Shown here: piece by piece, positions 1 to 64,000 of the stretch
Layout of the letters: the number at the start of each line of letters is the position of its first letter
Numbering within the stretch: position 1 is the first letter of the stretch
NCBI RefSeq assembly: GCF_002163625.1
Contig: NZ_CP020892.1
Span: forward strand, 4,588,001 to 4,652,000
Length of the DNA: 64,000 nt
Direction of reading: 5' to 3'
DNA from: Pseudomonas sp. M30-35
GTDB taxonomy: Bacteria > Pseudomonadota > Gammaproteobacteria > Pseudomonadales > Pseudomonadaceae
Position numbers and translations under genes: made by a program
Notes under the pieces: generated by a model
Database searches by the model: none
Told to the model about the DNA's origin: nothing
Seen by the model: the letters and a program-made list of their open reading frames with translations, nothing else

Positions 1-347
1 TACGCGGCGTCGAGGCTTAATTGCAGGATTAAGCCAGCAGTAAAGCGGCGAGCAAACCAGAGTGAAGCGACGAGCAAGCCGTCCATCAGTCGCCACAACC
101 CTTTCGCCAAACCGCTCGCAGGGATTAGAATCAGAAGTCTCCTGCCACACCTCGGCGGAGCTGGTCACTGCCGCGCTAACCCTGCGCCGCAAGTGACCTC
201 AGACCAACCCGCGGACATTTCCGTTTGCGTTGTGCCTGAACCCGGCTCACCCTACGTATATAAGGGCGCTTGTAAAAACCACTGCGTTACCCACCACAGT
301 TGTTTTTACAGGCTCCCGCCAACCGTTATTAGCTGCAGGAACCTGTC
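1..347. other. Non-coding leader upstream of ilvD
   Basis: I see no convincing gene here. Positions 14-35 form a perfect 8-bp stem (GGCTTAAT / ATTAAGCC), possibly the end of a transcription unit outside the window. Two near-identical stretches around 42-58 and 64-80 (AAGCGRCGAGCAARCC-like) form a short direct repeat. A TATATAA at 257-263 could be a -10 region for ilvD, but I find no good -35 partner. The open frame starting at 193 runs into ilvD in another frame and is not supported. Confidence 0.5.
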
Positions 348-2195
348 ATGCCTGATTATCGCTCGAAAACCTCCACCCACGGCCGCAACATGGCTGGCGC
401 CCGTGCCCTTTGGCGTGCCACTGGCATGAAGGATGAGGATTTCAAGAAGCCAATTATTGCCATTGCCAACTCCTTCACCCAGTTCGTGCCAGGCCACGTA
501 CACCTGAAAGACATGGGCCAGTTGGTCGCCCGTGAAATCGAAAAAGCTGGCGGCGTGGCGAAAGAATTCAACACCATCGCAGTCGATGACGGCATCGCCA
601 TGGGCCACGACGGCATGCTTTATTCGCTGCCAAGCCGCGAGATCATCGCCGACTCCGTGGAATACATGGTCAACGCCCACTGCGCCGACGCCATTGTCTG
701 TATCTCCAACTGCGACAAAATCACCCCCGGCATGTTGATGGCCGCTTTGCGCCTGAACATTCCGGTTGTATTCGTCTCGGGCGGGCCGATGGAAGCGGGC
801 AAAACCAAGCTCGCCAGCCACGGTCTGGACTTGGTTGACGCCATGGTGATTGCCGCTGACGAAAGCGCGTCGGATGAAAAAGTTGCCGAATACGAGCGCA
901 GCGCCTGTCCAACATGCGGCAGCTGCTCGGGCATGTTTACCGCCAACTCGATGAACTGCCTGATGGAAGCCTTGGGTCTGGCATTGCCAGGCAACGGCTC
1001 AACGTTGGCCACTCACTCTGACCGTGAGCAATTATTCCTGCGCGCCGGTCGTTTGGCGGTTGAACTGTGCCAACGCTACTACGGCGAAAATGATGATTCA
1101 GTGCTGCCGCGCAATGTCGCCAACTTCAAGGCGTTCGAGAATGCTATGAGCCTGGACATCGCCATGGGCGGCTCGACCAACACAATCCTGCACTTGCTGG
1201 CCGCAGCGCAAGAAGGCGAAATTGCCTTCGACCTGCGCGACATCGACCGCCTGTCACGCAAGATCCCGCAGTTGTGCAAAGTGGCGCCGAACATTCAGAA
1301 ATACCATATGGAAGACGTACACCGTGCTGGCGGGATCTTCTCGATCCTCGGCGAACTGGCACGCGGCGGCTTGCTGCACACCGATGTATCGACCATTCAC
1401 AGCCCGAACATGGCTGAGGCGATCGCCCAGTGGGATATCACCCAGACGCAAGATGAAGCGGTGCACACCTTCTTCCGCGCAGGCCCTGCTGGCATCCCAA
1501 CGCAAACTGCATTCAGCCAGTCGACCCGCTGGGACACCGTGGATGACGACCGCGAGAACGGCTGCATCCGCAGCGTAGCCAACGCCTATTCACAGGAAGG
1601 CGGCTTGGCGGTGCTGTACGGCAACATCGCACTGGATGGTTGCGTAGTGAAAACCGCAGGAGTCGATGAGTCGATCCACGTGTTTGAAGGCAGCGCCAAA
1701 ATCTTCGAAAGCCAGGACAGCGCGGTAAAGGGCATCCTCAATGACGAAGTCAAAGAAGGCGACATCGTTATCATCCGCTACGAAGGCCCGAAAGGCGGCC
1801 CGGGTATGCAGGAAATGCTTTACCCAACCAGCTACCTGAAATCCAAAGGTCTGGGTAAAGCCTGCGCATTACTCACCGACGGTCGCTTCTCCGGTGGCAC
1901 CTCCGGTTTGTCCATCGGTCACGCTTCGCCTGAAGCGGCTGCCGGGGGCGCGATTGGCCTGGTCCAAGAAGGCGATAAAGTGCTTATCGACATTCATCAG
2001 CGCAGCATCAACCTGTTGATCAGCGATGAGGAAATGGCCGCTCGCCGCGCCGAGCAAGACAAAAAAGGCTGGAAGCCCGTAGCACCGCGTACGCGCAAGG
2101 TGACCACGGCGCTCAGAGCCTACGCCTTGCTCGCCACCAGCGCCGACAAAGGGGCGGTGCGCGACAAAGAATTGCTCGACAAGTTGGTGCCGTAA
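348..2195 (+). CDS. ilvD: Dihydroxy-acid dehydratase
   Basis: IlvD removes water from 2,3-dihydroxy-isovalerate and 2,3-dihydroxy-3-methylvalerate to give the 2-keto acid precursors of valine, isoleucine and leucine. It is a cytoplasmic iron-sulfur enzyme. The 615-residue protein is full length for the long form of the family. The NCDK motif at C122 and the cysteine-rich segment C187-x2-C190-x2-C193-SGMF are the expected cluster ligands, and the C-terminal [11 protein letters not shown] segment is typical of the active site. The ATG at 348 starts the usual [22 protein letters not shown] beginning. A strong terminator follows the stop codon, so the gene appears monocistronic. Confidence 0.97.
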
Positions 2196-2203
2196 GCCAT
2201 ACC

Positions 2204-2236
2204 GGAAGCCGCTTTATAGCGGCTTCCTATATTTTA
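2204..2236 (+). terminator. Intrinsic terminator of ilvD
   Basis: A perfect 10-bp stem (GGAAGCCGCT, loop TTAT, AGCGGCTTCC, 2204-2227) lies 9 bases after the ilvD stop codon and is followed by TATATTTTAT. Confidence 0.85.
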
Positions 2237-2395
2237 TCCACAGCCATATGCGCTTCATTCACTGCATCAGTGCATTGCCTGAGCACATTGCATGAGCAAC
2301 AACGCACGCCTAACCGGCTGTTCACCTAAAGTCAGCTAAGCATCGTCCGATTAAGCGCAATTCTGTAGAATCGCGGCTTTTTTGCGGACGGCTGT

Positions 2396-3775
2396 ATGAA
2401 TTCCCCAGTAGATTTGACTTCCCCGCCAGCTAATCAGAGCGAACTGGTCTACGGTCCCGATGCCCGGCCCAAGCCGTTTATTGCCCTGGTTGCCGCACTT
2501 CAGCATTTGCTCGCAATCATCGTCCCAATCGTCACTCCCGGTCTGTTGATTTGCCAGGCGCTGGGCGTGTCTGCCCGTGATACCAATCTGATTGTATCGA
2601 TGTCGCTGGTGATTTCCGGCATTGCCACCTTTGTCCAATGCAAACGCTTCGGCCCCTTTGGTGCTGGCTTGCTGATTGTGCAGGGCACCAGCTTCAACTT
2701 CGTCGGGCCGTTAATTGCAGGCGGCGCGCTGATGGTCAAACAAGGCACGCCGGTAGAAGCGGTAATGGCGGCGATTTTCGGTGTGGTTATCGCCGGTTCT
2801 TTTGTTGAAATGGGTGTGTCGCGCATCCTGCCATTTGTGAAGCGTCTGATTACCCCATTGGTGACGGGTATCGTGGTGCTGATGATTGGCCTGACGCTGA
2901 TCAAGGTGGGCTTGATCAGCATGGGCGGTGGTTTTTCGGCGATGGCCAATGGCACCTTCGCCAATGCTGAGAACCTGATGCTGTCCGGCACCGTGCTGGC
3001 GATCATCGTCATACTCAATCGCATCCCGGTGGTATGGATGCGCAGTTGCGCGATCGTTATCGCCTTGGCCGCGGGTTACGCAATGGCGGCGTATATGGGC
3101 CGCCTGGACTTCAGCGGCATGCATCAGGCGGCCCTGTTCCAGCTGCCAGTACCGCTGCATTTCGGTCTGGGCTTTTCCTGGGCGTTGTTTATTCCGATGC
3201 TGGTGATTTATTTGGTCACCTCGCTCGAAGCGATTGGCGATATCACCGCCACCAGCAAAATATCCGGCAAGCCGGTGGACGGCCCGCAGTGGATGCAGCG
3301 CATCAAGGGCGGCGTGCTGGTTAATGGTGCCAACTCATTGCTCGCGGGGGTATTCAACACCTTCCCCAGCTCGGTATTTGCGCAGAACAACGGGGTGATT
3401 CAACTGACCGGTGTTGCCAGTCGGCATGTCGGCCTGTGGATTGCTGCAATGTTGATATTGCTTGGCCTGTTCCCCAGCGTTGCGGGGGTTCTGCAAGCCG
3501 TGCCGGAACCCGTTCTCGGCGGCGCCGCATTGGTCATGTTTGGCGCGGTTGCCGCTTCAGGTATCAACATTCTCGCCAGCATCCAGCTTGACCGCCGTGC
3601 CCTGCTGATTATTTCAGTGTCGCTGGCGCTCGGATTGGGCGTGTCACAAGTGCCAGAGTTCCTGGCGCACATGCCGGAAGCGCTACGTAATGTATTGGAA
3701 TCTGGGGTGGCCACTGGCGGCATCAGCGCGCTGCTGCTCAACTGGTTCTTGCCTGAGCAGCCGCCACAAAAATAG
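2396..3775 (+). CDS. NCS2-family purine (xanthine/urate) permease
   Basis: This is a 459-residue inner-membrane nucleobase:cation symporter of the NCS2 family. It has about 12-14 hydrophobic segments. Family markers are visible: QGTSFNFVGP in the early membrane region, LEAIGDITATS (the conserved acidic site that binds the base) and the signature NNGVIQLTGVASR. These match the xanthine/urate branch better than the uracil branch, but the substrate is inferred. The gene stands alone between the ilvD terminator and a repeat array, so the context does not help. No purine catabolism gene is adjacent. Confidence 0.85.
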   Translation: MNSPVDLTSPPANQSELVYGPDARPKPFIALVAALQHLLAIIVPIVTPGLLICQALGVSARDTNLIVSMSLVISGIATFVQCKRFGPFGAGLLIVQGTSFNFVGPLIAGGALMVKQGTPVEAVMAAIFGVVIAGSFVEMGVSRILPFVKRLITPLVTGIVVLMIGLTLIKVGLISMGGGFSAMANGTFANAENLMLSGTVLAIIVILNRIPVVWMRSCAIVIALAAGYAMAAYMGRLDFSGMHQAALFQLPVPLHFGLGFSWALFIPMLVIYLVTSLEAIGDITATSKISGKPVDGPQWMQRIKGGVLVNGANSLLAGVFNTFPSSVFAQNNGVIQLTGVASRHVGLWIAAMLILLGLFPSVAGVLQAVPEPVLGGAALVMFGAVAASGINILASIQLDRRALLIISVSLALGLGVSQVPEFLAHMPEALRNVLESGVATGGISALLLNWFLPEQPPQK

Positions 3776-3817
3776 CGCTGCACCGAGAGGGCAAGCGCTT
3801 TGTGGCCTAAGCCTTGG

Positions 3818-4220
3818 AAGGTGGGCAAGCTTCGCGTTGCCCACCCTACAAGAGTCAATCCTCGTCGGGTGGATGACGCTTTATCCATCCACCATTGCAA
3901 CCGACGCTGCGGTGCCTACGGCTGACCGGCACAGCTTCACAGCGGCTTGAACCAAGGTGGGCAAGCTTCGCGTTGCCCACCCTACAAGAGTCAAGCCTTG
4001 TAGGGTGGATGACGCTTTACCCATCCACCATTGCAACCGACGCAGCGGTGCCAACGGCTAACCGGCACACCTTCACAGCGGCCTGAACCAAGGTGGGCAA
4101 GCTTCGCGTTGCCCACCCTACAAGAATCAATCCTCGTCGGGTGGATGACGCTTTATCCATCCACCATTGCAACCGACGCAGCGGTGCCAACGGCTAACCG
4201 GCACAGCTTCACAGCGGCTT
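3818..4220. repeat. Three tandem copies of a 136-bp hairpin repeat
   Basis: Copies start at 3818, 3954 and 4090, exactly 136 bp apart, with few differences. Each copy holds a 9-bp perfect stem with 8-base loop (GGTGGGCAA / TTGCCCACC, 3820-3845 in copy 1), then a second hairpin (GGTGGAT / ATCCACC), then a spacer ending in TTCACAGCGGCT. In copy 2 the two hairpins are joined by a 12-bp inverted repeat (CCACCCTACAAG / CTTGTAGGGTGG). The unit's last 12 bases are identical to the end of argA, so the array overlaps the argA stop codon. A diverged relative lies at 6971-7076. Confidence 0.9.
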
Positions 4221-5507
4221 TTCAAATACCTTGGAATTGCGCTGGAAGTTATACAGCGACGCCCTTGCCGCTGGCAGGCGCTCGACACCGCTGGGGCTGA
4301 AACCTCGTTCACGGAACCAATGAGCGGTGCGGGTGGTGAGGACCATCAGGTTTTTCAAGCCCAGTGCCCGGGCACGCTCTTCAATGCGCTCAAGCAACTC
4401 ATCGCCGCGACCACCGTGGCGATAAGACGGATTAACCGCCAAGCACGCCAGCTCGCCGTAATCAGAATCTGCAATGGGGTACAACGCGGCGCAGGCGATG
4501 ATCAACCCTTCGCGCTCAACGATACTGAACTGCTCGATTTCACGCTCAAGCACCTCACGCGAACGGCGCACCAGAATGCCCTGATCCTCCAACGGGCTGA
4601 TCAACTCAATCAGGCCGCCGACATCTTCAATGGTCGCCTCACGAATTGACTCAAACTGCTCCTGCGCAACCAGCGTGCCGTTACCCGTCCGGGTGAACAG
4701 CTCATTGAGCAGCGCACCGTCTTCGATATAACTCACGATGTGCGTACGCCGCACACCGTCGCGGCACGCTTGAGCTGCAGCATCGAGCAATTCAGCCTGA
4801 TAATTACTGCCCAGGCGCTGCACATAAGCGGGTACCTGTTGTGGCAGCAGTTCACGCACCAGCTTGCCGTTTTCATCGAGCAGGCCTTGTTCCGGGCTGT
4901 ACAGAATCAGCTTGTCAGCCGACAGCTCGATCGCCGCGCGGGTGGCAACGTCTTCACAGGCCAGATTGAAGATTTCACCGGTCGGTGAATAGCCCAGCGA
5001 CGACAGCAAAACAATGCTCCGCTCATCCAGCAAGCGACCAATGCCCTTGCGGTCGATACGACGGACTTCGCCGGTGTGGTGATAGTCCACGCCATCAACC
5101 ACGCCAATCGGCCGGGCCGTGACGAAGTTACCGCTGGCAATGCGCAAGCGGGCGCCCTGCATCGGTGAGGCGGCCATGTCCATCGACAAGCGTGCCTCGA
5201 TCGCAATGCGCAGCTGACCAACCGCATCGATCACACATTCCAGCGTCGGGCTGTCAGTGATGCGCATGTCGCGATGAAAGTGCGGCGTCAGCCCGCGAGC
5301 GTTAAGCCGCGTTTCAATTTGCGGACGCGAGCCATGTACCAGCACCAGCCGCACACCCAAGCTGTGCAGCAGCACCAGGTCGTGGACGATATTGCCGAAA
5401 TTCGTATGAGCAACGCCGTCGCCGGGTAGCATCACAACGAATGTACAGTCCCGGTGAGCGTTGATATAGGGTGAAGCGTGACGCAACCAATTAACGTAAT
5501 CGTGCAT
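4209..5507 (-). CDS. argA: Amino-acid N-acetyltransferase (N-acetylglutamate synthase)
   Basis: ArgA makes N-acetylglutamate from glutamate and acetyl-CoA, the first step of arginine synthesis in this lineage. The 432-residue protein has an amino-acid-kinase-like domain (about residues 1-280, with VLVHGSRPQIE) that binds arginine for feedback control. A C-terminal GNAT domain follows, with the acetyl-CoA loop RHGGRGDELL. I chose the ATG at 5507 (MHDYVNWLRHASPY), which is the family start. A TTG six bases upstream at 5513 is possible but less likely. The last 12 coding bases, including the stop codon, are shared with the 136-bp repeat unit. argE follows on the same strand upstream but is separated by about 170 bp. 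Confidence 0.96.
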   Translation of the reverse strand: MHDYVNWLRHASPYINAHRDCTFVVMLPGDGVAHTNFGNIVHDLVLLHSLGVRLVLVHGSRPQIETRLNARGLTPHFHRDMRITDSPTLECVIDAVGQLRIAIEARLSMDMAASPMQGARLRIASGNFVTARPIGVVDGVDYHHTGEVRRIDRKGIGRLLDERSIVLLSSLGYSPTGEIFNLACEDVATRAAIELSADKLILYSPEQGLLDENGKLVRELLPQQVPAYVQRLGSNYQAELLDAAAQACRDGVRRTHIVSYIEDGALLNELFTRTGNGTLVAQEQFESIREATIEDVGGLIELISPLEDQGILVRRSREVLEREIEQFSIVEREGLIIACAALYPIADSDYGELACLAVNPSYRHGGRGDELLERIEERARALGLKNLMVLTTRTAHWFRERGFSPSGVERLPAARASLYNFQRNSKVFEKPL

Positions 5508-5676
5508 TCCCAAAAAACCTGTGAGTCGAGTACATGACGCAGAACACGGCGCTCTCCAAGTAGAGTTTCAGCGCCAGACAGATGAAAAAGCAAAGCCTTG
5601 CCGTTTTATCGTCGCAGTTGAGACTTCGTCACGCGTACGCTCCTCCTAAACAGGTTTACAGCAGCACCTCGGTTCC

Positions 5677-6843
5677 CTATGGCTTCGGTTGCTCGCTGGA
5701 TGAGTTAAGACAATAGCTTTTAATCAATTCACGTAACAGACGTACTGTCGGCTCAATACGTGACATTTCCAAGAACTCACCCGGCTGGTGAGCGCAATCA
5801 ATATCACCTGGACCCAACACCAGCGTCTCACAGCCAAGCTGTTGAAGATAAGGTGCTTCGGTGCCAAACGCTACTGCTGCAGCTTGATGCCCGGTTAGTC
5901 GTTCGGCCAAGCGTACCAGTTCGGCATCAGCCGATTGCTCGAATGGCGGCACACTGGGGAATAACGGCGCGTAATCAATTTTGACCTGATGCTGCTCGGC
6001 TAACGGTTTTAGCCGTTGCTTGATTGCTGCGCGCAACACTTCCGGCTGCATACCGGGCAGCGGGCGCAGGTCGAACTCCAGCGAACACTGACCGCAAATG
6101 CGGTTGGGGTTGTCGCCGCCGTGGATGCAGCCCAAGTTGAGCGTGGGCTGCGGCACAGTGAATTGCGGGTTGAGGTACTCGGTCTGCCACTGCTTGCGCA
6201 ATTGTTGCAGTTCGCCCATTACCGCCTGCATGGCCTCCAGTGCGCTGTGACCAAGGCTTGGGTCTGATGAATGACCGCTCTGCCCGAGGATATCAATGCG
6301 CTCCATCATGATGCCTTTGTGCATGCGGATCGGCTTCAAGCCGGTCGGCTCCCCAATCACAGCGGCGCGTCCCAGCGGTCGGCCCGCATCGGCCAAGGCA
6401 CGGGCTCCCGACATCGAGCTTTCTTCATCGCATGTGGCCAGAATCAACAAAGGCTGCTTGAACGGCTGATCGAGCAATGGCTGCACAGCCTCGATGATCA
6501 GCGCGAAAAAACCTTTCATGTCGCACGTGCCAAGCCCCAGCCAACGACCATCGATTTCCGTCAGTTTCAGCGGGTCGGTCTGCCACAGAGCCGCGTCAAA
6601 CGGCACGGTGTCACTGTGTCCAGCCAACACCAAGCCGCCTGGGCCAGAACCATAACTGGCGAGCAGATTATATTTACCGGGGGTGATCTCCTGCGTCTCG
6701 CAGGTAAACCCAAGGCTTTCCAGCCAACTCGATAACAGCTCGATAACCGGGCGATTGGTCTGGTCCCAATGGGCTTGGGTACAACTCACGGACGGCGCGG
6801 CAATCAGCGCGGCGAATTGTTCTTTAAAGCTGGGTAGATTCAT
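5677..6843 (-). CDS. argE: Acetylornithine deacetylase
   Basis: ArgE hydrolyses N2-acetylornithine to ornithine in arginine synthesis. This 388-residue M20-family metallopeptidase shows the metal-binding and catalytic motifs AGHSDTVP, GTCDMKGF and CDEESSMSGA, then GTEAP and a late GPGDIDCAHQPGE histidine motif. The ATG at 6843 (MNLPSFKEQF) has GGAG seven bases upstream; an in-frame ATG 30 bases earlier adds an unconserved tail. It is on the same strand as argA and lies upstream of it. The 169-bp gap leaves open whether the two share a transcript. Confidence 0.94.
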   Translation of the reverse strand: MNLPSFKEQFAALIAAPSVSCTQAHWDQTNRPVIELLSSWLESLGFTCETQEITPGKYNLLASYGSGPGGLVLAGHSDTVPFDAALWQTDPLKLTEIDGRWLGLGTCDMKGFFALIIEAVQPLLDQPFKQPLLILATCDEESSMSGARALADAGRPLGRAAVIGEPTGLKPIRMHKGIMMERIDILGQSGHSSDPSLGHSALEAMQAVMGELQQLRKQWQTEYLNPQFTVPQPTLNLGCIHGGDNPNRICGQCSLEFDLRPLPGMQPEVLRAAIKQRLKPLAEQHQVKIDYAPLFPSVPPFEQSADAELVRLAERLTGHQAAAVAFGTEAPYLQQLGCETLVLGPGDIDCAHQPGEFLEMSRIEPTVRLLRELIKSYCLNSSSEQPKP

Positions 6844-6970
6844 GACCAGTCTCCGCTTGCGTGGCCCCATCATAGAGGCAACGCTTACCGAGATTAAACC
6901 ACCGAATTGATTTCACGGTGCAAAGCAAAACCAACGTGGTCAATAACGGCAGCCGTCACGCGCGCCCCGT

Positions 6971-7076
6971 GGGGTGGATGACGCTGTTTTCATCCACCCC
7001 CTCCAAAATCGCGACTGCATGGATGAGTCAGCCAGCTTGAACAGTGGTGGACAAGCTTCGCGTTGTCACACCCTAC
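6971..7076. repeat. Diverged dispersed copy of the hairpin repeat
   Basis: The first hairpin is a perfect 10-bp inverted repeat, GGGGTGGATG / CATCCACCCC, at 6971-7000. The second, at 7044-7076, reads GTGGACAAGCTTCGCGTTGTC and then CACCCTAC. These correspond to the two hairpins of the 136-bp unit near argA, in the opposite order. The spacing differs and the argA-derived tail is missing. Confidence 0.75.
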
Positions 7077-7120
7077 GGGCCGTGCGGGTTGCTGCTGGGC
7101 AGCAAAAAACTTCGCCCAAC

Positions 7121-7173
7121 AAAAAACCGCTGACGGCGACGACTGTTTAAAAGCAGTCGTGCCGTCAGCGGTT
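7121..7173 (-). terminator. Intrinsic terminator of the DUF47-pit operon
   Basis: On the minus strand a stem of about 20 bp with one bulge (AACCGCTGACGGC...GCCGTCAGCGGTT plus an inner CAGTCGT pairing) ends in six T residues. It lies about 45 bp after the pit stop codon. Confidence 0.88.
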
Positions 7174-7219
7174 CTTATCAACCATTAACCCGCGCTAGCA
7201 GGTTAATGGCGGGTCCTTA

Positions 7220-8488
7220 TCAAGCCCCGCCGAAAATCGCGCGCAGGATATAGAAAAAGACAATCGACAACGCAGCGCCAACCGGCAGGGTGATCAACCA
7301 CGACATGAAGATCTTGCCGATCACGCCCAGGTTCAATGCACCGATACCCCGGGCAATACCAACACCCAGTACCGCACCGACCAGCGTATGCGTGGTTGAT
7401 ACTGGCAAGCCTATCGCCGAAGCCCCCACCACAGTGGTCGCGGTTGCCAACTCAGCAGCAAAGCCACGGCTCGGCGTCAGTTCGGTGATTTCTTTACCGA
7501 TGGTGGCGATAACCTTGTAACCGTAGGTCGCCAAACCAATAACGATACCCACCGCGCCCAGCAGCAACACCCAGCTTGGCAAGGCGGCTTTGGCGCCGAC
7601 CATTTCACCGCCGGAATTAATCACCCCGACGACTGCGGCCAGCGGGCCAACGGCGTTAGCAACGTCGTTGGAGCCGTGGGCGAATGCCATCGAACAGGCG
7701 GTGAAAATCATCAACACCGCAAAAACCTTCTCAACACTGGCGAAGTGGAAGTCTTTATCGGCTTCAACGTCAATTTTGATCCGGCTGAGCAAGATGATAC
7801 CCAAGATCATTACCACGGCGCCGACAGCAACCGAAAGCATAAAGCCTTCAGCGCCAGTGAGGTCCAGACCAATATGTTTCAGGCCTTTGGTCATGGTCAT
7901 GATCGAAACCATGAAACCGGTGGCGAACATATACAGCGGTACAAAGCGCTTGGCGTTGGCAAAGGGTTCATCGGTGTCGATGATCAGCTTCTGTACGCTC
8001 ATGAACACGCCGAATGCGATCACACCGGACAACACCGGAGAAATCACCCAGCTCGCCACAATCGGCATCACGCCAGACCAATGCACCGCATCAAACGACA
8101 CACCTACTGCGGCAAAACCAATAACCGCGCCGACGATCGAGTGCGTCGTCGAGACTGGCCAGCCCTTGGTGGAGGCCACCAACAGCCAGGTTCCCGCTGC
8201 CAACAATGCCGACATCATCCCGAGCACCATCAACCCGGGACTGATCATCGAAGCATCGACAATCCCGCTTTTGATGGTTTCAGTCACCTGTCCACCGGCC
8301 AGATAGGCACCCGCGAACTCGAAAATCATAGCGACAAAAATCGCTTGTTTAATGGTCAAAGCACGTGAGCCAACCGAGGTCCCCATGGCATTGGCAACAT
8401 CGTTCGCACCGACGCCCCAAGCCATGAAAAAACCGAAAAGACAGGCAAGGACAAGTAGCACGAAGCCGTAGTCCGCAATCAAAGACAT
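7220..8488 (-). CDS. pit: Inorganic phosphate transporter, PiT family
   Basis: This is a 422-residue inner-membrane low-affinity phosphate permease driven by protons or sodium, probably moving metal-phosphate complexes. It has about ten hydrophobic segments. The two inverted-repeat halves each carry the PiT signature: GVGANDVANAMGTSVGS near the N-terminus and HGSNDVANAVGPLA in the second half. STTHSIVGA and STTHTLVGA occur as a matching pair. The DUF47 gene lies 38 bp upstream on the same strand, the usual pairing for this transporter type, and a strong terminator follows. Confidence 0.93.
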   Translation of the reverse strand: MSLIADYGFVLLVLACLFGFFMAWGVGANDVANAMGTSVGSRALTIKQAIFVAMIFEFAGAYLAGGQVTETIKSGIVDASMISPGLMVLGMMSALLAAGTWLLVASTKGWPVSTTHSIVGAVIGFAAVGVSFDAVHWSGVMPIVASWVISPVLSGVIAFGVFMSVQKLIIDTDEPFANAKRFVPLYMFATGFMVSIMTMTKGLKHIGLDLTGAEGFMLSVAVGAVVMILGIILLSRIKIDVEADKDFHFASVEKVFAVLMIFTACSMAFAHGSNDVANAVGPLAAVVGVINSGGEMVGAKAALPSWVLLLGAVGIVIGLATYGYKVIATIGKEITELTPSRGFAAELATATTVVGASAIGLPVSTTHTLVGAVLGVGIARGIGALNLGVIGKIFMSWLITLPVGAALSIVFFYILRAIFGGA

Positions 8489-8526
8489 AAATTAATTTCC
8501 GTCATTCCTAGAAAGAGTACTAACGC

Positions 8527-9204
8527 TTAGCGCGCCAGCAGTTGTTCCAGTCGGTTACCTACACGCTCAGCGCGGTCGGCTACATCGCCGAGCCATTCGA
8601 TGATCTTGTAGAGAAACATTACATCGACCGCAGGAAGGTCCTTTTCCAGTTTGAACAGCGCACGACGAACAGACACCTGCATGACGTCTGTTTCGCGCTC
8701 AATTTCTTCAAGTTCCATGACCATCGACTCAACCAGCGTCGCCTCGCGGCCACCAAAACCGGCCTCGAGCAACGAATCGAGTTCTTTCATCGCTTTAAGC
8801 GCCTGAGCACTGGCATCGACACAGCGCTGCACATAAATGCGCATCTCGGCCTGCAGCGATGCGGCAATGGTCATACGCCGGCCAAGCATCAAGCCTGCAA
8901 TGTCCTTGGCCCGGTTAGCGATTTTGTCCTGTACACTGAGCAGTTCAAGCAGATCCGAACGGGGCACCGGCAGGAACAAGTTTTTCGGCAAGTGCAAGCG
9001 CACGCTCTTTTTGAGCTTGTCGGCTTCGTTTTCAAGCCGAGCCATTTCCTGTTGTACCTGTTCTACCTTGTCCCAATCTTCAGCCATAACGGCTTCGAAA
9101 AAAGGTACGAGGTTCGCCGCGCATTCGTGGGCTTTGGCGATATGTTGCTGCATAGGGCCGATGGGTGAACGACCGAACAGGCTTACAAACGGATTGATTG
9201 GCAT
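8527..9204 (-). CDS. DUF47 family (PhoU-like, TIGR00153) protein
   Basis: This 225-residue, mostly helical cytoplasmic protein starts MPINPFVSLFGRSPIGPMQQH, as expected for the TIGR00153/DUF47 family. The family resembles PhoU and is commonly encoded next to Pit transporters, where it is thought to modulate phosphate uptake. Acidic helix motifs that could bind metal are present (for example MELEEIERETDVM). It is the first gene of the two-gene operon with pit. Promoter elements for the operon should lie in the 109 bp between this gene and the divergent CYTH-CHAD gene. Confidence 0.9.
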   Translation of the reverse strand: MPINPFVSLFGRSPIGPMQQHIAKAHECAANLVPFFEAVMAEDWDKVEQVQQEMARLENEADKLKKSVRLHLPKNLFLPVPRSDLLELLSVQDKIANRAKDIAGLMLGRRMTIAASLQAEMRIYVQRCVDASAQALKAMKELDSLLEAGFGGREATLVESMVMELEEIERETDVMQVSVRRALFKLEKDLPAVDVMFLYKIIEWLGDVADRAERVGNRLEQLLAR

Positions 9205-9313
9205 AGGGTGGACCCCTGATTAAAGAAGGCGGCAAGTATACGGATCGCACCTTATGCTCGCCAGCACGGTCATCGGACTGTCACAAATTATACTAGGCGT
9301 AAAACGCACCATC

Positions 9314-10678
9314 ATGCTCAAAGAAACAGAAATTAAGTTACGCGTCAGCCGCGAAACCCTAGAAGCCCTGCGGGCTCACCCCTTGCTGAAAAAGCGCAAT
9401 AAAGCAGGCTGGGAGCAGCACGAGCTATTAAATCAATATTTTGATACACCTGATCGTGATCTGGCTCAAGCAAAAGTCGCTTTGCGCCTGCGCCGCGACG
9501 GTGAAACATTTATTCAAACACTGAAGACCCGCGGCCAAAGTGTAGCCGGTCTCTCAGAACGCAATGAGTGGGACTGGCACCTGCCCAAAGCCAAGCTTGA
9601 TGTGAAGAAGCTCGATGACAACTGCTGGCCAGTTGCTCTGGCTGACCTCGACAAAAAACAGCTGAAACCCATTTTCACCACTGACTTTACTCGCCAGAAA
9701 GCGGATATCGCCTGGGGCCGGGGCAAAAGCAAAGTGATCATCGAGGCCGCTCTGGACCTCGGCAAAGTGATTGCCGACGGTAAAGAAGAAGAAATCTGCG
9801 AGCTGGAACTCGAGCTACGCCAAGGCGAGCCAGAAGCGCTGCTCGAACTGGCAGCAGAGCTCGCGGCTGACTTGCCCTTAATGCCATGCGACATCAGCAA
9901 AGCCGAGCGCGGCTATCGTTTGTTCGATGCCAGCAGCTACTCGCTGAGCCTGCCAGCCCCTGAGCTGAATGGCGAGTTAAGCCTTGATGACGCGTTTTGC
10001 GCGATTGCCTGGCACCTGCTCGGCAGCAGCCAACGCCTGGCGGAGCAATACCGCTTCAACGGCCATTGGCGTTTGCTCAACGACTGGTTTGAACAACTGG
10101 TTGACCTGCGCGCCCTGCTCGGCAGCCTGGGTCAAGCAGCACCACGCTCAAGCAGCAGCGAACTACGGCAGATACTCGACAGCTTGCTAAACGACTGGCG
10201 TCCACGCCTCCACGCAGGCCAATGGGATGAAGCCGCACGCGCAAGTGCCCCCGCTCAGTTTGTCGAGGAACTCAGCAACACACGCTGGGGGCAGCTGTCG
10301 CTGAACCTGTCGCGCTGGTTGCTAGCGCGTAGCTGGACCATTGAGCGCAACAACCGCGGTAATCGCCAAGGCGCCGCGCCGCTGGCCAACTGGCTGCCAA
10401 CGTTGATCGCCGAAGAAGGCGCCAGCCTGCAACTCAAGCGTTATCAGCAGCAGCCGGAAGACCTGGCGGAGCAACTGCCGCGCATCGAACGCCTGCTGGC
10501 GTGGCTGCGAATGGCTCGCAGCACCCTGGAAGTTGCCGAAGTTGACCGTTTGTACGGCGAGCTAAGCAAACTCAGCGAGTTAGCCCATCGGGACATTGAC
10601 GAGGAATGCCTGAGCGCCCGCAAAGCTCAAGCGATAGCCATTGCCAGCCTTAAATCCTGGCGCCAGTTGGTTAAATAA
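9314..10678 (+). CDS. CYTH and CHAD domain protein (inorganic triphosphatase-like)
   Basis: This 454-residue protein begins MLKETEIKLRV, which contains the ExExK signature of CYTH triphosphate hydrolases (E4, E6, K8). The CYTH domain covers about residues 1-200. The remainder is a helical CHAD domain, which in related proteins binds polyphosphate. The family includes the E. coli inorganic triphosphatase YgiF. Its position beside a phosphate transporter and DUF47 gene fits a role in phosphate or polyphosphate metabolism, but that is inference. I preferred the ATG at 9314; a longer frame from 9254 adds 20 unconserved residues. The ribosome binding site is weak. A GC-rich hairpin (10703-10725) follows without a T run. 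Confidence 0.85.
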   Translation: MLKETEIKLRVSRETLEALRAHPLLKKRNKAGWEQHELLNQYFDTPDRDLAQAKVALRLRRDGETFIQTLKTRGQSVAGLSERNEWDWHLPKAKLDVKKLDDNCWPVALADLDKKQLKPIFTTDFTRQKADIAWGRGKSKVIIEAALDLGKVIADGKEEEICELELELRQGEPEALLELAAELAADLPLMPCDISKAERGYRLFDASSYSLSLPAPELNGELSLDDAFCAIAWHLLGSSQRLAEQYRFNGHWRLLNDWFEQLVDLRALLGSLGQAAPRSSSSELRQILDSLLNDWRPRLHAGQWDEAARASAPAQFVEELSNTRWGQLSLNLSRWLLARSWTIERNNRGNRQGAAPLANWLPTLIAEEGASLQLKRYQQQPEDLAEQLPRIERLLAWLRMARSTLEVAEVDRLYGELSKLSELAHRDIDEECLSARKAQAIAIASLKSWRQLVK

Positions 10679-10800
10679 GCGGCGCACAGCCAACTCTGAC
10701 AAGCCGCGCCTGCAACGGGCGCGGCGGCGAATCAACCGACAACCCTCCCCCCCCAATCCGACTGGGCAAGTAGTGTTTTAACCGCCCTGGCTATAAGTCA

Positions 10801-10842
10801 TATAAGTTAGAGGCAGCCGGCTATGAGCTAGAGGCAACCGGA
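10801..10842. repeat. 21-bp tandem duplication at a gene end
   Basis: Positions 10801-10821 and 10822-10842 are near-identical 21-mers with four differences (TATAAGTTAGAGGCAGCCGG versus TATGAGCTAGAGGCAACCGG, plus the last base). The second copy carries the last six codons and the stop codon of the minus-strand DUF21-CBS gene, so the first lies just beyond the stop codon. Confidence 0.75.
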
Positions 10843-11837
10843 AGCACTCGCTTTAGAATGTCGGCCAGCGTGACAACACCGAGCAAGCGCCCCTCTCTCA
10901 TGATCAAAGCAAGCTGAACACTCGACTTGCGCATGCGAGTCAGCGCTTCATAGACGGGGGTTTTCGCGTCAAGCACAAAAGCTTCCCGCGCAAGCTCATG
11001 CGCCGGTCGAGCCGCCGACTCAAGCAAGGTGTCACGCACGTGAACCACCGACGGCTGGATGCCCTCTGCGCCCAACACCAGAATACGAAGATGCCCGGAC
11101 TCAATGGCCGCAGTGCGAACCTCCGCCACCGTCGCACCCCGAGTAACATGAACCAGCGCCTCACCCTCGACTATCAGAACTTCGACTGGCAGCGTGCCAA
11201 GGTCGATCAAGCCTGAAATCTGCTGTTGCATCTGAGGTTTCAGCGTGCCGACCTTCGCCGAATGCTCAACAAGCTGTCGGATGGTTTCAATATCCTGACC
11301 GCCAACAGCGGCGCTTTCGACTGGTTCAACACCTGAGGCCTTCACTAGGCGGTTGGCGATTCGATTCACCCAGCTCAGCAACGAGCGCAGCGGCCAGACA
11401 TAGATACGTGAGACGATGCCAATGGCAAGAGCGGACCTTTCAGGGTGTGCAATGGCCCAGGACTTGGGTGCCATCTCGCCGACAACCAGGTGCAGGAACG
11501 TCACCAGGAAAAGCGCGAGTCCAAACGCTGCACCGCCAGCAGCCCAATCGGGCAAACCCCACGCAGTGAACACTGGGCCGAGCCATAAATCGACTGCAGG
11601 TTTGGTTACTGCACCCAGGGCGAAAGTACAAAGCGTGATGCCTAACTGAGCACCGGCAAGCATCAAGGTCAAATCATTCATGCCACGCAATGCGGCCCGA
11701 GCGGACGGACTGTTGACAGCCAACTCTTCAAGGCGATGTCGGCGAGCGCCGAGCAAAGCGAACTCAATGACGACGAATAAGCCACTCAGGGCGATGAGTG
11801 CGACTGTAGCTATCGTGACTACCAGCGGATCATTCAT
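10821..11837 (-). CDS. DUF21-CBS (CNNM/CorC-type) membrane protein
   Basis: This 338-residue protein has an N-terminal DUF21 domain with about four membrane segments (residues 1-180, including IEFALLGARRHRLEEL and LHLVVGEMAPKSWAI). A pair of CBS-like motifs follows and ends near residue 330. It belongs to the broad hemolysin/CNNM family of putative divalent cation transport or homeostasis proteins. It lacks the extra C-terminal CorC_HlyC domain seen in its upstream partner. The start codon overlaps the stop codon of that partner (ATGA at 11834-11837), so the two are translationally coupled and probably work together. The ion handled cannot be told from sequence. Confidence 0.85.
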   Translation of the reverse strand: MNDPLVVTIATVALIALSGLFVVIEFALLGARRHRLEELAVNSPSARAALRGMNDLTLMLAGAQLGITLCTFALGAVTKPAVDLWLGPVFTAWGLPDWAAGGAAFGLALFLVTFLHLVVGEMAPKSWAIAHPERSALAIGIVSRIYVWPLRSLLSWVNRIANRLVKASGVEPVESAAVGGQDIETIRQLVEHSAKVGTLKPQMQQQISGLIDLGTLPVEVLIVEGEALVHVTRGATVAEVRTAAIESGHLRILVLGAEGIQPSVVHVRDTLLESAARPAHELAREAFVLDAKTPVYEALTRMRKSSVQLALIMREGRLLGVVTLADILKRVLPVASSS

Positions 11838-13210
11838 TGGCCTTCCTCCGCCATAGGCACCTTGAGCAGCCGTACGCGAACTTCAGTCGGAACGTGTCGC
11901 TCAATGCGCAGCACATCGACTTCAAGTAGATACCTCACGGGTTCGTCGGAAACTAATTGGGCGGGGTCAATAGGCAGCTCAATAGTGACGGTGTCACCTT
12001 CCACTGGCAGTGCGCCAAGCTCTGCGATAAGCATACCGGCTACAGTTTCGACATCACCATGAGGCAGGTCGTGACCGATGACGCGCCTGACCTCGTCGAG
12101 GTGAACATCACCTTCCATGGCCCAGGTGTCGTCACCCTCAGACACGATTGCTTCACCGACGTCAGCATCATGCTCATCGGTGATCTCTCCGACGATTTCC
12201 ATGGCGAGATCTTCAATGGTTAGCACCCCAGCGAAGCCGCCGTACTCGTCAATGACGCAGGCCAACTGATTAGTTGTTTGCACCAACTGATCAAGAGCAT
12301 CTGGCAGCAGCATTAGCGTCGGCAGTACCTTGGCAGGCCTCATCAACGACGCAACGGTCTCGCTACTTTGCCCCAAGTCGAGACGTGCAAGCACGTCGGC
12401 GAGGTGTACTACACCCACAGGTGCATCATCGTCATCAATCACCGGATAACGGGAGTGGGCACGCGCCATCAGCCCTCGCAGCTCTTCGAGCGTCGTATCA
12501 GGCTCAACCCAGTCAACTTGTGACCTGGGTACCATCGCGTGTTCAACGTTGCGTTGCGGGAAGTCGAGGATGCGATCCATCATCAGCGAAAGCTCACGCG
12601 GCAGATCACCACTGTCACGCGAGTCAGCGATGATATGGGGTAGATCGGTAGCCGATGCGCTCACGTCTAGGTCATGAATAGGCTCGATACGCAGTAACTT
12701 CAAAAGCAGATTGGCGGACTTGTCGAAGAAACTGATTAGCCAGCCGAAGGCCGACATATAAAACAGTGTCGAGCGGGCAAGCCCGAGCGACAGTGGCTCA
12801 GGGTTCGCAATAGCAAGGTTTTTCGGATAAAGCTCACCCACGATCATCTGAATGATCGTGGCGACCACCAGAGCCAGCCCTGTGCCGACGGCCACTCTCG
12901 CTTCAGCCGGAATGCCCGCCCCGCCAAGCAAAACGCCCAACGATTCGCCAACCAAAGGCTCTGTGACATAACCAACCAGCAGTCCGGTGACGGTAATGCC
13001 TAGCTGGGCCCCCGAGAGCATGAAGCTCGTGCGCTGCGTAACAGCCAGTGCGCGCTTGGCCGACGCGTTACCAGCAGCTGCCAATGCTGCGAGCCTGGTG
13101 CGGTCGACGGCCATGTATGCAAATTCTTGCGCAACGAAGTAACCGTTCACGGCAATAATCGCCAGGATGACCAGGACACCAAGAATAAGGGTAAGAATAG
13201 GTTCGATCAT
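11834..13210 (-). CDS. DUF21-CBS-CorC_HlyC membrane protein
   Basis: This is a 458-residue protein of the hemolysin C/CorC/CNNM family. It has an N-terminal DUF21 membrane domain (about 1-200, with FVAQEFAYMAVDRTRL and MIVGELYPKNLAI), a CBS pair (about 215-340, with VPRSQVDWVEPDTTLEEL and DEYGGFAGVLTIEDLAMEIVGEI) and a C-terminal CorC_HlyC transporter-associated domain. The VGEITDEHD segment is a family hallmark. It is the first gene of a two-gene operon, overlapping the next gene by four bases. The likely role is divalent cation efflux or sensing at the inner membrane. Confidence 0.88.
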   Translation of the reverse strand: MIEPILTLILGVLVILAIIAVNGYFVAQEFAYMAVDRTRLAALAAAGNASAKRALAVTQRTSFMLSGAQLGITVTGLLVGYVTEPLVGESLGVLLGGAGIPAEARVAVGTGLALVVATIIQMIVGELYPKNLAIANPEPLSLGLARSTLFYMSAFGWLISFFDKSANLLLKLLRIEPIHDLDVSASATDLPHIIADSRDSGDLPRELSLMMDRILDFPQRNVEHAMVPRSQVDWVEPDTTLEELRGLMARAHSRYPVIDDDDAPVGVVHLADVLARLDLGQSSETVASLMRPAKVLPTLMLLPDALDQLVQTTNQLACVIDEYGGFAGVLTIEDLAMEIVGEITDEHDADVGEAIVSEGDDTWAMEGDVHLDEVRRVIGHDLPHGDVETVAGMLIAELGALPVEGDTVTIELPIDPAQLVSDEPVRYLLEVDVLRIERHVPTEVRVRLLKVPMAEEGQ

Positions 13211-13570
13211 TTGATCGCTGGCCCCTGTTCAGGAAAGAAGCAGAGAGCGGGTGTAACGGGGCTGGGGTCCACGAAGGGTTCCGTGCGAATAAGGGATAAA
13301 AATAATACTGGCGATTGCCGCCCACCGTCCAGTGAGAGAGTTTGTCCGTTTGTAAGCATCGGTGATGGATCGCAAACTGGCCTATCACCAATAACCTTCG
13401 ACCAATCTCGGCCACTCACCACGTGCAGACGAGGCGTCAATGCCATGGCTCCCAACTATTGCAGTCAAGCACATCAACGCATTGAAAGCGCGCCCAACGA
13501 TGTGTTGGTCACTACTTGCTTCATGCGAGCAGCACCATGAGTCCCTACAAGGGCCGGGTAACGCCAGCGC
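13211..13570. other. Gene-free spacer
   Basis: There is no supported gene between the DUF21-CBS operon and the LysR gene. Short open frames here have no ribosome binding site and no family resemblance. The promoter for the DUF21-CBS operon should lie near 13211-13300, but I could not identify clear -35 and -10 boxes. Confidence 0.5.
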
Positions 13571-14464
13571 TTACATCCGGTGATGCTCCAGCAAGAAATC
13601 CACGAATAACCGCACCCGCGCTGGCATTGTTGAGCCGCCTACGAATACCGCATGAATCGGTTCCCGGTCGCCGGGGTTCCAGGCCTCAAGCAGCGGTATC
13701 AGGTCGCCACGCTGCAGATCCTCGCTCACGCTGAACTCGCCGATACGCGCAATACCGGCACCGACTCGCGCGAGTTGTGCCAGTGCTTCACCACTGCTGC
13801 ATTCGATATTGCCGCTGACCTTCAGGGAAAAGTTTCTTCCGTCGCGGATGAACGGCCAGTTGGGTTCGGCACGCCGGAAGTTGAAGCGTAGGCAGTTGTG
13901 CCGTAGCAGGTCTTCCGGTTCCTGAGGGATGCCGTGGCGCTGCAGATACTCGGGCGATGCCACCACTACCTGGCCGGTGTCGCCAATCCTGCGCGCGGTC
14001 AACGGGCTGTCAGGCAGATGGCCAAAGCGTACCGCCACGTCGGCCTGGCCACCAAGAATGTCGACCACTTCGTCGCCAAGGGTGAGATCGACGACGATGT
14101 TCGGATAGCGGGCGCTGAATGCTGCCACCAAGGGAACGATGGCCAGCCGTCCATGACCAAGGGCGGCGCTGACCCGCAATCGGCCCTTTGGTACGCCCTG
14201 GTCGGCGATGGCTTCTTCGACCTCGGCCATGTCGGCCAGGATACGCCGGGCGCCGCGCAGGAAAGCCTCGCCCTCAGCGGTGAAGGTGATCGCTCGGGTG
14301 GTGCGCAACAGTAACCGCGTGCCAAGACGTTGTTCGGTACGCGCGATGATCCGACTGACCGCCGAGGGTGTCAGCCCCAATGCACGCGCGGCGGCCGACA
14401 GGCTACCTTCCTGCGCCACTGTGACGAACACGTCCATTTCACCTGATCTGCCGTTGAAGTCCAT
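13571..14464 (-). CDS. LysR-family transcriptional regulator
   Basis: This 297-residue LysR regulator has an N-terminal winged helix-turn-helix (about residues 10-65, GSLSAAARALGLTPSAVSRII) and a C-terminal ligand-binding domain. It belongs to the large CrgA/DmlR-like group (KGRLRVSAALGHGRLAIVPLV). It is divergent from the MFS gene across 94 bp, the standard arrangement for a LysR regulator controlling its neighbour and itself. The intergenic sequence contains CTATCT and AGATA half-sites at about 14497 and 14543, which could be part of its binding site. The inducer is unknown. Confidence 0.9.
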   Translation of the reverse strand: MDFNGRSGEMDVFVTVAQEGSLSAAARALGLTPSAVSRIIARTEQRLGTRLLLRTTRAITFTAEGEAFLRGARRILADMAEVEEAIADQGVPKGRLRVSAALGHGRLAIVPLVAAFSARYPNIVVDLTLGDEVVDILGGQADVAVRFGHLPDSPLTARRIGDTGQVVVASPEYLQRHGIPQEPEDLLRHNCLRFNFRRAEPNWPFIRDGRNFSLKVSGNIECSSGEALAQLARVGAGIARIGEFSVSEDLQRGDLIPLLEAWNPGDREPIHAVFVGGSTMPARVRLFVDFLLEHHRM

Positions 14465-14558
14465 TTGTGCTCCCCACGCAAAGGTGATTGCCAGAAATGC
14501 TATCTACCGCCTGAAATGACTGAATCGTAGCATTAGCGGCATAGATAAGGAGCCTTCC

Positions 14559-15725
14559 ATGCGTATCAATCCACCACTTGTCGCACTCTCCATTGGTGCC
14601 TTTGGCATCGGCGTTACCGAGTTCGCCCCCATGGGCATGTTGCCGGGCATCGCTGCGGATCTCGGCGTTTCCATTCCCGCCGCAGGTCTGTTGGTCAGTG
14701 CTTACGCCTTGGGCGTACTGCTCGGCGCGCCGCTGATGACCCTGACCACCGGCAGAATCCCCCGGCGCTATCTGTTGATCGGACTCATGGCGATTTTCAC
14801 CCTGGGTAATTTGATGTCAGCCTTGGCTACCGATTACTACAGTCTCATGATCGCCAGAGTGGTGACCTCACTGAACCACGGAGCGTTCTTTGGCGTTGGC
14901 TCCATCGTCGCCGCCAGCGTAGTCGCCCCGGAAAAACGTGCCGGGGCGGTTGCGGCAATGTTTATGGGCCTCACCCTGGCCACCATCGGCGGTGTGCCGC
15001 TGGCCGCTTGGTTTGGCGAACTGTTCGGTTGGCGCACCGCATTCTGGGGTATTACCGGCCTCGGCGTGGTGGCAATGACCGCATTGTGGTTCGCCCTGCC
15101 CAACCTGCCAACGCCGCAAAGCGTCGGTGTACTGGCTGAAATTCGGGTGCTGGGCCGTGGCCCGGTGCTGGGGGCGTTGGCCCTCACCGTAGTCGGTTCG
15201 AGTGCAATGTTTACCGTCTTCACCTACATCGCGCCGATCCTCAGCAGCGAGACCCACGCGTCGACCGCCTTCATCACCGCCATGCTGGTGTTGTACGGCG
15301 TGGGCCTGACCCTGGGCAATATGTGGGGCGGCAAAGCCGCAGATAGTTCGATCGACCGCACCCTGATCGTTTCGCTGAGCGTACTGATTCTGGTCTTGCT
15401 GGCGTTCACCGTACTGATGCGTTGGCCGCTGCCGGCCGCTGTTGCCATCCTGATATGGGGTATCGCCAGTTTCGCTCTGGTGCCGCCGCTACAGATGCGC
15501 GTAATGGAAGCTGCCAAGGACGCGCCCAACCTGGCCTCGGCGGTGAACATCGGTGCCTTCAACTTCGGCAACGCGATTGGAGCGGCACTGGGCGGAGCTG
15601 TGATCAATGCCGGGCTGGGTTATCCGGCGATTTCCCTCGCCGGAGCGGCAATGGCGGGTCTGGGACTGCTGATGGTGTTGGCTTTTGCCTGGCGCTCCAG
15701 AACGATTGCAGCTGCGCTAGTGTGA
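14559..15725 (+). CDS. MFS transporter, DHA1 (AraJ/YdhP-like)
   Basis: This is a 388-residue major facilitator protein with 12 predicted membrane helices. The N-terminal FGIGVTEFAPMGMLPGIA matches the AraJ/YdhP/PbuE type of drug:proton antiporters, including the conserved TEF motif in helix 1. ATG at 14559 has AAGGAG at good spacing. It probably exports a small molecule, and the substrate cannot be told. It is paired with the divergent LysR gene and is convergent with the adjacent histidine kinase gene. Confidence 0.88.
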   Translation: MRINPPLVALSIGAFGIGVTEFAPMGMLPGIAADLGVSIPAAGLLVSAYALGVLLGAPLMTLTTGRIPRRYLLIGLMAIFTLGNLMSALATDYYSLMIARVVTSLNHGAFFGVGSIVAASVVAPEKRAGAVAAMFMGLTLATIGGVPLAAWFGELFGWRTAFWGITGLGVVAMTALWFALPNLPTPQSVGVLAEIRVLGRGPVLGALALTVVGSSAMFTVFTYIAPILSSETHASTAFITAMLVLYGVGLTLGNMWGGKAADSSIDRTLIVSLSVLILVLLAFTVLMRWPLPAAVAILIWGIASFALVPPLQMRVMEAAKDAPNLASAVNIGAFNFGNAIGAALGGAVINAGLGYPAISLAGAAMAGLGLLMVLAFAWRSRTIAAALV

Positions 15726-15814
15726 CAAAGATGTGAGGGGCTGTTAGTCGCCATTGATAAATGACGGCTAGCGGCCAAAGGCGAGTATTCAGCGTCTAGC
15801 AAACGCGGGGAAAT

Positions 15815-16879
15815 TCAGTCCCGAATGGGCCAACGGAGAACGAATGCAGTTCCTCCAGAATCAGAAGGCCGGCAAACCGCTTGGCCACCATGAGCCTCGG
15901 CGATGGCCTTGACGACTGCCAAGCCCAGACCGCTGCCGCCGCTGCTGCGAGATCTCGATGGGTCGCCGCGGCGAAACGCCTCGAACACCTGAACAGCGAT
16001 GTCCGGCGTAATGCCGGGGCCGTTGTCCTCGACGCTCACCTGACAGATACCGTTCGAGACCTCGGCGCTCAGGCGCAACACGCCGGGCTCCGCGTGCTTC
16101 AACGCATTCTCCAGCAGCGCCATGAGCGCTTGGCGGATGCGAAATGCATCGCACATGACTTGCGTCTGTTCGCCCACCTCAAGCTGGAGGTTAAAGCCTC
16201 GGGCTTGCAAGCTGCTGGCGAACGCGTGAACGACAACGGAGATTTCCTGCGCCAGATTGGTGGGCGCCAGATCCAGCTCGAGGTGGCCGCTTTCGGTGAG
16301 ACTTAGCACACGCAGATCCTCAATCAGCCGGCCAAGCCCCTCCACCTGGCGCAACAGCCCAATGAACATCTCGCTGCTGGGGGTGAAAACCCCTTCTGCC
16401 AATCCCTGCAGGCGCCCACGCAGAATCGTGACCGGCGTACGCAGCTCATGGGCAACGGCAGCGTTCCAGAACTCCCGCTCGCGGGTCACGCTTTGCAAGC
16501 GCTCAGCCATAGTGTTGAAGTCGCGCACCAGTTGGGCCGTCTCGCCCTGCGCATGCTCATCGAGGGTTGCGCGAGCCTGCAGGTTACCTTGTGCAACCTC
16601 ACGCAGGTTGTGAGCGACCGAATTCAACGGAGTGATGATGCGACGCGAGAGTCTGATTGCCACGTAGCCAGCTAAGATCATTGCGGCGACTATGATGCCC
16701 AGGATCCAGGTCAACTCGATACGTGACGGGACCCAGGTTTCGGAGATGCTGTCAGGCAGGTACGTGGAGGCGAGCGCATAAAAAACGTACGTGCCGACTA
16801 TCGAGAGTAGAAGGATACCCAGGGCCATGACGCTAAAGGAAAGAATGATCTGCTTGCGCAACCCCGGCGAGCGGCTCAC
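15815..16879 (-). CDS. adeS-like: AdeS-like sensor histidine kinase
   Basis: This is a 354-residue inner-membrane kinase with two membrane helices (about 11-33 and 58-77), then a HAMP region (about 78-130). The phosphoacceptor H144 lies in AVAHELRTPVTILRG. A C-terminal ATPase domain carries EDNGPGI and GGSGLGLAVVKAIAEAHGG. The H-box neighbourhood closely resembles AdeS, the sensor that controls the AdeABC pump in Acinetobacter (recalled similarity). It starts with GTG at 16879, overlapping the regulator's stop codon by four bases, so the two are co-translated. The periplasmic loop is short, so sensing may be within the membrane or HAMP. Confidence 0.9.
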   Translation of the reverse strand: MSRSPGLRKQIILSFSVMALGILLLSIVGTYVFYALASTYLPDSISETWVPSRIELTWILGIIVAAMILAGYVAIRLSRRIITPLNSVAHNLREVAQGNLQARATLDEHAQGETAQLVRDFNTMAERLQSVTREREFWNAAVAHELRTPVTILRGRLQGLAEGVFTPSSEMFIGLLRQVEGLGRLIEDLRVLSLTESGHLELDLAPTNLAQEISVVVHAFASSLQARGFNLQLEVGEQTQVMCDAFRIRQALMALLENALKHAEPGVLRLSAEVSNGICQVSVEDNGPGITPDIAVQVFEAFRRGDPSRSRSSGGSGLGLAVVKAIAEAHGGQAVCRPSDSGGTAFVLRWPIRD

Positions 16880-17628
16880 GCGTCACCTCCGAAACGATAT
16901 CCCACGCCCCGAACACTTGCCGGGGTGTTGTGAATACCTAGGCTCTCCAGCTTCTTGCGCAGTTTGCTGACATGACTGTCCACGGTCCGCTCCAGTGTGT
17001 CGCCCTCGGGCAGACAGGAGACAAGCAACTCAGCACGACTGAACACGCGTTTGGGCGAACGCATGAGGCTGGTCAGAACCTTGAATTCGGTAAGGGTCAG
17101 ATCCAGTGTGTGGCGCTGGCCATCTAGATCTACGCTGGCTTCATGGTTGTCCAAGTCGATCTGGAATACGCCAACGCGCAGCAGGCGCACGCCGTCGACA
17201 GCCACTGTCTTCGCTCGCCGGAGAACGGCCATGACCCGAGCAACGACTTCGGCGGGACTGAAGGGTTTGACCACATAATCGTCAGCACCGATGCGCAATC
17301 CCATTAGCTTGTCGATGTCTTGGTCGAGTGCAGTGAGCATGATGACCGGCGTTTCACCGCGATGGCGAATCTCACTGAGCACTTGCCAGCCATCCATACG
17401 AGGCATCTGCACATCGAGCAGTACCAGATCGGGCTTGAGGCTCTGGTGCTTGATCAGGGCGTCTTGTCCATCCGCGGCGTGGATCGTGCGCAACCCGCTG
17501 CGATTCAGGTACGCGGCCAGGATTTCGGCGATTTCAGCTTCATCTTCAGCAATGAGGATCAGCGCTTGTGTCATTGGCACTTGATTGGACCGTGTAGACG
17601 AACTCGAGCCTGCTGCGCGCAAGGTCAT
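16876..17628 (-). CDS. adeR-like: AdeR-like response regulator
   Basis: This 250-residue OmpR-family regulator has a receiver domain (about 22-140, phosphoacceptor D72 in VLLDVQMPRMDGW, switch Thr in MLTALDQDIDK, K in VVKPF) and a winged-helix DNA-binding domain (about 155-245, ERTVDSHVSKLRKKLE). TALDQDIDK followed by LRIGADD strongly recalls AdeR. I kept the ATG at 17628 because AAGGTGG sits six bases before it; an internal ATG at 17574 has no such site. It is divergent from the efflux operon. Direct repeats at 17650-17680 are its probable binding site. Confidence 0.92.
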   Translation of the reverse strand: MTLRAAGSSSSTRSNQVPMTQALILIAEDEAEIAEILAAYLNRSGLRTIHAADGQDALIKHQSLKPDLVLLDVQMPRMDGWQVLSEIRHRGETPVIMLTALDQDIDKLMGLRIGADDYVVKPFSPAEVVARVMAVLRRAKTVAVDGVRLLRVGVFQIDLDNHEASVDLDGQRHTLDLTLTEFKVLTSLMRSPKRVFSRAELLVSCLPEGDTLERTVDSHVSKLRKKLESLGIHNTPASVRGVGYRFGGDA

Positions 17629-17649
17629 GGGGTTCCACCTTTAATTACG

Positions 17650-17680
17650 ATCTCCACATAATCTCCACATAATCTCGAAT
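17650..17680. promoter_or_regulatory. Direct-repeat operator, probable AdeR-like binding site
   Basis: Two perfect adjacent 11-bp copies of ATCTCCACATA (17650-17660 and 17661-17671) are followed by a partial third (ATCTCGAAT). They lie between the divergent regulator and pump genes. From the literature I recall that AdeR binds direct repeats containing TCCACA between adeRS and adeABC, and these repeats carry the same TCCACA core. Confidence 0.75.
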
Positions 17681-17769
17681 GAATCCCAACTGTTCTAGGT
17701 AAGACTCGCGCTTTTTGAGCTTCCGCCCGCTTCGTGCGGCGGCAGAGCATCCAGCGAGGTAACTTAGGT

Positions 17770-18936
17770 ATGCGTTTTCAACAAGGACAGTGGCGCGCCG
17801 TGTGGCTCGGGCTTGTACTTCTGGTTCTGGTCGGCTGCGACCCAGCGCAGCCGATCGAGGGCAGCGCGCCGCCGGCTCAGGTTTCCGTCATGATACTCGA
17901 GCCAATCGAACTCAGGGTCAACGAAGACCTGTCAGGGCGTGTTGCAGCCGTGCGCACAGCCGAGATTCGCGCGCAGATCGGCGGCATCGTGCAGCAGCGG
18001 CTGTTCGACCAAGGCGCCGAAGTCAAGGCTGGCGCTGCTCTGTTCCAGATTAACCCAGCACCGTTCAAAGCCGAGGCCGACAGCGCAGCAGCCACGTTGC
18101 AGCGAGCGGTGGCCGTGCTGGCTCGCGCGCGTATTCGGGCTGACCGCCTCGAACCACTGATGAAGGCTGAAGCCGTTAGTCGTCAAGTGTATGACGACGC
18201 CATCTCCTTGCGTGATCAGGCGGCTGCCGATGTGGCTCAAGCCAAAGCGACGCTAGCACGTCGACAGTTGGATCTGCAGTTCGCTACCGTCGAAGCGCCG
18301 ATCTCCGGGCGCATCGATCAGGCTTTAGTGAGTGAAGGTGCGCTGGTGTCTCCCAGCGACAGCTCGCCGCTGGCGAGAATCCAGCAGATCAACCAAGTGT
18401 ATGTCGATGTACGCCAATCGACAGCGTCGCTGGAGTCGCTGCGTCAGGCACTGGCCAATCAGGTCCAACCCTCCGGACCGGGGCTGGTAGCAGACGTCCT
18501 CAGTAGCGACGGAAAACCTTCCGGACTGACGGGTCGCATCTTGTTCTCCGGCATTGATGTGGATGCCGGCACTGGTGATGTGCTGCTGCGCATTCTGGTC
18601 GATAACCCCCAGCGCCAGCTGTTGCCGGGTATGTACGTCCAAGCGCGTATCCCGCGGGCGCATTACCCCAAGGCGCTGACCGTGCCTCAGCAAGCCGTTA
18701 TCCGTACGGGTGGACAGGCCAGCGTATGGGTAGTGGATGATCACAACCTCGCGAAGCGGGTGGCTATTGAACTGGGAGAGCTGGTGGACCGCCGCTACCG
18801 CATCGCATCCGGCCTCAGCGCTGGGCAGCAGGTCGTGATCGAAGGCGGCGAACGCCTGGCGGAGGACGCGCAGGTCACTGCGCACATCTGGCAGCCCACA
18901 GCCACCACTGAGCACCTTAGTTCAGCCACGCACTGA
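17770..18936 (+). CDS. adeA-like: RND efflux periplasmic adaptor (AdeA/MexA-like lipoprotein)
   Basis: This is a 388-residue membrane fusion protein that links the inner-membrane pump to the outer-membrane channel. A lipoprotein signal ends at C23 (LVLVGC), so it is probably anchored in the inner membrane. A split biotinyl-lipoyl domain (IRAQIGGIVQQRLFDQGAEV and FATVEAPISGRID) flanks an alpha-hairpin (about 95-160). Beta-barrel and membrane-proximal domains follow (LLPGMYVQARIP, TVPQQAVIR). I chose the ATG at 17770 over a GTG at 17734 because it gives a clean signal peptide. It is the first gene of the three-gene efflux operon. Confidence 0.93.
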   Translation: MRFQQGQWRAVWLGLVLLVLVGCDPAQPIEGSAPPAQVSVMILEPIELRVNEDLSGRVAAVRTAEIRAQIGGIVQQRLFDQGAEVKAGAALFQINPAPFKAEADSAAATLQRAVAVLARARIRADRLEPLMKAEAVSRQVYDDAISLRDQAAADVAQAKATLARRQLDLQFATVEAPISGRIDQALVSEGALVSPSDSSPLARIQQINQVYVDVRQSTASLESLRQALANQVQPSGPGLVADVLSSDGKPSGLTGRILFSGIDVDAGTGDVLLRILVDNPQRQLLPGMYVQARIPRAHYPKALTVPQQAVIRTGGQASVWVVDDHNLAKRVAIELGELVDRRYRIASGLSAGQQVVIEGGERLAEDAQVTAHIWQPTATTEHLSSATH

Positions 18937-18952
18937 GGTCGGAGAACCTGTC

Positions 18953-21900
18953 ATGTCCCAATTTTTTATCAATCGCCCGGTATTCGCCTGGGTGATCGCC
19001 CTGTTCATCGTGTTGGTCGGCGTGATCGCCATCCCGCAGTTGCCAATTGCCCGCTATCCGTCGGTGGCACCGCCGTCGGTGACTCTCTACGCCACCTATC
19101 CGGGGGCCACCCCGCAGACACTCAACGACTCGGTGGTGAGCTTGGTCGAGCGCGAGCTGTCGGGGGTGAAGAACCTGCTGTACTTCGAATCCTCGGTCGA
19201 CACCTCGGGTAGCGCGCAGATCACCGCCACCTTCAAGCCGGGCACCGACGCGGAGCTGGCCCAGGTGGACGTGCAGAATCGCATCAAGGCCGTCGAGCCG
19301 CGCCTACCTCAGGCCGTGCGGCAAAGCGGCCTGCAGGTGGAGTCCGCTGCCTCGGGCTTTCTGATGATGGTCGGCATGACCTCACCCAACGGCCAATTTG
19401 ATGAAGTCGCACTGAACGACTATCTGGCGCGAAACATCGTCCAGGAGCTACGGCGCATCGACGGCGTGGGGCGTGTGCAACTGTTCGGCGCCGAGCAGGC
19501 CATGCGCGTCTGGGTCGACCCGCACAAGCTCACCGCCTACGGCCTGACGATGAACGAGCTGGCCCAGGCTATCGAACAGCAGAACGCACAGATTGCACCC
19601 GGGCGGGTCGGCGACGAGCCCGCGTTGCCGGGCCAGCGCCTGACTGTGCCGCTGACCGTGCAGGGGCAACTGACCAACCCGGAACAGTTCGCTGCCGTCG
19701 TCCTGCGTGCCGGCGCTGATGGAGCGAAGGTCGTGCTCGGCGATGTGGCGCGGATCGAGCTGGGCGCTCAGTCCTATGGTTTTTCCAACCGTGAGAACGG
19801 CGTTGCGGCGACCAGTGCCGCCATTCAGCTTTCGCCCGGTGCCAACGCCGTGCGCACTGCCTCGGCCGTGCGCGAGCGTCTGGCCGAGCTGGCGCCGGGC
19901 ATGCCGGAGGGCATGGCCTACTCGGTGCCATTTGATACAGCGCCCTTCGTCAAGGTTTCCATCGAGAAGGTGATCTACACCCTGTTCGAGGCCATGGCGC
20001 TGGTGTTTCTGGTGATGTTTCTGTTCCTACAGAACATACGCTATACGCTGATCCCGGCAATCGTCGCGCCCATCGCGCTGCTTGGCACCTTCGCGGTGAT
20101 GCTGCTGGCCGGCTTCTCGATCAACTCGCTAACCATGTTCGGCATGGTGCTGGCCATCGGTATCATCGTCGACGATGCCATCGTAGTGGTCGAGAACGTT
20201 GAGCGGCTAATGGCAACCCAGGGACTGTCGCCGAAGGAAGCCACCTCGCGGGCGATGCAGGAAATCACCGGCGCGGTGATCGGCATCACTCTGGTGCTCA
20301 CCGCCGTATTCATCCCCATGGCCTTCGGCAGCGGTTCGGTGGGAGTGATCTACCAGCAGTTCACCCTGTCGATGGCGGTGTCGATTCTGTTCTCGGCCTT
20401 CCTTGCCCTGACCCTGACGCCTGCGCTTTGCGCCACGCTGTTGCGTCCGGTCAGCGCTGACCACCATGAGAAACGTGGATTCTTCGGTGCCTTCAATAGG
20501 GGCTTCGAGCGCCTCACGGCGAGCTACGGAGCGCGCGTGACGCTCCTGGTCAGTCGTAGCGGGCGGATGATGGCGGCGTTCGCCGTACTCTGCGTGGTAT
20601 TGGTCATCACCGCTGGTCAGCTGCCGTCGTCCTTCCTGCCCGAAGAAGATCAGGGTTACTTCATGACCTCCATCCAATTGCCCACCGGCGCCACAAGCGA
20701 ACGCACGCTGGAAGTGGTCAAGGCTTACGAGGCACACGTGGCATCGCGTCCGGGGCTGGACGCGAACCTAGTGGTGCTGGGTTTCAGTTTCGCTGGCTCC
20801 GGCCCCAACGCAGCAATGGCCTTCACCATGCTCAAGGATTGGGATCAGCGTGATGGCGCCAATGCTGCCGAAGAGGCGGCGCTGGCGCAGCAGGCCATGG
20901 CCAACAACGTCGAAGGCACGGTGATGAGCCTGATGCCGCCGGCGATCGACGAGCTCGGCACATCTTCCGGTTTCACTCTGTTTCTGCAGGATCGGGCCAA
21001 CCGGGGCGAGGCCGCGTTGCTGGCTGCGCAGACACAACTGTTGCAACTGGCCGCACAGAGCGAGGTGGTCAGCGATGTCTATCCGGACGGCCTGCCACCC
21101 GGCGAAAGCATCCGCTTGGAGATCGACCGGCAGAAGGCCGAAGCTATGGGCCTGTCCTTTGCCACAGTGAGCAGCACGCTGTCGGCGGCCATGGGCTCGC
21201 TGTACGTCAACGATTTCCCCAATGCCGGGCGTATGCAGCAGGTCATCCTGCAGGCCGACGCCCCTGCGCGCATGCAACTGGACGACGTACTCAGCCTGCG
21301 CGTGCGCAATGCCACTGGCGGCATGGTGGCGCTGCGTGAGGTGGTGATACCGGTGTGGAGCGAGTCGCCGCAACAATTGATGCGTTTCCAGGGCTTCCCC
21401 GCCGTACGACTCTCCGGGGGCGCAGCGCCGGGCGTGTCCAGCGGTGTGGCGATGGCCGAAATGGAGAGACTGGTTACTCAGTTGCCGCAAGGCTTCGCCG
21501 TGGCTTGGACAGGACAATCGCTGCAGGAACGTCAGTCGGCGGCGCAAGCACCGCTACTGATGCTGCTCTCGGCGCTAGTGGTGTTCCTAGTACTGGCGGC
21601 GCTGTACGAGAGCTGGTCGATTCCGATGTCAGTGATGCTGGTCGTGCCGCTGGGCCTACTCGGCGCGGTGGCCGCAGTGATGCTGCGTGGCATGCCCAAT
21701 GACGTGTTCTTCAAGGTGGGGATGATTACCATCATCGGTCTGTCGGCGAAGAACGCCATCCTCATCGTCGAGTTCGCCCGCCAGTTGCACGCTGAAGGTC
21801 GCACGCTGGTCGACGCCGCGGTGACCGCAGCGCGCCTGCGCCTACGCCCGATCCTGATGACTTCGCTGGCCTTCACTCTCGGCGTGGTACCGCTGATGCT

Positions 21901-22090
21901 CGCCAGCGGCGCCAGCGCGGAAACCCAGCACGCCATCGGTACCGGAGTGTTCGGCGGCATGCTCAGCGGCACCTTGTTGGCGGTGTTCTTCGTGCCGGTC
22001 TTTTTCGTCGTCGTTGTCGGCACGCAGGAGCGCTTGAGCGCCCGGCGTGCGCAGCGTGGCAGTGCCTCGTTGGCTCAGGAGAACCCTTGA
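18953..22090 (+). CDS. adeB-like: RND multidrug efflux pump (AdeB/MexB-like, HAE1)
   Basis: This is a 1045-residue inner-membrane drug:proton antiporter with 12 helices and two large periplasmic loops, the normal size for HAE1 pumps. It starts MSQFFINRPVFAWV. The proton-relay aspartates are present in helix 4 (GIIVDDAIVVVENVE, near residue 407), as are the helix 10 lysine (SAKNAILIVEFA) and an arginine in RLRPILMTS. Reading against memory, it is closest to AdeB of Acinetobacter. Likely substrates are cationic and amphiphilic drugs, including aminoglycosides in AdeB, but this is inference. It lies 16 bp after the adaptor gene and overlaps the channel gene. Confidence 0.95.
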   Translation: MSQFFINRPVFAWVIALFIVLVGVIAIPQLPIARYPSVAPPSVTLYATYPGATPQTLNDSVVSLVERELSGVKNLLYFESSVDTSGSAQITATFKPGTDAELAQVDVQNRIKAVEPRLPQAVRQSGLQVESAASGFLMMVGMTSPNGQFDEVALNDYLARNIVQELRRIDGVGRVQLFGAEQAMRVWVDPHKLTAYGLTMNELAQAIEQQNAQIAPGRVGDEPALPGQRLTVPLTVQGQLTNPEQFAAVVLRAGADGAKVVLGDVARIELGAQSYGFSNRENGVAATSAAIQLSPGANAVRTASAVRERLAELAPGMPEGMAYSVPFDTAPFVKVSIEKVIYTLFEAMALVFLVMFLFLQNIRYTLIPAIVAPIALLGTFAVMLLAGFSINSLTMFGMVLAIGIIVDDAIVVVENVERLMATQGLSPKEATSRAMQEITGAVIGITLVLTAVFIPMAFGSGSVGVIYQQFTLSMAVSILFSAFLALTLTPALCATLLRPVSADHHEKRGFFGAFNRGFERLTASYGARVTLLVSRSGRMMAAFAVLCVVLVITAGQLPSSFLPEEDQGYFMTSIQLPTGATSERTLEVVKAYEAHVASRPGLDANLVVLGFSFAGSGPNAAMAFTMLKDWDQRDGANAAEEAALAQQAMANNVEGTVMSLMPPAIDELGTSSGFTLFLQDRANRGEAALLAAQTQLLQLAAQSEVVSDVYPDGLPPGESIRLEIDRQKAEAMGLSFATVSSTLSAAMGSLYVNDFPNAGRMQQVILQADAPARMQLDDVLSLRVRNATGGMVALREVVIPVWSESPQQLMRFQGFPAVRLSGGAAPGVSSGVAMAEMERLVTQLPQGFAVAWTGQSLQERQSAAQAPLLMLLSALVVFLVLAALYESWSIPMSVMLVVPLGLLGAVAAVMLRGMPNDVFFKVGMITIIGLSAKNAILIVEFARQLHAEGRTLVDAAVTAARLRLRPILMTSLAFTLGVVPLMLASGASAETQHAIGTGVFGGMLSGTLLAVFFVPVFFVVVVGTQERLSARRAQRGSASLAQENP

Positions 22091-23526
22091 TGCGCCTGTT
22101 ACTGACCCTACCGCTACTCGGCTGTCTGACTGCCTGCTCACTGACGCCAACCCTGCAACGTCCAGCCGCGCCGGTGCCAACGAGCTTTGCTATAGCCTCC
22201 GAAAAACCTGCCTCGACACTGCCGGCCAGTGCGCTGGGCTGGCGCACGATGTTTAGCGATCCGCGCCTGCAACGACTGATCGACCTGGCCTTGACGAATA
22301 ACCGCGACCTGCACCTGTCCATCCTCAACGTTCAGGCGGCGCAGGCGCAGGCGAATATCCAGCACGCCTCGCGCCTGCCAGCCGTAGGGCTGGAGGCGAC
22401 ACGCACGCGTGAGCGGACCCTGAGCAACGACGCGAACGGCAGCGCCAGCCGCGAGATGAGCCAGCAGGCTGGGGTGAGCGTCACCCTCAGCGCCTTCGAG
22501 TTGGATCTGTTCGGTCGCGTGCGGGCGCTCTCCGATGCCGCGTTGGCGCGCTATCTGGCTAGCGAGCGAGGGCGTGACGCAGCGCAGATCAGTTTGATCG
22601 GTGCGGTGGCCGAGGCTTACTTCGCCCAGCGCCTGGCCGACGAGCAACTCCAACTGGCCGAGCGTACCTTGGCCGACTGGCAGCAGTCGCTGGAGTTGGC
22701 GCGCTTACTCAAGCAAGCCGAGCAGAACAGCAGCCTAGACGTGGCCCAGGCCGAAGGGCTGGTGGCCCTAGCCGATGCCGACCTGGAAGCGCGCCACCGC
22801 GCCCTGGCCGAGGCAGACAACGCGCTGCAGTTGCTGGTGGGCAACGAGCTGCCCGACGACCTGCCGCCCGCCTTGCCATTGGAGCGCCAATCGGTGATCG
22901 CGCAGCTGCCGGCCGGGCTTCCGGCTGATCTGCTGCTGAGCCGGCCGGATTTGCGCCAGGCCGAACAGATGCTGGTGGCCGCCAATGCCAATATTGGTGC
23001 AGCGCGGGCGGCGTTCTTTCCGCAGATATCCCTCACCGCTTCCTTCGGTTATGCCAGCACCTCGCTCGGCGCCCTGTTCGATCCGGCCCGACAAGTTTGG
23101 CGATTCGCCCCGCAGATTTCCCAGCCGCTGTTCCAGGGCGGGCGTCTGCGCGCCGAACTGCGTTTGGCTGAGGTGCGCAAATTCGAGGCTGTCGCCCAGT
23201 ACGAACGCGCCATTCAGACCGCCTTTCGCGAAGTGGCCGACGCCCTTGCTGGAACGGCTACTTACGACCGCCAGATCGATGCGCAGCTACGTGCGGTGAC
23301 AGCTGCCGAGCGGCGTCTGCAACTGTCCGACCTGCGCTACCGCGCTGGCGTCGACGGTCGGCTGGAGCTGCTCGATGCCCAGCGCCAACTGCACGCCGCA
23401 CGTCAGGCACTGCTGGAACTGCGCCGCGCTGAAATCGCCAACCGGGTGGCACTGTACAAGTCCCTCGGTGGCGGCCTGTACGAGCGCGATATCTCGGAGA
23501 TTGCCGCTGTCACAGCGGCTCAGTAG
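22090..23526 (+). CDS. adeC-like: Outer-membrane efflux channel lipoprotein (NodT/OprM family)
   Basis: This 478-residue TolC-type channel protein has a lipoprotein signal (MRLLLTLPLLGCLTAC, acylated cysteine at residue 16). Two outer-membrane efflux repeats follow, including LELDLFGRVRALSDAALA-like and LLSRPDLRQAEQML segments typical of NodT/OprM. It completes the tripartite pump with the adaptor and RND protein. The ATG at 22090 overlaps the RND stop codon (TGATG); an upstream TTG at 22087 is in frame but unnecessary. Having its own channel gene makes the locus self-sufficient. Confidence 0.94.
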   Translation: MRLLLTLPLLGCLTACSLTPTLQRPAAPVPTSFAIASEKPASTLPASALGWRTMFSDPRLQRLIDLALTNNRDLHLSILNVQAAQAQANIQHASRLPAVGLEATRTRERTLSNDANGSASREMSQQAGVSVTLSAFELDLFGRVRALSDAALARYLASERGRDAAQISLIGAVAEAYFAQRLADEQLQLAERTLADWQQSLELARLLKQAEQNSSLDVAQAEGLVALADADLEARHRALAEADNALQLLVGNELPDDLPPALPLERQSVIAQLPAGLPADLLLSRPDLRQAEQMLVAANANIGAARAAFFPQISLTASFGYASTSLGALFDPARQVWRFAPQISQPLFQGGRLRAELRLAEVRKFEAVAQYERAIQTAFREVADALAGTATYDRQIDAQLRAVTAAERRLQLSDLRYRAGVDGRLELLDAQRQLHAARQALLELRRAEIANRVALYKSLGGGLYERDISEIAAVTAAQ

Positions 23527-23631
23527 AGTCCATCCACGTTGTCTATGAGTCCTTTCATGTAATTGGGGTCAGACCACGTTTAAATCGGAATTTCGCAAAA
23601 CCGTGGCCTGCCGCCTACTAACCCCTATCCC

Positions 23632-24108
23632 TTATCTCGCAGTGGAAGAAAGCGCTTGCTCTCTAACGCCTGCTTTCTCAAGCATTTCTATGAGTGACTC
23701 TGGCCAAACTATTTCCCTTGTTGCTTTCAGCGCACAGATAGACCACCAGTGGTAATCGGCCATTACCTCGTTTTCGTGTGATGTCCACTCCAAGCAGGAT
23801 ACCTTTTCACCACTCGCTCGCACGATGAAATACCGCTCGAAGGACATCACCATTTCACCCGAAGGCATACGCATCGCGAACTCTCGATCTGCTATAGGTT
23901 CGCCTACTGAGGAAACAGTTATGCCTGTTTCTTCGCGTAGCTCACGTATCGCAGCGCATTCAAATGTTTCTCCATCTTCGAGTCCGCCACCAGGCGTTGC
24001 CCAGTATTCATCACCCGCTAGCGCTCCATTTTTATGGCTGAACGTGAAGAGAAGCACTTTTTCAGAGGCACTGATAATCAGTAGTCTTGATGACCTTCGC
24101 TGGCGCAC
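23632..24108 (-). CDS. NUDIX hydrolase
   Basis: This 158-residue cytoplasmic hydrolase has a complete Nudix box at about residues 40-63: GGLEDGETF followed by AIRELREETGI, with the catalytic RELREE acidic residues R55-E60. Family members cleave nucleoside diphosphates linked to another group, and the substrate here is unknown. The start is a GTG at 24108. It is the last of three minus-strand genes, 122 bp after the kinase-like gene. It is probably an acquired housecleaning or resistance-related function. Confidence 0.85.
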   Translation of the reverse strand: MRQRRSSRLLIISASEKVLLFTFSHKNGALAGDEYWATPGGGLEDGETFECAAIRELREETGITVSSVGEPIADREFAMRMPSGEMVMSFERYFIVRASGEKVSCLEWTSHENEVMADYHWWSICALKATREIVWPESLIEMLEKAGVREQALSSTAR

Positions 24109-24230
24109 TTTATATATCCAAACAACCAGCGACAGCCGCTGATTATGAAGCGCCTGACCGGCGCCAGTCGATCACGGCTTACAGGGATCGCCGCAAAGCT
24201 GATAGAAAAGACCTTGTCTGGCGGTAAAAC

Positions 24231-25025
24231 TCACGAATCTAGCGCCAACGCAGCAAGCTTCGCCACCTCAAGGGGGATTACCGGCTTAATGTCATCTTCG
24301 AGCATCCAGGCGGCTGACAAACCGGCCCACGCCAGTACCCATTGCAATAACCTGCGGCGATCAATCTTGGAAGTTTGGGCGACGATGCCGATTCGGCGCG
24401 CAAAACAGCCTGGCGCCAAAGCGCTTTTGCTATCGGGATTGCAAAAAATATTCGCGTAATCGAAGCCGCGTTCTCCGTACAGTCCTTTAGGATCAATAGC
24501 GAGCCATCCCTTGGGGCCGAAGTCCAATACATTGCCGTGGTGGATGTCACCATGCAGTACCCTGACATCGCGCGGGGCACTTAAGAGTTTGCGGGCAGTT
24601 TTTGCGCATTGCTCAAAGATCCCTCTGTGCGTTACCGCTGCGCTCCACAGGGCTTCGAACCATTGCTCCAGCGGGACTAAAGCAGGAGCCGGTTGTGTAC
24701 GTGGTGTGTGAAGACGGCCGGCCACAGCACAAAGAATGCGAGTAGCCTCGTCGTCCTGGCCAACGCTCACCAAGTGCGTAAGCGAGCCCGAGCCCTTCGC
24801 GCGCTCCATAAGCAAAGTCTCTCCATCATGCGCCAGTACTGGCGCCGCACCCTCACCGTCCCACCAAGCCATGAGCAGGTTGCCTGCTTGCTCTTCTAGC
24901 TCTCGCGAGATTTTGAGCATCGCTGGCAAGCCATTCTGGCGAACGGGCAGTAGATGTCCATTTAGCGAGACAAAAGCGTCGCCATCGATGGTCAGCTCCC
25001 ATCGTTTCAGGTATTGATCAAACAT
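24231..25025 (-). CDS. APH(6)/hydroxyurea-type phosphotransferase
   Basis: This 264-residue kinase-like protein matches the aminoglycoside/hydroxyurea antibiotic kinase family (APH(6), StrB-like). It has the nucleotide-binding lysine K38, the Brenner motif HGDIHHGN (H158, D160, N165) and the metal-binding aspartate in LAIDPKG (D178). LYGERGFDYANIFCNP is typical of the family. Known members phosphorylate streptomycin at the 6-position, but many chromosomal homologues do not confer resistance, so activity is uncertain. The start is ATG at 25025, seven bases after the upstream gene's stop codon, indicating an operon with the serine hydrolase. Confidence 0.85.
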   Translation of the reverse strand: MFDQYLKRWELTIDGDAFVSLNGHLLPVRQNGLPAMLKISRELEEQAGNLLMAWWDGEGAAPVLAHDGETLLMERAKGSGSLTHLVSVGQDDEATRILCAVAGRLHTPRTQPAPALVPLEQWFEALWSAAVTHRGIFEQCAKTARKLLSAPRDVRVLHGDIHHGNVLDFGPKGWLAIDPKGLYGERGFDYANIFCNPDSKSALAPGCFARRIGIVAQTSKIDRRRLLQWVLAWAGLSAAWMLEDDIKPVIPLEVAKLAALALDS

Positions 25026-25032
25026 AAATCCA

Positions 25033-25920
25033 CTAATTTCGCTCTTGCCGCAAGGCTTGCATCAGCCGCTCTATAACTAAAGTTTCGACGGCGTCTTCAC
25101 TGGCGCCCGTCTCAAAAACAGCGCAACAAGCCGAAAAATCACCCTGGCGGAGATGGTAAGCGGCAATGACACTGCCAGGCCCGCAACCGGTGTGTCCGCA
25201 TAGGGAATACCCGCCATCAATAGAACCCTGCATCACACCAAGGCCATAGCCCGGAGTGATCCATGGACGTCCGGGAATTGGACCGCCCAATGCTCGTGCT
25301 TTCTGCATTTCCTGGAGCAATCCCATGGAGAGAAGGTCTCCGGTAAGGAGTCGACCCAGGAACAGCGCTGCCTGCGAAACTGGGCCGATCAGTAAGCCAT
25401 GATAGACCCAAGCGGGGTCATAACCTGTACTTCCAAGATGGGTCGTTTGTAAGTCTGCTCGCGTTTTAGCGAAGCGCACGCTCGACAGGCCAAGTGGGGT
25501 TAGTGCACGTTGACTCACTGCATCATCAAGCATCAGATCAGTCAGCTGTTGAATAAGCCGACCCACAAGCAAGTAGCCAACATTCGAGTACCGCCACCCG
25601 GTTCCGGGGCTGTATCGAACTCGAGAGCCATCAAGGCGTTGCATCATTTCATCCGCCGACCAAGCCGACTCATTGTTAGCAACGGCGGCGTGATACTCCG
25701 CAAGTTCGCCATAATCGGCAAGACCCGCTTCATGCCGCAGTAGCTGGCGCAACGTGAAGGGTTGATCAAGAATTGGATCGTCCAACCCGACCAGCCCATC
25801 ACGCACCAGCGATAGCGCAGTAACGGCTAAGACTGTCTTCGTAAAACTCCACCATGGCACCAACAGCTCTGATCGGTCATTAGGTAGTGGCTGACCATTT
25901 GATACGAGTGAACTCAGCAT
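25033..25920 (-). CDS. Beta-lactamase-family serine hydrolase
   Basis: This 295-residue protein of the class C beta-lactamase/esterase fold has the nucleophile motif SxxK (S25-F-T-K28 in WWSFTKT), the YSN motif and a late HTG motif (CGHTGCGPGS). Together these make a complete active site. No signal peptide is seen, so it is likely cytoplasmic and more probably an esterase or peptidase than a secreted beta-lactamase. I chose ATG 25920 because AAGGAAG precedes it; a GTG at 25974 would add 18 residues. It is the first gene of the minus-strand cluster with the APH-like and NUDIX genes. Confidence 0.82.
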   Translation of the reverse strand: MLSSLVSNGQPLPNDRSELLVPWWSFTKTVLAVTALSLVRDGLVGLDDPILDQPFTLRQLLRHEAGLADYGELAEYHAAVANNESAWSADEMMQRLDGSRVRYSPGTGWRYSNVGYLLVGRLIQQLTDLMLDDAVSQRALTPLGLSSVRFAKTRADLQTTHLGSTGYDPAWVYHGLLIGPVSQAALFLGRLLTGDLLSMGLLQEMQKARALGGPIPGRPWITPGYGLGVMQGSIDGGYSLCGHTGCGPGSVIAAYHLRQGDFSACCAVFETGASEDAVETLVIERLMQALRQERN

Positions 25921-26157
25921 TGGCTTCCTTGAAATGTTGAACGGATCCACAGCTCGACAAGATATCTCATTCACTCTTCTTCACCAGAATGTAGAGCCAT
26001 TGGTTTTATTGTCCCGAACGACTGCTATTGGCCCAGAGTGTGTAAAACGCGGCTCCGGTTTTGACGTCTGTACTGCTACTTGAAACCTGCCGTAGCCTGA
26101 CTGCCCTACAGGCAGCAACCCTCAAACGACATGTCCGACGAGCGGCTGACCCTTGTA

Positions 26158-26185
26158 TTGACATATCGGTAAGTTTCGATATCAT
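26158..26185 (+). promoter_or_regulatory. Promoter and operator 1 of the arsR-like gene
   Basis: TTGACA (26158-26163) and TATCAT (26180-26185) are spaced 16 bp. Between and overlapping them is the palindrome ATATCG-N8-CGATAT (26163-26182). This placement fits auto-repression by the regulator encoded immediately downstream. Confidence 0.75.
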
Positions 26186-26192
26186 CGTAACC

Positions 26193-26495
26193 ATGAACTT
26201 AATCGAAATATTCAAAGCCCTCTCCAACCGCACTCGCCTTGAAATCCTCAAGGGGTTGAAGGATCCGGAGAATAACTTCCCTCCACAGGATGAAGGGGAC
26301 GTTCATACGGTGGGCGTTTGCGTAAGCAGTATTCAAGAAGGCGTCGGCCTGTCGCAATCGACGGTGTCCGATTACCTTGCGACGCTGCAACGAGTAGGTC
26401 TGGTCGAAGTCCGCCGCGTTGGGCAGTGGACCTACTACAAACGCAATGAAGCAAACATCAGCGCTCTTGCCGAACTGATAAGGAAAGAGCTGTAA
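26193..26495 (+). CDS. ArsR-family transcriptional repressor
   Basis: This 100-residue winged helix-turn-helix protein starts MNLIEIFKALSNRTRLEILKGL and has a recognition segment SQSTVSDYLATLQRVGLVEVRRVGQWTYY. Both are typical of ArsR regulators. It lacks the CxC metal site of classic arsenic sensors and has one Cys (VGVCVSS), so it may sense an oxidant, electrophile or nothing metal-related. A longer frame from 26061 runs through the promoter and is rejected. Operators with the same architecture precede this gene and the next, so it probably controls both the quinone reductase and itself. Confidence 0.88.
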   Translation: MNLIEIFKALSNRTRLEILKGLKDPENNFPPQDEGDVHTVGVCVSSIQEGVGLSQSTVSDYLATLQRVGLVEVRRVGQWTYYKRNEANISALAELIRKEL

Positions 26496-26600
26496 TTATT
26501 TACATGGATATATCGGTTATTCCCTATATCCCTTTTTACCGAAACAGCGATTCAAGATGAACTGAAACGCAGGGAAACCCGTTAATTTTTCCACCCTAAT

Positions 26601-26620
26601 ATATCGATAAATCTCGATAT
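26601..26620 (+). promoter_or_regulatory. Operator 2, upstream of the quinone reductase
   Basis: ATATCGATAAATCTCGATAT is an ATATCG-N8-CGATAT palindrome 27 bp upstream of the quinone reductase start codon. It has the same half-sites and spacing as the operator before the arsR-like gene. A decayed third site (GGATAT...ATATCC, 26505-26530) lies just after the arsR-like stop codon. Confidence 0.8.
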
Positions 26621-26647
26621 CTCTTTTTAAAGAAACGAGGATCTACA

Positions 26648-27631
<984 letters not shown>

Positions 27632-27654
27632 CTTTGAAACTTAGAGGAAACGCC

Positions 27655-27987
27655 ATGATTTATGAAATCGCTCTGCTTCCCATTCACAAAGAACACATTG
27701 AAAACTTCAGGAATGCATTCGCTGAGGTCACGCCTTTGCTCAGCCGCGCCAAGGGTTACCACGGTCACATGCTCGCCCAAGGGATAGAGACGCCAGAGCA
27801 ACTCAATCTGATAGTGCGCTGGCAATCACTTGAGGATCACAAGGGCTTCGAAGCGAGTGAGGACCATCAGGTATTCATGGCACGTCTGGAGGAATACTTC
27901 TCGGAAGAGCCGACGGTCTATCACATTGAAGACGCCGCTTTTACTACCGGAGAAGATGCTGATCAAAACAGCTTCTTTGCCAAGTAA
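27655..27987 (+). CDS. Antibiotic biosynthesis monooxygenase (ABM) domain protein
   Basis: This 110-residue protein has a single ABM ferredoxin-like fold: MIYEIALLPIHKEHIENF, then a conserved LIVRWQSLEDHKGFEASED and HQVFMARLEEYF. Small ABM proteins such as YgiN act as quinol monooxygenases, often paired with quinone reductases, which fits the upstream gene. The ATG at 27655 follows GAGGAAA. A seven-codon upstream extension is not supported. It is probably co-transcribed with the quinone reductase. Confidence 0.85.
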   Translation: MIYEIALLPIHKEHIENFRNAFAEVTPLLSRAKGYHGHMLAQGIETPEQLNLIVRWQSLEDHKGFEASEDHQVFMARLEEYFSEEPTVYHIEDAAFTTGEDADQNSFFAK

Positions 27988-28077
27988 TACTCGTGCAATA
28001 GGAAGCTTGTTGGCTTTAAACAATTGGTCGCTGTGAGGAATCCACTGGCTTGATGTCGCTAACTTGTAGTGATCGCG

Positions 28078-28125
28078 ATTTGATCTGACAGTCCTGCTTA
28101 GAAGTCTACGACTGTCAGGTCAAAT
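28078..28125. terminator. 15-bp inverted repeat between convergent genes
   Basis: ATTTGATCTGACAGT (28078-28092) and ACTGTCAGGTCAAAT (28111-28125) pair with one G-T wobble around an 18-base loop, and a looser pairing extends outwards. It lies between the convergent ABM and quinone oxidoreductase genes and may end both transcripts. There is no strong T run. Confidence 0.5.
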
Positions 28126-28223
28126 TCAATCGCTATCTGCCCCGAACTCCGGGCTTCATAGTTTCATTTAACGGCTACTTTTCGAGCCTGCCTGGCCGGC
28201 CACACAGTCGCCCTCTTCTTGCG

Positions 28224-28850
28224 CTATTGCATGCCACCGGACAGCGATACTGGCGTGCTCATCGCCGCTAGGATTTCACGGCCGATCTGCTCGGCCGCGT
28301 GCAGCACCTGGCCCGAGTCAGCGGTTTCGCTATCCAATAGCAATTTCGAGGTCATCACCTGAGCCCCGCAGTAGTTGAATATCCCATGATCGATCTGCGT
28401 CTTCATTGCCGTCGCATAGCCATGCTTGGCATAGGTCGCCGTATCGGCGCCGCCGATGCCCACCAAGTGAACGCTCAAGTGCGATAGCTTCTTGATCAGG
28501 CCGCTTTGCAGACTGAAGTCGAATGCCCAGCCGTTCGAGAACACACGGTCTATCCATCCCTTCATAAGCGCGGGCATGGCCCACCAGTAAACGGGGAAAA
28601 CCAGTACCAAAGCATCAGCTCGGTCGATTCGGGCTTGCTCCACCCGTACATCGGCAGAGGGCAGTGCTTTTTGGCGGTGTACGGCCAGGTCAGCTGCGGT
28701 GAAGCGGGGGTCAAAGCCTTCCTGTGAGAGGTTGGCTACCTCGAACGTGTGCTTTTGACCTGCCAGGTTTATGCCTCTGGCTATTTGCGCAGCGACGGCG
28801 TGAGACAGTGACTCAGGCTCTGGGTGAGCGACAACGATGAGTGTGTGCAT
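28224..28850 (-). CDS. NAD(P)H-quinone oxidoreductase, flavodoxin-like fold (NQO1/KefF-like)
   Basis: This 208-residue flavoprotein starts MHTLIVVAHPEPESLSHAVA, the FMN/FAD-phosphate loop of the NQO1/MdaB family. It has FPVYWWAMPALMKGWIDRVF, the conserved flavodoxin_2 segment. Members carry out two-electron reduction of quinones or azo/nitro compounds in the cytoplasm. The gene is divergent from a TetR regulator with a large nested palindrome between them, so repression by that regulator is very likely. Confidence 0.9.
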   Translation of the reverse strand: MHTLIVVAHPEPESLSHAVAAQIARGINLAGQKHTFEVANLSQEGFDPRFTAADLAVHRQKALPSADVRVEQARIDRADALVLVFPVYWWAMPALMKGWIDRVFSNGWAFDFSLQSGLIKKLSHLSVHLVGIGGADTATYAKHGYATAMKTQIDHGIFNYCGAQVMTSKLLLDSETADSGQVLHAAEQIGREILAAMSTPVSLSGGMQ

Positions 28851-28891
28851 GTCGAAATCTCCTGAGTAGATTGAACCGCAAGAAAGGCGGC

Positions 28892-28937
28892 TATATACTT
28901 TTAGTAACTTACACCTTTAAGTTACTAATGGTATATA
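28892..28937. promoter_or_regulatory. Nested palindromic operator of the TetR/quinone reductase pair
   Basis: The outer arms are TATATAC (28892-28898) and GTATATA (28931-28937). The inner arms are AGTAACTT (28903-28910) and AAGTTACT (28919-28926). Outer-to-inner spacers are four bases on each side, and the centre is eight bases. The site ends three bases before the TetR start codon, covering the space where both promoters should be. Confidence 0.85.
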
Positions 28938-28940
28938 GCG

Positions 28941-29594
28941 ATGTCAATCACCAAGCAGGGCAATATTGACGGGCAGTCCAAGCCGCGTCGTCGGCTGGCA
29001 AGGGAGGAACGTCTTCGCCAGTTGCTCGACGTGGCCTGGCAAGTGGTCAGCGATGAAGGCACCGAAGCGCTCACGCTCGGCAGGCTTGCCGAACAGGCCG
29101 GGGTGACTAAACCGGTGGTCTATGACCATTTTGCAACCCGCTCTGGATTGCTCGCTGCGCTGTACAAAGACTTCGATCAACGTCAGACATCAATCATGGA
29201 CGCCGCCGTGCAGGCTAGCGAACCGACCTTGTTGAGCCGGGCCACGGTCATCGCTTCGTCTTATGTCGACTGTGTGCTACTCCAAGGCCGGGAGATCCCT
29301 GGCGTTATTGCGGCGTTGGCGAGCACACCGGAGCTGGAAAAAACCAAACGCGAATATGAAGCGGTTTTCCTGAACAAATGCCACACGCTATTTTTGCCCT
29401 TCGTGGGCGCCGGCGAACTGAAATTAGCGAGCCTGCACGCGATGCTGGGGGCTGCCGAAGCACTTTCAGGGGCAGCAGCCAGCGGCGAGATTACAGCCGA
29501 ACAAGCCAAGGATGAATTGTTGGATGTGATCGTTGCAATGGTGGAAAGGAACGCACGAGGGGAGTTACCTAATCGAACGTTAGAGCGTACTTGA
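28941..29594 (+). CDS. TetR-family transcriptional regulator
   Basis: This 217-residue TetR repressor has a helix-turn-helix at about residues 36-65 (LTLGRLAEQAGVTKPVVYDHFATRSGLLAALY) preceded by a basic N-terminus (KPRRRLAREERLRQLLD). The C-terminal half is the helical ligand domain. No Shine-Dalgarno sequence precedes the ATG at 28941. The operator palindrome ends three bases before it, so the message may be leaderless or nearly so. It probably represses itself and the divergent quinone oxidoreductase, with a quinone-like inducer as a reasonable guess. Confidence 0.9.
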   Translation: MSITKQGNIDGQSKPRRRLAREERLRQLLDVAWQVVSDEGTEALTLGRLAEQAGVTKPVVYDHFATRSGLLAALYKDFDQRQTSIMDAAVQASEPTLLSRATVIASSYVDCVLLQGREIPGVIAALASTPELEKTKREYEAVFLNKCHTLFLPFVGAGELKLASLHAMLGAAEALSGAAASGEITAEQAKDELLDVIVAMVERNARGELPNRTLERT

Positions 29595-29789
29595 AGCTGA
29601 TAGCGAGTGGCTGTTTTCGACCGATTCTGTTGAAAAAGTAACCCCTTGCCTGCCCTGCTGCAAAATCTCTGCATTGGCCGGCAGGGAAGCACACAGCATG
29701 AAGGGACAATCACCGGGAGGACAACAACGCCTACTCTACTCGATCAACCTGGAAGACACGTCCCGCCACAACATCGACCAGAGCCGGGC

Positions 29790-30761
29790 TTACGACACCG
29801 TTAGCTTATCTCGCCCCATCTCAGACGATGCAAAGAGCATCCGTATGGCCAGCATTGCGCCTGTCAACACGGCCGTAATACCCAAGGCTTCATACACCGT
29901 TGGCAGGCGTTGCTCAAAACACAATCCAAGTAGGGTCGCGAAAAGGGACTCAAGAGCAATTAGCTGCCCCGAAAGCACCATGGGTAAATAACGAGACGCC
30001 TTGTTCCACGCCCATGCCCCCAATACAGACGACAAAATTGCAATTAGAAACGCCGAGGCATAGAGACCTCCTGCATTGGCAAAGCTGGCTCCTTGGGCGG
30101 GCATTTCAAAAAGACTAAACGCATATCCCAAGGGCAATACCAATATCATGCCGAGCGCGCTCCCGACCATCATGAGCCCTGTCCACGCGCTTGTTGAATA
30201 CAGTGGAATTTTACTCAGCCATTTCTGGTTCAGCACGCTGAACGCTAACCAAAACGCCACGGCACAAACAGAAAAAACGATCCCGATCACGGCGGTGCCT
30301 TGTGGGTTGGATGGGGTGTCGTTAGCGATGATATTGATGAGCAGAAGGCCGAACACCAGCATGGATAAAGGCAATGCCAGCTTTCCCCACGCCAACATCT
30401 TGTTTTGCGCGTTGCCAAGCAGCGCGAGCATCACAGGCACCACCGCGATGAATGCCGGCGTCAGGACAGGACCGCTGATCATGACGCCGCATGCAATGCA
30501 CACGCTGTACCCGAGATAACCGATGGCTCCCAGCGCCAACGCCATCGTTCGCATGGGAGGCGTCAGCCCTCGAAGATTGGCGCGGTCGACGATCATCCAA
30601 ACGACACCGACAACTCCAACAATCACGAATTTAACTGCCAGAAAGTCAAATATGCTGTAGTTCCCCGTGACATAGGGAACGATGAAATTCGAGCTCCAGC
30701 ATAGTGTGGCGAATACCGCAAAAAACACGCCTAGGGCAAATGGATGATCAGATATGTTCAT
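29790..30761 (-). CDS. EamA/DMT-family transporter
   Basis: This 323-residue inner-membrane protein has ten predicted helices in two EamA repeats. It starts MNISDHPFALGVFFAVFATLCWSSNFIVPYV, with the typical W-x-S-x-F of the first repeat; the last repeat has LSGQLIALESLFATLLG. Members export amino acids or other metabolites, and the substrate is unknown. ATG 30761 has GGAG six bases upstream, whereas a TTG at 30773 lies within that site. A divergent LysR gene begins 93 bp away and is the likely regulator. Confidence 0.87.
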   Translation of the reverse strand: MNISDHPFALGVFFAVFATLCWSSNFIVPYVTGNYSIFDFLAVKFVIVGVVGVVWMIVDRANLRGLTPPMRTMALALGAIGYLGYSVCIACGVMISGPVLTPAFIAVVPVMLALLGNAQNKMLAWGKLALPLSMLVFGLLLINIIANDTPSNPQGTAVIGIVFSVCAVAFWLAFSVLNQKWLSKIPLYSTSAWTGLMMVGSALGMILVLPLGYAFSLFEMPAQGASFANAGGLYASAFLIAILSSVLGAWAWNKASRYLPMVLSGQLIALESLFATLLGLCFEQRLPTVYEALGITAVLTGAMLAIRMLFASSEMGRDKLTVS

Positions 30762-30853
30762 AAGCAACTCCAAGGCTGAGTAATCGCAAGCTTGAACGTT
30801 GCCGGATGTATGCTACAAACGAGTTCTCAGCCCGCAATGCATAATCCACGGTT

Positions 30854-31768
30854 ATGAATCTACTCGGTAAATCACTCCCGCCACTCGCTAGCTTGTTGCC
30901 TTTTGAAGCGGCCGCCCGCCTAGGCAGCTTTTCACGAGCAGCTGACGAACTGCATATCACTCAAGCAGCAGTGAGCCGACAGATTCGCGGGCTTGAGGAG
31001 GATCTCGGAGTAACGCTCTTCGATAGACGTAATCGTGCAGTCTTTTTAACGCCACAAGGACAACAGCTAGGGCTTGTTGTGAGTATCGCGTTGAACCAGA
31101 TAGGCTCAGTTGCTGATAACTTGCGAGTTGCGTCCCGCAGGCATCAGGTCGTATTGCTTTCCCAACTTTGTGAGGCGTTCTACTGGCTGATGCCGCGCCT
31201 TTCTCGCTTCCATCAACGCCATCCAGATATCGAGATTCAAGTCGTTACCACTACCCAACCGTTAACGGAGTTCGGTGGCCATTTCGACGTTGCTCTCCAG
31301 AGCACTGGTCGAGCAAGCGGAATAAATCACCTGTTATTCACGGCCTCTGACGAAGTGTTCCCGGTGTGCAGTCCCAACTATCTCAATAGGCATGAAGAAG
31401 CATTGAAAGTCACAGACTTGGTACACCACACGCTCTTGCACCATCGGGCTACGCCTCCTCATCTGATGGAGTGGGACAGTTGGCTAGCCGAGTTCGGTAT
31501 TGTTCTGGATGGGCGCACCCAAAGTCGCTATTTCGACAGTTACCCGATGATGCTCCAAGCAGCAGTGGAAGGACACGGTATTGCCGTCGGCTGGGCTCGA
31601 ACTGCCGGGAGATTGGTTGATAGCGGAGCCTTGACAAGGCCTTGCTCTGAAAGCGTGTTTTTGCCACAAGCGATATCGATTTTTAAACGCCCAGTTATTG
31701 CTGAGCGAAGAGAAACCGAGCATTTGATAGAGTGGCTCAGGAGTGAACTGTTAGAGGAGATAGTTTAG
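30854..31768 (+). CDS. LysR-family transcriptional regulator (GcvA-like)
   Basis: This is a 304-residue LysR regulator. Its helix-turn-helix is at about 22-60 (GSFSRAADELHITQAAVSRQI), within the LPPLASLLPFEAAARLGSFS opening typical of the GcvA branch. The C-terminal effector domain follows. It is divergent from the DMT exporter gene, so it probably switches that exporter on in response to the exported compound. No clear T-N11-A site could be singled out in the 92-bp gap. Confidence 0.9.
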   Translation: MNLLGKSLPPLASLLPFEAAARLGSFSRAADELHITQAAVSRQIRGLEEDLGVTLFDRRNRAVFLTPQGQQLGLVVSIALNQIGSVADNLRVASRRHQVVLLSQLCEAFYWLMPRLSRFHQRHPDIEIQVVTTTQPLTEFGGHFDVALQSTGRASGINHLLFTASDEVFPVCSPNYLNRHEEALKVTDLVHHTLLHHRATPPHLMEWDSWLAEFGIVLDGRTQSRYFDSYPMMLQAAVEGHGIAVGWARTAGRLVDSGALTRPCSESVFLPQAISIFKRPVIAERRETEHLIEWLRSELLEEIV

Positions 31769-32229
31769 GCGCACGCGGCCGCTGCATCTGCAGACGAGTC
31801 AGCACGTCAGCGCTGTCTTAAATTGCCGCACCTCTTCACTGATTACCAGCGCATGCTCGCCCAACCGGATGCTCATTTGGAGGCCGAGCCTAAGCAAGTA
31901 GAGGGTAGCAGGGACCAGCCGATGACTGCAAAAGTCGCCGGGGTGACCATGATGCCAAAGGCATCATTGCAGATAACCGAACTGGGCCAGTCGACCTTGA
32001 AAACGTCCCACTTACCTTAAATGTCTACCGAAAATCGACCTAGCGATGCGGGTGAGTTGTCTGTTTGGGTCCTGATTTCATTTGCACAGCTGAAGCTTGG
32101 ATGACTTGGTGGATACACATAACAATCGAACAGTCGGGGCAGACTAGGATTGTTATGTTTCTAATCAGCAACTCTCGGCCAAAAGCGGACGTCCGAGATG
32201 TAGGACACTGACCAGCATCAGGTCGCGGC
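31769..32229. other. Gene-free junction between exporter and defence modules
   Basis: There is no supported gene. A 65-codon frame at 31823-32020 lacks a ribosome binding site and resembles nothing I know. It contains the perfect palindrome GATGCCAAAGGCATC near 31950. The right part carries an 11-bp perfect inverted repeat (32117-32158) and a junction-type sequence (32175-32193). Confidence 0.5.
32117..32158. repeat. Strong inverted repeat downstream of the PtuB-like gene
   Basis: ACATAACAATC (32117-32127) and GATTGTTATGT (32148-32158) are perfect 11-bp arms around a 20-base interior that itself holds AGTC...GACT. It may act as the minus-strand terminator of the ptuAB-like operon, but there is no T run. 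Confidence 0.6.
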
Positions 32230-32916
32230 CTAGATATGGCCGCCAACTCTAACTTTAAGACCCCAATCAGCTTCGAAACAGTCTCTCGCGGTTCCGACAA
32301 AAGCCTCGACTAAACGACGACGCATGTCTGGGTCATCGTGAAAGGCTGCAATCCAAATACTGAAAAAACCAGACTGCTTCGCAAGGTCGACCACCACCTC
32401 TCGGAAGTCGAGAGTATCGTTGCGCATCAACTTGGCGCGCGTGGCTTGAGCAAGCGTCCACTTCTCTTCACGCTCTAGATAGCGCTTATCTCGATCGGTC
32501 GGTTGTTTGGCGGCAGGCTGGCCGGGATGGCGATCCAACCCTACAAGGTCTATCAAAGCAGCCGCCTTAGCCTCAATTTGAGGGGCGAGCGCTAACGAAG
32601 GTTGAACTATCCCTCCATCTCTATATTCGATGGCAGTAAGAGTGTTGTCTTTGTCCGGCCAAAGAAAGTCATGATTGTTTGTCGGTTTATCGCCTTTGGT
32701 TGAATTACAGTTAACGCAACCAAGAAGAAAGTTGGTCCAATCGGTCGCACGTGCAGCATCTGAGCTTTTCGGAGACACATGCTCTACAGCCAAAAGCGCA
32801 GGGAAGCGACGTTCGCAATAACTGCAATATGAACCAAAGGCATCTTCTAGATCACCAATAGCCTCCTGATACTTTCCATATCTCTTGGGTGCCATCCCCC
32901 TTGTGATAGGCCTCAC
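32230..32916 (-). CDS. ptuB-like: PtuB-like HNH endonuclease (Septu-type defence effector)
   Basis: This 228-residue nuclease-like protein starts MRPITRG. It carries a zinc-supported HNH core: C31-x2-C34 (GSYCSYCE), the catalytic H46 in [10 protein letters not shown]62 in DWTNFLLGC, and C67-x2-C70 ([12 protein letters not shown]). This layout is the one I associate with PtuB, the effector of Septu anti-phage systems and of some retron systems. The gene overlaps the preceding ATPase gene by four bases, matching the PtuA-PtuB operon. It probably cleaves DNA or RNA when PtuA senses infection. A retron reverse transcriptase is absent here. Confidence 0.82.
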
Positions 32917-34373
32917 TGGGCTTTGCCCTCCGTCATTAGAACTTTAAGCAAGGCATGCAACGCGGGGTCTGCTGTAAATGGTTCGCTCGCATCCCGATAG
33001 AGTCTTTCAGCCTCGCGCAACTCGTCGGGGTCTACTTGGTGCGAGTCTTCCGCTTTCGTCTCAAGAAGTGTGAAGTAGCGTTTTGCCGCAGAGCTTAATA
33101 TTTCTGCCCGAACGCTGCGTTGAGGTTGGGAAATGCCTTGAACATCCTCAGCGATATCTTCAAGGCTATTCCCCCCCTCCAAGAGCACCATTGAGGAATG
33201 TGGCTCAATGAATGTAATTCGCTGGCGACCGGCCGCCTGAATCACAAAGGGCGAGTGGGTAGTGGCAATGAACTGGCAGTTGGGGAATATATCCTCCAAA
33301 GCTGGAACAATACGACGTTGCCACTTAGGGTGAAGGTGAACATCGATTTCATCAATAAGGATAATCGCTTCACCTTCGCCAAACGCACCATTCGGCCGGC
33401 TGACATACAGCTGTCTCGCAATGTCAACAAATAGCGAAAACAGCCGCTGCTCTCCGTCGGAAAGCTGATCCAGACTGAGGGTGCCTATTTTGCGCTTGAT
33501 CATGATTCGCGGAGTGAGCTTAACCTCCAGCGAACAAGATGTTAGAAACTCCTGGATGCCCTCTGACGGCAGCTTAATGCCTTGCCAAATCTGACGCAGA
33601 GAGGGCAGGTTCCTGTCAGGGGGCTCGGGTGTCAGGACGACTTTTGCTTGGTCAGGCCAATGGAAAGGCTGTTTTCGCATTCGGTCCTCTTGAAATTTGC
33701 GCATAGCAAAAATTCGAACATGCTTTTGCGTCTCTGCATCCAAGTAACTGTTCTTGTCTTTCCCTCTTGGGGGGACGAGAGAGCAGTCATAAGGCTCGAA
33801 GTGCCAATAGAAAGCACCAATATCAGTAGAGAATGTAGAAAGTACTTTTCCAACAAAATTTCGCACTGACCGACTGTCTCCGAACTGGCGCTCGCTTGCT
33901 TCAGTTGGCCTGTTAGAGAAATCTCTTTCAGCGGCATACAAAAAGGCTTCACTGCTCCGGAGCCGATCGCTGTAATCCTCCCGGACTTTGGGGGCACGTT
34001 TCATTTTCAGTTCGGAACAGATGGCTTCGTTCGACGAGTACAGCAGAATCAGTGGAAGATTCCCTCGAGGAGCTGAACGAGTAGCACGCTCCCAAAGCTT
34101 CTTCTGAAGTTGAAATTTTTCAAGCTTGCCTTCCGCGGGTTGAACCAGCGCACTCACGGCAGCGTCACGCGCTCTCAGCCGAATATCTTTGTCTTCTAGT
34201 CTTGGACGTCGTCTCATTTGCTGTGCGCTACCCAATGCCGCGAGCATGCTGCGAAGGATCGTAGTCTTGCCAGCGCCATTTTCACCTACTAGCAAGTTAA
34301 AACCGGGTTGAAATTCGAAAGTTCGTTGTTCGAACTGGCGAACATTAGTCAAGGCTAGACTGTGTAAATGCAT
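32913..34373 (-). CDS. ptuA-like: PtuA-like AAA/OLD-type ATPase (Septu sensor)
   Basis: This 486-residue ABC/SMC-like ATPase starts [15 protein letters not shown] and has Walker [10 protein letters not shown] at residues 30-38. A long insert follows, then an ABC signature-like LSDGEQRLF, Walker [13 protein letters not shown] (D341, E342) and the H-loop ATTHSPF. Such ATPases pair with an HNH nuclease in Septu. The start is uncertain: ATG 34373 fits the family, while a TTG at 34454 would add 27 residues that look unrelated. It is the first gene of the two-gene minus-strand operon and lies back to back with the giant STAND gene. Confidence 0.82.
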
Positions 34374-34914
34374 AGTCGTGATAGGTCCCAGTTTCTCTGT
34401 GTATCGGAAGTTTAGTGATGGCGGTTGCTCCGCCAAGGATATGGCCGAGCGCAAGTAAGCTTACCGAACGCCCCCATGGTTGCCTACGACTCATCTGCGT
34501 GCGCTCACTCAGGGGAAGGTCCGTCGGATTGCCCGCAGCGCGCGCACGATTATCACCGCAGGCCAGAGATCCGGCGCTCTAGCAACCAATCCAATAAGGT
34601 TTCTACCCCCCCCAGAGCTTCTTATGCAGAAGCCACCAGCGACGGTGATTGTAGTGGTCTACTGATCCCGGACACCCACTTAGGGCGAGAGTGCTCGCCA
34701 TAGAAGGAAAATTATTTATTGGTTGAATCCACAGCTGATGTTAGTCATTCACGACCCATCTCGTGAATGACCGCTCCGATTGGGGCTGGCCAGGCTTCGT
34801 TTCAGAGCAGCGCTCAATGACTTAGCCGCATCTACCGTCTGTTGCTGGACGCCTCGGGTTATGCTGAAGCAGTATTCTTGGTATCAGTTGGCGTCAACTA
34901 CCTAATCCATTCAC
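34374..34914. other. Divergent intergenic region between Septu-like and STAND genes
   Basis: I see no gene here. The region should hold promoters for both defence units. It contains a perfect 11-bp inverted repeat GTCATTCACGA / TCGTGAATGAC with a six-base loop (34744-34771), followed by AATGACCGCT-type sequence resembling the junction element seen elsewhere in the accessory block. A run of eight C residues occurs near 34606. Confidence 0.5.
34744..34771. repeat. Perfect 11-bp inverted repeat in the defence intergenic region
   Basis: GTCATTCACGA (34744-34754), loop CCCATC and TCGTGAATGAC (34761-34771) are perfectly complementary. The repeat lies 143 bp upstream of the STAND gene. It could be an operator, a transcript end or part of a mobile-element scar. 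Confidence 0.65.
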
Positions 34915-37900
34915 ATGGCTCCAAAAATGTCCAAGAAACCGAATCCATCAACCTCTGTAGCTCCAGCAACTGCGCCGGCGGAAGGCGAACGCCGAGCACT
35001 CCGTGGATACATTGGCCAGTACGAGCGGGCGGGCGCTGCCATTTATGCTGCGCTCGAGCGCGACGAGCTGCTCTGGATCGGCGTCGCAGACCGCAACGCG
35101 GGTATTGCCGACGACTTGGTGCTCGGTTTCGATGGGGTGGTGGTCGGTCACCAGTTCAAGACGTCCAAGTTCCCAGGCACTTTCACTGTTGAGACGCTGT
35201 TTACTGGTGCCAACGGCCTGTTGAGGCCCCTGGTTCATGCTTGGCAGTGCCTGCGGAAGGACAACCCGGGAAGCCGGGTCGAGATTCGCCTGGTTGTTAA
35301 TGACTTTCCGTCGATTACTGACAAGCCAGGCGATGGCACGCCGCCCCACAGCGCGGCATTTCTTGAGGAACTCCAACAGCATCCAAATCGGCCGCTAGCG
35401 GATTGGTACACGCAGGAATGGAGTCGACTGATCAACCACCTGCGCCGTGAAGCCGGCCTGGGCGATGACGACTTCGAATTTTTTTTGCACAGCCTCCGTG
35501 TGGTGTGCGGAGCTGCGGCGGACTTCATCCAGTCGCACAAATTGAACGCCGAGCAGGCGCGGCAGGCATCCGAGATTGCAAGCGTACTGCCCAAGCTGGT
35601 CGCCGATGCCCGCGACAAAGACAGGTGGACGCGTGACGAGCTGCTTCGTGAGCTTGGCTGGCGCGATCCCTCCAAGACGCTGCTAATCCACCGGTTCCCA
35701 GTCGGCGCCTATGTTCAGCGCAACCGTGACACTGAGGCCAAGCTGCTAGCCGCGCTGCATGCCGCCGACCAGGGCTACGTCTCACTCATAGGACCGCCTG
35801 GCTCCGGGAAGTCCACTCTCCTGCAGGTTGCGCTGGCCACTGAGGCTAATATCCGGCTCGTTCGCTACTTGGCGTACGTGCCAGGTGCTGCTCAAGGCGT
35901 GGGTCGCGGGGAGGCCGACAACTTCCTGACTGACGTCGGCACGCAGTTACGCAACAGCGGTTTGGTTGGACTTCGTCTTCGCGACGACTCGCTGCATGAG
36001 CGCCGAGAGCAGTTCGGCGTCTTGGTACAGCAGGCTGGTGAACGCTTCGACCGCGACGGGATCCGAACAATCATCGTCGTCGACGGGCTCGACCATGTGC
36101 CTCGCGAAGAGCGGCCGACCAATTCGCTTCTGGGCGAGCTGCCTCTTCCCGCTGCCATCCCCAACGGGGTTGTGTTCATCCTCGGCACGCAGCGGCTGGA
36201 TCTCGCGAATCTGAAGCCCGCAGTAAGAGAGCAAGCGGAGAAAAGCGAGCGACAGGTTCTCATGGGACCTCTCGGCCGCGAGGAGGTCGCCCGGATGGCA
36301 GATGCGCTTGGCCTGCCTGCCGAGATTCCAAGATTGGATCTAAGCAATCTATCGCATGGCCACCCGCTGGCAACGCGCTACTTAATTCATGCGCTGTTGC
36401 ACGCGGACGAAGCCGGCAGTAAGCACCTTCTCAGCGGTGGGATGCCGTTCGACGGCGATATTGAGACCGTGTACACCGCTGCTTGGCGCGAGATCGCAAG
36501 CGATGTCGATGCCATGGACGTGCTGAGCTACATCGCTCGTGCTGAGGCACCTGTGGACCTGCGGCTGCTGGCCACAATGGTCAAGGAGTCCGCGATTGAA
36601 CGCGCTCTGATCGTTGCACGGCACCTGCTCCGTAGTTCATCCCAGGGGTGGAGCGTCTTCCACAACAGCTTTCGGCTGTTCGTCATCGCTCAACCTCGAA
36701 CCCGCCTCGGAAGCGTCGATGCCGAATACTCGCAGCGCGTGTACCGCGACCTCGCCCAGTTGGCGAAGAACGCGCCGCCCGAATCGGCGCAGTACTGGCT
36801 TGAGTTGCGCTACCGCGCCCGTGCCGGCGACGGTGCCGATGTACTTGCGCTAGCTATGCCCGCTCGCTTCAGGCAGCAACTGGCTGACGGGCGTTCTATC
36901 GCCGAGATCCACGCCGATATCCGCCTAGCTCTGCTGGCAGTGCGTGGAACGCACGATGCGACCGCCTTCGCACGGCTGCTGCTGTGTCGTGACGAAGTGG
37001 GACGGCGGGAAACTGCCCTTGAGTACGCCAACCAGCTTCCGCTGGCGATGCTAGCGGTTGGGGACATTGATGCAGCCCTGGCCTTCGTGCAGTACTTCCC
37101 CAGCCAGGGCTACGAGGTCGTCGACGCCCTGTTAGCGCGAGGGGACTTCGAGCGGGCGAAGGAACTGTTTGAAAGCCTCGAGCCACTGTCGCAGCTCCAT
37201 ACGTCCAAGTTCCAGAACCACGGGCACGACCACAACATAACGGAATTCGAGAGGTGGGCAAGGCGCGCCGTCCACTTCCGAGACACCGAGCAGATCCAGA
37301 TAGCGATTGACCACCTCGCCGCAGAGGGGCTACGCCAGCCCGAAAAGGTGGATCCGCAAACTGTCGCCGCGCTGCAACTGCATCTGAGGAGGGAAGCCGC
37401 AGAGGCGATGCTCCTTCAGAAGGTTGGCGCCGATCCACAAGACCTCTGCAGCAAGCTCGGGGTAGCCAACGAAGACAAACCTTCGGTGATGGTTCACGCA
37501 GGTCTTGTGGCCAGTCGGCGTGGCGACGTTGCGCAAGCGCTTGCCCTGTTTGATGCTGCCGCCGCCCTTCCTGGCTTCGTAGAGGTACCCAACGGCTACC
37601 GACGCCGGATGGCACTAATTGCATTCGAAGCTGACCGTCGTGACCTAGCCGAGGCCCTGTTCGACAAGCTGGTCGCACCGATGATCTCTATGTGCGACGA
37701 CGAGACGGACCTGGCTGGGCTGGGTAATCTGGTCGGTGCGGTGATGCATCACGCGAGGCTTTGCACGCTGCTCAATAAGCCGCTGCCAAGCGCGACACCG
37801 TCGAAGCACACCTTCCTTCATCCGTTCCAGCAGCACGCCTCGACGATAGGCGTGCTTCTAGGTCGCGCCGCCATCGACAACGCGTCCGTGCCGGCCGGCA

Positions 37901-40900
37901 GCATCCAGGACGAAGCCCGCATTGCCCTTGGGTACGTCCTAAGTCTGACATCAGAAGGCGGCAGCGAGTCATATCGCATCCAGCAGGCCTTCAAAGCGGT
38001 CCCCGTGCTCGTGCCAGTGCTGCTGAGGCTCGGCGCCAAGCGCGGCGAGACTGAGTACCGTGCGGTACTTCGGGAAATTGACGCAGCCATCGCCTCATCG
38101 ACGCTGGGGGGCACTGCGTACCTGCGACGCAGATTGGTCGTCGATGCGTATAGGGTTGACGGTGACCGGGTGGCGGCCGTCGATCGACTCAACGCACTCG
38201 TGGCGGAGCTTCAGGAGAGCACGCCGAGCGAGCAGATCGACGGGGTGGCCGATCTGGCCATCGCGTTGGCTGCGGTCGGGGACTTAGAGCGGGCCAAACA
38301 GTTGCTGGCGACGGTTCCCGAGCAATGCCTTGGCTACGCGTTGGCCCCCAAGAAAGACCCCCAGTACGCAATCTGGCGAGACATCCTGGTCCTTGCGAAC
38401 GCCGCTGACCCGGAGAACCGTGTCAAGCGAGTCTTGACCTTAATGCGCCAGGTCGGCGGCATGACCGAAACGGAGGGCTCGTCGGCCGCGCATCGTTTGA
38501 CGATGTCGCTAATCGAGGAAGCGACGCAGGTCGGACCTCGCTTCGGCTTCGAGGTGTCAAAGACACTGGCGGATTGGAATCTGATTGGCTGGCCGAACCG
38601 TGTTGACCTGCTCATGACGGGGATGGTGCGGCGAAGCCCTGAACTCGTCCTGGCTTGCGCGACGGTCTGGTGCGGTCTGTGTCTGCCGTTCTACATGGAA
38701 CCGTACTACCGGGACCCGCACCACGTCGGTGACTTCATCGACATCGCCGCCGACGCCGTAGGACCTATACAGATTGAACCGCTCGCGCGGATGTTTTTGG
38801 CGGTGATCGAGGTAGCCAGCAGGGCACACGAGAGGGTCGGACTGCTCCAGCGCCTTCGCACCGCTGCCGGAAGACATGGGTTTTCATCTGCCGAGCTCGA
38901 CGCCGCCGTAGCCCGGTGGACGTCAGAAGCGCCGGAACCTCGACACTCGTATACGCCAAGCAAGTACGACTCGGAGACCACTCTCGAGCAGCTTGAGCGC
39001 GCGTTTGAAGCGGATGGCGACGAACTGAACTACAACGCCCCGTACCGTTTCAGAGATCTGGCCGAGACGGCCCCGCTTCATCTGGCGCGGAGGATTTTTG
39101 AGCGCTGGCAGGTCTTGCAGGACGACGCGCGCTGCCGCTTCCTGATGGTTCAAAGGTTGGCTGCGGCGGGGGAGGTCGAGTACGCCAAGAAGCTGATGCA
39201 AGGCTACGAGTCAAGCAAGGACCCCTGGAGTTCCTGGAGCCAGTGGATGGGTGGCGGTAAGTTCTTCTACTTTGAGGCGAAGAAGCTCTTGCAGGGACCA
39301 TCCACATGCCCAGCCGCCTTCGAGAACATTGTCGATTCAGTAACGGCGGGCCAGGAGAACACCCAGTCACTGCTGACAGAGCTGGATTCGATAATGCCGG
39401 TAATCAGCGCGACGCCGGATTGGCCGGCCATCTGGTCGCTACTTGAGGAGCAGATGGCCTGCACTCGCGAGTTCCAGCTGGGGCGACCCTTCCAGCCGAG
39501 CGAGCTACCGCTCAGCGACACGGAACTTTTGGAGGATCTGCTGCACTTTGCCTATCGGCTGCCCGTTGCAGAAGTTCAGCGACACGCACGCAATTGCACG
39601 TTGAGCCTGGCAAGGCAAGCCGGACTCGGCCAAGATTTGTTCAAGTCCCTTATGCGGCGACTTATAGCCGGCGAATTAGATGCCCCCTTGCATGCGCTCG
39701 GAACTCTGCTGGCTGCTGACAGCGCGGACCTTGCCCCCGAGTTGGGCAGCGCCGTGGCTGCGTTGGTCAGTCACCGTGACATCGCGGTGGCAGAGTCAGC
39801 CGCGCTCTTGTCGCATCGGTGGAGGCAGGCTGTCCCCTTGGACGCGATACCACTGCCGCTCTTCTATCGCCTTGAACTCGAGCACCCGCCAGAGGGCGAC
39901 CAGGCATTCACGGACGAAAGAACTGGTGCAATGCGCGTCGAGTCGCCGCTTGGCTGGACCGAGATGTTGCGCTCGACGGCACGTCACATCGCGAAGGCGG
40001 CAGGCATTGAGGAGATGACAGTCCGCCGACGCGCGGCGATGTTCATCCAGGATTGGGGTGGACTTGAGGCATTCGGGCCCTCTGGCACCAAAAGGCTTGA
40101 GACTCAGCTTCGCGTGCTCGACATGCAGATCACTTACCTGAAGCCCCACGCCTACATTGCCCTTGCCGCACTTCGCCACGTCGCAGGAGAACTGCGGCTG
40201 GCCGGCAAAGTGAAAGGCAGCGACATGCTCACGCTTTTGGAACGTTTGGGCTGCCCGCTTCCGCCTCGACCACTGAAGCTCCCACGAGGGCGCCCCGAGT
40301 GGATCCGAATGCCGCTGTTGAACCGAAGTGCGGGTTGGTCCGAGCGAGAACGGAAATGGATTGACGAAGTCGACGGTGATGTTGCCCCCTTCCCAGCAGA
40401 CAGCCACGGCCAAGTCGTGGCCGAAGTATCCTGCTTCAAGATTCTCAAGCCACGGCTGTCGGAGCACCGTCTCTACCGCTTTAGAGCACCCTCGGCAGAG
40501 ATTGACAGTGAAGACTTCGACGACTGCTATGCCAGGCTGCCCATCGCTGTTTGGCTTGGCCAGTACGTCGCATTTGACAATGATCTGGCGCCAACGCTGG
40601 TAAGGAGGGTTGTTTGCTCGGTGGACATGGGCTTTGACGCAGCGGCCTATTCGTTCGCTTTGTGCCCGAACTGGATGAAGCGGCTTCGCTGGAGCGCGCA
40701 TGGCGAGGAGCCCAGCGTCTTCCTCGACCCGAGCGGCGCTGTGATCGCAAGGCTCTGCTGGTGGCGTGATGCCGGCCCGGTTGATATCGATGCGGAGTCC
40801 CTGTGGGGAGAGGGTTGCTACCTCGTCCTGACGTCATTAGGCATCGAACAGGTCACCACTGCCCGTGGGAAGCCGGACCTTGACATCAGCGTGTTCGCAA

Positions 40901-40974
40901 GCAGGCAGATCAAGCAACCGAGCAGCTACGGGGAGTCTCTCTTGAAGACGGCGAAGAACGGTTACTCAATCTAA
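34915..40974 (+). CDS. Giant Avs-like STAND NTPase with N-terminal nuclease-like domain
   Basis: This single 2019-residue frame has the layout of antiviral STAND proteins. Residues about 28-130 resemble the Cap4/DUF4297 nuclease domain: RGYIGQYERAGAAIYAAL, an acidic ADDLVLGF (D66, D67) and HQFKTSK (Q80, K82), a QxK variant of the PD-(D/E)xK core. A P-loop NTPase follows (GPPGSGKST, 293-301; Walker B TIIVVDGLDHV, D390). About 1,100 residues of helical repeats resembling TPR come next, then a separate C-terminal region (about 1780-2019). Known Avs proteins bind a phage protein through the C-terminal repeats and then activate the N-terminal effector. Neither trigger nor exact family can be told here. 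No good ribosome binding site precedes the ATG at 34915. The frame is intact throughout. Confidence 0.75.
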   Translation: MAPKMSKKPNPSTSVAPATAPAEGERRALRGYIGQYERAGAAIYAALERDELLWIGVADRNAGIADDLVLGFDGVVVGHQFKTSKFPGTFTVETLFTGANGLLRPLVHAWQCLRKDNPGSRVEIRLVVNDFPSITDKPGDGTPPHSAAFLEELQQHPNRPLADWYTQEWSRLINHLRREAGLGDDDFEFFLHSLRVVCGAAADFIQSHKLNAEQARQASEIASVLPKLVADARDKDRWTRDELLRELGWRDPSKTLLIHRFPVGAYVQRNRDTEAKLLAALHAADQGYVSLIGPPGSGKSTLLQVALATEANIRLVRYLAYVPGAAQGVGRGEADNFLTDVGTQLRNSGLVGLRLRDDSLHERREQFGVLVQQAGERFDRDGIRTIIVVDGLDHVPREERPTNSLLGELPLPAAIPNGVVFILGTQRLDLANLKPAVREQAEKSERQVLMGPLGREEVARMADALGLPAEIPRLDLSNLSHGHPLATRYLIHALLHADEAGSKHLLSGGMPFDGDIETVYTAAWREIASDVDAMDVLSYIARAEAPVDLRLLATMVKESAIERALIVARHLLRSSSQGWSVFHNSFRLFVIAQPRTRLGSVDAEYSQRVYRDLAQLAKNAPPESAQYWLELRYRARAGDGADVLALAMPARFRQQLADGRSIAEIHADIRLALLAVRGTHDATAFARLLLCRDEVGRRETALEYANQLPLAMLAVGDIDAALAFVQYFPSQGYEVVDALLARGDFERAKELFESLEPLSQLHTSKFQNHGHDHNITEFERWARRAVHFRDTEQIQIAIDHLAAEGLRQPEKVDPQTVAALQLHLRREAAEAMLLQKVGADPQDLCSKLGVANEDKPSVMVHAGLVASRRGDVAQALALFDAAAALPGFVEVPNGYRRRMALIAFEADRRDLAEALFDKLVAPMISMCDDETDLAGLGNLVGAVMHHARLCTLLNKPLPSATPSKHTFLHPFQQHASTIGVLLGRAAIDNASVPAGSIQDEARIALGYVLSLTSEGGSESYRIQQAFKAVPVLVPVLLRLGAKRGETEYRAVLREIDAAIASSTLGGTAYLRRRLVVDAYRVDGDRVAAVDRLNALVAELQESTPSEQIDGVADLAIALAAVGDLERAKQLLATVPEQCLGYALAPKKDPQYAIWRDILVLANAADPENRVKRVLTLMRQVGGMTETEGSSAAHRLTMSLIEEATQVGPRFGFEVSKTLADWNLIGWPNRVDLLMTGMVRRSPELVLACATVWCGLCLPFYMEPYYRDPHHVGDFIDIAADAVGPIQIEPLARMFLAVIEVASRAHERVGLLQRLRTAAGRHGFSSAELDAAVARWTSEAPEPRHSYTPSKYDSETTLEQLERAFEADGDELNYNAPYRFRDLAETAPLHLARRIFERWQVLQDDARCRFLMVQRLAAAGEVEYAKKLMQGYESSKDPWSSWSQWMGGGKFFYFEAKKLLQGPSTCPAAFENIVDSVTAGQENTQSLLTELDSIMPVISATPDWPAIWSLLEEQMACTREFQLGRPFQPSELPLSDTELLEDLLHFAYRLPVAEVQRHARNCTLSLARQAGLGQDLFKSLMRRLIAGELDAPLHALGTLLAADSADLAPELGSAVAALVSHRDIAVAESAALLSHRWRQAVPLDAIPLPLFYRLELEHPPEGDQAFTDERTGAMRVESPLGWTEMLRSTARHIAKAAGIEEMTVRRRAAMFIQDWGGLEAFGPSGTKRLETQLRVLDMQITYLKPHAYIALAALRHVAGELRLAGKVKGSDMLTLLERLGCPLPPRPLKLPRGRPEWIRMPLLNRSAGWSERERKWIDEVDGDVAPFPADSHGQVVAEVSCFKILKPRLSEHRLYRFRAPSAEIDSEDFDDCYARLPIAVWLGQYVAFDNDLAPTLVRRVVCSVDMGFDAAAYSFALCPNWMKRLRWSAHGEEPSVFLDPSGAVIARLCWWRDAGPVDIDAESLWGEGCYLVLTSLGIEQVTTARGKPDLDISVFASRQIKQPSSYGESLLKTAKNGYSI

Positions 40975-41357
40975 GCCATGCAGATTCAGTGGCGATGTCA
41001 AGCGAGAGGGGCCGTGCTGGCTTGAGCTGGCTGTCCCGGAGGGCTGCTTCCGGTCGGTGGCTAGCGTTCATAGTACCCTAACGATCGATCGCTCCCGATG
41101 CGAAGCAGCCATCGGACTTTCCAAATCGAGCTTCTGCTTTGAGTCGATTTGAGCCGATTACGACAGGCAGCTATTGGCCGTTCTCTGCCGGTCACGGAAG
41201 GCTGAAATCGACCAAAAACGGACAGCTGTAGCAGATAGAGCCTCTTACCAAAATCAAAGCTCTGCAACTATTCCAGCAGCCACTTTCTGCAATCGATCTG
41301 TACCCGAAACCAATAGTTTGCCACTCCCCAAGTCGCGGCCTATCCCCTTCCCCGCTT
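40975..41357. other. Right edge of the accessory block, gene-free
   Basis: No supported gene is seen between the STAND gene and the conserved unknown. The stretch 41160-41230 contains GCTATTGGCC (41170-41179) and TCGACCAAAAACGGACAGC (41208-41226), which resemble sequences at other module junctions (26024-26033 and 32175-32193). Confidence 0.5.
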
Positions 41358-41855
41358 TTAAGTGCGAGCGCCTGAGGGGCTGCGGGCATTTTTCTTTTGC
41401 AGGATGATCGATGCATCGTTGTAGGCGCTCTGAAAGGCGTCGCCACCGATCCATTCAACTGCCGTGTCTTCGTCTTCATCGTGGAAGATCCCGCGATAGG
41501 TGATCAGCAGGCCCATCATGAAGTCGGTGGCTGAGTCTTGCGCTTCCTCGGCGATCACCAGCTCCAATACGGGGTATTGCAGAAATACCAGGCACATTGC
41601 GAGCAGGCTGATGCCTTCGCCATATTTCATCGCCTCAAACAGGTCGTTGAAATGCGCGGGATCGAAACCGTTTTCTTCGATGTCTTTAAAGTCGAAGGTG
41701 CTCAGGTCGATCTCAACATCATCGAACGGCTCGTCAATCAACGGATTGGCCAACACCGGATGCACAACATTCGGCTTAGCCTTGCCCGAACGGTTTTGCT
41801 TGGCTTTTGCTTTGGCCCGCTGGGCGCGTTTTTGCTGTTTATCTGGCGAGGCCAT
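41358..41855 (-). CDS. Conserved protein of unknown function
   Basis: I do not recognise a named family. The protein is about 165 residues. It has a highly basic N-terminal segment (PDKQQKRAQRAKAKAKQNR, which could bind nucleic acid or ribosomes) and an acidic middle (DEPFDDVEIDLSTFDF). A mostly helical C-terminal half carries LLAMCLVFLQYPVLELVIAEEAQD. I prefer ATG 41855, which has AAGGA about ten bases upstream; ATG 41885 would add ten residues. Its position between the accessory block and the backbone GspE gene and its composition suggest a backbone gene. It has no signal peptide. Confidence 0.7.
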   Translation of the reverse strand: MASPDKQQKRAQRAKAKAKQNRSGKAKPNVVHPVLANPLIDEPFDDVEIDLSTFDFKDIEENGFDPAHFNDLFEAMKYGEGISLLAMCLVFLQYPVLELVIAEEAQDSATDFMMGLLITYRGIFHDEDEDTAVEWIGGDAFQSAYNDASIILQKKNARSPSGART

Positions 41856-42283
41856 GGCAGAGAGATCCTTGTTCGGTGCAGCCATATTTATGGCCCGGGA
41901 TAATCGGAGGCACATTGTAAACAGTCTAGGCGGGGTTCGGCGGCCAGAGGGCGCAGATTTATTTTCAGGGCTTAGGCATCTGCCGCAGCCCCTTCACTGC
42001 TCGCTAAATCTTGCTCACTGGCCAACTTACATTTGCCTGCGCAGCACGGTTCAGAATTATCCCAATAACGATTACTCAACCGTTAACCTGCATGGTTCAA
42101 GCAATGTTGTTGTGCCACGCGCTTTCGAGCATTCTAGGCGACAGTTCCGCACACAGTACTTGAGCCACGCCAACAGCACAGGTTCGCGCAGCCGACTACT
42201 CTACAGAATCAGTAGCTGCTAGCTGACAAGCTCGCCACTTGGCTTCAAGCTAGGTGCATCACGAAATGACTGCAGGAAAACAC
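41856..42283. other. Divergent spacer upstream of the GspE-type gene
   Basis: No gene is supported. The open frames here are in the shadow of the minus-strand gene or lack ribosome binding sites. Promoters for the unknown gene and the GspE-type gene must lie here, but no clear boxes were found. Confidence 0.45.
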
Positions 42284-44068
42284 ATGTCCGTAATGACTTC
42301 GTCCACACCCGACCGCGTTCTTGATCTCGGCGACCTTTTGCGTGAGCTGGTTACGCAAGGCCGGGTTGATCAGGACAACGCCGAACAGTGTCTGGCGATC
42401 CGGCGCAGTGCAGTCAAGAACCAACAACACCCGCTTGAATTTCTGGCCGCGCAACAGCTCGACGATTTAGCGCGCCCCGGCAAAAAGCTTGACCTCGAAG
42501 GCCTGACAACATGGCTAGCGGAATATGCCAACCAGCCGTATATGCGCATCGACCCGCTGAAAATTGATGTTGCCGCGATCACACCGCTGATGTCTTACGC
42601 CTTCGCCCAGCGCCACAAAATTCTCGCGGTCGCGGTGAATCAGGAAGCGGTCACAATCGCCAGTGCCCAGCCGTTGATGCGCAGCTGGGAAGATGACTTG
42701 CGTCATGTACTCAAGCGACCCATCAAGCGTGTCGTGGCCAACCCGGTCGATATCCAGCGCTTCACCGTCGAGTTCTACCGACTGGCCAAGTCGGTTACCG
42801 GCGCCACTGCGGTGGACATGAAAGTCAGCGGCACCGGTAACTTCGAGCAGCTGCTCAACCTTGGCGCGCAAGACCAGGAGCCCGACGCCAACGATGCGCA
42901 CATCGTCAATATCGTCGATTGGCTGTTTCAGTACGCTTATCAACAGCGCGCCAGTGATATCCACATCGAGCCACGCCGTGAGCAAGGCAGCGTGCGCTTT
43001 CGTATCGACGGCGTGCTGCACACGGTTTATCAATTCCCTCCGCAGGTAACGATGGCGGTTGTCAGCCGCTTGAAAAGCTTGGGGCGGATGAACGTTGCCG
43101 AAAAGCGTAAACCCCAAGACGGTCGGATCAAGACCAAAACCCCCGATGGCGGCGAAGTCGAACTGCGCCTGTCAACCATGCCGACGGCGTTCGGTGAAAA
43201 GCTGGTGATGCGGATTTTCGACCCGGAAGTGCTGTTAAAAAGCTTCGACCAACTGGGTTTTTCGGCAGACGATCTAAAGCGCTGGACCGGCATGACCGGC
43301 CAACCCAACGGTATCATTCTGGTCACCGGCCCGACCGGTTCGGGTAAAACCACCACGCTGTATACAACCCTCAAGCAGCTGGCCACCGATGAAGTAAACG
43401 TCTGCACCATTGAAGACCCAATCGAAATGATTGAGCCAGCCTTCAATCAAATGCAGGTGCAAAGCAACATTGATCTGACGTTCGCCAGCGGTGTGCGTTC
43501 ATTGATGCGTCAGGACCCCGACATCATTATGGTCGGCGAGATTCGTGACCTTGAAACCGCTGAAATGGCGATTCAAGCGGCGCTCACCGGGCACTTGGTT
43601 CTGTCCACACTGCACACCAACGATGCACCCAGCGCTATCACCCGTTTGCTTGAGCTAGGCGTACCGCATTACTTGCTCAAGGCAACATTGCTCGGGGTCA
43701 TGGCGCAACGTTTGGTGCGTACGCTTTGCCCACACTGCAAAACCCCGCAGACGCTTGATGAAAGTGACTGGCAAAGCCTGACCAAACCCTGGAATGCACC
43801 GTTGCCAACTGGCGCGCATGCAGCCGTTGGTTGCCTGGAGTGTCGCGATACCGGTTATCGCGGCCGGGCCGGGGTTTACGAAATCATGTTACTCAATGAC
43901 GGTATGAAGTCGCTGCTCAGTGCCGAAACAGACCTGATTGCCCTGCGTCGCCAAGCATTCAAGGAAGGCATGCGTAGCCTGCGTTTGTCTGGCGCGCAAA
44001 AAGTTGCCGCCGGACTGACTACGATTGAAGAAGTACTGCGGGTAACCCCACAGAGTGAGCAACGATAA
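42284..44068 (+). CDS. Orphan GspE/PilB-type secretion ATPase
   Basis: This 594-residue hexameric ATPase of the type II secretion/type IV pilus family has an N-terminal GspE_N-like domain (about 60-170). The ATPase core carries Walker A GPTGSGKTTT, an Asp box (CTIEDPIEMIEP), Walker B (DPDIIMVGEIRD) and a His box (GHLVLSTLHTND). A tetracysteine zinc site follows (CPHC...CLEC). ATG 42284 follows AGGAAAACAC; a GTG at 42254 is in frame but has no support. No secretin, pseudopilin or other secretion gene is nearby, so its partners must be elsewhere. I recall an isolated ATPase of this kind at the equivalent Pseudomonas locus. Confidence 0.88.
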   Translation: MSVMTSSTPDRVLDLGDLLRELVTQGRVDQDNAEQCLAIRRSAVKNQQHPLEFLAAQQLDDLARPGKKLDLEGLTTWLAEYANQPYMRIDPLKIDVAAITPLMSYAFAQRHKILAVAVNQEAVTIASAQPLMRSWEDDLRHVLKRPIKRVVANPVDIQRFTVEFYRLAKSVTGATAVDMKVSGTGNFEQLLNLGAQDQEPDANDAHIVNIVDWLFQYAYQQRASDIHIEPRREQGSVRFRIDGVLHTVYQFPPQVTMAVVSRLKSLGRMNVAEKRKPQDGRIKTKTPDGGEVELRLSTMPTAFGEKLVMRIFDPEVLLKSFDQLGFSADDLKRWTGMTGQPNGIILVTGPTGSGKTTTLYTTLKQLATDEVNVCTIEDPIEMIEPAFNQMQVQSNIDLTFASGVRSLMRQDPDIIMVGEIRDLETAEMAIQAALTGHLVLSTLHTNDAPSAITRLLELGVPHYLLKATLLGVMAQRLVRTLCPHCKTPQTLDESDWQSLTKPWNAPLPTGAHAAVGCLECRDTGYRGRAGVYEIMLLNDGMKSLLSAETDLIALRRQAFKEGMRSLRLSGAQKVAAGLTTIEEVLRVTPQSEQR

Positions 44069-44229
44069 CGCAGCGCATCTCAACAACAATAAGGCAGCGC
44101 TATAAAGCTGAAACCTTGAGGTTTTATTTTAGTGAGATGACTCTGCTGAGAGCTGCTTGGCGACATTAAAAAATCAGCCGTGTTTAGATGGTCGGCTAAC
44201 AACGCCTGCACCCACTTAGGATTAACTGT

Positions 44230-45153
44230 ATGGAAATCGGCAGCGTCATTTTTCTCTTCGTCGGCCTCGCGGTCGCCGTGGTTTTCATGGGCTTCAAGGT
44301 TGTACCGCAAGGTTCACAATGGACGGTTGAACGCTTCGGTCGCTACACCAATACCCTTAAACCGGGGTTGAACATCATTGTGCCGCTGGTTGATCGCATT
44401 GGCCGCAAGCTCAGCGTGATGGAAACCGTGCTCGATATACCGCCGCAAGAAGTGATCAGCGCTGACAACGCCATCGTGCAGATTGATGCGGTGTGCTTCT
44501 CGCAGGTGATCAATGCCGCGCAGGCCGCTTATGAGATCAACAACCTTGACCACGCCATCCGTAATCTGGTGATGACCAACATCCGTACCGTGCTGGGTTC
44601 GCTGGAGCTCGATGCAATGCTCAGCCAGCGTGATGCCATCAACGAGCGCCTGTTGCGCACTGTTGATGAAGCCACCGCGCCGTGGGGTATCAAGATCACC
44701 CGTATCGAAATAAAAGACATTACCCCGCCAGCAGACTTGGTCAACGCCATGGCCAGTCAAATGAAAGCCGAGCGTTTGAAACGCGCGCAAATCCTTGAGG
44801 CTGAGGGTTCGCGTTCCGCTGCGATTCTGACTGCTGAAGGTAAGAAGCAAGCACAAATCCTGGAAGCCGAAGGCGAGCGCCAAGCTGCCTTCCTCGAAGC
44901 GGAGGCCCGTGAGCGAGCCGCAGCAGCAGAAGCCGAGGCAACACGCATGGTTTCAGAGGCAATCGCTAACGGTAATGTGCAGGCGATCAATTATTTCGTT
45001 GCCCAAAAATACGTTGATGCCTTAGGCAAGCTGGCCAGCGCAGACAACAGCAAAGTGGTGTTGATGCCACTTGAAGCCAGCCAGATCATCGGATCTGTCG
45101 GCGGTATTGGCGAAATTATCAAAGCAACTTTCGGCGACAAGCAGGCTAAGTGA
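44230..45153 (+). CDS. qmcA: SPFH/stomatin-like protein (QmcA family)
   Basis: This 307-residue protein has one N-terminal membrane helix (about 4-24, [15 protein letters not shown]). An SPFH/band-7 domain follows ([24 protein letters not shown] through [15 protein letters not shown]). A long Ala/Glu-rich coiled coil (about 180-250, repeated [24 protein letters not shown] heptads) and a short C-terminal tail complete it. Such proteins form ring-like inner-membrane scaffolds linked to membrane microdomains and protein quality control. The following nfeD gene overlaps it, the classic SPFH-NfeD pairing. Confidence 0.92.
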
Positions 45154-45602
45154 TGCTCAATTTTCTACAACACCTGACGTTCTGGGATTGGTTGGCGCTT
45201 GGCACCTTGCTGTTGATTCTTGAAGTTTTCGGTGCCGGTGGCTACTTGTTGTGGATCGGCGTTGCGGCTGCCGGTGTCGGCATCATCACCTATGTGATTC
45301 CGGAGCTGCCGTGGGCATTGCAATTTGTCTTGTTCGCGGTGCTCTCAGTGCTGAGTGCTGTTCTATGGTGGAAACGCCAACGCCACGCCGGGAAAATCTC
45401 CGATCAACCCGGTCTGAACGACCGCGGCAGCGAATTACTTGGCCGCCAATTCACTCTGCATGAAGCCATCAGCAGCGGGCGCGGCAAGATCAAAGCCGGT
45501 GATACATTGTGGCTGGTCAGCGGTCCTGATCTCCCAGTCGGCAGCACGGTGCGGGTCACTGGCCAAGACGGCGTGTTGCTATTGGTTGAGCCCAGCCAAT
45601 AA
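45153..45602 (+). CDS. NfeD family membrane protein
   Basis: This 149-residue protein has two or three membrane helices (LALGTLLLILEVFGAGGYLLWIG and a second segment ending in LSAVLWWKRQ), followed by a soluble OB-fold domain (LLGRQFTLHEAISSGRGKIKAGDTLW). It matches the short NfeD form (NfeD1b) that partners SPFH proteins. The ATG at 45153 overlaps the stop codon of the upstream gene (TGATG). It probably works with QmcA at the inner membrane. Confidence 0.9.
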   Translation: MLNFLQHLTFWDWLALGTLLLILEVFGAGGYLLWIGVAAAGVGIITYVIPELPWALQFVLFAVLSVLSAVLWWKRQRHAGKISDQPGLNDRGSELLGRQFTLHEAISSGRGKIKAGDTLWLVSGPDLPVGSTVRVTGQDGVLLLVEPSQ

Positions 45603-45619
45603 CCTGCGAGGCAAATATT

Positions 45620-45643
45620 TGTAGCGCCAGCCACGGCGCTACA
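45620..45643. terminator. Hairpin between convergent nfeD and gcvP
   Basis: A perfect 9-bp stem TGTAGCGCC / GGCGCTACA with a six-base loop lies in the 50 bp between the convergent stop codons. On the minus strand it is followed by AATATTTGCC. It probably serves both directions. Confidence 0.6.
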
Positions 45644-45652
45644 GGTCGCCAA

Positions 45653-48529
45653 CTAGTCGCGATAGGCGTCTAGCGGCACGCAAGCACAGAACAGATTACG
45701 GTCGCCATATACGTTGTCTACGCGGTTAACCGTCGGCCAGTATTTGTACTGGCGCGTATGCTCGCTTGGGGTCACGGCCTGGGCAATGCTATAAGGCCGC
45801 TCCCAGATCCCAACCATGTCCGCCAGCGTATGCGGTGCTCGCCCCAACGGATTGTCATCTTCTGGCCAGTCACCGTTTTGCACCTTGGCGATTTCCGCAC
45901 GGATGCACAACATGGCTTCGATAAAACGATCCAGTTCATGCTTTGACTCACTTTCCGTGGGTTCGATCATCAGCGTGCCGGGTACCGGAAAAGACATGGT
46001 TGGCGCGTGAAACCCATAATCGATCAGGCGCTTGGCGACATCTTCCTCGCTGACGCCGGTCTGCGTCTTGAGCGGTCGTAAATCAATAATGCATTCATGG
46101 GCGACGCGGCCGTTACGACCACTGAACAGTATCGGGAATGCATCCTTAAGGTTATGCGCCAAGTAATTAGCGCTGAGTATCGCCACCTCGGTGGCGTCGG
46201 CCAATTGTGGGCCCATCATGGCGATGTACATCCAACTGATCGGTAAAATACTCGCGCTGCCCCAAGGCGCCGCGCTTACCGCGGTATTTTCAGGATTAGG
46301 GCCTTTCAGCTCGATCACCGGGTGATTGGCCACGAACGGCGCCAAATGCGCCCGCACACCAATTGGCCCCATGCCGGGGCCTCCGCCGCCATGGGGAATG
46401 CAAAAAGTTTTGTGCAGGTTCATGTGCGACACATCGGCGCCGATATCTGCCGGACGCGCCAAGCCAACCTGAGCATTGAGGTTGGCACCATCCATATAAA
46501 CTTGGCCGCCATTGGCGTGGATCACCTCGCAGATCTCAACGATCCCTTCCTCATATACGCCGTGAGTTGAAGGATAGGTCGCCATCAAACACGCCAGTCG
46601 CTCACCCGCCTCGGCCGCTTTGAACTTGAGGTCTGCAAGGTCGACGTTACCTTCGGCGTCACACTCGACAATCACCACGTGCATGCTGGCCATCTGCGCT
46701 GACGCGGGGTTTGTGCCATGTGCCGAAGCCGGAATCAGACAGATATTACGCTGCGTATCGCCGCGACTCTGGTGATATTTGCTGATCGCCAATAGGCCTG
46801 CGTATTCGCCCTGCGCCCCGGAGTTGGGTTGCATGCAGATCGCATCAAAACCGGTAATCGCACGCAGCCACTCCTCCAGCTCATTGATCATCAAGGCATA
46901 GCCGTGCGCCTGATCGAGCGGTGCAAATGGGTGCAGGTTGGCAAACTCGGGCCAGGTGATCGGCAGCATTTCGCTGGTGGCGTTTAGCTTCATGGTGCAC
47001 GAGCCCAGCGGGATCATTGCTTGGTTTAGTGCCAGGTCTTTATTCTCAAGCTGCTTGATGTAGCGCAGCATCTCGGTTTCGCTGTGATGGGTATTGAACA
47101 CTGGGTGTGTCAGGTAGCTGGAGCTGCGCTGCAGGTTGCTCGGAATACCCTCTTCGACCTCGCCCGCATCGAGCTCATCGACACTCAAGCCATGATCAGC
47201 GCCCAGAAACACCGCAAATAAGCGCTCGACAGTGTGTTCATCACAGCTCTCATCAAGGCTGACGCCAAGCTTGCCTCGGCCCAGAATGCGCAGATTGATC
47301 TCGGCCGCTTGCGCTGACTCAATGATCGCAGTCTGACTGCCGCCGACCTCCAGGGTCAAGGTGTCGAAAAAGTGTTGGTTATCACGCTCAACACCTCCAC
47401 TTTTCAGCCCTGTAGCCAGAATCGCAGTTAGCCGGTGAATCCGCTGAGCAATGGCTTTAAGCCCTTGTGGGCCGTGATACACCGCATAAAAACTGGCGAT
47501 ATTCGCCAGCAACACCTGCGCGGTGCAGATGTTTGAATTGGCTTTCTCACGGCGAATATGTTGCTCGCGTGTTTGCAGTGCCATGCGCAATGCCATGTTG
47601 CCGCGCGAATCTTTAGACACGCCAATGATGCGCCCCGGCAGCGCCCGCTTGAACGCATCACGCGTGGCAAAGAACGCGGCATGCGGCCCGCCGTAACCCA
47701 TCGGCACACCGAAGCGCTGGGCTGAGCCGAGCACCACATCAGCACCCATCTCACCCGGCGGCGTCAGTAACAACAAACTCATCAGGTCCGCCGCGACACA
47801 GGCCAGCGCCTGCTGCGCATGTAACTGGGCGATGACCGGCTGTAGATCGCGGATATCACCGTGAGTGTCCGGATATTGCAGCAGCGCGCCAAATACTGAG
47901 TGTTCGCCGAGGCTGGCGACGTCGGCAATCAGCAGCTCAAAGCCAAAGCCGGCGGCACGGGTCTGTACCACCGAAATAGTTTGCGGATGACAGTTGTGAT
48001 CCACGAAGAACAGGTTGCTCTTTGACTTGGCAACCCGCTTGGCCAACGCCATGGCCTCAGCCGCAGCAGTGGCCTCATCGAGCAGCGAGGCACTGGCCAA
48101 CTCAAGCCCGGTAAGATCGATGGTCAACTGTTGAAAGTTAAGCAGCGCTTCGAGTCGACCTTGGGCGATCTCCGGCTGGTACGGGGTATAGGCGGTGTAC
48201 CAGCCAGGATTCTCCAGCACATTGCGCACGATCACCGTCGGCGTAATGGTGCTGTGATACCCCATGCCGATCAGGCTGGTCCACGGCTGATTCTGCTCGG
48301 CGTAACCGCGCAGCTTGGCCAACGCCGCTTGTTCATCAAGCGCAGCGGGCAATGCCAATGGGCGATTCAAGCGGATAGAAGGCGGTACGGTCTGCTCGAT
48401 CAACGCGGCTCGGCTAGGCACTTGTAGCGCAGCCAGCATGGCCTGTTGCTCGACGGCATCTGGGCCAATATGACGACGGAGGAATGCATCCGGCTGCTTG
48501 AGTTGCGACAAAGACGGCGCTGCTGGCAT
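45653..48529 (-). CDS. gcvP: Glycine dehydrogenase (decarboxylating), P-protein
   Basis: GcvP decarboxylates glycine and passes the aminomethyl group to lipoylated GcvH. The 958-residue protein is full length for the fused homodimer form. The PLP lysine is K707 in [15 protein letters not shown], and the [10 protein letters not shown] and [16 protein letters not shown] motifs are present. ATG 48529 ([16 protein letters not shown]) follows GAGG at eight bases; a longer frame adds 14 unsupported residues. It lies downstream of gcvH on the minus strand, with a 210-bp gap holding a large folded element. Confidence 0.96.
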
Positions 48530-48551
48530 GTTGAGAACCTCTAGAAATGAC

Positions 48552-48617
48552 AAGGCCTCGCCATTGCGCACGTCTGAATCCCCAATTGGGTATTCATCCG
48601 CTGCAATACGAGGCCTT
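48552..48617 (-). promoter_or_regulatory. Structured leader element upstream of gcvP
   Basis: This 66-bp near-symmetrical element can fold with three nested stems: AAGGCCTCG/CGAGGCCTT (48552-48560 with 48609-48617), ATTGC/GCAAT (48563-48567 with 48603-48607) and an apical GAATCCCCAA/TTGGGTATTC. It lies 22 bp before the gcvP start codon. It does not resemble the glycine riboswitch core. Confidence 0.55.
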
Positions 48618-48671
48618 ATTAGCTTAGAAAACTCTCAACCATCTGCACGAAGGTTTTAAACCTGCGTAGCT

Positions 48672-48701
48672 GTTGCTGCGCATTTTACAGTGCGCAGTAA
48701 C
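48672..48701. terminator. Hairpin downstream of gcvH
   Basis: An 11-bp stem with one G-T pair (GTTGCTGCGCA / TGCGCAGTAAC) and an eight-base loop lies about 40 bp after the gcvH stop codon. There is no T run, so it may be a processing or stability hairpin rather than a full terminator. Confidence 0.5.
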
Positions 48702-48739
48702 AGACCCGGCTCGAAGTGAGCCGCAGATTAGCGGTTGTT

Positions 48740-49123
48740 TTAAGCGTCAGCAGAAGCTTTGTACGCATCCGCGTCGAGCAGCTTGTCGAGTTCGCTAACA
48801 GCGCTTGGCTTCAGCTTGAAGAACCAGTTGCCGTACGGGTCAGTGTTGACGCTTTCTGGGCTGTCAGCCAGCGAGTCATTAATCGCGATCACTTCGCCGC
48901 CAATAGGTGCGTAAATATCCGATGCTGCTTTGACTGACTCAACCACACCGGCTTCCTGACCGGCAGTCAGGGTTTTGCCGACTTCTGGCAACTCGATAAA
49001 AACCACATCACCCAGCGCTTCTTGCGCGTGGTCGGAAATACCTACTGTTACGCTGCCATCAGCTTCTAAACGAGCCCATTCATGGCTGGAGGCGTAGCGC
49101 AGATCGGCGGGGATATTGCTCAT
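48740..49123 (-). CDS. gcvH: Glycine cleavage system H protein
   Basis: GcvH is the lipoyl carrier that shuttles the aminomethyl group between GcvP, GcvT and the L-protein. This 127-residue protein has the lipoylation lysine K65 in [14 protein letters not shown] and the expected [23 protein letters not shown] start region. ATG 49123 has GAGGAA six bases upstream; the longer frame is not supported. It lies between gcvT and gcvP on the minus strand. Confidence 0.96.
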
Positions 49124-49219
49124 GTCGGATTCCTCATAAGGCATGACGGCGATCGCGCCGTCAGGAAAATTTAGCAGGGCTTGGCAACTTCGACAGCTTT
49201 CAACCAAACCGTTGGTCAC

Positions 49220-49252
49220 GCAAAACGGCTCTGAAAGGCAACTTCAGAGCCG
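49220..49252 (-). terminator. Intrinsic terminator of gcvT
   Basis: On the minus strand a perfect 10-bp stem CGGCTCTGAA / TTCAGAGCCG is followed by TTTTGCG. It lies just after the gcvT stop codon and before gcvH. A second small stem (TGACGGCG / CGCCGTCA, 49144-49163) lies closer to gcvH. Confidence 0.8.
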
Positions 49253-49273
49253 GTAGATAATTCAGTTATGGGG

Positions 49274-50356
49274 TTATATCAACGCCTTACCATAACGAAC
49301 GAACGCAGGCTTAACCACGCGAACGGGGTACCATTTGCCACGAATTTCGACTTCTGCACGTTCACAGGTTGCAACGGGCAAACGCGCCAGGGCAATCGAC
49401 TTATTCAAGGTCGGTGAAAAACTTCCGCTGGTGATTTCACCCTCACCGACCCCCTCAACACGCACAACCTGGTGAGCACGCAAAACACCGCGCTCCTCCA
49501 ATACCAGGCCGACCAATTTTGTCGAAATACCACGCTGCAACTGTTGCTGCAACGCTTTACGCCCGACAAAATCACGATTAGCTGGCTCCCACGCTACACT
49601 CCAGGCCAAGTTTGAGGCTAGGGGGGTGACGCTTTCATCCATATCTTGGCCGTACAGGTTCATCCCAGCTTCAAGGCGCAAGGTGTCACGTGCCCCCAAG
49701 CCAATCGGCGAAATACCAGCACCGACCAGGTCATTTAGAAATGACACGGCCTGATCGCTTGGCAGCATGATTTCCAAGCCATCTTCACCGGTATAACCCG
49801 AGCGGGCGATGAACCAGTCTCCTTCAAATAGCCCCTGAAACGGGACCAACTGATTGATCAGCGCCGAACGCGCCTGACTGACCTGTTCACAAATTTTTTC
49901 ACGCGCATGCGGGCCCTGAATAGCAAACATCGCAAGGTCGCTGCGTTCATGCAACTGCACAGCAAAACCTTCGGTTTGTTGACTCATCCAGGCCAAGTCT
50001 TTGTCACGCGTTGCCGCATTAACCACAACCCGATAACCAAAATCAGTCAGATAGACCATCAGGTCATCAACGACACCGCCCTCGGTGTTAAGCATGCTGC
50101 TGTAGAGCGCCTTGCCCGGCCCCTGCAGGCGCTCAACGTCATTGGCCAGCAGACGCTGTAAGTATTGTTTTGCTTGGTCGCCGTGAATATCCACCACGGT
50201 CATGTGCGAGACATCAAATACGCCACAGTCTCGACGAACCTCATGATGCTCTTCTACTTGCGAACCATAATGCAGCGGCATATCCCAGCCGCCGAAGTCG
50301 ACCATTTTGGCACCCAAAGCAAGGTGCAGGTCATAAAGAGGTGTGCGCTGCCCCAT
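49274..50356 (-). CDS. gcvT: Aminomethyltransferase (glycine cleavage T protein)
   Basis: GcvT transfers the one-carbon unit from the H-protein-bound aminomethyl group to tetrahydrofolate, releasing ammonia. This 360-residue protein has the family start [27 protein letters not shown], the [12 protein letters not shown] motif and [18 protein letters not shown] 50356 has AAGGAG five bases upstream. The longer frame up to 50497 is rejected. A terminator after it suggests that it can be transcribed separately from gcvH and gcvP. Confidence 0.96.
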
Positions 50357-50596
50357 GGGTTTCTCCTTCCGGGCTTTGGCAAAACTGCAGCCCTGTTTGC
50401 GAGTCCGCAACGGCTTGATCAACAAGACGTGCCGCCAGCTTACAAACACCCATCCTATAAGGCTGGTTGCAGCAAATCGCGTGCATTGTATCCGCAAGGT
50501 ACGAGCGGGTCATCTTGGGCGTGAATATCTGCACGGTAAACGCCCGATCAAACGACCAGTGAACGGCTGAAATAGAGCCTTCATACAATCAAGTTC

Positions 50597-52213
50597 TCAG
50601 CTGCGCGTCTGCGCAGAGCGTCGAATTAAAGCGACCACTGGCAGCAAACCGACGGCCACCAAAGTCAGCGCCGGCAGTGCCGCACGAGCCCATTCACCTT
50701 CACTGGTCATTTCAAAAATTCGTACCGCCAACGTATCCCAACCGAACGGACGCATTAACAGCGTAGCGGGCATTTCCTTGAGCACATCAACAAATACCAG
50801 CAACGCCGCCGATAACGCACCGGGCAATAATAGAGGTAGATAAACCCGGAAAAACAACTTCACTCCGCCGACACCCAAGCTACGCGACGCTTCGGGCAGC
50901 GAAGGCCTAATCCGCGCCAGACTGTTTTCCAACGGACCGTAAGCAACCGCCATAAAACGAATCAGATAGGCCAGCAGCAGCGCGGCCAAGCTGCCAAGCA
51001 GTAGCGGTTTACCTGCGCCGCCAAGAAGCGTTGAAAGCGGGATTACCAACTGATTGTCGAGGTAACTGAAAGCCAGCATGATCGCCACCGCCAACATCGA
51101 GCCAGGCAAGGCATAACCCAGGTTGGCCAGGCTAACCGTTGAGCGCATCAGTCGTGTTGGCGTTAACCGCCGGGAAAATGCCAGCAGTAAAGCGACGCTG
51201 ACGGTAACCAAAGCAGCCAATGAGCCGAGATACAGGGTATGCAGGATCAGCGCAGTGTAACGCTCATCCAAATCAAACCGTCCGCGCTGCCAGAACCACA
51301 CCAGCAATTGCAGCAGCGGAATCACAAACGCGCAGGCAAACACCAACAAGCACCAGCCGCTGGCGGCCAGCGCCTTAAAACCAGTGAGGTTGTACAACGC
51401 CTTGCCACGTGGCCGCTCATTGGCTGGACGGACTGCCCCGCGCGCTCGACGCTCGCCATATAGCACCAGCATCACCACCAGTAACAACAAGCTGGCCAAT
51501 TGAGTGGCGCTGGTCAGGCTATAGAAACCGTACCAGGTCTTATAAATTGCCGTGGTGAAGGTGTCGAAATTAAATACCGAAACGGCGCCAAAATCAGCCA
51601 GTGTTTCCATGATCGCCAGCGCCAGACCAGCGCCAATTGCCGGGCGCGCCATCGGCAGTGCCACGCGCCAAAATGCCTGCCAAGGATTATGTCCAAGCAC
51701 TCGCGCCGCCTCCATCAAACCCTTCCCTTGCGCCAGGAAGGCATTACGGGCGAGCAGGTAAACGTAGGGGTAAAACACCAGCACCAGAACGGTAATCACA
51801 CCACCGGTAGAACGCACGCGCGGAAAGCGCACACCGTTGCCAAACCACTCACGCAGCAGCGTCTGGACCGGCCCGGAAAAATCCAGCAGCCCGACGAACA
51901 CAAAGGCCAGAACGTAAGCTGGAATCGCAAACGGCAGCATCAGCGCCCAATCCAGCCAGCGCCTGCCCGGGAACTCACAAAGGCTGGTCAGCCACGCGAG
52001 ACTCACACCCAGCACGGTCACGCCAACACTCACGCCTGCAACCAGAATCACCGTGTTGCCAATCAGCCGGGGCATTTGCGTTTGCCACAAATGCGCCCAG
52101 ATTTCGCGGTCGATTTCATGCCAACTGAATAACATCACAGTCAACGGCAATAGCACCAACAGGGCAACCACAAAGGCGATGGGATACCAGCGACGCTGGG
52201 CAGGATGGGCCAC
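50597..52213 (-). CDS. Iron ABC transporter permease (FbpB-like, fused two-domain)
   Basis: This 538-residue inner-membrane permease has about 12 helices arranged as two homologous BPD_transp_1 domains. The EAA motifs are EAARVLGHNPWQAFWRVALPMARP in the first half and EASRSLGVGGVKLFFRVYLPLL in the second. This fused form is typical of ferric iron (FbpB/SfuB) importers. The solute-binding protein gene lies upstream on the same strand across 84 bp holding a hairpin. No ATPase gene is adjacent, so the ATP-binding subunit must be encoded elsewhere. Confidence 0.9.
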   Translation of the reverse strand: MAHPAQRRWYPIAFVVALLVLLPLTVMLFSWHEIDREIWAHLWQTQMPRLIGNTVILVAGVSVGVTVLGVSLAWLTSLCEFPGRRWLDWALMLPFAIPAYVLAFVFVGLLDFSGPVQTLLREWFGNGVRFPRVRSTGGVITVLVLVFYPYVYLLARNAFLAQGKGLMEAARVLGHNPWQAFWRVALPMARPAIGAGLALAIMETLADFGAVSVFNFDTFTTAIYKTWYGFYSLTSATQLASLLLLVVMLVLYGERRARGAVRPANERPRGKALYNLTGFKALAASGWCLLVFACAFVIPLLQLLVWFWQRGRFDLDERYTALILHTLYLGSLAALVTVSVALLLAFSRRLTPTRLMRSTVSLANLGYALPGSMLAVAIMLAFSYLDNQLVIPLSTLLGGAGKPLLLGSLAALLLAYLIRFMAVAYGPLENSLARIRPSLPEASRSLGVGGVKLFFRVYLPLLLPGALSAALLVFVDVLKEMPATLLMRPFGWDTLAVRIFEMTSEGEWARAALPALTLVAVGLLPVVALIRRSAQTRS

Positions 52214-52239
52214 GCAAAATCCTCAAAACAGAAATAACA

Positions 52240-52264
52240 ACGCCCCGGAACTAGGCCGGGGCGT
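52240..52264 (-). terminator. Hairpin between iron-binding protein and permease genes
   Basis: A perfect 9-bp GC-rich stem (ACGCCCCGG / CCGGGGCGT) is followed on the minus strand by TGTTATTTC. It could be a partial terminator that gives more binding protein than permease, or an RNA-stabilising structure. Confidence 0.65.
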
Positions 52265-52297
52265 CGAGTATAACGGTTCGCTTTACTGAAACAGCAC

Positions 52298-53299
52298 TTA
52301 GTTCCAGCCAGCGCGGTCCATCAACATGATGGCTTGGGCTTGACGCTTACCGGCAACTTCAACCGGAATGGCGTCGGCCTTGAATGTGCCCCAAGCCTGA
52401 ACTTCTTCAGATGCTGGCACTTTCGGGTTAGCTGGGAATTCCTGATTCAGGCCAGCAAACAGCCCTTGCGCGTCTGCAGAGGTCATCCACTCCAGCAACT
52501 TTTGCGCAGCCTCTGCATGGGGTGCATTCTTGGTGATACCGGCACCCGCGAGGTTGACGTGCACGCCACGGTCTTGCTGGTTAGGCCAGAACGGCTTGAC
52601 CTTAAGTTCCGGGTTTGCCTTGTGCAGACGACCGTAGTAGTAGGTATTGGTGATCCCAACATCACACTGGCCCGCATCGATGGCTTGCAGCAGTGCGGTG
52701 TCATCGGCGAAAACATCGGTCGCCAGGTTATTCACCCAACCTTTGATGATCTCTTCGGTTTTCGCCTCGCCGTGGGTTTCAATCAGGGTTGCGGTCAACG
52801 ACTGGTTGTACACCTTCTTGCTGGTACGCAGACACAGGCGGCCTTCCCAGTTTTTGTCGGCCAGCGCTTCGTAGGTCGACAACTCGCTCGGTTTGACTCG
52901 GTCGGTGGAGTAGAAGATGGTCCGCGCACGGAGCGACAAACCCGTCCAGCTGTCAGTGCTGGAGCGATACTGAGCAGGAATGTTGGCGTCGATAGTTGCC
53001 GACTTGAACGGCTGCAGCACGCCAGCTTGTTCAGCCTGCCATAGGTTACCCGCATCCACGGTGATCAGCATGTCAGCTGGCGTGTTGGCGCCTTCGGCTT
53101 TGAGACGCGCGATCAGTGGCGCTTCTTTATCCGTGATGAACTTGATCGGCACGCCGGTTTTGGCAGTGTATGCATCAAACACAGGCTTGATCAGCTCGTC
53201 GATCCGGGAGGAGTAAACAACCACTTCATCAGCGGCTTGAACGCCACCAGCAAGGGCTGTCAGAGTGAACATGGCGAGTAATCGCTTGCTTGGCTGCAT
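52298..53299 (-). CDS. Periplasmic ferric iron-binding protein (FbpA/FutA-like)
   Basis: This 333-residue solute-binding protein has a signal peptide cleaved near residue 22 ([14 protein letters not shown]). The mature part begins with the family [19 protein letters not shown] tyrosine cluster NTYYYGRL near residue 215 is the usual iron ligand site. It delivers ferric iron to the downstream permease. A Fur-box-like sequence upstream (53338-53358) suggests iron-repressed expression. Confidence 0.92.
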
Positions 53300-53337
53300 G
53301 GGCGTTGCCTCTTGTTAAAGTTGTTGAGTTAATCTGC

Positions 53338-53358
53338 AAATGATATTGAATAGCATTT
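53338..53358 (-). promoter_or_regulatory. Fur box upstream of the iron transporter
   Basis: AAATGATATT-G-AATAGCATTT is a 21-bp palindrome with one mismatched pair. It resembles the Fur consensus (GATAATGATAATCATTATC) and lies about 40-60 bp upstream of the binding-protein start codon. Confidence 0.7.
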
Positions 53359-53444
53359 AGCATCACAACCAAGCACTGCTCAGCAGATGTTACTGCGAAT
53401 TACACGACACCCGCACCCCAGCACTACCGGGCGTTATAGCGTAC

Positions 53445-54665
53445 TCAAGGCTTGGCCAGTGAGGGTAAATCACCGCTCAAACCTAACGCCTGACGCACAA
53501 ACAAGGCTTTAGCTTCAGGTAAATCATCAATCCAATTGAGCCCGGCGTTACGCAGCCAGCGCACAGGCAAAGGGTCTGCTTGGAACAGGCGCTCAAAGCC
53601 CTCCATTGCAGCCATCATCGCCAGGTTGTGCGGCATCCGCCGACGTTCATAACGACCCAGTACGCGCTCATCGGCCGGCGACTCACCACGCGCCAGCGCA
53701 TGCAGGAGCACATCGGCCAACACCGCCGCATCGAGAAAGCCTAGGTTAACGCCCTGCCCGGCCAGTGGATGAATGCTGTGCGCCGCATCACCGATCAATG
53801 CCAGACCTTGTTCGACATAACGCTTGGCGTGCCGCTGACGCAGCGGAATGGCAACCCGGCGATCGTTGTGCAGAACCTTGCCCAAGCGTTGCTCAAAGGC
53901 GTTGCCAAGCTCAACACAGAATTGCTGATCATCCAGCGCCATCAAACGTTCGATTTCAGCGGGCACTGCCGACCAGACAATCGAAGACCAATGCTGGTCT
54001 GGCTGGGCACTGGCCAAGGGCAAGAAAGCCAGTGGACCGTCATCGGTAAAGCGCTGCCAAGCCGTCGATTGATGCGGTTTTTCCGTGCGCACACTGGTGA
54101 CGATGGCATGGTGCAGATAATCCCACTCACGCGTCGCACAACCGGCCAGACGACGCACGGCAGAGTTTGCACCATCAGCCGCAATCAACAGCGGCGCACG
54201 CAACTCGCGATCATCTTCAAGGGTTAACAGCCAAGCGTTGCCGGAGCGGCGCAGTTGCTCCAGCTTGGCGTTGCCCAGCAAACCAATATTGCTTTCATGC
54301 AACTGCTCAAGCAGCGCATCTTGAACGACCCGGTTTTCGACAATATGCCCCAGGGTTTCAGCGTGCACACTGGCAGCGCTGAAGTGAATATTGCCGGTGC
54401 CAGCGCCGTCCCACACATGCATGTCGCGATAAGCGCTGCTGCGCCTGGCCTCAATACCCGGCCACACATTGAGCCGCTCCAGCACCCGCTGGCTGGCCAT
54501 CGACAAGGCACTGACGCGCGCTTCAAACGGCGCATCGGCGGCAAACGGCTCCAGGCTCAAAGGACTACCGTCGATAACCAGAACTTCCAGGCCGCTCGAT
54601 TGCAGCGCCAAGGCCAGCGTGCTGCCGACCATTCCGGCGCCGACAATAATTATATCCGCGTGCAT
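53445..54665 (-). CDS. ubiI-like: UbiH/UbiI/VisC-family FAD monooxygenase
   Basis: This 406-residue flavin hydroxylase probably adds a hydroxyl to the ubiquinone precursor ring. The FAD motif IIIVGAGMVGSTLALAL is at the N-terminus, and the family signature GDAAHSIHPLAGQGVNLGFLD is about three-quarters along. I chose ATG 54665 because AAGGA lies six bases upstream; an ATG two codons earlier sits on that site. It is the last gene of a five-gene minus-strand cluster with ygfB, pepP, ubiH and the DUF4442 gene. UbiI is the best guess because a separate UbiH-like gene is present; UbiM or UbiF are alternatives. Confidence 0.85.
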   Translation of the reverse strand: MHADIIIVGAGMVGSTLALALQSSGLEVLVIDGSPLSLEPFAADAPFEARVSALSMASQRVLERLNVWPGIEARRSSAYRDMHVWDGAGTGNIHFSAASVHAETLGHIVENRVVQDALLEQLHESNIGLLGNAKLEQLRRSGNAWLLTLEDDRELRAPLLIAADGANSAVRRLAGCATREWDYLHHAIVTSVRTEKPHQSTAWQRFTDDGPLAFLPLASAQPDQHWSSIVWSAVPAEIERLMALDDQQFCVELGNAFEQRLGKVLHNDRRVAIPLRQRHAKRYVEQGLALIGDAAHSIHPLAGQGVNLGFLDAAVLADVLLHALARGESPADERVLGRYERRRMPHNLAMMAAMEGFERLFQADPLPVRWLRNAGLNWIDDLPEAKALFVRQALGLSGDLPSLAKP

Positions 54666-54674
54666 ATTCATTCC

Positions 54675-55160
54675 TTAAGCAGCCTGTCTGACGCGAGGTT
54701 TTAACCGCACATACAAGGTCTTGTGCACCTTGGCGATCAACGTACCTGCGGCATCGCGCACATCAACCTGCATTTCGGGCAAGTACTTCTCACCAGTTGC
54801 GGTACGTGTGCGAATCTCTTCGAGCAGGCCATCATCAATGCTGAACTCAGCAAACACCGGGCCTTTGCCTGGCGCAATAAAGTCGATACTGGCAGCTTTA
54901 TCCCAAACGATGTAATCACCGCCAAGATTTTCCATCAACATCAGCATGAAAAATGGATCAGTCATTGAATACAGACTGCCGCCAAACTGGCTGCCGACAT
55001 AGTTACGGTTATACCAGCCCAGCCCCATCTTCACGCGGACATGCTTGAAATCTGCTGCAATATGCCGCACACGAATGCCAGCGCCTAAATACGGCGGATA
55101 GACATTAAGCACCCAGCGTAGAAAACGTGCCTTACGCGCGGTCTTTTGCAGGTCGCTCAT
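54675..55160 (-). CDS. DUF4442 hotdog-fold thioesterase-like protein
   Basis: This 161-residue protein is in the DUF4442 group of the PaaI-like hotdog superfamily. RKARFLRWVLNVYPPYLGAGIRV is followed by the helix-containing NYVGSQFGGSLYSMTDPFFMLMLMENLG. The family is thought to act on acyl-CoA or acyl-carrier substrates, but no specific reaction is known to me. It overlaps ubiH by four bases (ATGA) and is three bases from ubiI-like, so it is a tightly coupled operon member between two ubiquinone hydroxylases. Confidence 0.85.
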   Translation of the reverse strand: MSDLQKTARKARFLRWVLNVYPPYLGAGIRVRHIAADFKHVRVKMGLGWYNRNYVGSQFGGSLYSMTDPFFMLMLMENLGGDYIVWDKAASIDFIAPGKGPVFAEFSIDDGLLEEIRTRTATGEKYLPEMQVDVRDAAGTLIAKVHKTLYVRLKPRVRQAA

Positions 55161-56344
55161 GGCTGTGATCGCGTGCCTATGCCCATGGCCTGACGCGCAA
55201 ACCAGCGCTTGGCTGACGGCAACAGATCAAGCCCGAGCAAGCCAAGGTTACGCCCAGCCACACGCAGCGGCTCACCAGAGCTGAACAGGCGGGTCACTTG
55301 GTCGGAGAACCCCACAGTCAGTTGTTGATCCAGTTGTTGGCTGCGCAAATAGCTCTGCAAAGTGGTGAAGTCGCCAAGCGGCGCATCACTGCCAAGCAGA
55401 CAATCAGCCAGCGCAATGGTGTCACGCAGGGACAAGTTGTAGCCCTGTCCTGCAATGGGATGCAGGCTGTGTGCAGCATTGCCTAGCACCACCAGATGTG
55501 GGCGAATCTGCTCTTGTGCCTCAACCAGCGCCAGCGGATATAAATGCCGCTCACCGACCTGAGTAATAGCGCCGAGACGGTAGCCAAATGCCAATTGCAA
55601 TTCTGCGATAAAGGCGGCGTCAGGCAAGCCCAGCAAGCGCTCGGCATCAGCTGTCGCACGAGTCCAGACCAACGCACTGCGGTTGCCAGCCAGCGGCAAC
55701 ATGGCCATCGGCCCTTCCTCGGTGAAACGCTCAAACGCCTGCCCCATATGAGCATCGCGGGTACTGACGTTAGCGATCAAGGCGCTTTGATCATAGGGCG
55801 TTTGCTTGACGTTAATGCCCAACTGCTCACGCAAACCTGAGCGACCACCTTCGGCGAGAATGGCTAAACTGCAGTCCAGCACAGCGTCATCTTGCAGAGT
55901 CAGCCGGTAACCGTCGCCCAGCGCCTCAAGACGAGTGACTTGCGCGGGGCTGCGCCAGGTCACCACTGATTGATCAAGCGCCTGCCACAAACACTCGCCA
56001 ATCCAGGCATTTTCGACCACATAGCCCAACGCGGGCACGCCTTCTTCAAGCGCACTCAGTCGGGCAGCGGCAAAGCGCCCGCGATCAGACACATGAATGT
56101 GCTGAATCGGCTCGGCATGTTTGGCGATCTGCTGCCAGATCCCCAGGCGCTGATAGATTTTCTGCGAGCCATAGGACAGCGCTGTCGAACGTGCGTCATA
56201 ACTCGGTTGATAACCTGAGCCCGGCGTAAACGGCTCGATCAGGCAAATCTGCCAGCCGCGTTTTTTCGCCTCGTCCTGTAGCGCCAGCGCCAAGCTGGCG
56301 CCCACCAGACCGCCGCCAATGATTGCCAGCTCGACGCGCTGCAT
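55157..56344 (-). CDS. ubiH: 2-octaprenyl-6-methoxyphenol hydroxylase
   Basis: UbiH hydroxylates the ubiquinone precursor ring in the membrane-associated Ubi complex. This 395-residue FAD monooxygenase has LAIIGGGLVGASLALAL at the start. The second FAD signature is GNAAHSLHPIAGQGYNLSLRD; its GNAAH replaces the more common GDAAH, as in many UbiH proteins. ATG 56344 fits the family start; a TTG at 56356 would overlap pepP. It lies four bases after the pepP stop codon and overlaps the DUF4442 gene by four bases. Confidence 0.92.
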   Translation of the reverse strand: MQRVELAIIGGGLVGASLALALQDEAKKRGWQICLIEPFTPGSGYQPSYDARSTALSYGSQKIYQRLGIWQQIAKHAEPIQHIHVSDRGRFAAARLSALEEGVPALGYVVENAWIGECLWQALDQSVVTWRSPAQVTRLEALGDGYRLTLQDDAVLDCSLAILAEGGRSGLREQLGINVKQTPYDQSALIANVSTRDAHMGQAFERFTEEGPMAMLPLAGNRSALVWTRATADAERLLGLPDAAFIAELQLAFGYRLGAITQVGERHLYPLALVEAQEQIRPHLVVLGNAAHSLHPIAGQGYNLSLRDTIALADCLLGSDAPLGDFTTLQSYLRSQQLDQQLTVGFSDQVTRLFSSGEPLRVAGRNLGLLGLDLLPSAKRWFARQAMGIGTRSQP

Positions 56345-56348
56345 TGGC

Positions 56349-57680
56349 TTAGGCAACTTGATGCGCGCCAGCCATCAACGCCTCGATTTCAGCGACGGTT
56401 TTCGGCACCCCGGTGGTCAGAATTTCGCAGCCGGTTTTGGTGACGACTACGTCATCTTCGATACGCACACCGATGCCGCGCCATTTTTTCGCGACATTTT
56501 GATTGTCCGGAGAAATATAGATACCCGGCTCAACCGTCATTGCCATGCCGACCTCAAGCACGCGCCATTCGCCACCGACTTTATAGTCGCCGACATCGTG
56601 CACATCCATGCCCAGCCAGTGACCGGCGCGGTGCATGTAAAAGGCCTTGTAGGCTTCGCTGGCGATTAACTCGTCAACATCTCCGTCAAGCAAGCCGAGC
56701 TCGACCAAGCCCGCAGTAATCACCTGCACAGTGGCTTCGTGCGCCTGATTCCAGTGTTTACCGGGGCCAATCTCGAGGAATGCAGCTTCTTGTGAAGCCA
56801 GCACCAGCTCGTAAATGGCTTTTTGCTCAGGTGAAAATTTACCATTTGCCGGAAATGTACGGGTGATATCGCTGGCGTAGCAATCGATCTCACAGCCGGC
56901 ATCAATCAGCACCAGATCGCCGTCCTTCAGAACCGCGTCATTCTCGTGATAATGCAGGATGCAGGCGTTCTTGCCCGTCGCGACGATCGAGCCGTAAGCG
57001 GGCATTTTTGCCCCGCCTTTGCGGAATTCGTAATCAAGCTCGGCTTCGAGGTGAAACTCAAACAAACCAGGGCGACTGACGCGCATCGCCTGCACATGAG
57101 CGCGCGACGAAATCTCGGCCGCTTCGCGCATTACCTTGACCTCGTTAGCACTCTTGTACAGGCGCATATCGTGGAGCAAGTGGTTGAGCGCGACAAACTC
57201 ATTCGGCGGCTGCGCACCTTGGCGCGCTTTAGAGCGGATCACGTTGATCCAGTCCATTAAGTGGCGATCAAATTCCTGATTGGTACCCATCGAGTAATAA
57301 ACCCGCTCGCGGCCTTCAATCAGCCCCGGCAGAATGTCGTCGATATCGCCAATTGGGAATGCGTCATCCGCGCCAAAACGACTCATGGCGCCGTCCTGGC
57401 CTGCGCGCAAACCGTCCCACAACTCACGCTCCGGATCACGCTCGCGGCAAAACAATACGTACTCGCCATGCTCGCGCCCCGGAATCAGCGCGATCACCGC
57501 CTCAGGCTCAGGAAAGCCTGAGAGGTATTGAAAATCGCTGTCCTGACGGAAGATGTGCTCGACATCGCGATTACGAATGTACACCGGGGCAGCAGGCAAA
57601 ATTGCGATGCTGTTGGGTTCCATCTGCGCCATCAGCGCCTTGCGCCGACGGGCATATTCCGACTTTGGGATGCTGATCAT
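56349..57680 (-). CDS. pepP: Xaa-Pro aminopeptidase P
   Basis: PepP removes N-terminal residues that precede proline. This 443-residue cytoplasmic enzyme has an N-terminal creatinase-like domain (about 1-170). The pita-bread catalytic domain carries the dinuclear metal ligands in LIDAGCEIDCYASDITRTFP, HRAGHWLGMDVHD, TVEPGIY and RIEDDV. Length and start MISIPKSEYARRR fit the family. It is the second gene of the ygfB-pepP-ubiH cluster, a common gammaproteobacterial arrangement. Confidence 0.96.
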   Translation of the reverse strand: MISIPKSEYARRRKALMAQMEPNSIAILPAAPVYIRNRDVEHIFRQDSDFQYLSGFPEPEAVIALIPGREHGEYVLFCRERDPERELWDGLRAGQDGAMSRFGADDAFPIGDIDDILPGLIEGRERVYYSMGTNQEFDRHLMDWINVIRSKARQGAQPPNEFVALNHLLHDMRLYKSANEVKVMREAAEISSRAHVQAMRVSRPGLFEFHLEAELDYEFRKGGAKMPAYGSIVATGKNACILHYHENDAVLKDGDLVLIDAGCEIDCYASDITRTFPANGKFSPEQKAIYELVLASQEAAFLEIGPGKHWNQAHEATVQVITAGLVELGLLDGDVDELIASEAYKAFYMHRAGHWLGMDVHDVGDYKVGGEWRVLEVGMAMTVEPGIYISPDNQNVAKKWRGIGVRIEDDVVVTKTGCEILTTGVPKTVAEIEALMAGAHQVA

Positions 57681-57712
57681 GGCTGACGGGTTCCGCTCGT
57701 TGAGACTTAAAA

Positions 57713-58267
57713 TCAGTGCAGCGACGGCTTTGGGGCTGGCGCTTCAGGTTTGGCAAACTCGCTAAACAACAGCAACGGCGCTACGCGCAGGTATTCCATG
57801 ACTTCCATATAGTCATTTTCACCTTCCTCGGATTCCTCCAAGGCGTTTTGTACTTGGGCAATTGCTGACAGGTCTTGCAACACCTCCATCGCTTCGGTGC
57901 TCAGCGCGGTATCACCGGCCACCAGCCCAAACCCGCCGAGGAAGCCCTGACACCACTGACCAAGAGCCACAGCACGTTCGCTCAGTGGCGCCTCGTCAGA
58001 TGGCAGCAACAAGACCACGGTGACCTCGCTGCCCGTCAGTTCAGTCTTGACCATTTCCTGCAGGCCAATCAGCGCTTGGCGCACGGTATCAACAGGCGCG
58101 GCGCCAAGCAGCTCGGCGGCGTCGACCAGCCAGCTGTCGACCTCAAAGCCTGCGCCCGCGCAGCTGCGGCCAAGCAGCAAGCCTTGCAGTTCGGCAGGAG
58201 AAATAGAAAACCCGTTGCTGGATAGCAACGCGGCGAATGCAGAATAAGGAGAATTAGAAGTTGGCAT
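57713..58267 (-). CDS. ygfB: UPF0149/YgfB family protein
   Basis: This 184-residue, mostly helical cytoplasmic protein starts [33 protein letters not shown] and has the family segment [11 protein letters not shown] and a C-terminal [11 protein letters not shown]. In Pseudomonas aeruginosa YgfB has been linked to control of ampDh3 and beta-lactam tolerance (recalled literature). It is the first gene of the pepP-ubi cluster, 32 bp ahead of pepP, and divergent from the zapA operon. Confidence 0.92.
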
Positions 58268-58571
58268 AGATTACTAGGCGCCAGACGGCGCAATCACTAG
58301 AATAGAGGCTTGGTATCCTAGCATTTGCAGACCCACCAAGACCATCGACGCTAGATGAGTCGGTCATCGAATTGCTGATCAGTGCCAGGACAGGTACAAC
58401 GCGTCAACCTGACGGATATTGCAACTGCTGGCCGTGGCCCTCAGGATGCCTACCCCGTCGTAGATCGGCATTTGCGGTTTGACCCCAGACGGCATCGCGC
58501 CTATATCCTAAACTTACGAAAACGCTTACGAAGACCTAGCCCCCGATCAATCTTTGCCTTAGCGAGACCCC
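58268..58571. other. Divergent promoter region between ygfB and the zapA operon
   Basis: No gene is seen in these 304 bp. It should contain promoters for both directions. TATCCTAAAC near 58504 is a possible -10 for the plus-strand genes, but no confident -35 was found. Confidence 0.45.
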
Positions 58572-58781
58572 ATGGAAGACGCCGATCTGCAAGCCCTGTT
58601 GAGCAAACTGGAACCACTTGTCCAGCGTGTTGAGCAACTCAAGGCTCAGAACAAAGTACTGATTGCACACGAGCAAGCGTGGCGCGGGGAGCGCGCTCAT
58701 CTGATTGAAAAGAACGAATTGGCCCGGCATAAGGTCGAATCAATGATTTCGCGCCTTAAAGCCCTGGAGCAGGACTCATGA
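58572..58781 (+). CDS. TIGR02449/ZapB-like coiled-coil protein
   Basis: This 69-residue protein is almost entirely a coiled coil: EDADLQALLSKLEPLVQRVEQLKAQNKVL, then EHAQ-like and MISRLKALEQDS. It matches the small TIGR02449 family found next to zapA. The family is thought to be functionally similar to ZapB, a cell division ring stabiliser, but this is inference. Its stop codon overlaps the zapA start codon (ATGA at 58778-58781). Confidence 0.88.
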   Translation: MEDADLQALLSKLEPLVQRVEQLKAQNKVLIAHEQAWRGERAHLIEKNELARHKVESMISRLKALEQDS

Positions 58782-59092
58782 CACAGTCGAATACCGTAAA
58801 CGTTCAGATCCTCGATAAAGAATATTGCATCAATTGTCCACAGAACGAACGCGCAAACTTAGAAGGCGCTGCGCGCTATCTTGATGCAAAAATGCGCGAG
58901 ATTCGCAGCAGCGGCAAAGTCATCGGTGCCGACCGCGTAGCGGTGATGGCCGCCCTGAACATCACCCACGAGCTGTTGCACAAGCAAAGCGACCTGGATC
59001 AGCAGACCTCATCAACCCGCGAACAGGTACGCGACTTGCTGCAACGGGTCGATAACGCACTTGCGGATGATGTTGGTGGTCAGCCGGGCTGA
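58778..59092 (+). CDS. zapA: Cell division protein ZapA
   Basis: ZapA bundles FtsZ filaments at the division site. This 104-residue protein has the family N-terminal domain NTVNVQILDKEYCINCPQNERANLEGAARYLDAKMREIR, including the conserved LDAKMR segment, and a C-terminal coiled coil. It is co-translated with the upstream coiled-coil gene and followed directly by 6S RNA, the standard order in gammaproteobacteria. Confidence 0.95.
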   Translation: MTQSNTVNVQILDKEYCINCPQNERANLEGAARYLDAKMREIRSSGKVIGADRVAVMAALNITHELLHKQSDLDQQTSSTREQVRDLLQRVDNALADDVGGQPG

Positions 59093-59111
59093 TCCACGCG
59101 ACGCTTTCAGG

Positions 59112-59117
59112 TATACT
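59112..59117 (+). promoter_or_regulatory. -10 element of 6S RNA
   Basis: TATACT lies seven bases before the inferred 6S RNA start. The -35 region is poorly conserved. Confidence 0.6.
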
Positions 59118-59123
59118 CGCTCC

Positions 59124-59303
59124 TGCTCCCTGGAGTGTGCGCCAGTTGGTCATGTCCCTGAGCCGATACGCACAACCCCGGGGGTTGCAAGCTGGGGCCG
59201 GTGTGCATGTCCGCTCGACGGAAAGCCTGAACGCCTCCTTCAACCTCCACCTTGAACTTTCGGGTTCAAGGGCTACACCGACAGCGGCACGTCGGGGAGT
59301 CAC
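59124..59303 (+). ncRNA. ssrS: 6S RNA
   Basis: 6S RNA binds housekeeping RNA polymerase and mimics an open promoter. The transcript begins near GCTCCCTGGAGTGTGCGCCAG and contains CCTGAGCCGATACGCAC, a conserved internal segment. It ends with GGCACGTCGGGGAGTC, whose GGGAG pairs with the 5' CTCCC to close the long stem. The length is about 180 bases. Position between zapA and fthC is the conserved one. Ends are estimates within a few bases. Confidence 0.9.
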
Positions 59304-59357
59304 TCTATTCATGCTTGTTGCTTACCGTGGCAGCAAGCGATCTTGCAGACGCTTCTG

Positions 59358-59954
59358 ATGCTCGATCCAACCCTTCTAAGTCGCAAGCAACTGCGCCGTA
59401 CATTACGCCAGACGCGCCGCGCACTCTCGCCAGCCGAGCAACGCCGTGCCGCGCAAGGCTTATACAGACAGCTTGCGCAGCACCCTGTATTTCGTCGTGC
59501 CAAGCACATCGCCCTGTATTTGCCGAATGATGGTGAGATCGATCCGCGCCTCCTCCTGCGCGCCGCACAGAAACGTGGCAAAGCGACGTACCTGCCAGTG
59601 CTCAATGCCTGGCCGCGAAGCAAGATGGTGTTTCAGCGCATTCGCCCAGCTGAAAAATTGCGACGTAATCGTTTTGGGATATCCGAACCGCGCGCAAACC
59701 CGGCTCAGCAACGTAAAGTCTGGGCACTCGATTTAATTTTATTACCGCTAGTCGGTTTTGACAGTGAAGGTGGACGTCTCGGTATGGGCGGCGGATTCTA
59801 CGACCGCAGCCTGGCTTACCGAGCAAGGCGCAAAAATTGTCACAAACCGACGCTTCTAGGCTTGGCGCATGAGTGTCAACAAGTCGAAAAGCTGGCCATG
59901 GCCAGTTGGGATGTGCCGCTTAACGCGACGGTAACGGATCAACAGTGGTACTGA
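59358..59954 (+). CDS. fthC: 5-formyltetrahydrofolate cyclo-ligase
   Basis: This 198-residue enzyme (YgfA family) uses ATP to convert 5-formyl-THF to 5,10-methenyl-THF, clearing an inhibitory folate. Motifs include ALYLPNDGEIDPRLLL, the ATP-binding LPLVGFDSEGGRLGMGGGFYDRSL and a basic N-terminus SRKQLRRTLRQTRRALS. ATG 59358 is preferred; a TTG at 59343 adds five residues. It is processed from or co-transcribed with 6S RNA in many relatives. Confidence 0.94.
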   Translation: MLDPTLLSRKQLRRTLRQTRRALSPAEQRRAAQGLYRQLAQHPVFRRAKHIALYLPNDGEIDPRLLLRAAQKRGKATYLPVLNAWPRSKMVFQRIRPAEKLRRNRFGISEPRANPAQQRKVWALDLILLPLVGFDSEGGRLGMGGGFYDRSLAYRARRKNCHKPTLLGLAHECQQVEKLAMASWDVPLNATVTDQQWY

Positions 59955-60017
59955 ACGATTAAGGGCACCTGTCCATAAAGTTGCGCCGCATCCTGCAGCG
60001 CCGTTCAATCCTGACGA

Positions 60018-60149
60018 CTACGACTGATGCGACTCACTCACCGCCGTATCAGCCTGGCGATCCCACAGGCTCTGTGTATAACCCGTTGTCACCACGCCCA
60101 AACTGAACAGAATTACTAGCACCCACAACAAATCTGGCTTACGTCTCAT
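60018..60149 (-). CDS. Small 43-residue membrane protein
   Basis: This short gene encodes MRRKPDLLWVLVILFSLGVV followed by TTGYTQSLWDRQ and a hydrophilic tail. It has one membrane helix (about 8-24). The ATG at 60149 has a strong ribosome binding site, GGGGGAGG six bases upstream, which is much better than the longer open frame around it. I recall similar tiny proteins in Pseudomonas genomes but know no function. Confidence 0.8.
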   Translation of the reverse strand: MRRKPDLLWVLVILFSLGVVTTGYTQSLWDRQADTAVSESHQS

Positions 60150-60392
60150 AGAATGCCTCCCCCTTTGAGGCAATCTGCGCACGGTGTTACCGGCGGCATT
60201 TATTATAGAACTACGAACTACTAAACCCGTAGAAACGCTGGCATTGTGTGCTTGTGCCTGGCACTCGGCAATTGCAGGTGCCCAACGGTCAACTGCTGGA
60301 CACCTTACAACCCGAATACTCGATATTCCTGCAACTTGCCGCTCTGCGGGTATCCTCAAGGACTTAAGGACATAATTGCTGGAGCAAAGTTC

Positions 60393-60842
60393 ATGCCCAC
60401 TTGGCTGATGAAATCAGAACCTGACGAATTTTCAATCCATGACCTGCAGCGCTTAAAGGTTGCGCGCTGGGATGGGGTACGTAATTATCAAGCACGCAAC
60501 TTCATGCGCAGCATGAAAGCTGGCGATTTATTCTTTTTTTATCACTCAAGTTGCCCTGAGCCTGGTATTGCAGGTATCGCTCGCATCAGCCGCGCAGCCT
60601 ATCCAGACCCAACCGCACTTGATAAAAAAAGCCATTACTTCGATGCAAAAGCCACTGCCGAGAAGAACCCATGGAGCGCCGTCGATGTCGAATTCGTAGA
60701 AGCCTTCAAGCAGGTTATTCAACTCTCCGACCTGAAGGCGCAGCATGCGCTGCTCGAGCTGCCACTTGTGCAAAAAGGTAGCCGCTTATCAGTAATGCCA
60801 GTGCAAGAAACCCACTGGCAAGCAATTTTACAAATGCACTGA
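60393..60842 (+). CDS. EVE domain protein (YTH-like fold)
   Basis: This 149-residue protein is a single EVE domain, starting MPTWLMKSEPDEFSIHDLQ and including GVRNYQARNFMRSMKAGDLFFFYHSS and the aromatic-rich pocket segments. EVE domains are related to YTH and PUA folds and bind modified bases in DNA or RNA. The role of this stand-alone form is not firmly known. ATG 60393 has GGAG nine bases upstream. Confidence 0.9.
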   Translation: MPTWLMKSEPDEFSIHDLQRLKVARWDGVRNYQARNFMRSMKAGDLFFFYHSSCPEPGIAGIARISRAAYPDPTALDKKSHYFDAKATAEKNPWSAVDVEFVEAFKQVIQLSDLKAQHALLELPLVQKGSRLSVMPVQETHWQAILQMH

Positions 60843-60882
60843 CACCTAATAACAATACGACGACTAGAGTGGACTCAGTTAT

Positions 60883-62727
60883 ATGGCGCAACGCCTGCCA
60901 CAGACATGGATTGCCCGATTTGCACTGGCGGTACTATTAAGCGGGCTTTATTTTGCCAGCCTGACCGTTTGGCAGCAGATGGTTCAGGATCAACAGCAAT
61001 CCATCGCTGAACGGGTTAGCTCCCAAGCAAAAAATCTCGCAACACGATTGCAAAACAACCTCGACTATCAGGTTCATGACCTTTATCGCGTCGCTCAACT
61101 ATGGAACCAGCGTGGGCGTATTCCCAAAGATCAATGGCTGCTTGAGAGTCAGTTTTCCCTAGAGCATTTCAAGGCTTATCAGTCGATTCAGTGGCTCGGC
61201 CCTGACCTGCATATGCGCTGGGTGGCGCCCATCACCGGCAATGAGGCTGCGCTCAATTTTGTCCTAAAGCCTGACCATCCCAACTATTCGCTGGCATTAC
61301 ACGCCCGCGACACCGGCACCCCTCAGTTTTCCAATAGCTTTGCCCTGGTTCAAGGCGGCCGCGGTTTTGTTTTATATACCCCGCTGTATATCAAGAATGA
61401 ACAGGGCAAACGGGTATTCGATGGCTTTTTACAAGGCGTATTCAAAGTTGAACCGCTCATGGATCAGTTGTTATCTGAAGTTGATCGCGATTATTTCAGC
61501 GCCGATCTACTGGAAAACGGCAAACCGATCTACAGCCGTGAGCAACCCGACACAAAGGCGGAATTCGAACAGAAGATTGCCTTTCACCTGTTGGATAATC
61601 AAAGCTTTGCTATCACCTTGAAACCCAGCCCAAAACTGCTCGCCAGGCTGCACTCGCCACTGCCGACATTCGTCCTCTGCGCCAGCTTGATCATCAGCAC
61701 ATTGCTGGTCGCTGCATTGGCGCTGGCCCTGCAAAGCCATCAACGCGCCAATGATCTACAGAACAGTAACCAGCGCCTGAATAAAGAGATAGCGCAACGT
61801 GAGCACATTGAACACGTGCTGATAGAGAGCCGCGAACGCTTGCAGTTGGTTATCGACATGACCGACTCAAGCAGCGACGGCCTGTTTATCGTCAATCCCG
61901 ATAGCCGTGAAATCATTTACATGAATCGCGCCACCTATCGCTCGCTTGGTTACAGCGCCGAGGAGTTCAGTGACTTATTCAAACAGAACCCAGACCATCT
62001 ATTACCTAACTTTACCAACTGGCTCAGCGAGTTGCGCAAGTCTCAAGACAGCAGCCCCTCGCAGATGTCACAACACCAGTTGCTCCGCCGCGATGGCAGT
62101 ACGCAACCGGCTGAAATCAGTGCACAGCTGGTCGTGATCAATGAGCACGAATATTTGATCTGCGTGTCGCGCGACAATAGCGAACGCCTGCGGTTTGAGG
62201 CTCAGCTAAAAACCCTGTCGCAACAGGATGGATTAACCGGGCTGTTTAACCGGCGCTATTTTGACAATCAATTGGAGAGCGAATGGCGACGTTTGCAGCG
62301 CTCGGGCTCACCACTGACCCTGATGATGCTCGATATCGACTACTTCAAGGCTTATAACGATCAGCGCGGCCACTTGGCGGGTGATGATGCATTGCGCCAT
62401 GTTGCCAAGATCATGCAGGACTGCCTGCACCGTCAAGGTGATTCAGCCTACCGTTATGGCGGCGAAGAGTTCGCGATTATTTTGGCCAACACAGGTGCCG
62501 AAGGCGCCGCTCACATTGCCGCCCAACTCCACCAGAAGCTGGATGAAGCGCGCATCAGACACCTCAGCAGCCCATTCGGCAGGCTAACCCTGAGCATTGG
62601 CATTGCCAGCATCAACGCTGATAACGAAGACCTGCCAGATAGCCTCATCGAGCGCAGCGACCAGGCGCTGTATCAAGCCAAGCACGAAGGACGCAACCGT
62701 ACTTGCTTAGCCCGCCCGGTGAGCTGA
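60883..62727 (+). CDS. Diguanylate cyclase with CHASE, PAS and GGDEF domains
   Basis: This 614-residue inner-membrane signalling enzyme should make cyclic di-GMP. It has a membrane helix (about 10-28), a periplasmic CHASE-type sensor (about 60-240) and a second helix (about 263-287). A short coiled coil, a PAS domain (about 320-440) and a GGDEF domain follow. The active site is GGEEF at 526-530, a catalytically competent variant, and the inhibitory I-site RxxD is intact (R517, D520). It is therefore likely active and product-inhibited. It stands alone, with no phosphodiesterase domain. Confidence 0.93.
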   Translation: MAQRLPQTWIARFALAVLLSGLYFASLTVWQQMVQDQQQSIAERVSSQAKNLATRLQNNLDYQVHDLYRVAQLWNQRGRIPKDQWLLESQFSLEHFKAYQSIQWLGPDLHMRWVAPITGNEAALNFVLKPDHPNYSLALHARDTGTPQFSNSFALVQGGRGFVLYTPLYIKNEQGKRVFDGFLQGVFKVEPLMDQLLSEVDRDYFSADLLENGKPIYSREQPDTKAEFEQKIAFHLLDNQSFAITLKPSPKLLARLHSPLPTFVLCASLIISTLLVAALALALQSHQRANDLQNSNQRLNKEIAQREHIEHVLIESRERLQLVIDMTDSSSDGLFIVNPDSREIIYMNRATYRSLGYSAEEFSDLFKQNPDHLLPNFTNWLSELRKSQDSSPSQMSQHQLLRRDGSTQPAEISAQLVVINEHEYLICVSRDNSERLRFEAQLKTLSQQDGLTGLFNRRYFDNQLESEWRRLQRSGSPLTLMMLDIDYFKAYNDQRGHLAGDDALRHVAKIMQDCLHRQGDSAYRYGGEEFAIILANTGAEGAAHIAAQLHQKLDEARIRHLSSPFGRLTLSIGIASINADNEDLPDSLIERSDQALYQAKHEGRNRTCLARPVS

Positions 62728-62754
62728 GCCCTCAAGCCTGCGTGTAGCGAACGA

Positions 62755-63165
62755 CTACTGCAAGATCAGGTTATTGAACAGCAAATCCTTGACCAGCGGC
62801 TCACCCTCTTCCTGAGTCAGCACCTGCTGAACCTGTTTCAAGGCCTCTTCGCGCAGCTTTTCTTTAGCATCGGGCGCACTCAGCCCCTCTTCGGTTTGCT
62901 CGGAAAACAGCATCACCAATTGATTGCGAATCAAGGGTTCATGATGGGTGACCTTGGCTTCAGCCTCCGGCCCTTCAACACGTAGCGATACATCCGCTTT
63001 ATAAAACTTCAACTTAGGTCCGGTGCCAAAGTTACCCACTAGCGCTGGCGTCAGATTGATATAAGCAACTGCTGGCGCTGCTTGCTCGCCCTCGGCTTCG
63101 GTTTCTTCGGCCATTGCATGCAAGGGGAATGTCAGGGCAATCAATAGTGCGAGGATGGCTTTCAC
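62755..63165 (-). CDS. FliL-like secreted or membrane-anchored protein
   Basis: This 136-residue protein has an N-terminal signal or anchor (KAILALLIALTFPLHAMA). A FliL domain follows (AVAYINLTPALVGNFGTGPKLKFYKADVSLRV and LFSEQTEEGLSAPDAKEKLREEALKQVQQVL). FliL proteins associate with the flagellar stator, but this copy is outside any flagellar cluster and is a paralogue of unproven role. I chose a GTG at 63165, preceded by GGAGAG, because it gives a clean signal; a TTG at 63195 is the alternative. Confidence 0.82.
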   Translation of the reverse strand: MKAILALLIALTFPLHAMAEETEAEGEQAAPAVAYINLTPALVGNFGTGPKLKFYKADVSLRVEGPEAEAKVTHHEPLIRNQLVMLFSEQTEEGLSAPDAKEKLREEALKQVQQVLTQEEGEPLVKDLLFNNLILQ

Positions 63166-63323
63166 AGGACTCACTCTCCGTAAGGGTTGTGCCAAGCATA
63201 GCGACTACAACGCCAGCGCCCAAGCACAATGCTTATGCTGCACCATTACAAGCAACCATGCTTGTTGACCCGACCTATCAGAACTCTACACTGCACCTCA
63301 TTACTTGAAAAAGGATGTGCCCG

Positions 63324-64000
63324 ATGAAAGCCGTGCTATGCAAAGCCTTTGGCCCTGCCGAGACGTTGGTGGTGGAAGAGACCGCCAACCCTGAGGCGAA
63401 GAAAAACGAAGTGGTCATCGACGTGCATTGCGCCGGTGTCAACTTCCCAGACACGCTGATCATCGAAGGCAAATACCAATTCAAGCCACCCTTCCCATTC
63501 TCTCCGGGTGGCGAAGCAGCAGGTGTTGTCAGCTCCGTTGGCGAAAAAGTCAGCCACCTGAAAGTCGGTGACCGGGTCATGGCACTGACAGGCTGGGGCA
63601 GCTTTGCCGAGCAGGTGGCGGTACCCAGCTATAACGTAATGCCGGTGCCTAAACTGATGGACTTCCCAAGCGCAGCAGCCTTTGGCATGACCTACGGTAC
63701 CTCGATGCACGCCCTCAAACAGCGCGCCAACTTACAGCCAGGTGAAACCTTGCTGGTGCTCGGCGCATCGGGTGGTGTCGGCCTCGCTGCCGTCGAAATC
63801 GGCAAAGCCATGGGCGCCAAGGTAATTGCCGCCGCCAGCAGTGCTGAAAAACTCGACGTGGCTAAAGCCGCAGGCGCGGATGAGCTGATCAACTACAACG
63901 AAAGCAATCTCAAAGAAGAAGTTAAGCGCATTACCGGCGGCCAGGGCGCAGACGTCATCTATGATCCGGTCGGCGGCGACTTGTTTGACCTTGCCGTACG
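63324..64000 (+). CDS. NADPH:quinone oxidoreductase (partial, runs off the window)
   Basis: The first 225 residues of a zinc-independent medium-chain reductase are present, starting MKAVLCKAFGPAETLVVEE. It has a GroES-like domain (NFPDTLIIEGKYQFKPPFPFSPG) and a Rossmann nucleotide-binding motif (GASGGVGLAAVEIGKAMGA). ATG 63324 follows AAGGA. The 3' end lies outside the window. It is a second quinone reductase type, not closely similar to the one at 26648. Confidence 0.9.
   Translation, partial: MKAVLCKAFGPAETLVVEETANPEAKKNEVVIDVHCAGVNFPDTLIIEGKYQFKPPFPFSPGGEAAGVVSSVGEKVSHLKVGDRVMALTGWGSFAEQVAVPSYNVMPVPKLMDFPSAAAFGMTYGTSMHALKQRANLQPGETLLVLGASGGVGLAAVEIGKAMGAKVIAAASSAEKLDVAKAAGADELINYNESNLKEEVKRITGGQGADVIYDPVGGDLFDLAV

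Follow-up and report, generated by a model that had tools for sequence, protein, structure and literature searches.

The question raised by this locus is what kind of protein is encoded by the frame at 34915..40974 on the plus strand of the window (the whole stretch of 64,000 nucleotides of Pseudomonas sp. M30-35 that was analysed), and whether it belongs to a known type of Avs receptor. The frame, which a sequence-only reading had taken to be intact, starts with ATG and runs for 2,019 codons without an internal stop; it is real, complete and conserved, as seen from its homologues and the structure models. The protein has the Walker A and B motifs, the fold and the downstream repeats of the STAND NTPase superfamily, and its domains, all encoded on the plus strand, follow each other in the order Cap4-like PD-(D/E)xK nuclease (residues 23-250, 34981..35664), STAND NTPase with winged-helix region (255-620, 35677..36774), helical, TPR-like solenoid presumed to be the sensor scaffold (621-1790, 36775..40284; models and hhalign) and a C-terminal alpha/beta domain presumed to contact the ligand (1791-2019, 40285..40971; model and hhalign, inside the co-linear Avs3 match). 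AlphaFold2 models of the two halves had pLDDT values of 87 and 90, and the best solved-structure match for both was Avs3 bound to phage terminase (PDB 8dgc). The more than 1,000 residues of helical repeats predicted from the letters appear in the model as a solenoid reaching to about residue 1790, and the distinct C-terminal region as a beta-rich domain whose first long strand begins at residue 1832.

The N-terminal domain had been described as Cap4/DUF4297-like, and structure prediction bears this out for the fold: residues 27-249 of the AlphaFold2 model superpose on the Cap4 nuclease, with a D...QxK core, and residues 33-128 form a core of helix-strand-strand-strand-helix-helix-strand. The PF14130 profile is not matched by the domain itself, since a Pfam search with residues 1-260 gave no family at E<=10; a wider relative (L042) matches PF14130 at 0.0028, under the cut-off. 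Searches of PDB sequences gave neither an Avs protein nor a nuclease, with the single protein at E<=1 or with HMMER profiles at E<=1 and E<=10 (for the latter among 60 of the 74 matches listed). The link to nucleases and Avs proteins is seen only by folds and by profile-profile comparison. Cap4 is known from CBASS as a SAVED-nuclease, whereas the nuclease is here fused to a STAND receptor; the CBASS signal is a cyclic nucleotide, whereas here a protein would be the expected signal.

The motif residues proposed from the sequence alone were all at their positions, and their conservation was analysed over residues 1-860 in 90 aligned rows, namely the window protein and 89 homologues of 26-93% identity. 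D66 and D67 (35110..35115), K82 of the Q80-F81-K82 nuclease core (35152..35160), K299 and S300 of the Walker A motif GPPGSGKST (293-301, 35791..35817) and the Walker B D390 in IIVVDGLDH (36082..36084), all on the plus strand, are invariant, and Q80 and D59 are conserved in at least 90% of the rows; because of this the motif residues are not there by chance. D67 pairs with the invariant D62 of Avs3a, the QxK core with Avs3a Q82-x-K84, and D390 with Avs3a D391. D59 (35089..35091, plus strand), the acid of "ADR", is a candidate third catalytic residue; its equivalence with E41 of Avs3a is a candidate only, the alignment being one column off.

Is the protein then an Avs3? It has the Avs3 architecture (Cap4, STAND, solenoid and C-terminal domain in about 2,000 amino acids) and is homologous to Avs3a from end to end: a profile comparison with nine Avs3a proteins covered 1,858 columns with an E of 4.8e-34, using the profile from alignment A8 (9.3e-33 with A2). 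It should be noted that hhalign E values depend on depth and settings. Against four Avs3a rows the full length gave about 1e-18, and a local run under a changed option reached 1.2e-60 (1,894 columns). No relation emerged when the shallow profile A1 was compared with a single Avs3a protein (E 0.23, probability 0.3%). Together with the QxK Cap4 core and the match of folds, these likenesses are what would make the protein a divergent Avs3 (AVAST type 3) needing no separate name. We regard this as unlikely, because the Avs3a family model (PDLC02167) has no match in the genome at E<=1e-3 and Avs3a is found neither among the PADLOC matches at E<=0.01 nor among the NCBIfam matches at E<=1. The genome likewise has no match to the avs3b model (PDLC02168) at E<=1e-3, whereas six of the eight plasmid loci L054-L061 have a downstream gene that overlaps avs3a or abuts it. 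The NTPase, moreover, is much more distant from that of Avs3a than from that of Avs1b, and an NTPase tree splits Avs3a from it with 100/100 support.

The Avs1b models of PADLOC and NCBIfam match the protein from residue 279/280 onward, the NCBIfam model with 60.8 bits against a cut-off of 1500. In domain-wise hhalign comparisons Avs1b is the nearest known relative of the NTPase (E 7.7e-32) and of solenoid segment 621-1640 (E 7.3e-15 over 903 columns, compared with 4e-12 over 961 for nine Avs3a rows). For segment 1641-2019 the E values were 0.011 against Avs1b, 2e-5 against nine Avs3a rows and 0.12-0.15 when only four of them were used. The nuclease domain is related to Avs3a and not to Avs1b. 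Judged by these profiles the protein is a mosaic, its nuclease akin to Avs3a only, its NTPase nearest to Avs1b and its solenoid akin to both. The protease of Avs1b is trypsin-like. Such an N-terminal protease is absent here, as the comparison of residues 20-254 with Avs1b gave no alignment (E 0.35) and this region has the Cap4 fold in its place. Avs1b (AVAST type 1), which is annotated as a protease, also has avs1a and avs1c adjoining; a PADLOC scan of 10 ORFs of the window, covering some of the small ORFs of the avs1c kind, matched neither.

A comparison with the remaining Avs families gave no match to the gene for any Avs2-5 model tested, with Avs1b under its cut-off. In the genome no match was found for Avs2 (NF041813, and no PADLOC Avs2 match at E<=0.01), Avs4 (NF041815 and PDLC02169) or Avs5 (NF041814). 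The N half does match the STAND core of portal-bound Avs4 (8dgf) with an E of 1.4e-7, but for the C half Avs4 is absent among the 50 listed rows. Avs4 and Avs5 are also missing from the rows of the VIA tables, an absence which carries no meaning. The antiviral STAND class given by the sequence-only reading was largely right, and the gene is a real AVAST lineage without a name or a curated model among those tested; its novelty does not lie in a length beyond that of typical members, which is ruled out by the PADLOC Avs3a model of 2,090 positions and the NCBIfam Avs1b model of 1,931. Homologues are similar, mostly about 2,000-2,050 amino acids among the 120 listed of 259, and the shorter models are those of Avs2 (1,317 positions), Avs4 (1,579) and Avs5 (763). 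An Avs3-like DNA-cutting head on a sensor body nearest to Avs1 suggests a separate type, probably a widespread and still unnamed kind of anti-virus alarm. In the literature searched, mostly outside subscription papers, no title among those listed dealt with this lineage, which we do not claim to be unpublished; passages of PMC13092281 gave nothing relevant.

The single Avs1b branch of the NTPase tree is surrounded by rows with a Cap4 head, namely the family of the window protein, Avs3a and another three plasmid proteins (their heads judged Cap4-like by eye), so that one head swap would account for the pattern. A tentative model, to which we give somewhat less than an even chance, is that the lineage keeps the architecture ancestral to Avs1, a terminase-sensing receptor with built-in Cap4. 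Avs1b would then derive from it by exchange of Cap4 for a trypsin-like protease that activates a separate pro-nuclease, and the lineage would be a further AVAST type moving between proteobacteria as a single-gene cassette, with wider relatives in archaea. The tree places Avs1b together with three other plasmid proteins (support 97/83). Since holding the 36 family rows together was not rejected (p-AU 0.384; 0.209 without P0286, P0287 and P0290) and long branches meet, nesting of Avs1b inside this family is not claimed.

We think it probable that the gene is a single-protein AVAST-type antiphage system. In the model, a conserved phage protein, with the large terminase subunit as the likeliest candidate, would be bound by the solenoid together with the C-terminal domain, and this would release the STAND NTPase. 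The protein would then oligomerise, probably to a tetramer, the form in which Avs3 acts, and the clustered N-terminal Cap4 nucleases would cleave double-stranded DNA, so that the cell would die or be arrested ahead of phage release. Avs2 also senses terminase, and Avs4 senses portal. The large terminase is the putative trigger which we favour by a little over even odds: the solenoid is homologous to those of Avs1 and Avs3, Avs3 was solved bound to terminase (title of 8dgc) and Avs1 (EpiAvs) is activated by it, according to PMC12799240. The same machine may have another trigger, such as portal, an early phage protein or more than one protein, which we take to be possible but the less probable choice. 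For Avs5, PMC12931631 reports sensing of the early protein JADA; it also cites CapRel and Avs2 results as hinting at multiple triggers. Here, both alignments show less conservation beyond residue 860 than in the NTPase; residues 1791-2019 belong to the less well conserved stretches and their match to known Avs is weak, so the ligand may differ. If the model is right, a large receptor lineage of bacteria, archaea and conjugative plasmids, missed by the Avs models tested, would be added, and with it the specific hypothesis of one phage-protein sensor refitted with different killing heads. The gene lends itself to direct testing because it is self-contained, its candidate catalytic residues have been identified and its trigger is a likely one.

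The Septu-like operon noticed back to back with the gene consists of ptuA (32913-34454) and ptuB (32230-32916, with HNH in PtuB), on the minus strand at 32230..34454. The two units are only 460 bp apart, which could suggest one composite system; we find this scarcely credible, as PtuA and PtuB have no match in 31 genome loci and a cassette edge at 34734 lies between the units. Septu is not conserved beside homologues and was judged a separate system. Homologues lying consistently outside defence islands would have spoken against a defence role, but their flanks match many defence models (counted as models, not genes, as one gene may match many; 160/198 ORFs, control from one genus). A non-defence STAND regulator (MalT-like) or a housekeeping ATPase is very improbable in view of these flanks, the invariant nuclease core, the plasmid and island locations and the sparse occurrence: among 369 class genomes a full-length match was found only in the own genome and partial ones in four others.

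Wider relatives reach archaea, and relatives are found on conjugative plasmids. Because two peptide patterns taken from A1 served to gather the 31 loci, distant relatives are under-represented among them. A phage-borne gene was rejected on the lack of any match at E<=1e-5 in a collection of 50,697 phage records; the sole locus on a viral contig (L037) is probably chromosomal, because its ORF pattern is much like that of a Polynucleobacter locus (L008).

As judged from the limits of DNA similarity to the nearest loci (only matches >250 bp listed), the gene moves alone, as a single-gene cassette at 34734..41194 (plus strand). Two Pseudomonas loci share it at 97-98% (L006, 34734-41190 at 97.5%; L013, 34734-41194 at 98.3%), and similarity ends at nearly the same places in L009 (34734-41097, 91.6%) and L011 (34730-41150, 85.6%). 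No mechanism of movement was found; the ends are not a genomic repeat, the 20-mer at the right end having a single genomic occurrence when as many as 3 mismatches are allowed. A perfect 11-bp inverted repeat (34744..34771) lies about 10 bp inside the left edge, and is also perfect in L013 and imperfect in L006. The cassette is held in an island of about 31.7 kb (10622..42283) which is missing from 4 of the 6 congeners examined; in L085-L088 a stretch of 157-1,275 bp separates the counterparts of ~4.2-10.6 kb and 42.3 kb of the window.

The STAND gene at window positions 34915-40974 (+) is a single open frame of 2,019 codons, and it is a real, intact, widespread and mobile receptor of the Avs type, which is covered by none of the Avs models tested. 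The sequence-only reading named motifs in the nuclease and the NTPase, and we found all of them. We aligned residues 1-860 with 89 homologues (90 rows in all, 26-93% identity). D66, D67, K82, K299, S300, D390, H394, R397, E398 and H583 are invariant in this alignment, and D59 and Q80 are conserved in at least 90% of the rows. The assignment of class and nuclease made there was also right. The nuclease (20-254) matches Avs3a (E 6e-7) and the NTPase (255-620) matches Avs1b (E 7.7e-32). The protein was also thought to be unusually long, which is at variance with its relatives: we found 259 homologues at E<=1e-3 (7,991 candidates scored), and the 120 listed have 66-98% identity and lengths of mostly 2,000-2,050 aa.

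The closest characterised proteins are Avs3 and Avs1. For the comparison we took nine Avs3a proteins, of which two carry the avs3a annotation in plasmid records, one scores 1,990 bits against the PADLOC Avs3a model and six are tblastn relatives. To these we added four Avs1b proteins, each adjoining avs1a and avs1c, and four Avs2-like proteins (locus L028 by PADLOC and three tblastn relatives). With hhalign a 48-row family profile aligns to Avs3a over 1,858 columns (8-2025 on 4-2071, E 4.8e-34) and to Avs1b over 1,576 columns (271-2006 on 209-1904, E 2.5e-45); a shallow profile of 22 close relatives showed no relation to one Avs3a protein (E 0.23). In the analysis by domain two four-row Avs3a sets were used besides the nine rows, and their E-values follow in brackets. 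The nuclease gives E 6e-7 (0.0094 and 3.8e-5) against Avs3a, 0.35 against Avs1b and 0.63 against Avs2. For the NTPase the value of 7.7e-32 for Avs1b compares with 4e-12 (8e-8 and 3.5e-7) for Avs3a and 4.1e-5 for Avs2, and for the solenoid (621-1640) the values are 7.3e-15 for Avs1b, 4e-12 (7.3e-6 and 1.4e-6) for Avs3a and 0.3 for Avs2. The C-terminus (1641-2019) gives 2e-5 (0.12 and 0.15) against Avs3a, 0.011 against Avs1b and 0.29 against Avs2. Because of these values we assign the predicted effector to the Avs3 kind and place the receptor core nearest to Avs1b. The residues D67, Q80, K82, K299 and D390 pair with D62, Q82, K84, K293 and D391 of Avs3a; D59 aligns with G42, one column off the invariant E41 of Avs3a.

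In an NTPase tree of 51 rows, for which Avs3a was chosen as the root, Avs3a is split from the rest (100/100), Avs1b is a single branch (100/98), and Avs1b groups with plasmid proteins (97/83) whose N-termini are Cap4-like by eye. Avs1b is thus one protease-headed branch ringed by Cap4-headed rows. If the Avs1b lineage had exchanged its head, a single change would account for this pattern, given the chosen root. It should be noted that long branches meet in this tree, and that a constraint keeping the 36 family rows together was not rejected (p-AU 0.384). The plasmid proteins (L101:6284-10705, L102:6260-11980 and L103:6206-10624) form a further STAND group, found in Cupriavidus, Pseudoalteromonas and P. 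aeruginosa and annotated only as "ATP-binding protein".

The structure of Avs3 has been solved with terminase bound (PDB 8dgc), and terminase is reported to activate Avs1 (EpiAvs) specifically (PMC12799240). By homology, terminase would be expected to bind to the solenoid and C-terminal domain, with the NTPase driving oligomerisation and the Cap4 heads cleaving DNA, leading to abortive infection. For the protein itself we have predicted folds, homology and residue conservation, from which we infer binding, oligomerisation and cleavage by analogy.

Homologues were found at 31 genome loci (31-98% identity, two partial) and in 26 plasmid records, 15 of which are predicted conjugative. Six of the 26 reach a query coverage of 80% or more, and of these five are enterobacterial (~54%) and one is from Sphingobium (32%); the others have about half of it or less in common, several the NTPase alone. 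Among 5,426 complete E. coli genomes, 11 carry the enterobacterial form, in nine cases on the chromosome and in two on a plasmid, with 99% identity or more throughout. Matches in 369 genomes of the class were limited to five, full-length in the own genome and partial in the other four. Wider relatives, found with a Rhizobium protein as query, include Methanosarcina and Methanoregula. For one on a Vibrio cholerae IncC plasmid (L039:7980-14127), possibly a split or broken receptor, the annotation gives two genes that overlap, of 1,250 aa and 800 aa.

DNA similarity to the closest loci (matches >250 bp) ends at the limits of the gene: window 34734-41190 for L006 (Pseudomonas, 97.5%), 34734-41194 for L013 (Pseudomonas, 98.3%), 34734-41097 for L009 (Parasulfuritortus, 91.6%) and 34730-41150 for L011 (Pararobbsia, 85.6%). 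The window has a perfect 11-bp inverted repeat at 34744-34771, which is likewise perfect in L013 but imperfect in L006. At the right edge in L006, about 6547, there is a potential GGCAGCTAT...ATAGCTGCC hairpin, which is degraded in the window; the cassette may thus have hairpins at both bounds. A non-coding stretch with CGAATTTCCTGACTGAAC, absent from the window, is common to L006:99, L013:9791 and L010:9961. It lies directly 5' of the cassette in the two Pseudomonas loci and about 40 bp or less from the start codon in Nitrosomonas eutropha (L010), which hints at recombination at the left edge.

For the flanks, 30 loci (L012 and L037 excluded) yielded 198 ORFs that are 170 aa or longer and lie no further than 6.5 kb from the gene, and 160 of them were scanned with PADLOC (E<=1e-12). 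The first 80 ORFs matched 58 models and the second 80 matched 63. These figures count models, many of which may be hit by a single gene. A control of 67 ORFs from six congener stretches (one genus), scanned in the same way, matched four models, one member each. Among the models listed (25 per 80 ORFs) are Mza, Zorya, type I and IIG restriction, DISARM and Druantia methylases, Qat, MADS, Wadjet JetC/JetD, Juk, Bov, Dsr2, Avs2, PD-Lambda-4 and SoFic. Taken singly, four of six large flanking ORFs are PD-Lambda-4_A, Dsr2, PDC-M54A and Avs2, and the other two had no match at E<=1e-10. According to the record annotation Dsr1 adjoins the wider relative in Nitrosococcus, and AbiEi/AbiEii that in Rhizobium.

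The Septu ptuA/ptuB operon (32230-34454), divergent from the STAND gene and intact-looking (PtuB E 9.2e-79, PtuA E 2e-61), is an incidental neighbour. Downstream of the gene two ORFs overlap on opposite strands, 41361-41915 (-) and 41500-42222 (+), with no Pfam match at E<=1e-3; tblastn against the stretches from six congeners matched neither. In four of six congeners (L085-L088) 157-1,275 bp separate the block at about 4.2-10.6 kb from 42.3 kb, and therefore the window genome has about 31.7 kb (10,622-42,283) extra; L083 and L084 match the window at the T2SSE gene only. This island also holds genes for an RND efflux pump (18953-22090) and an outer-membrane partner (22087-23526), a gene of the APH(6)/hydroxyurea-kinase family (24231-25025) and one of the beta-lactamase family (25033-25974).
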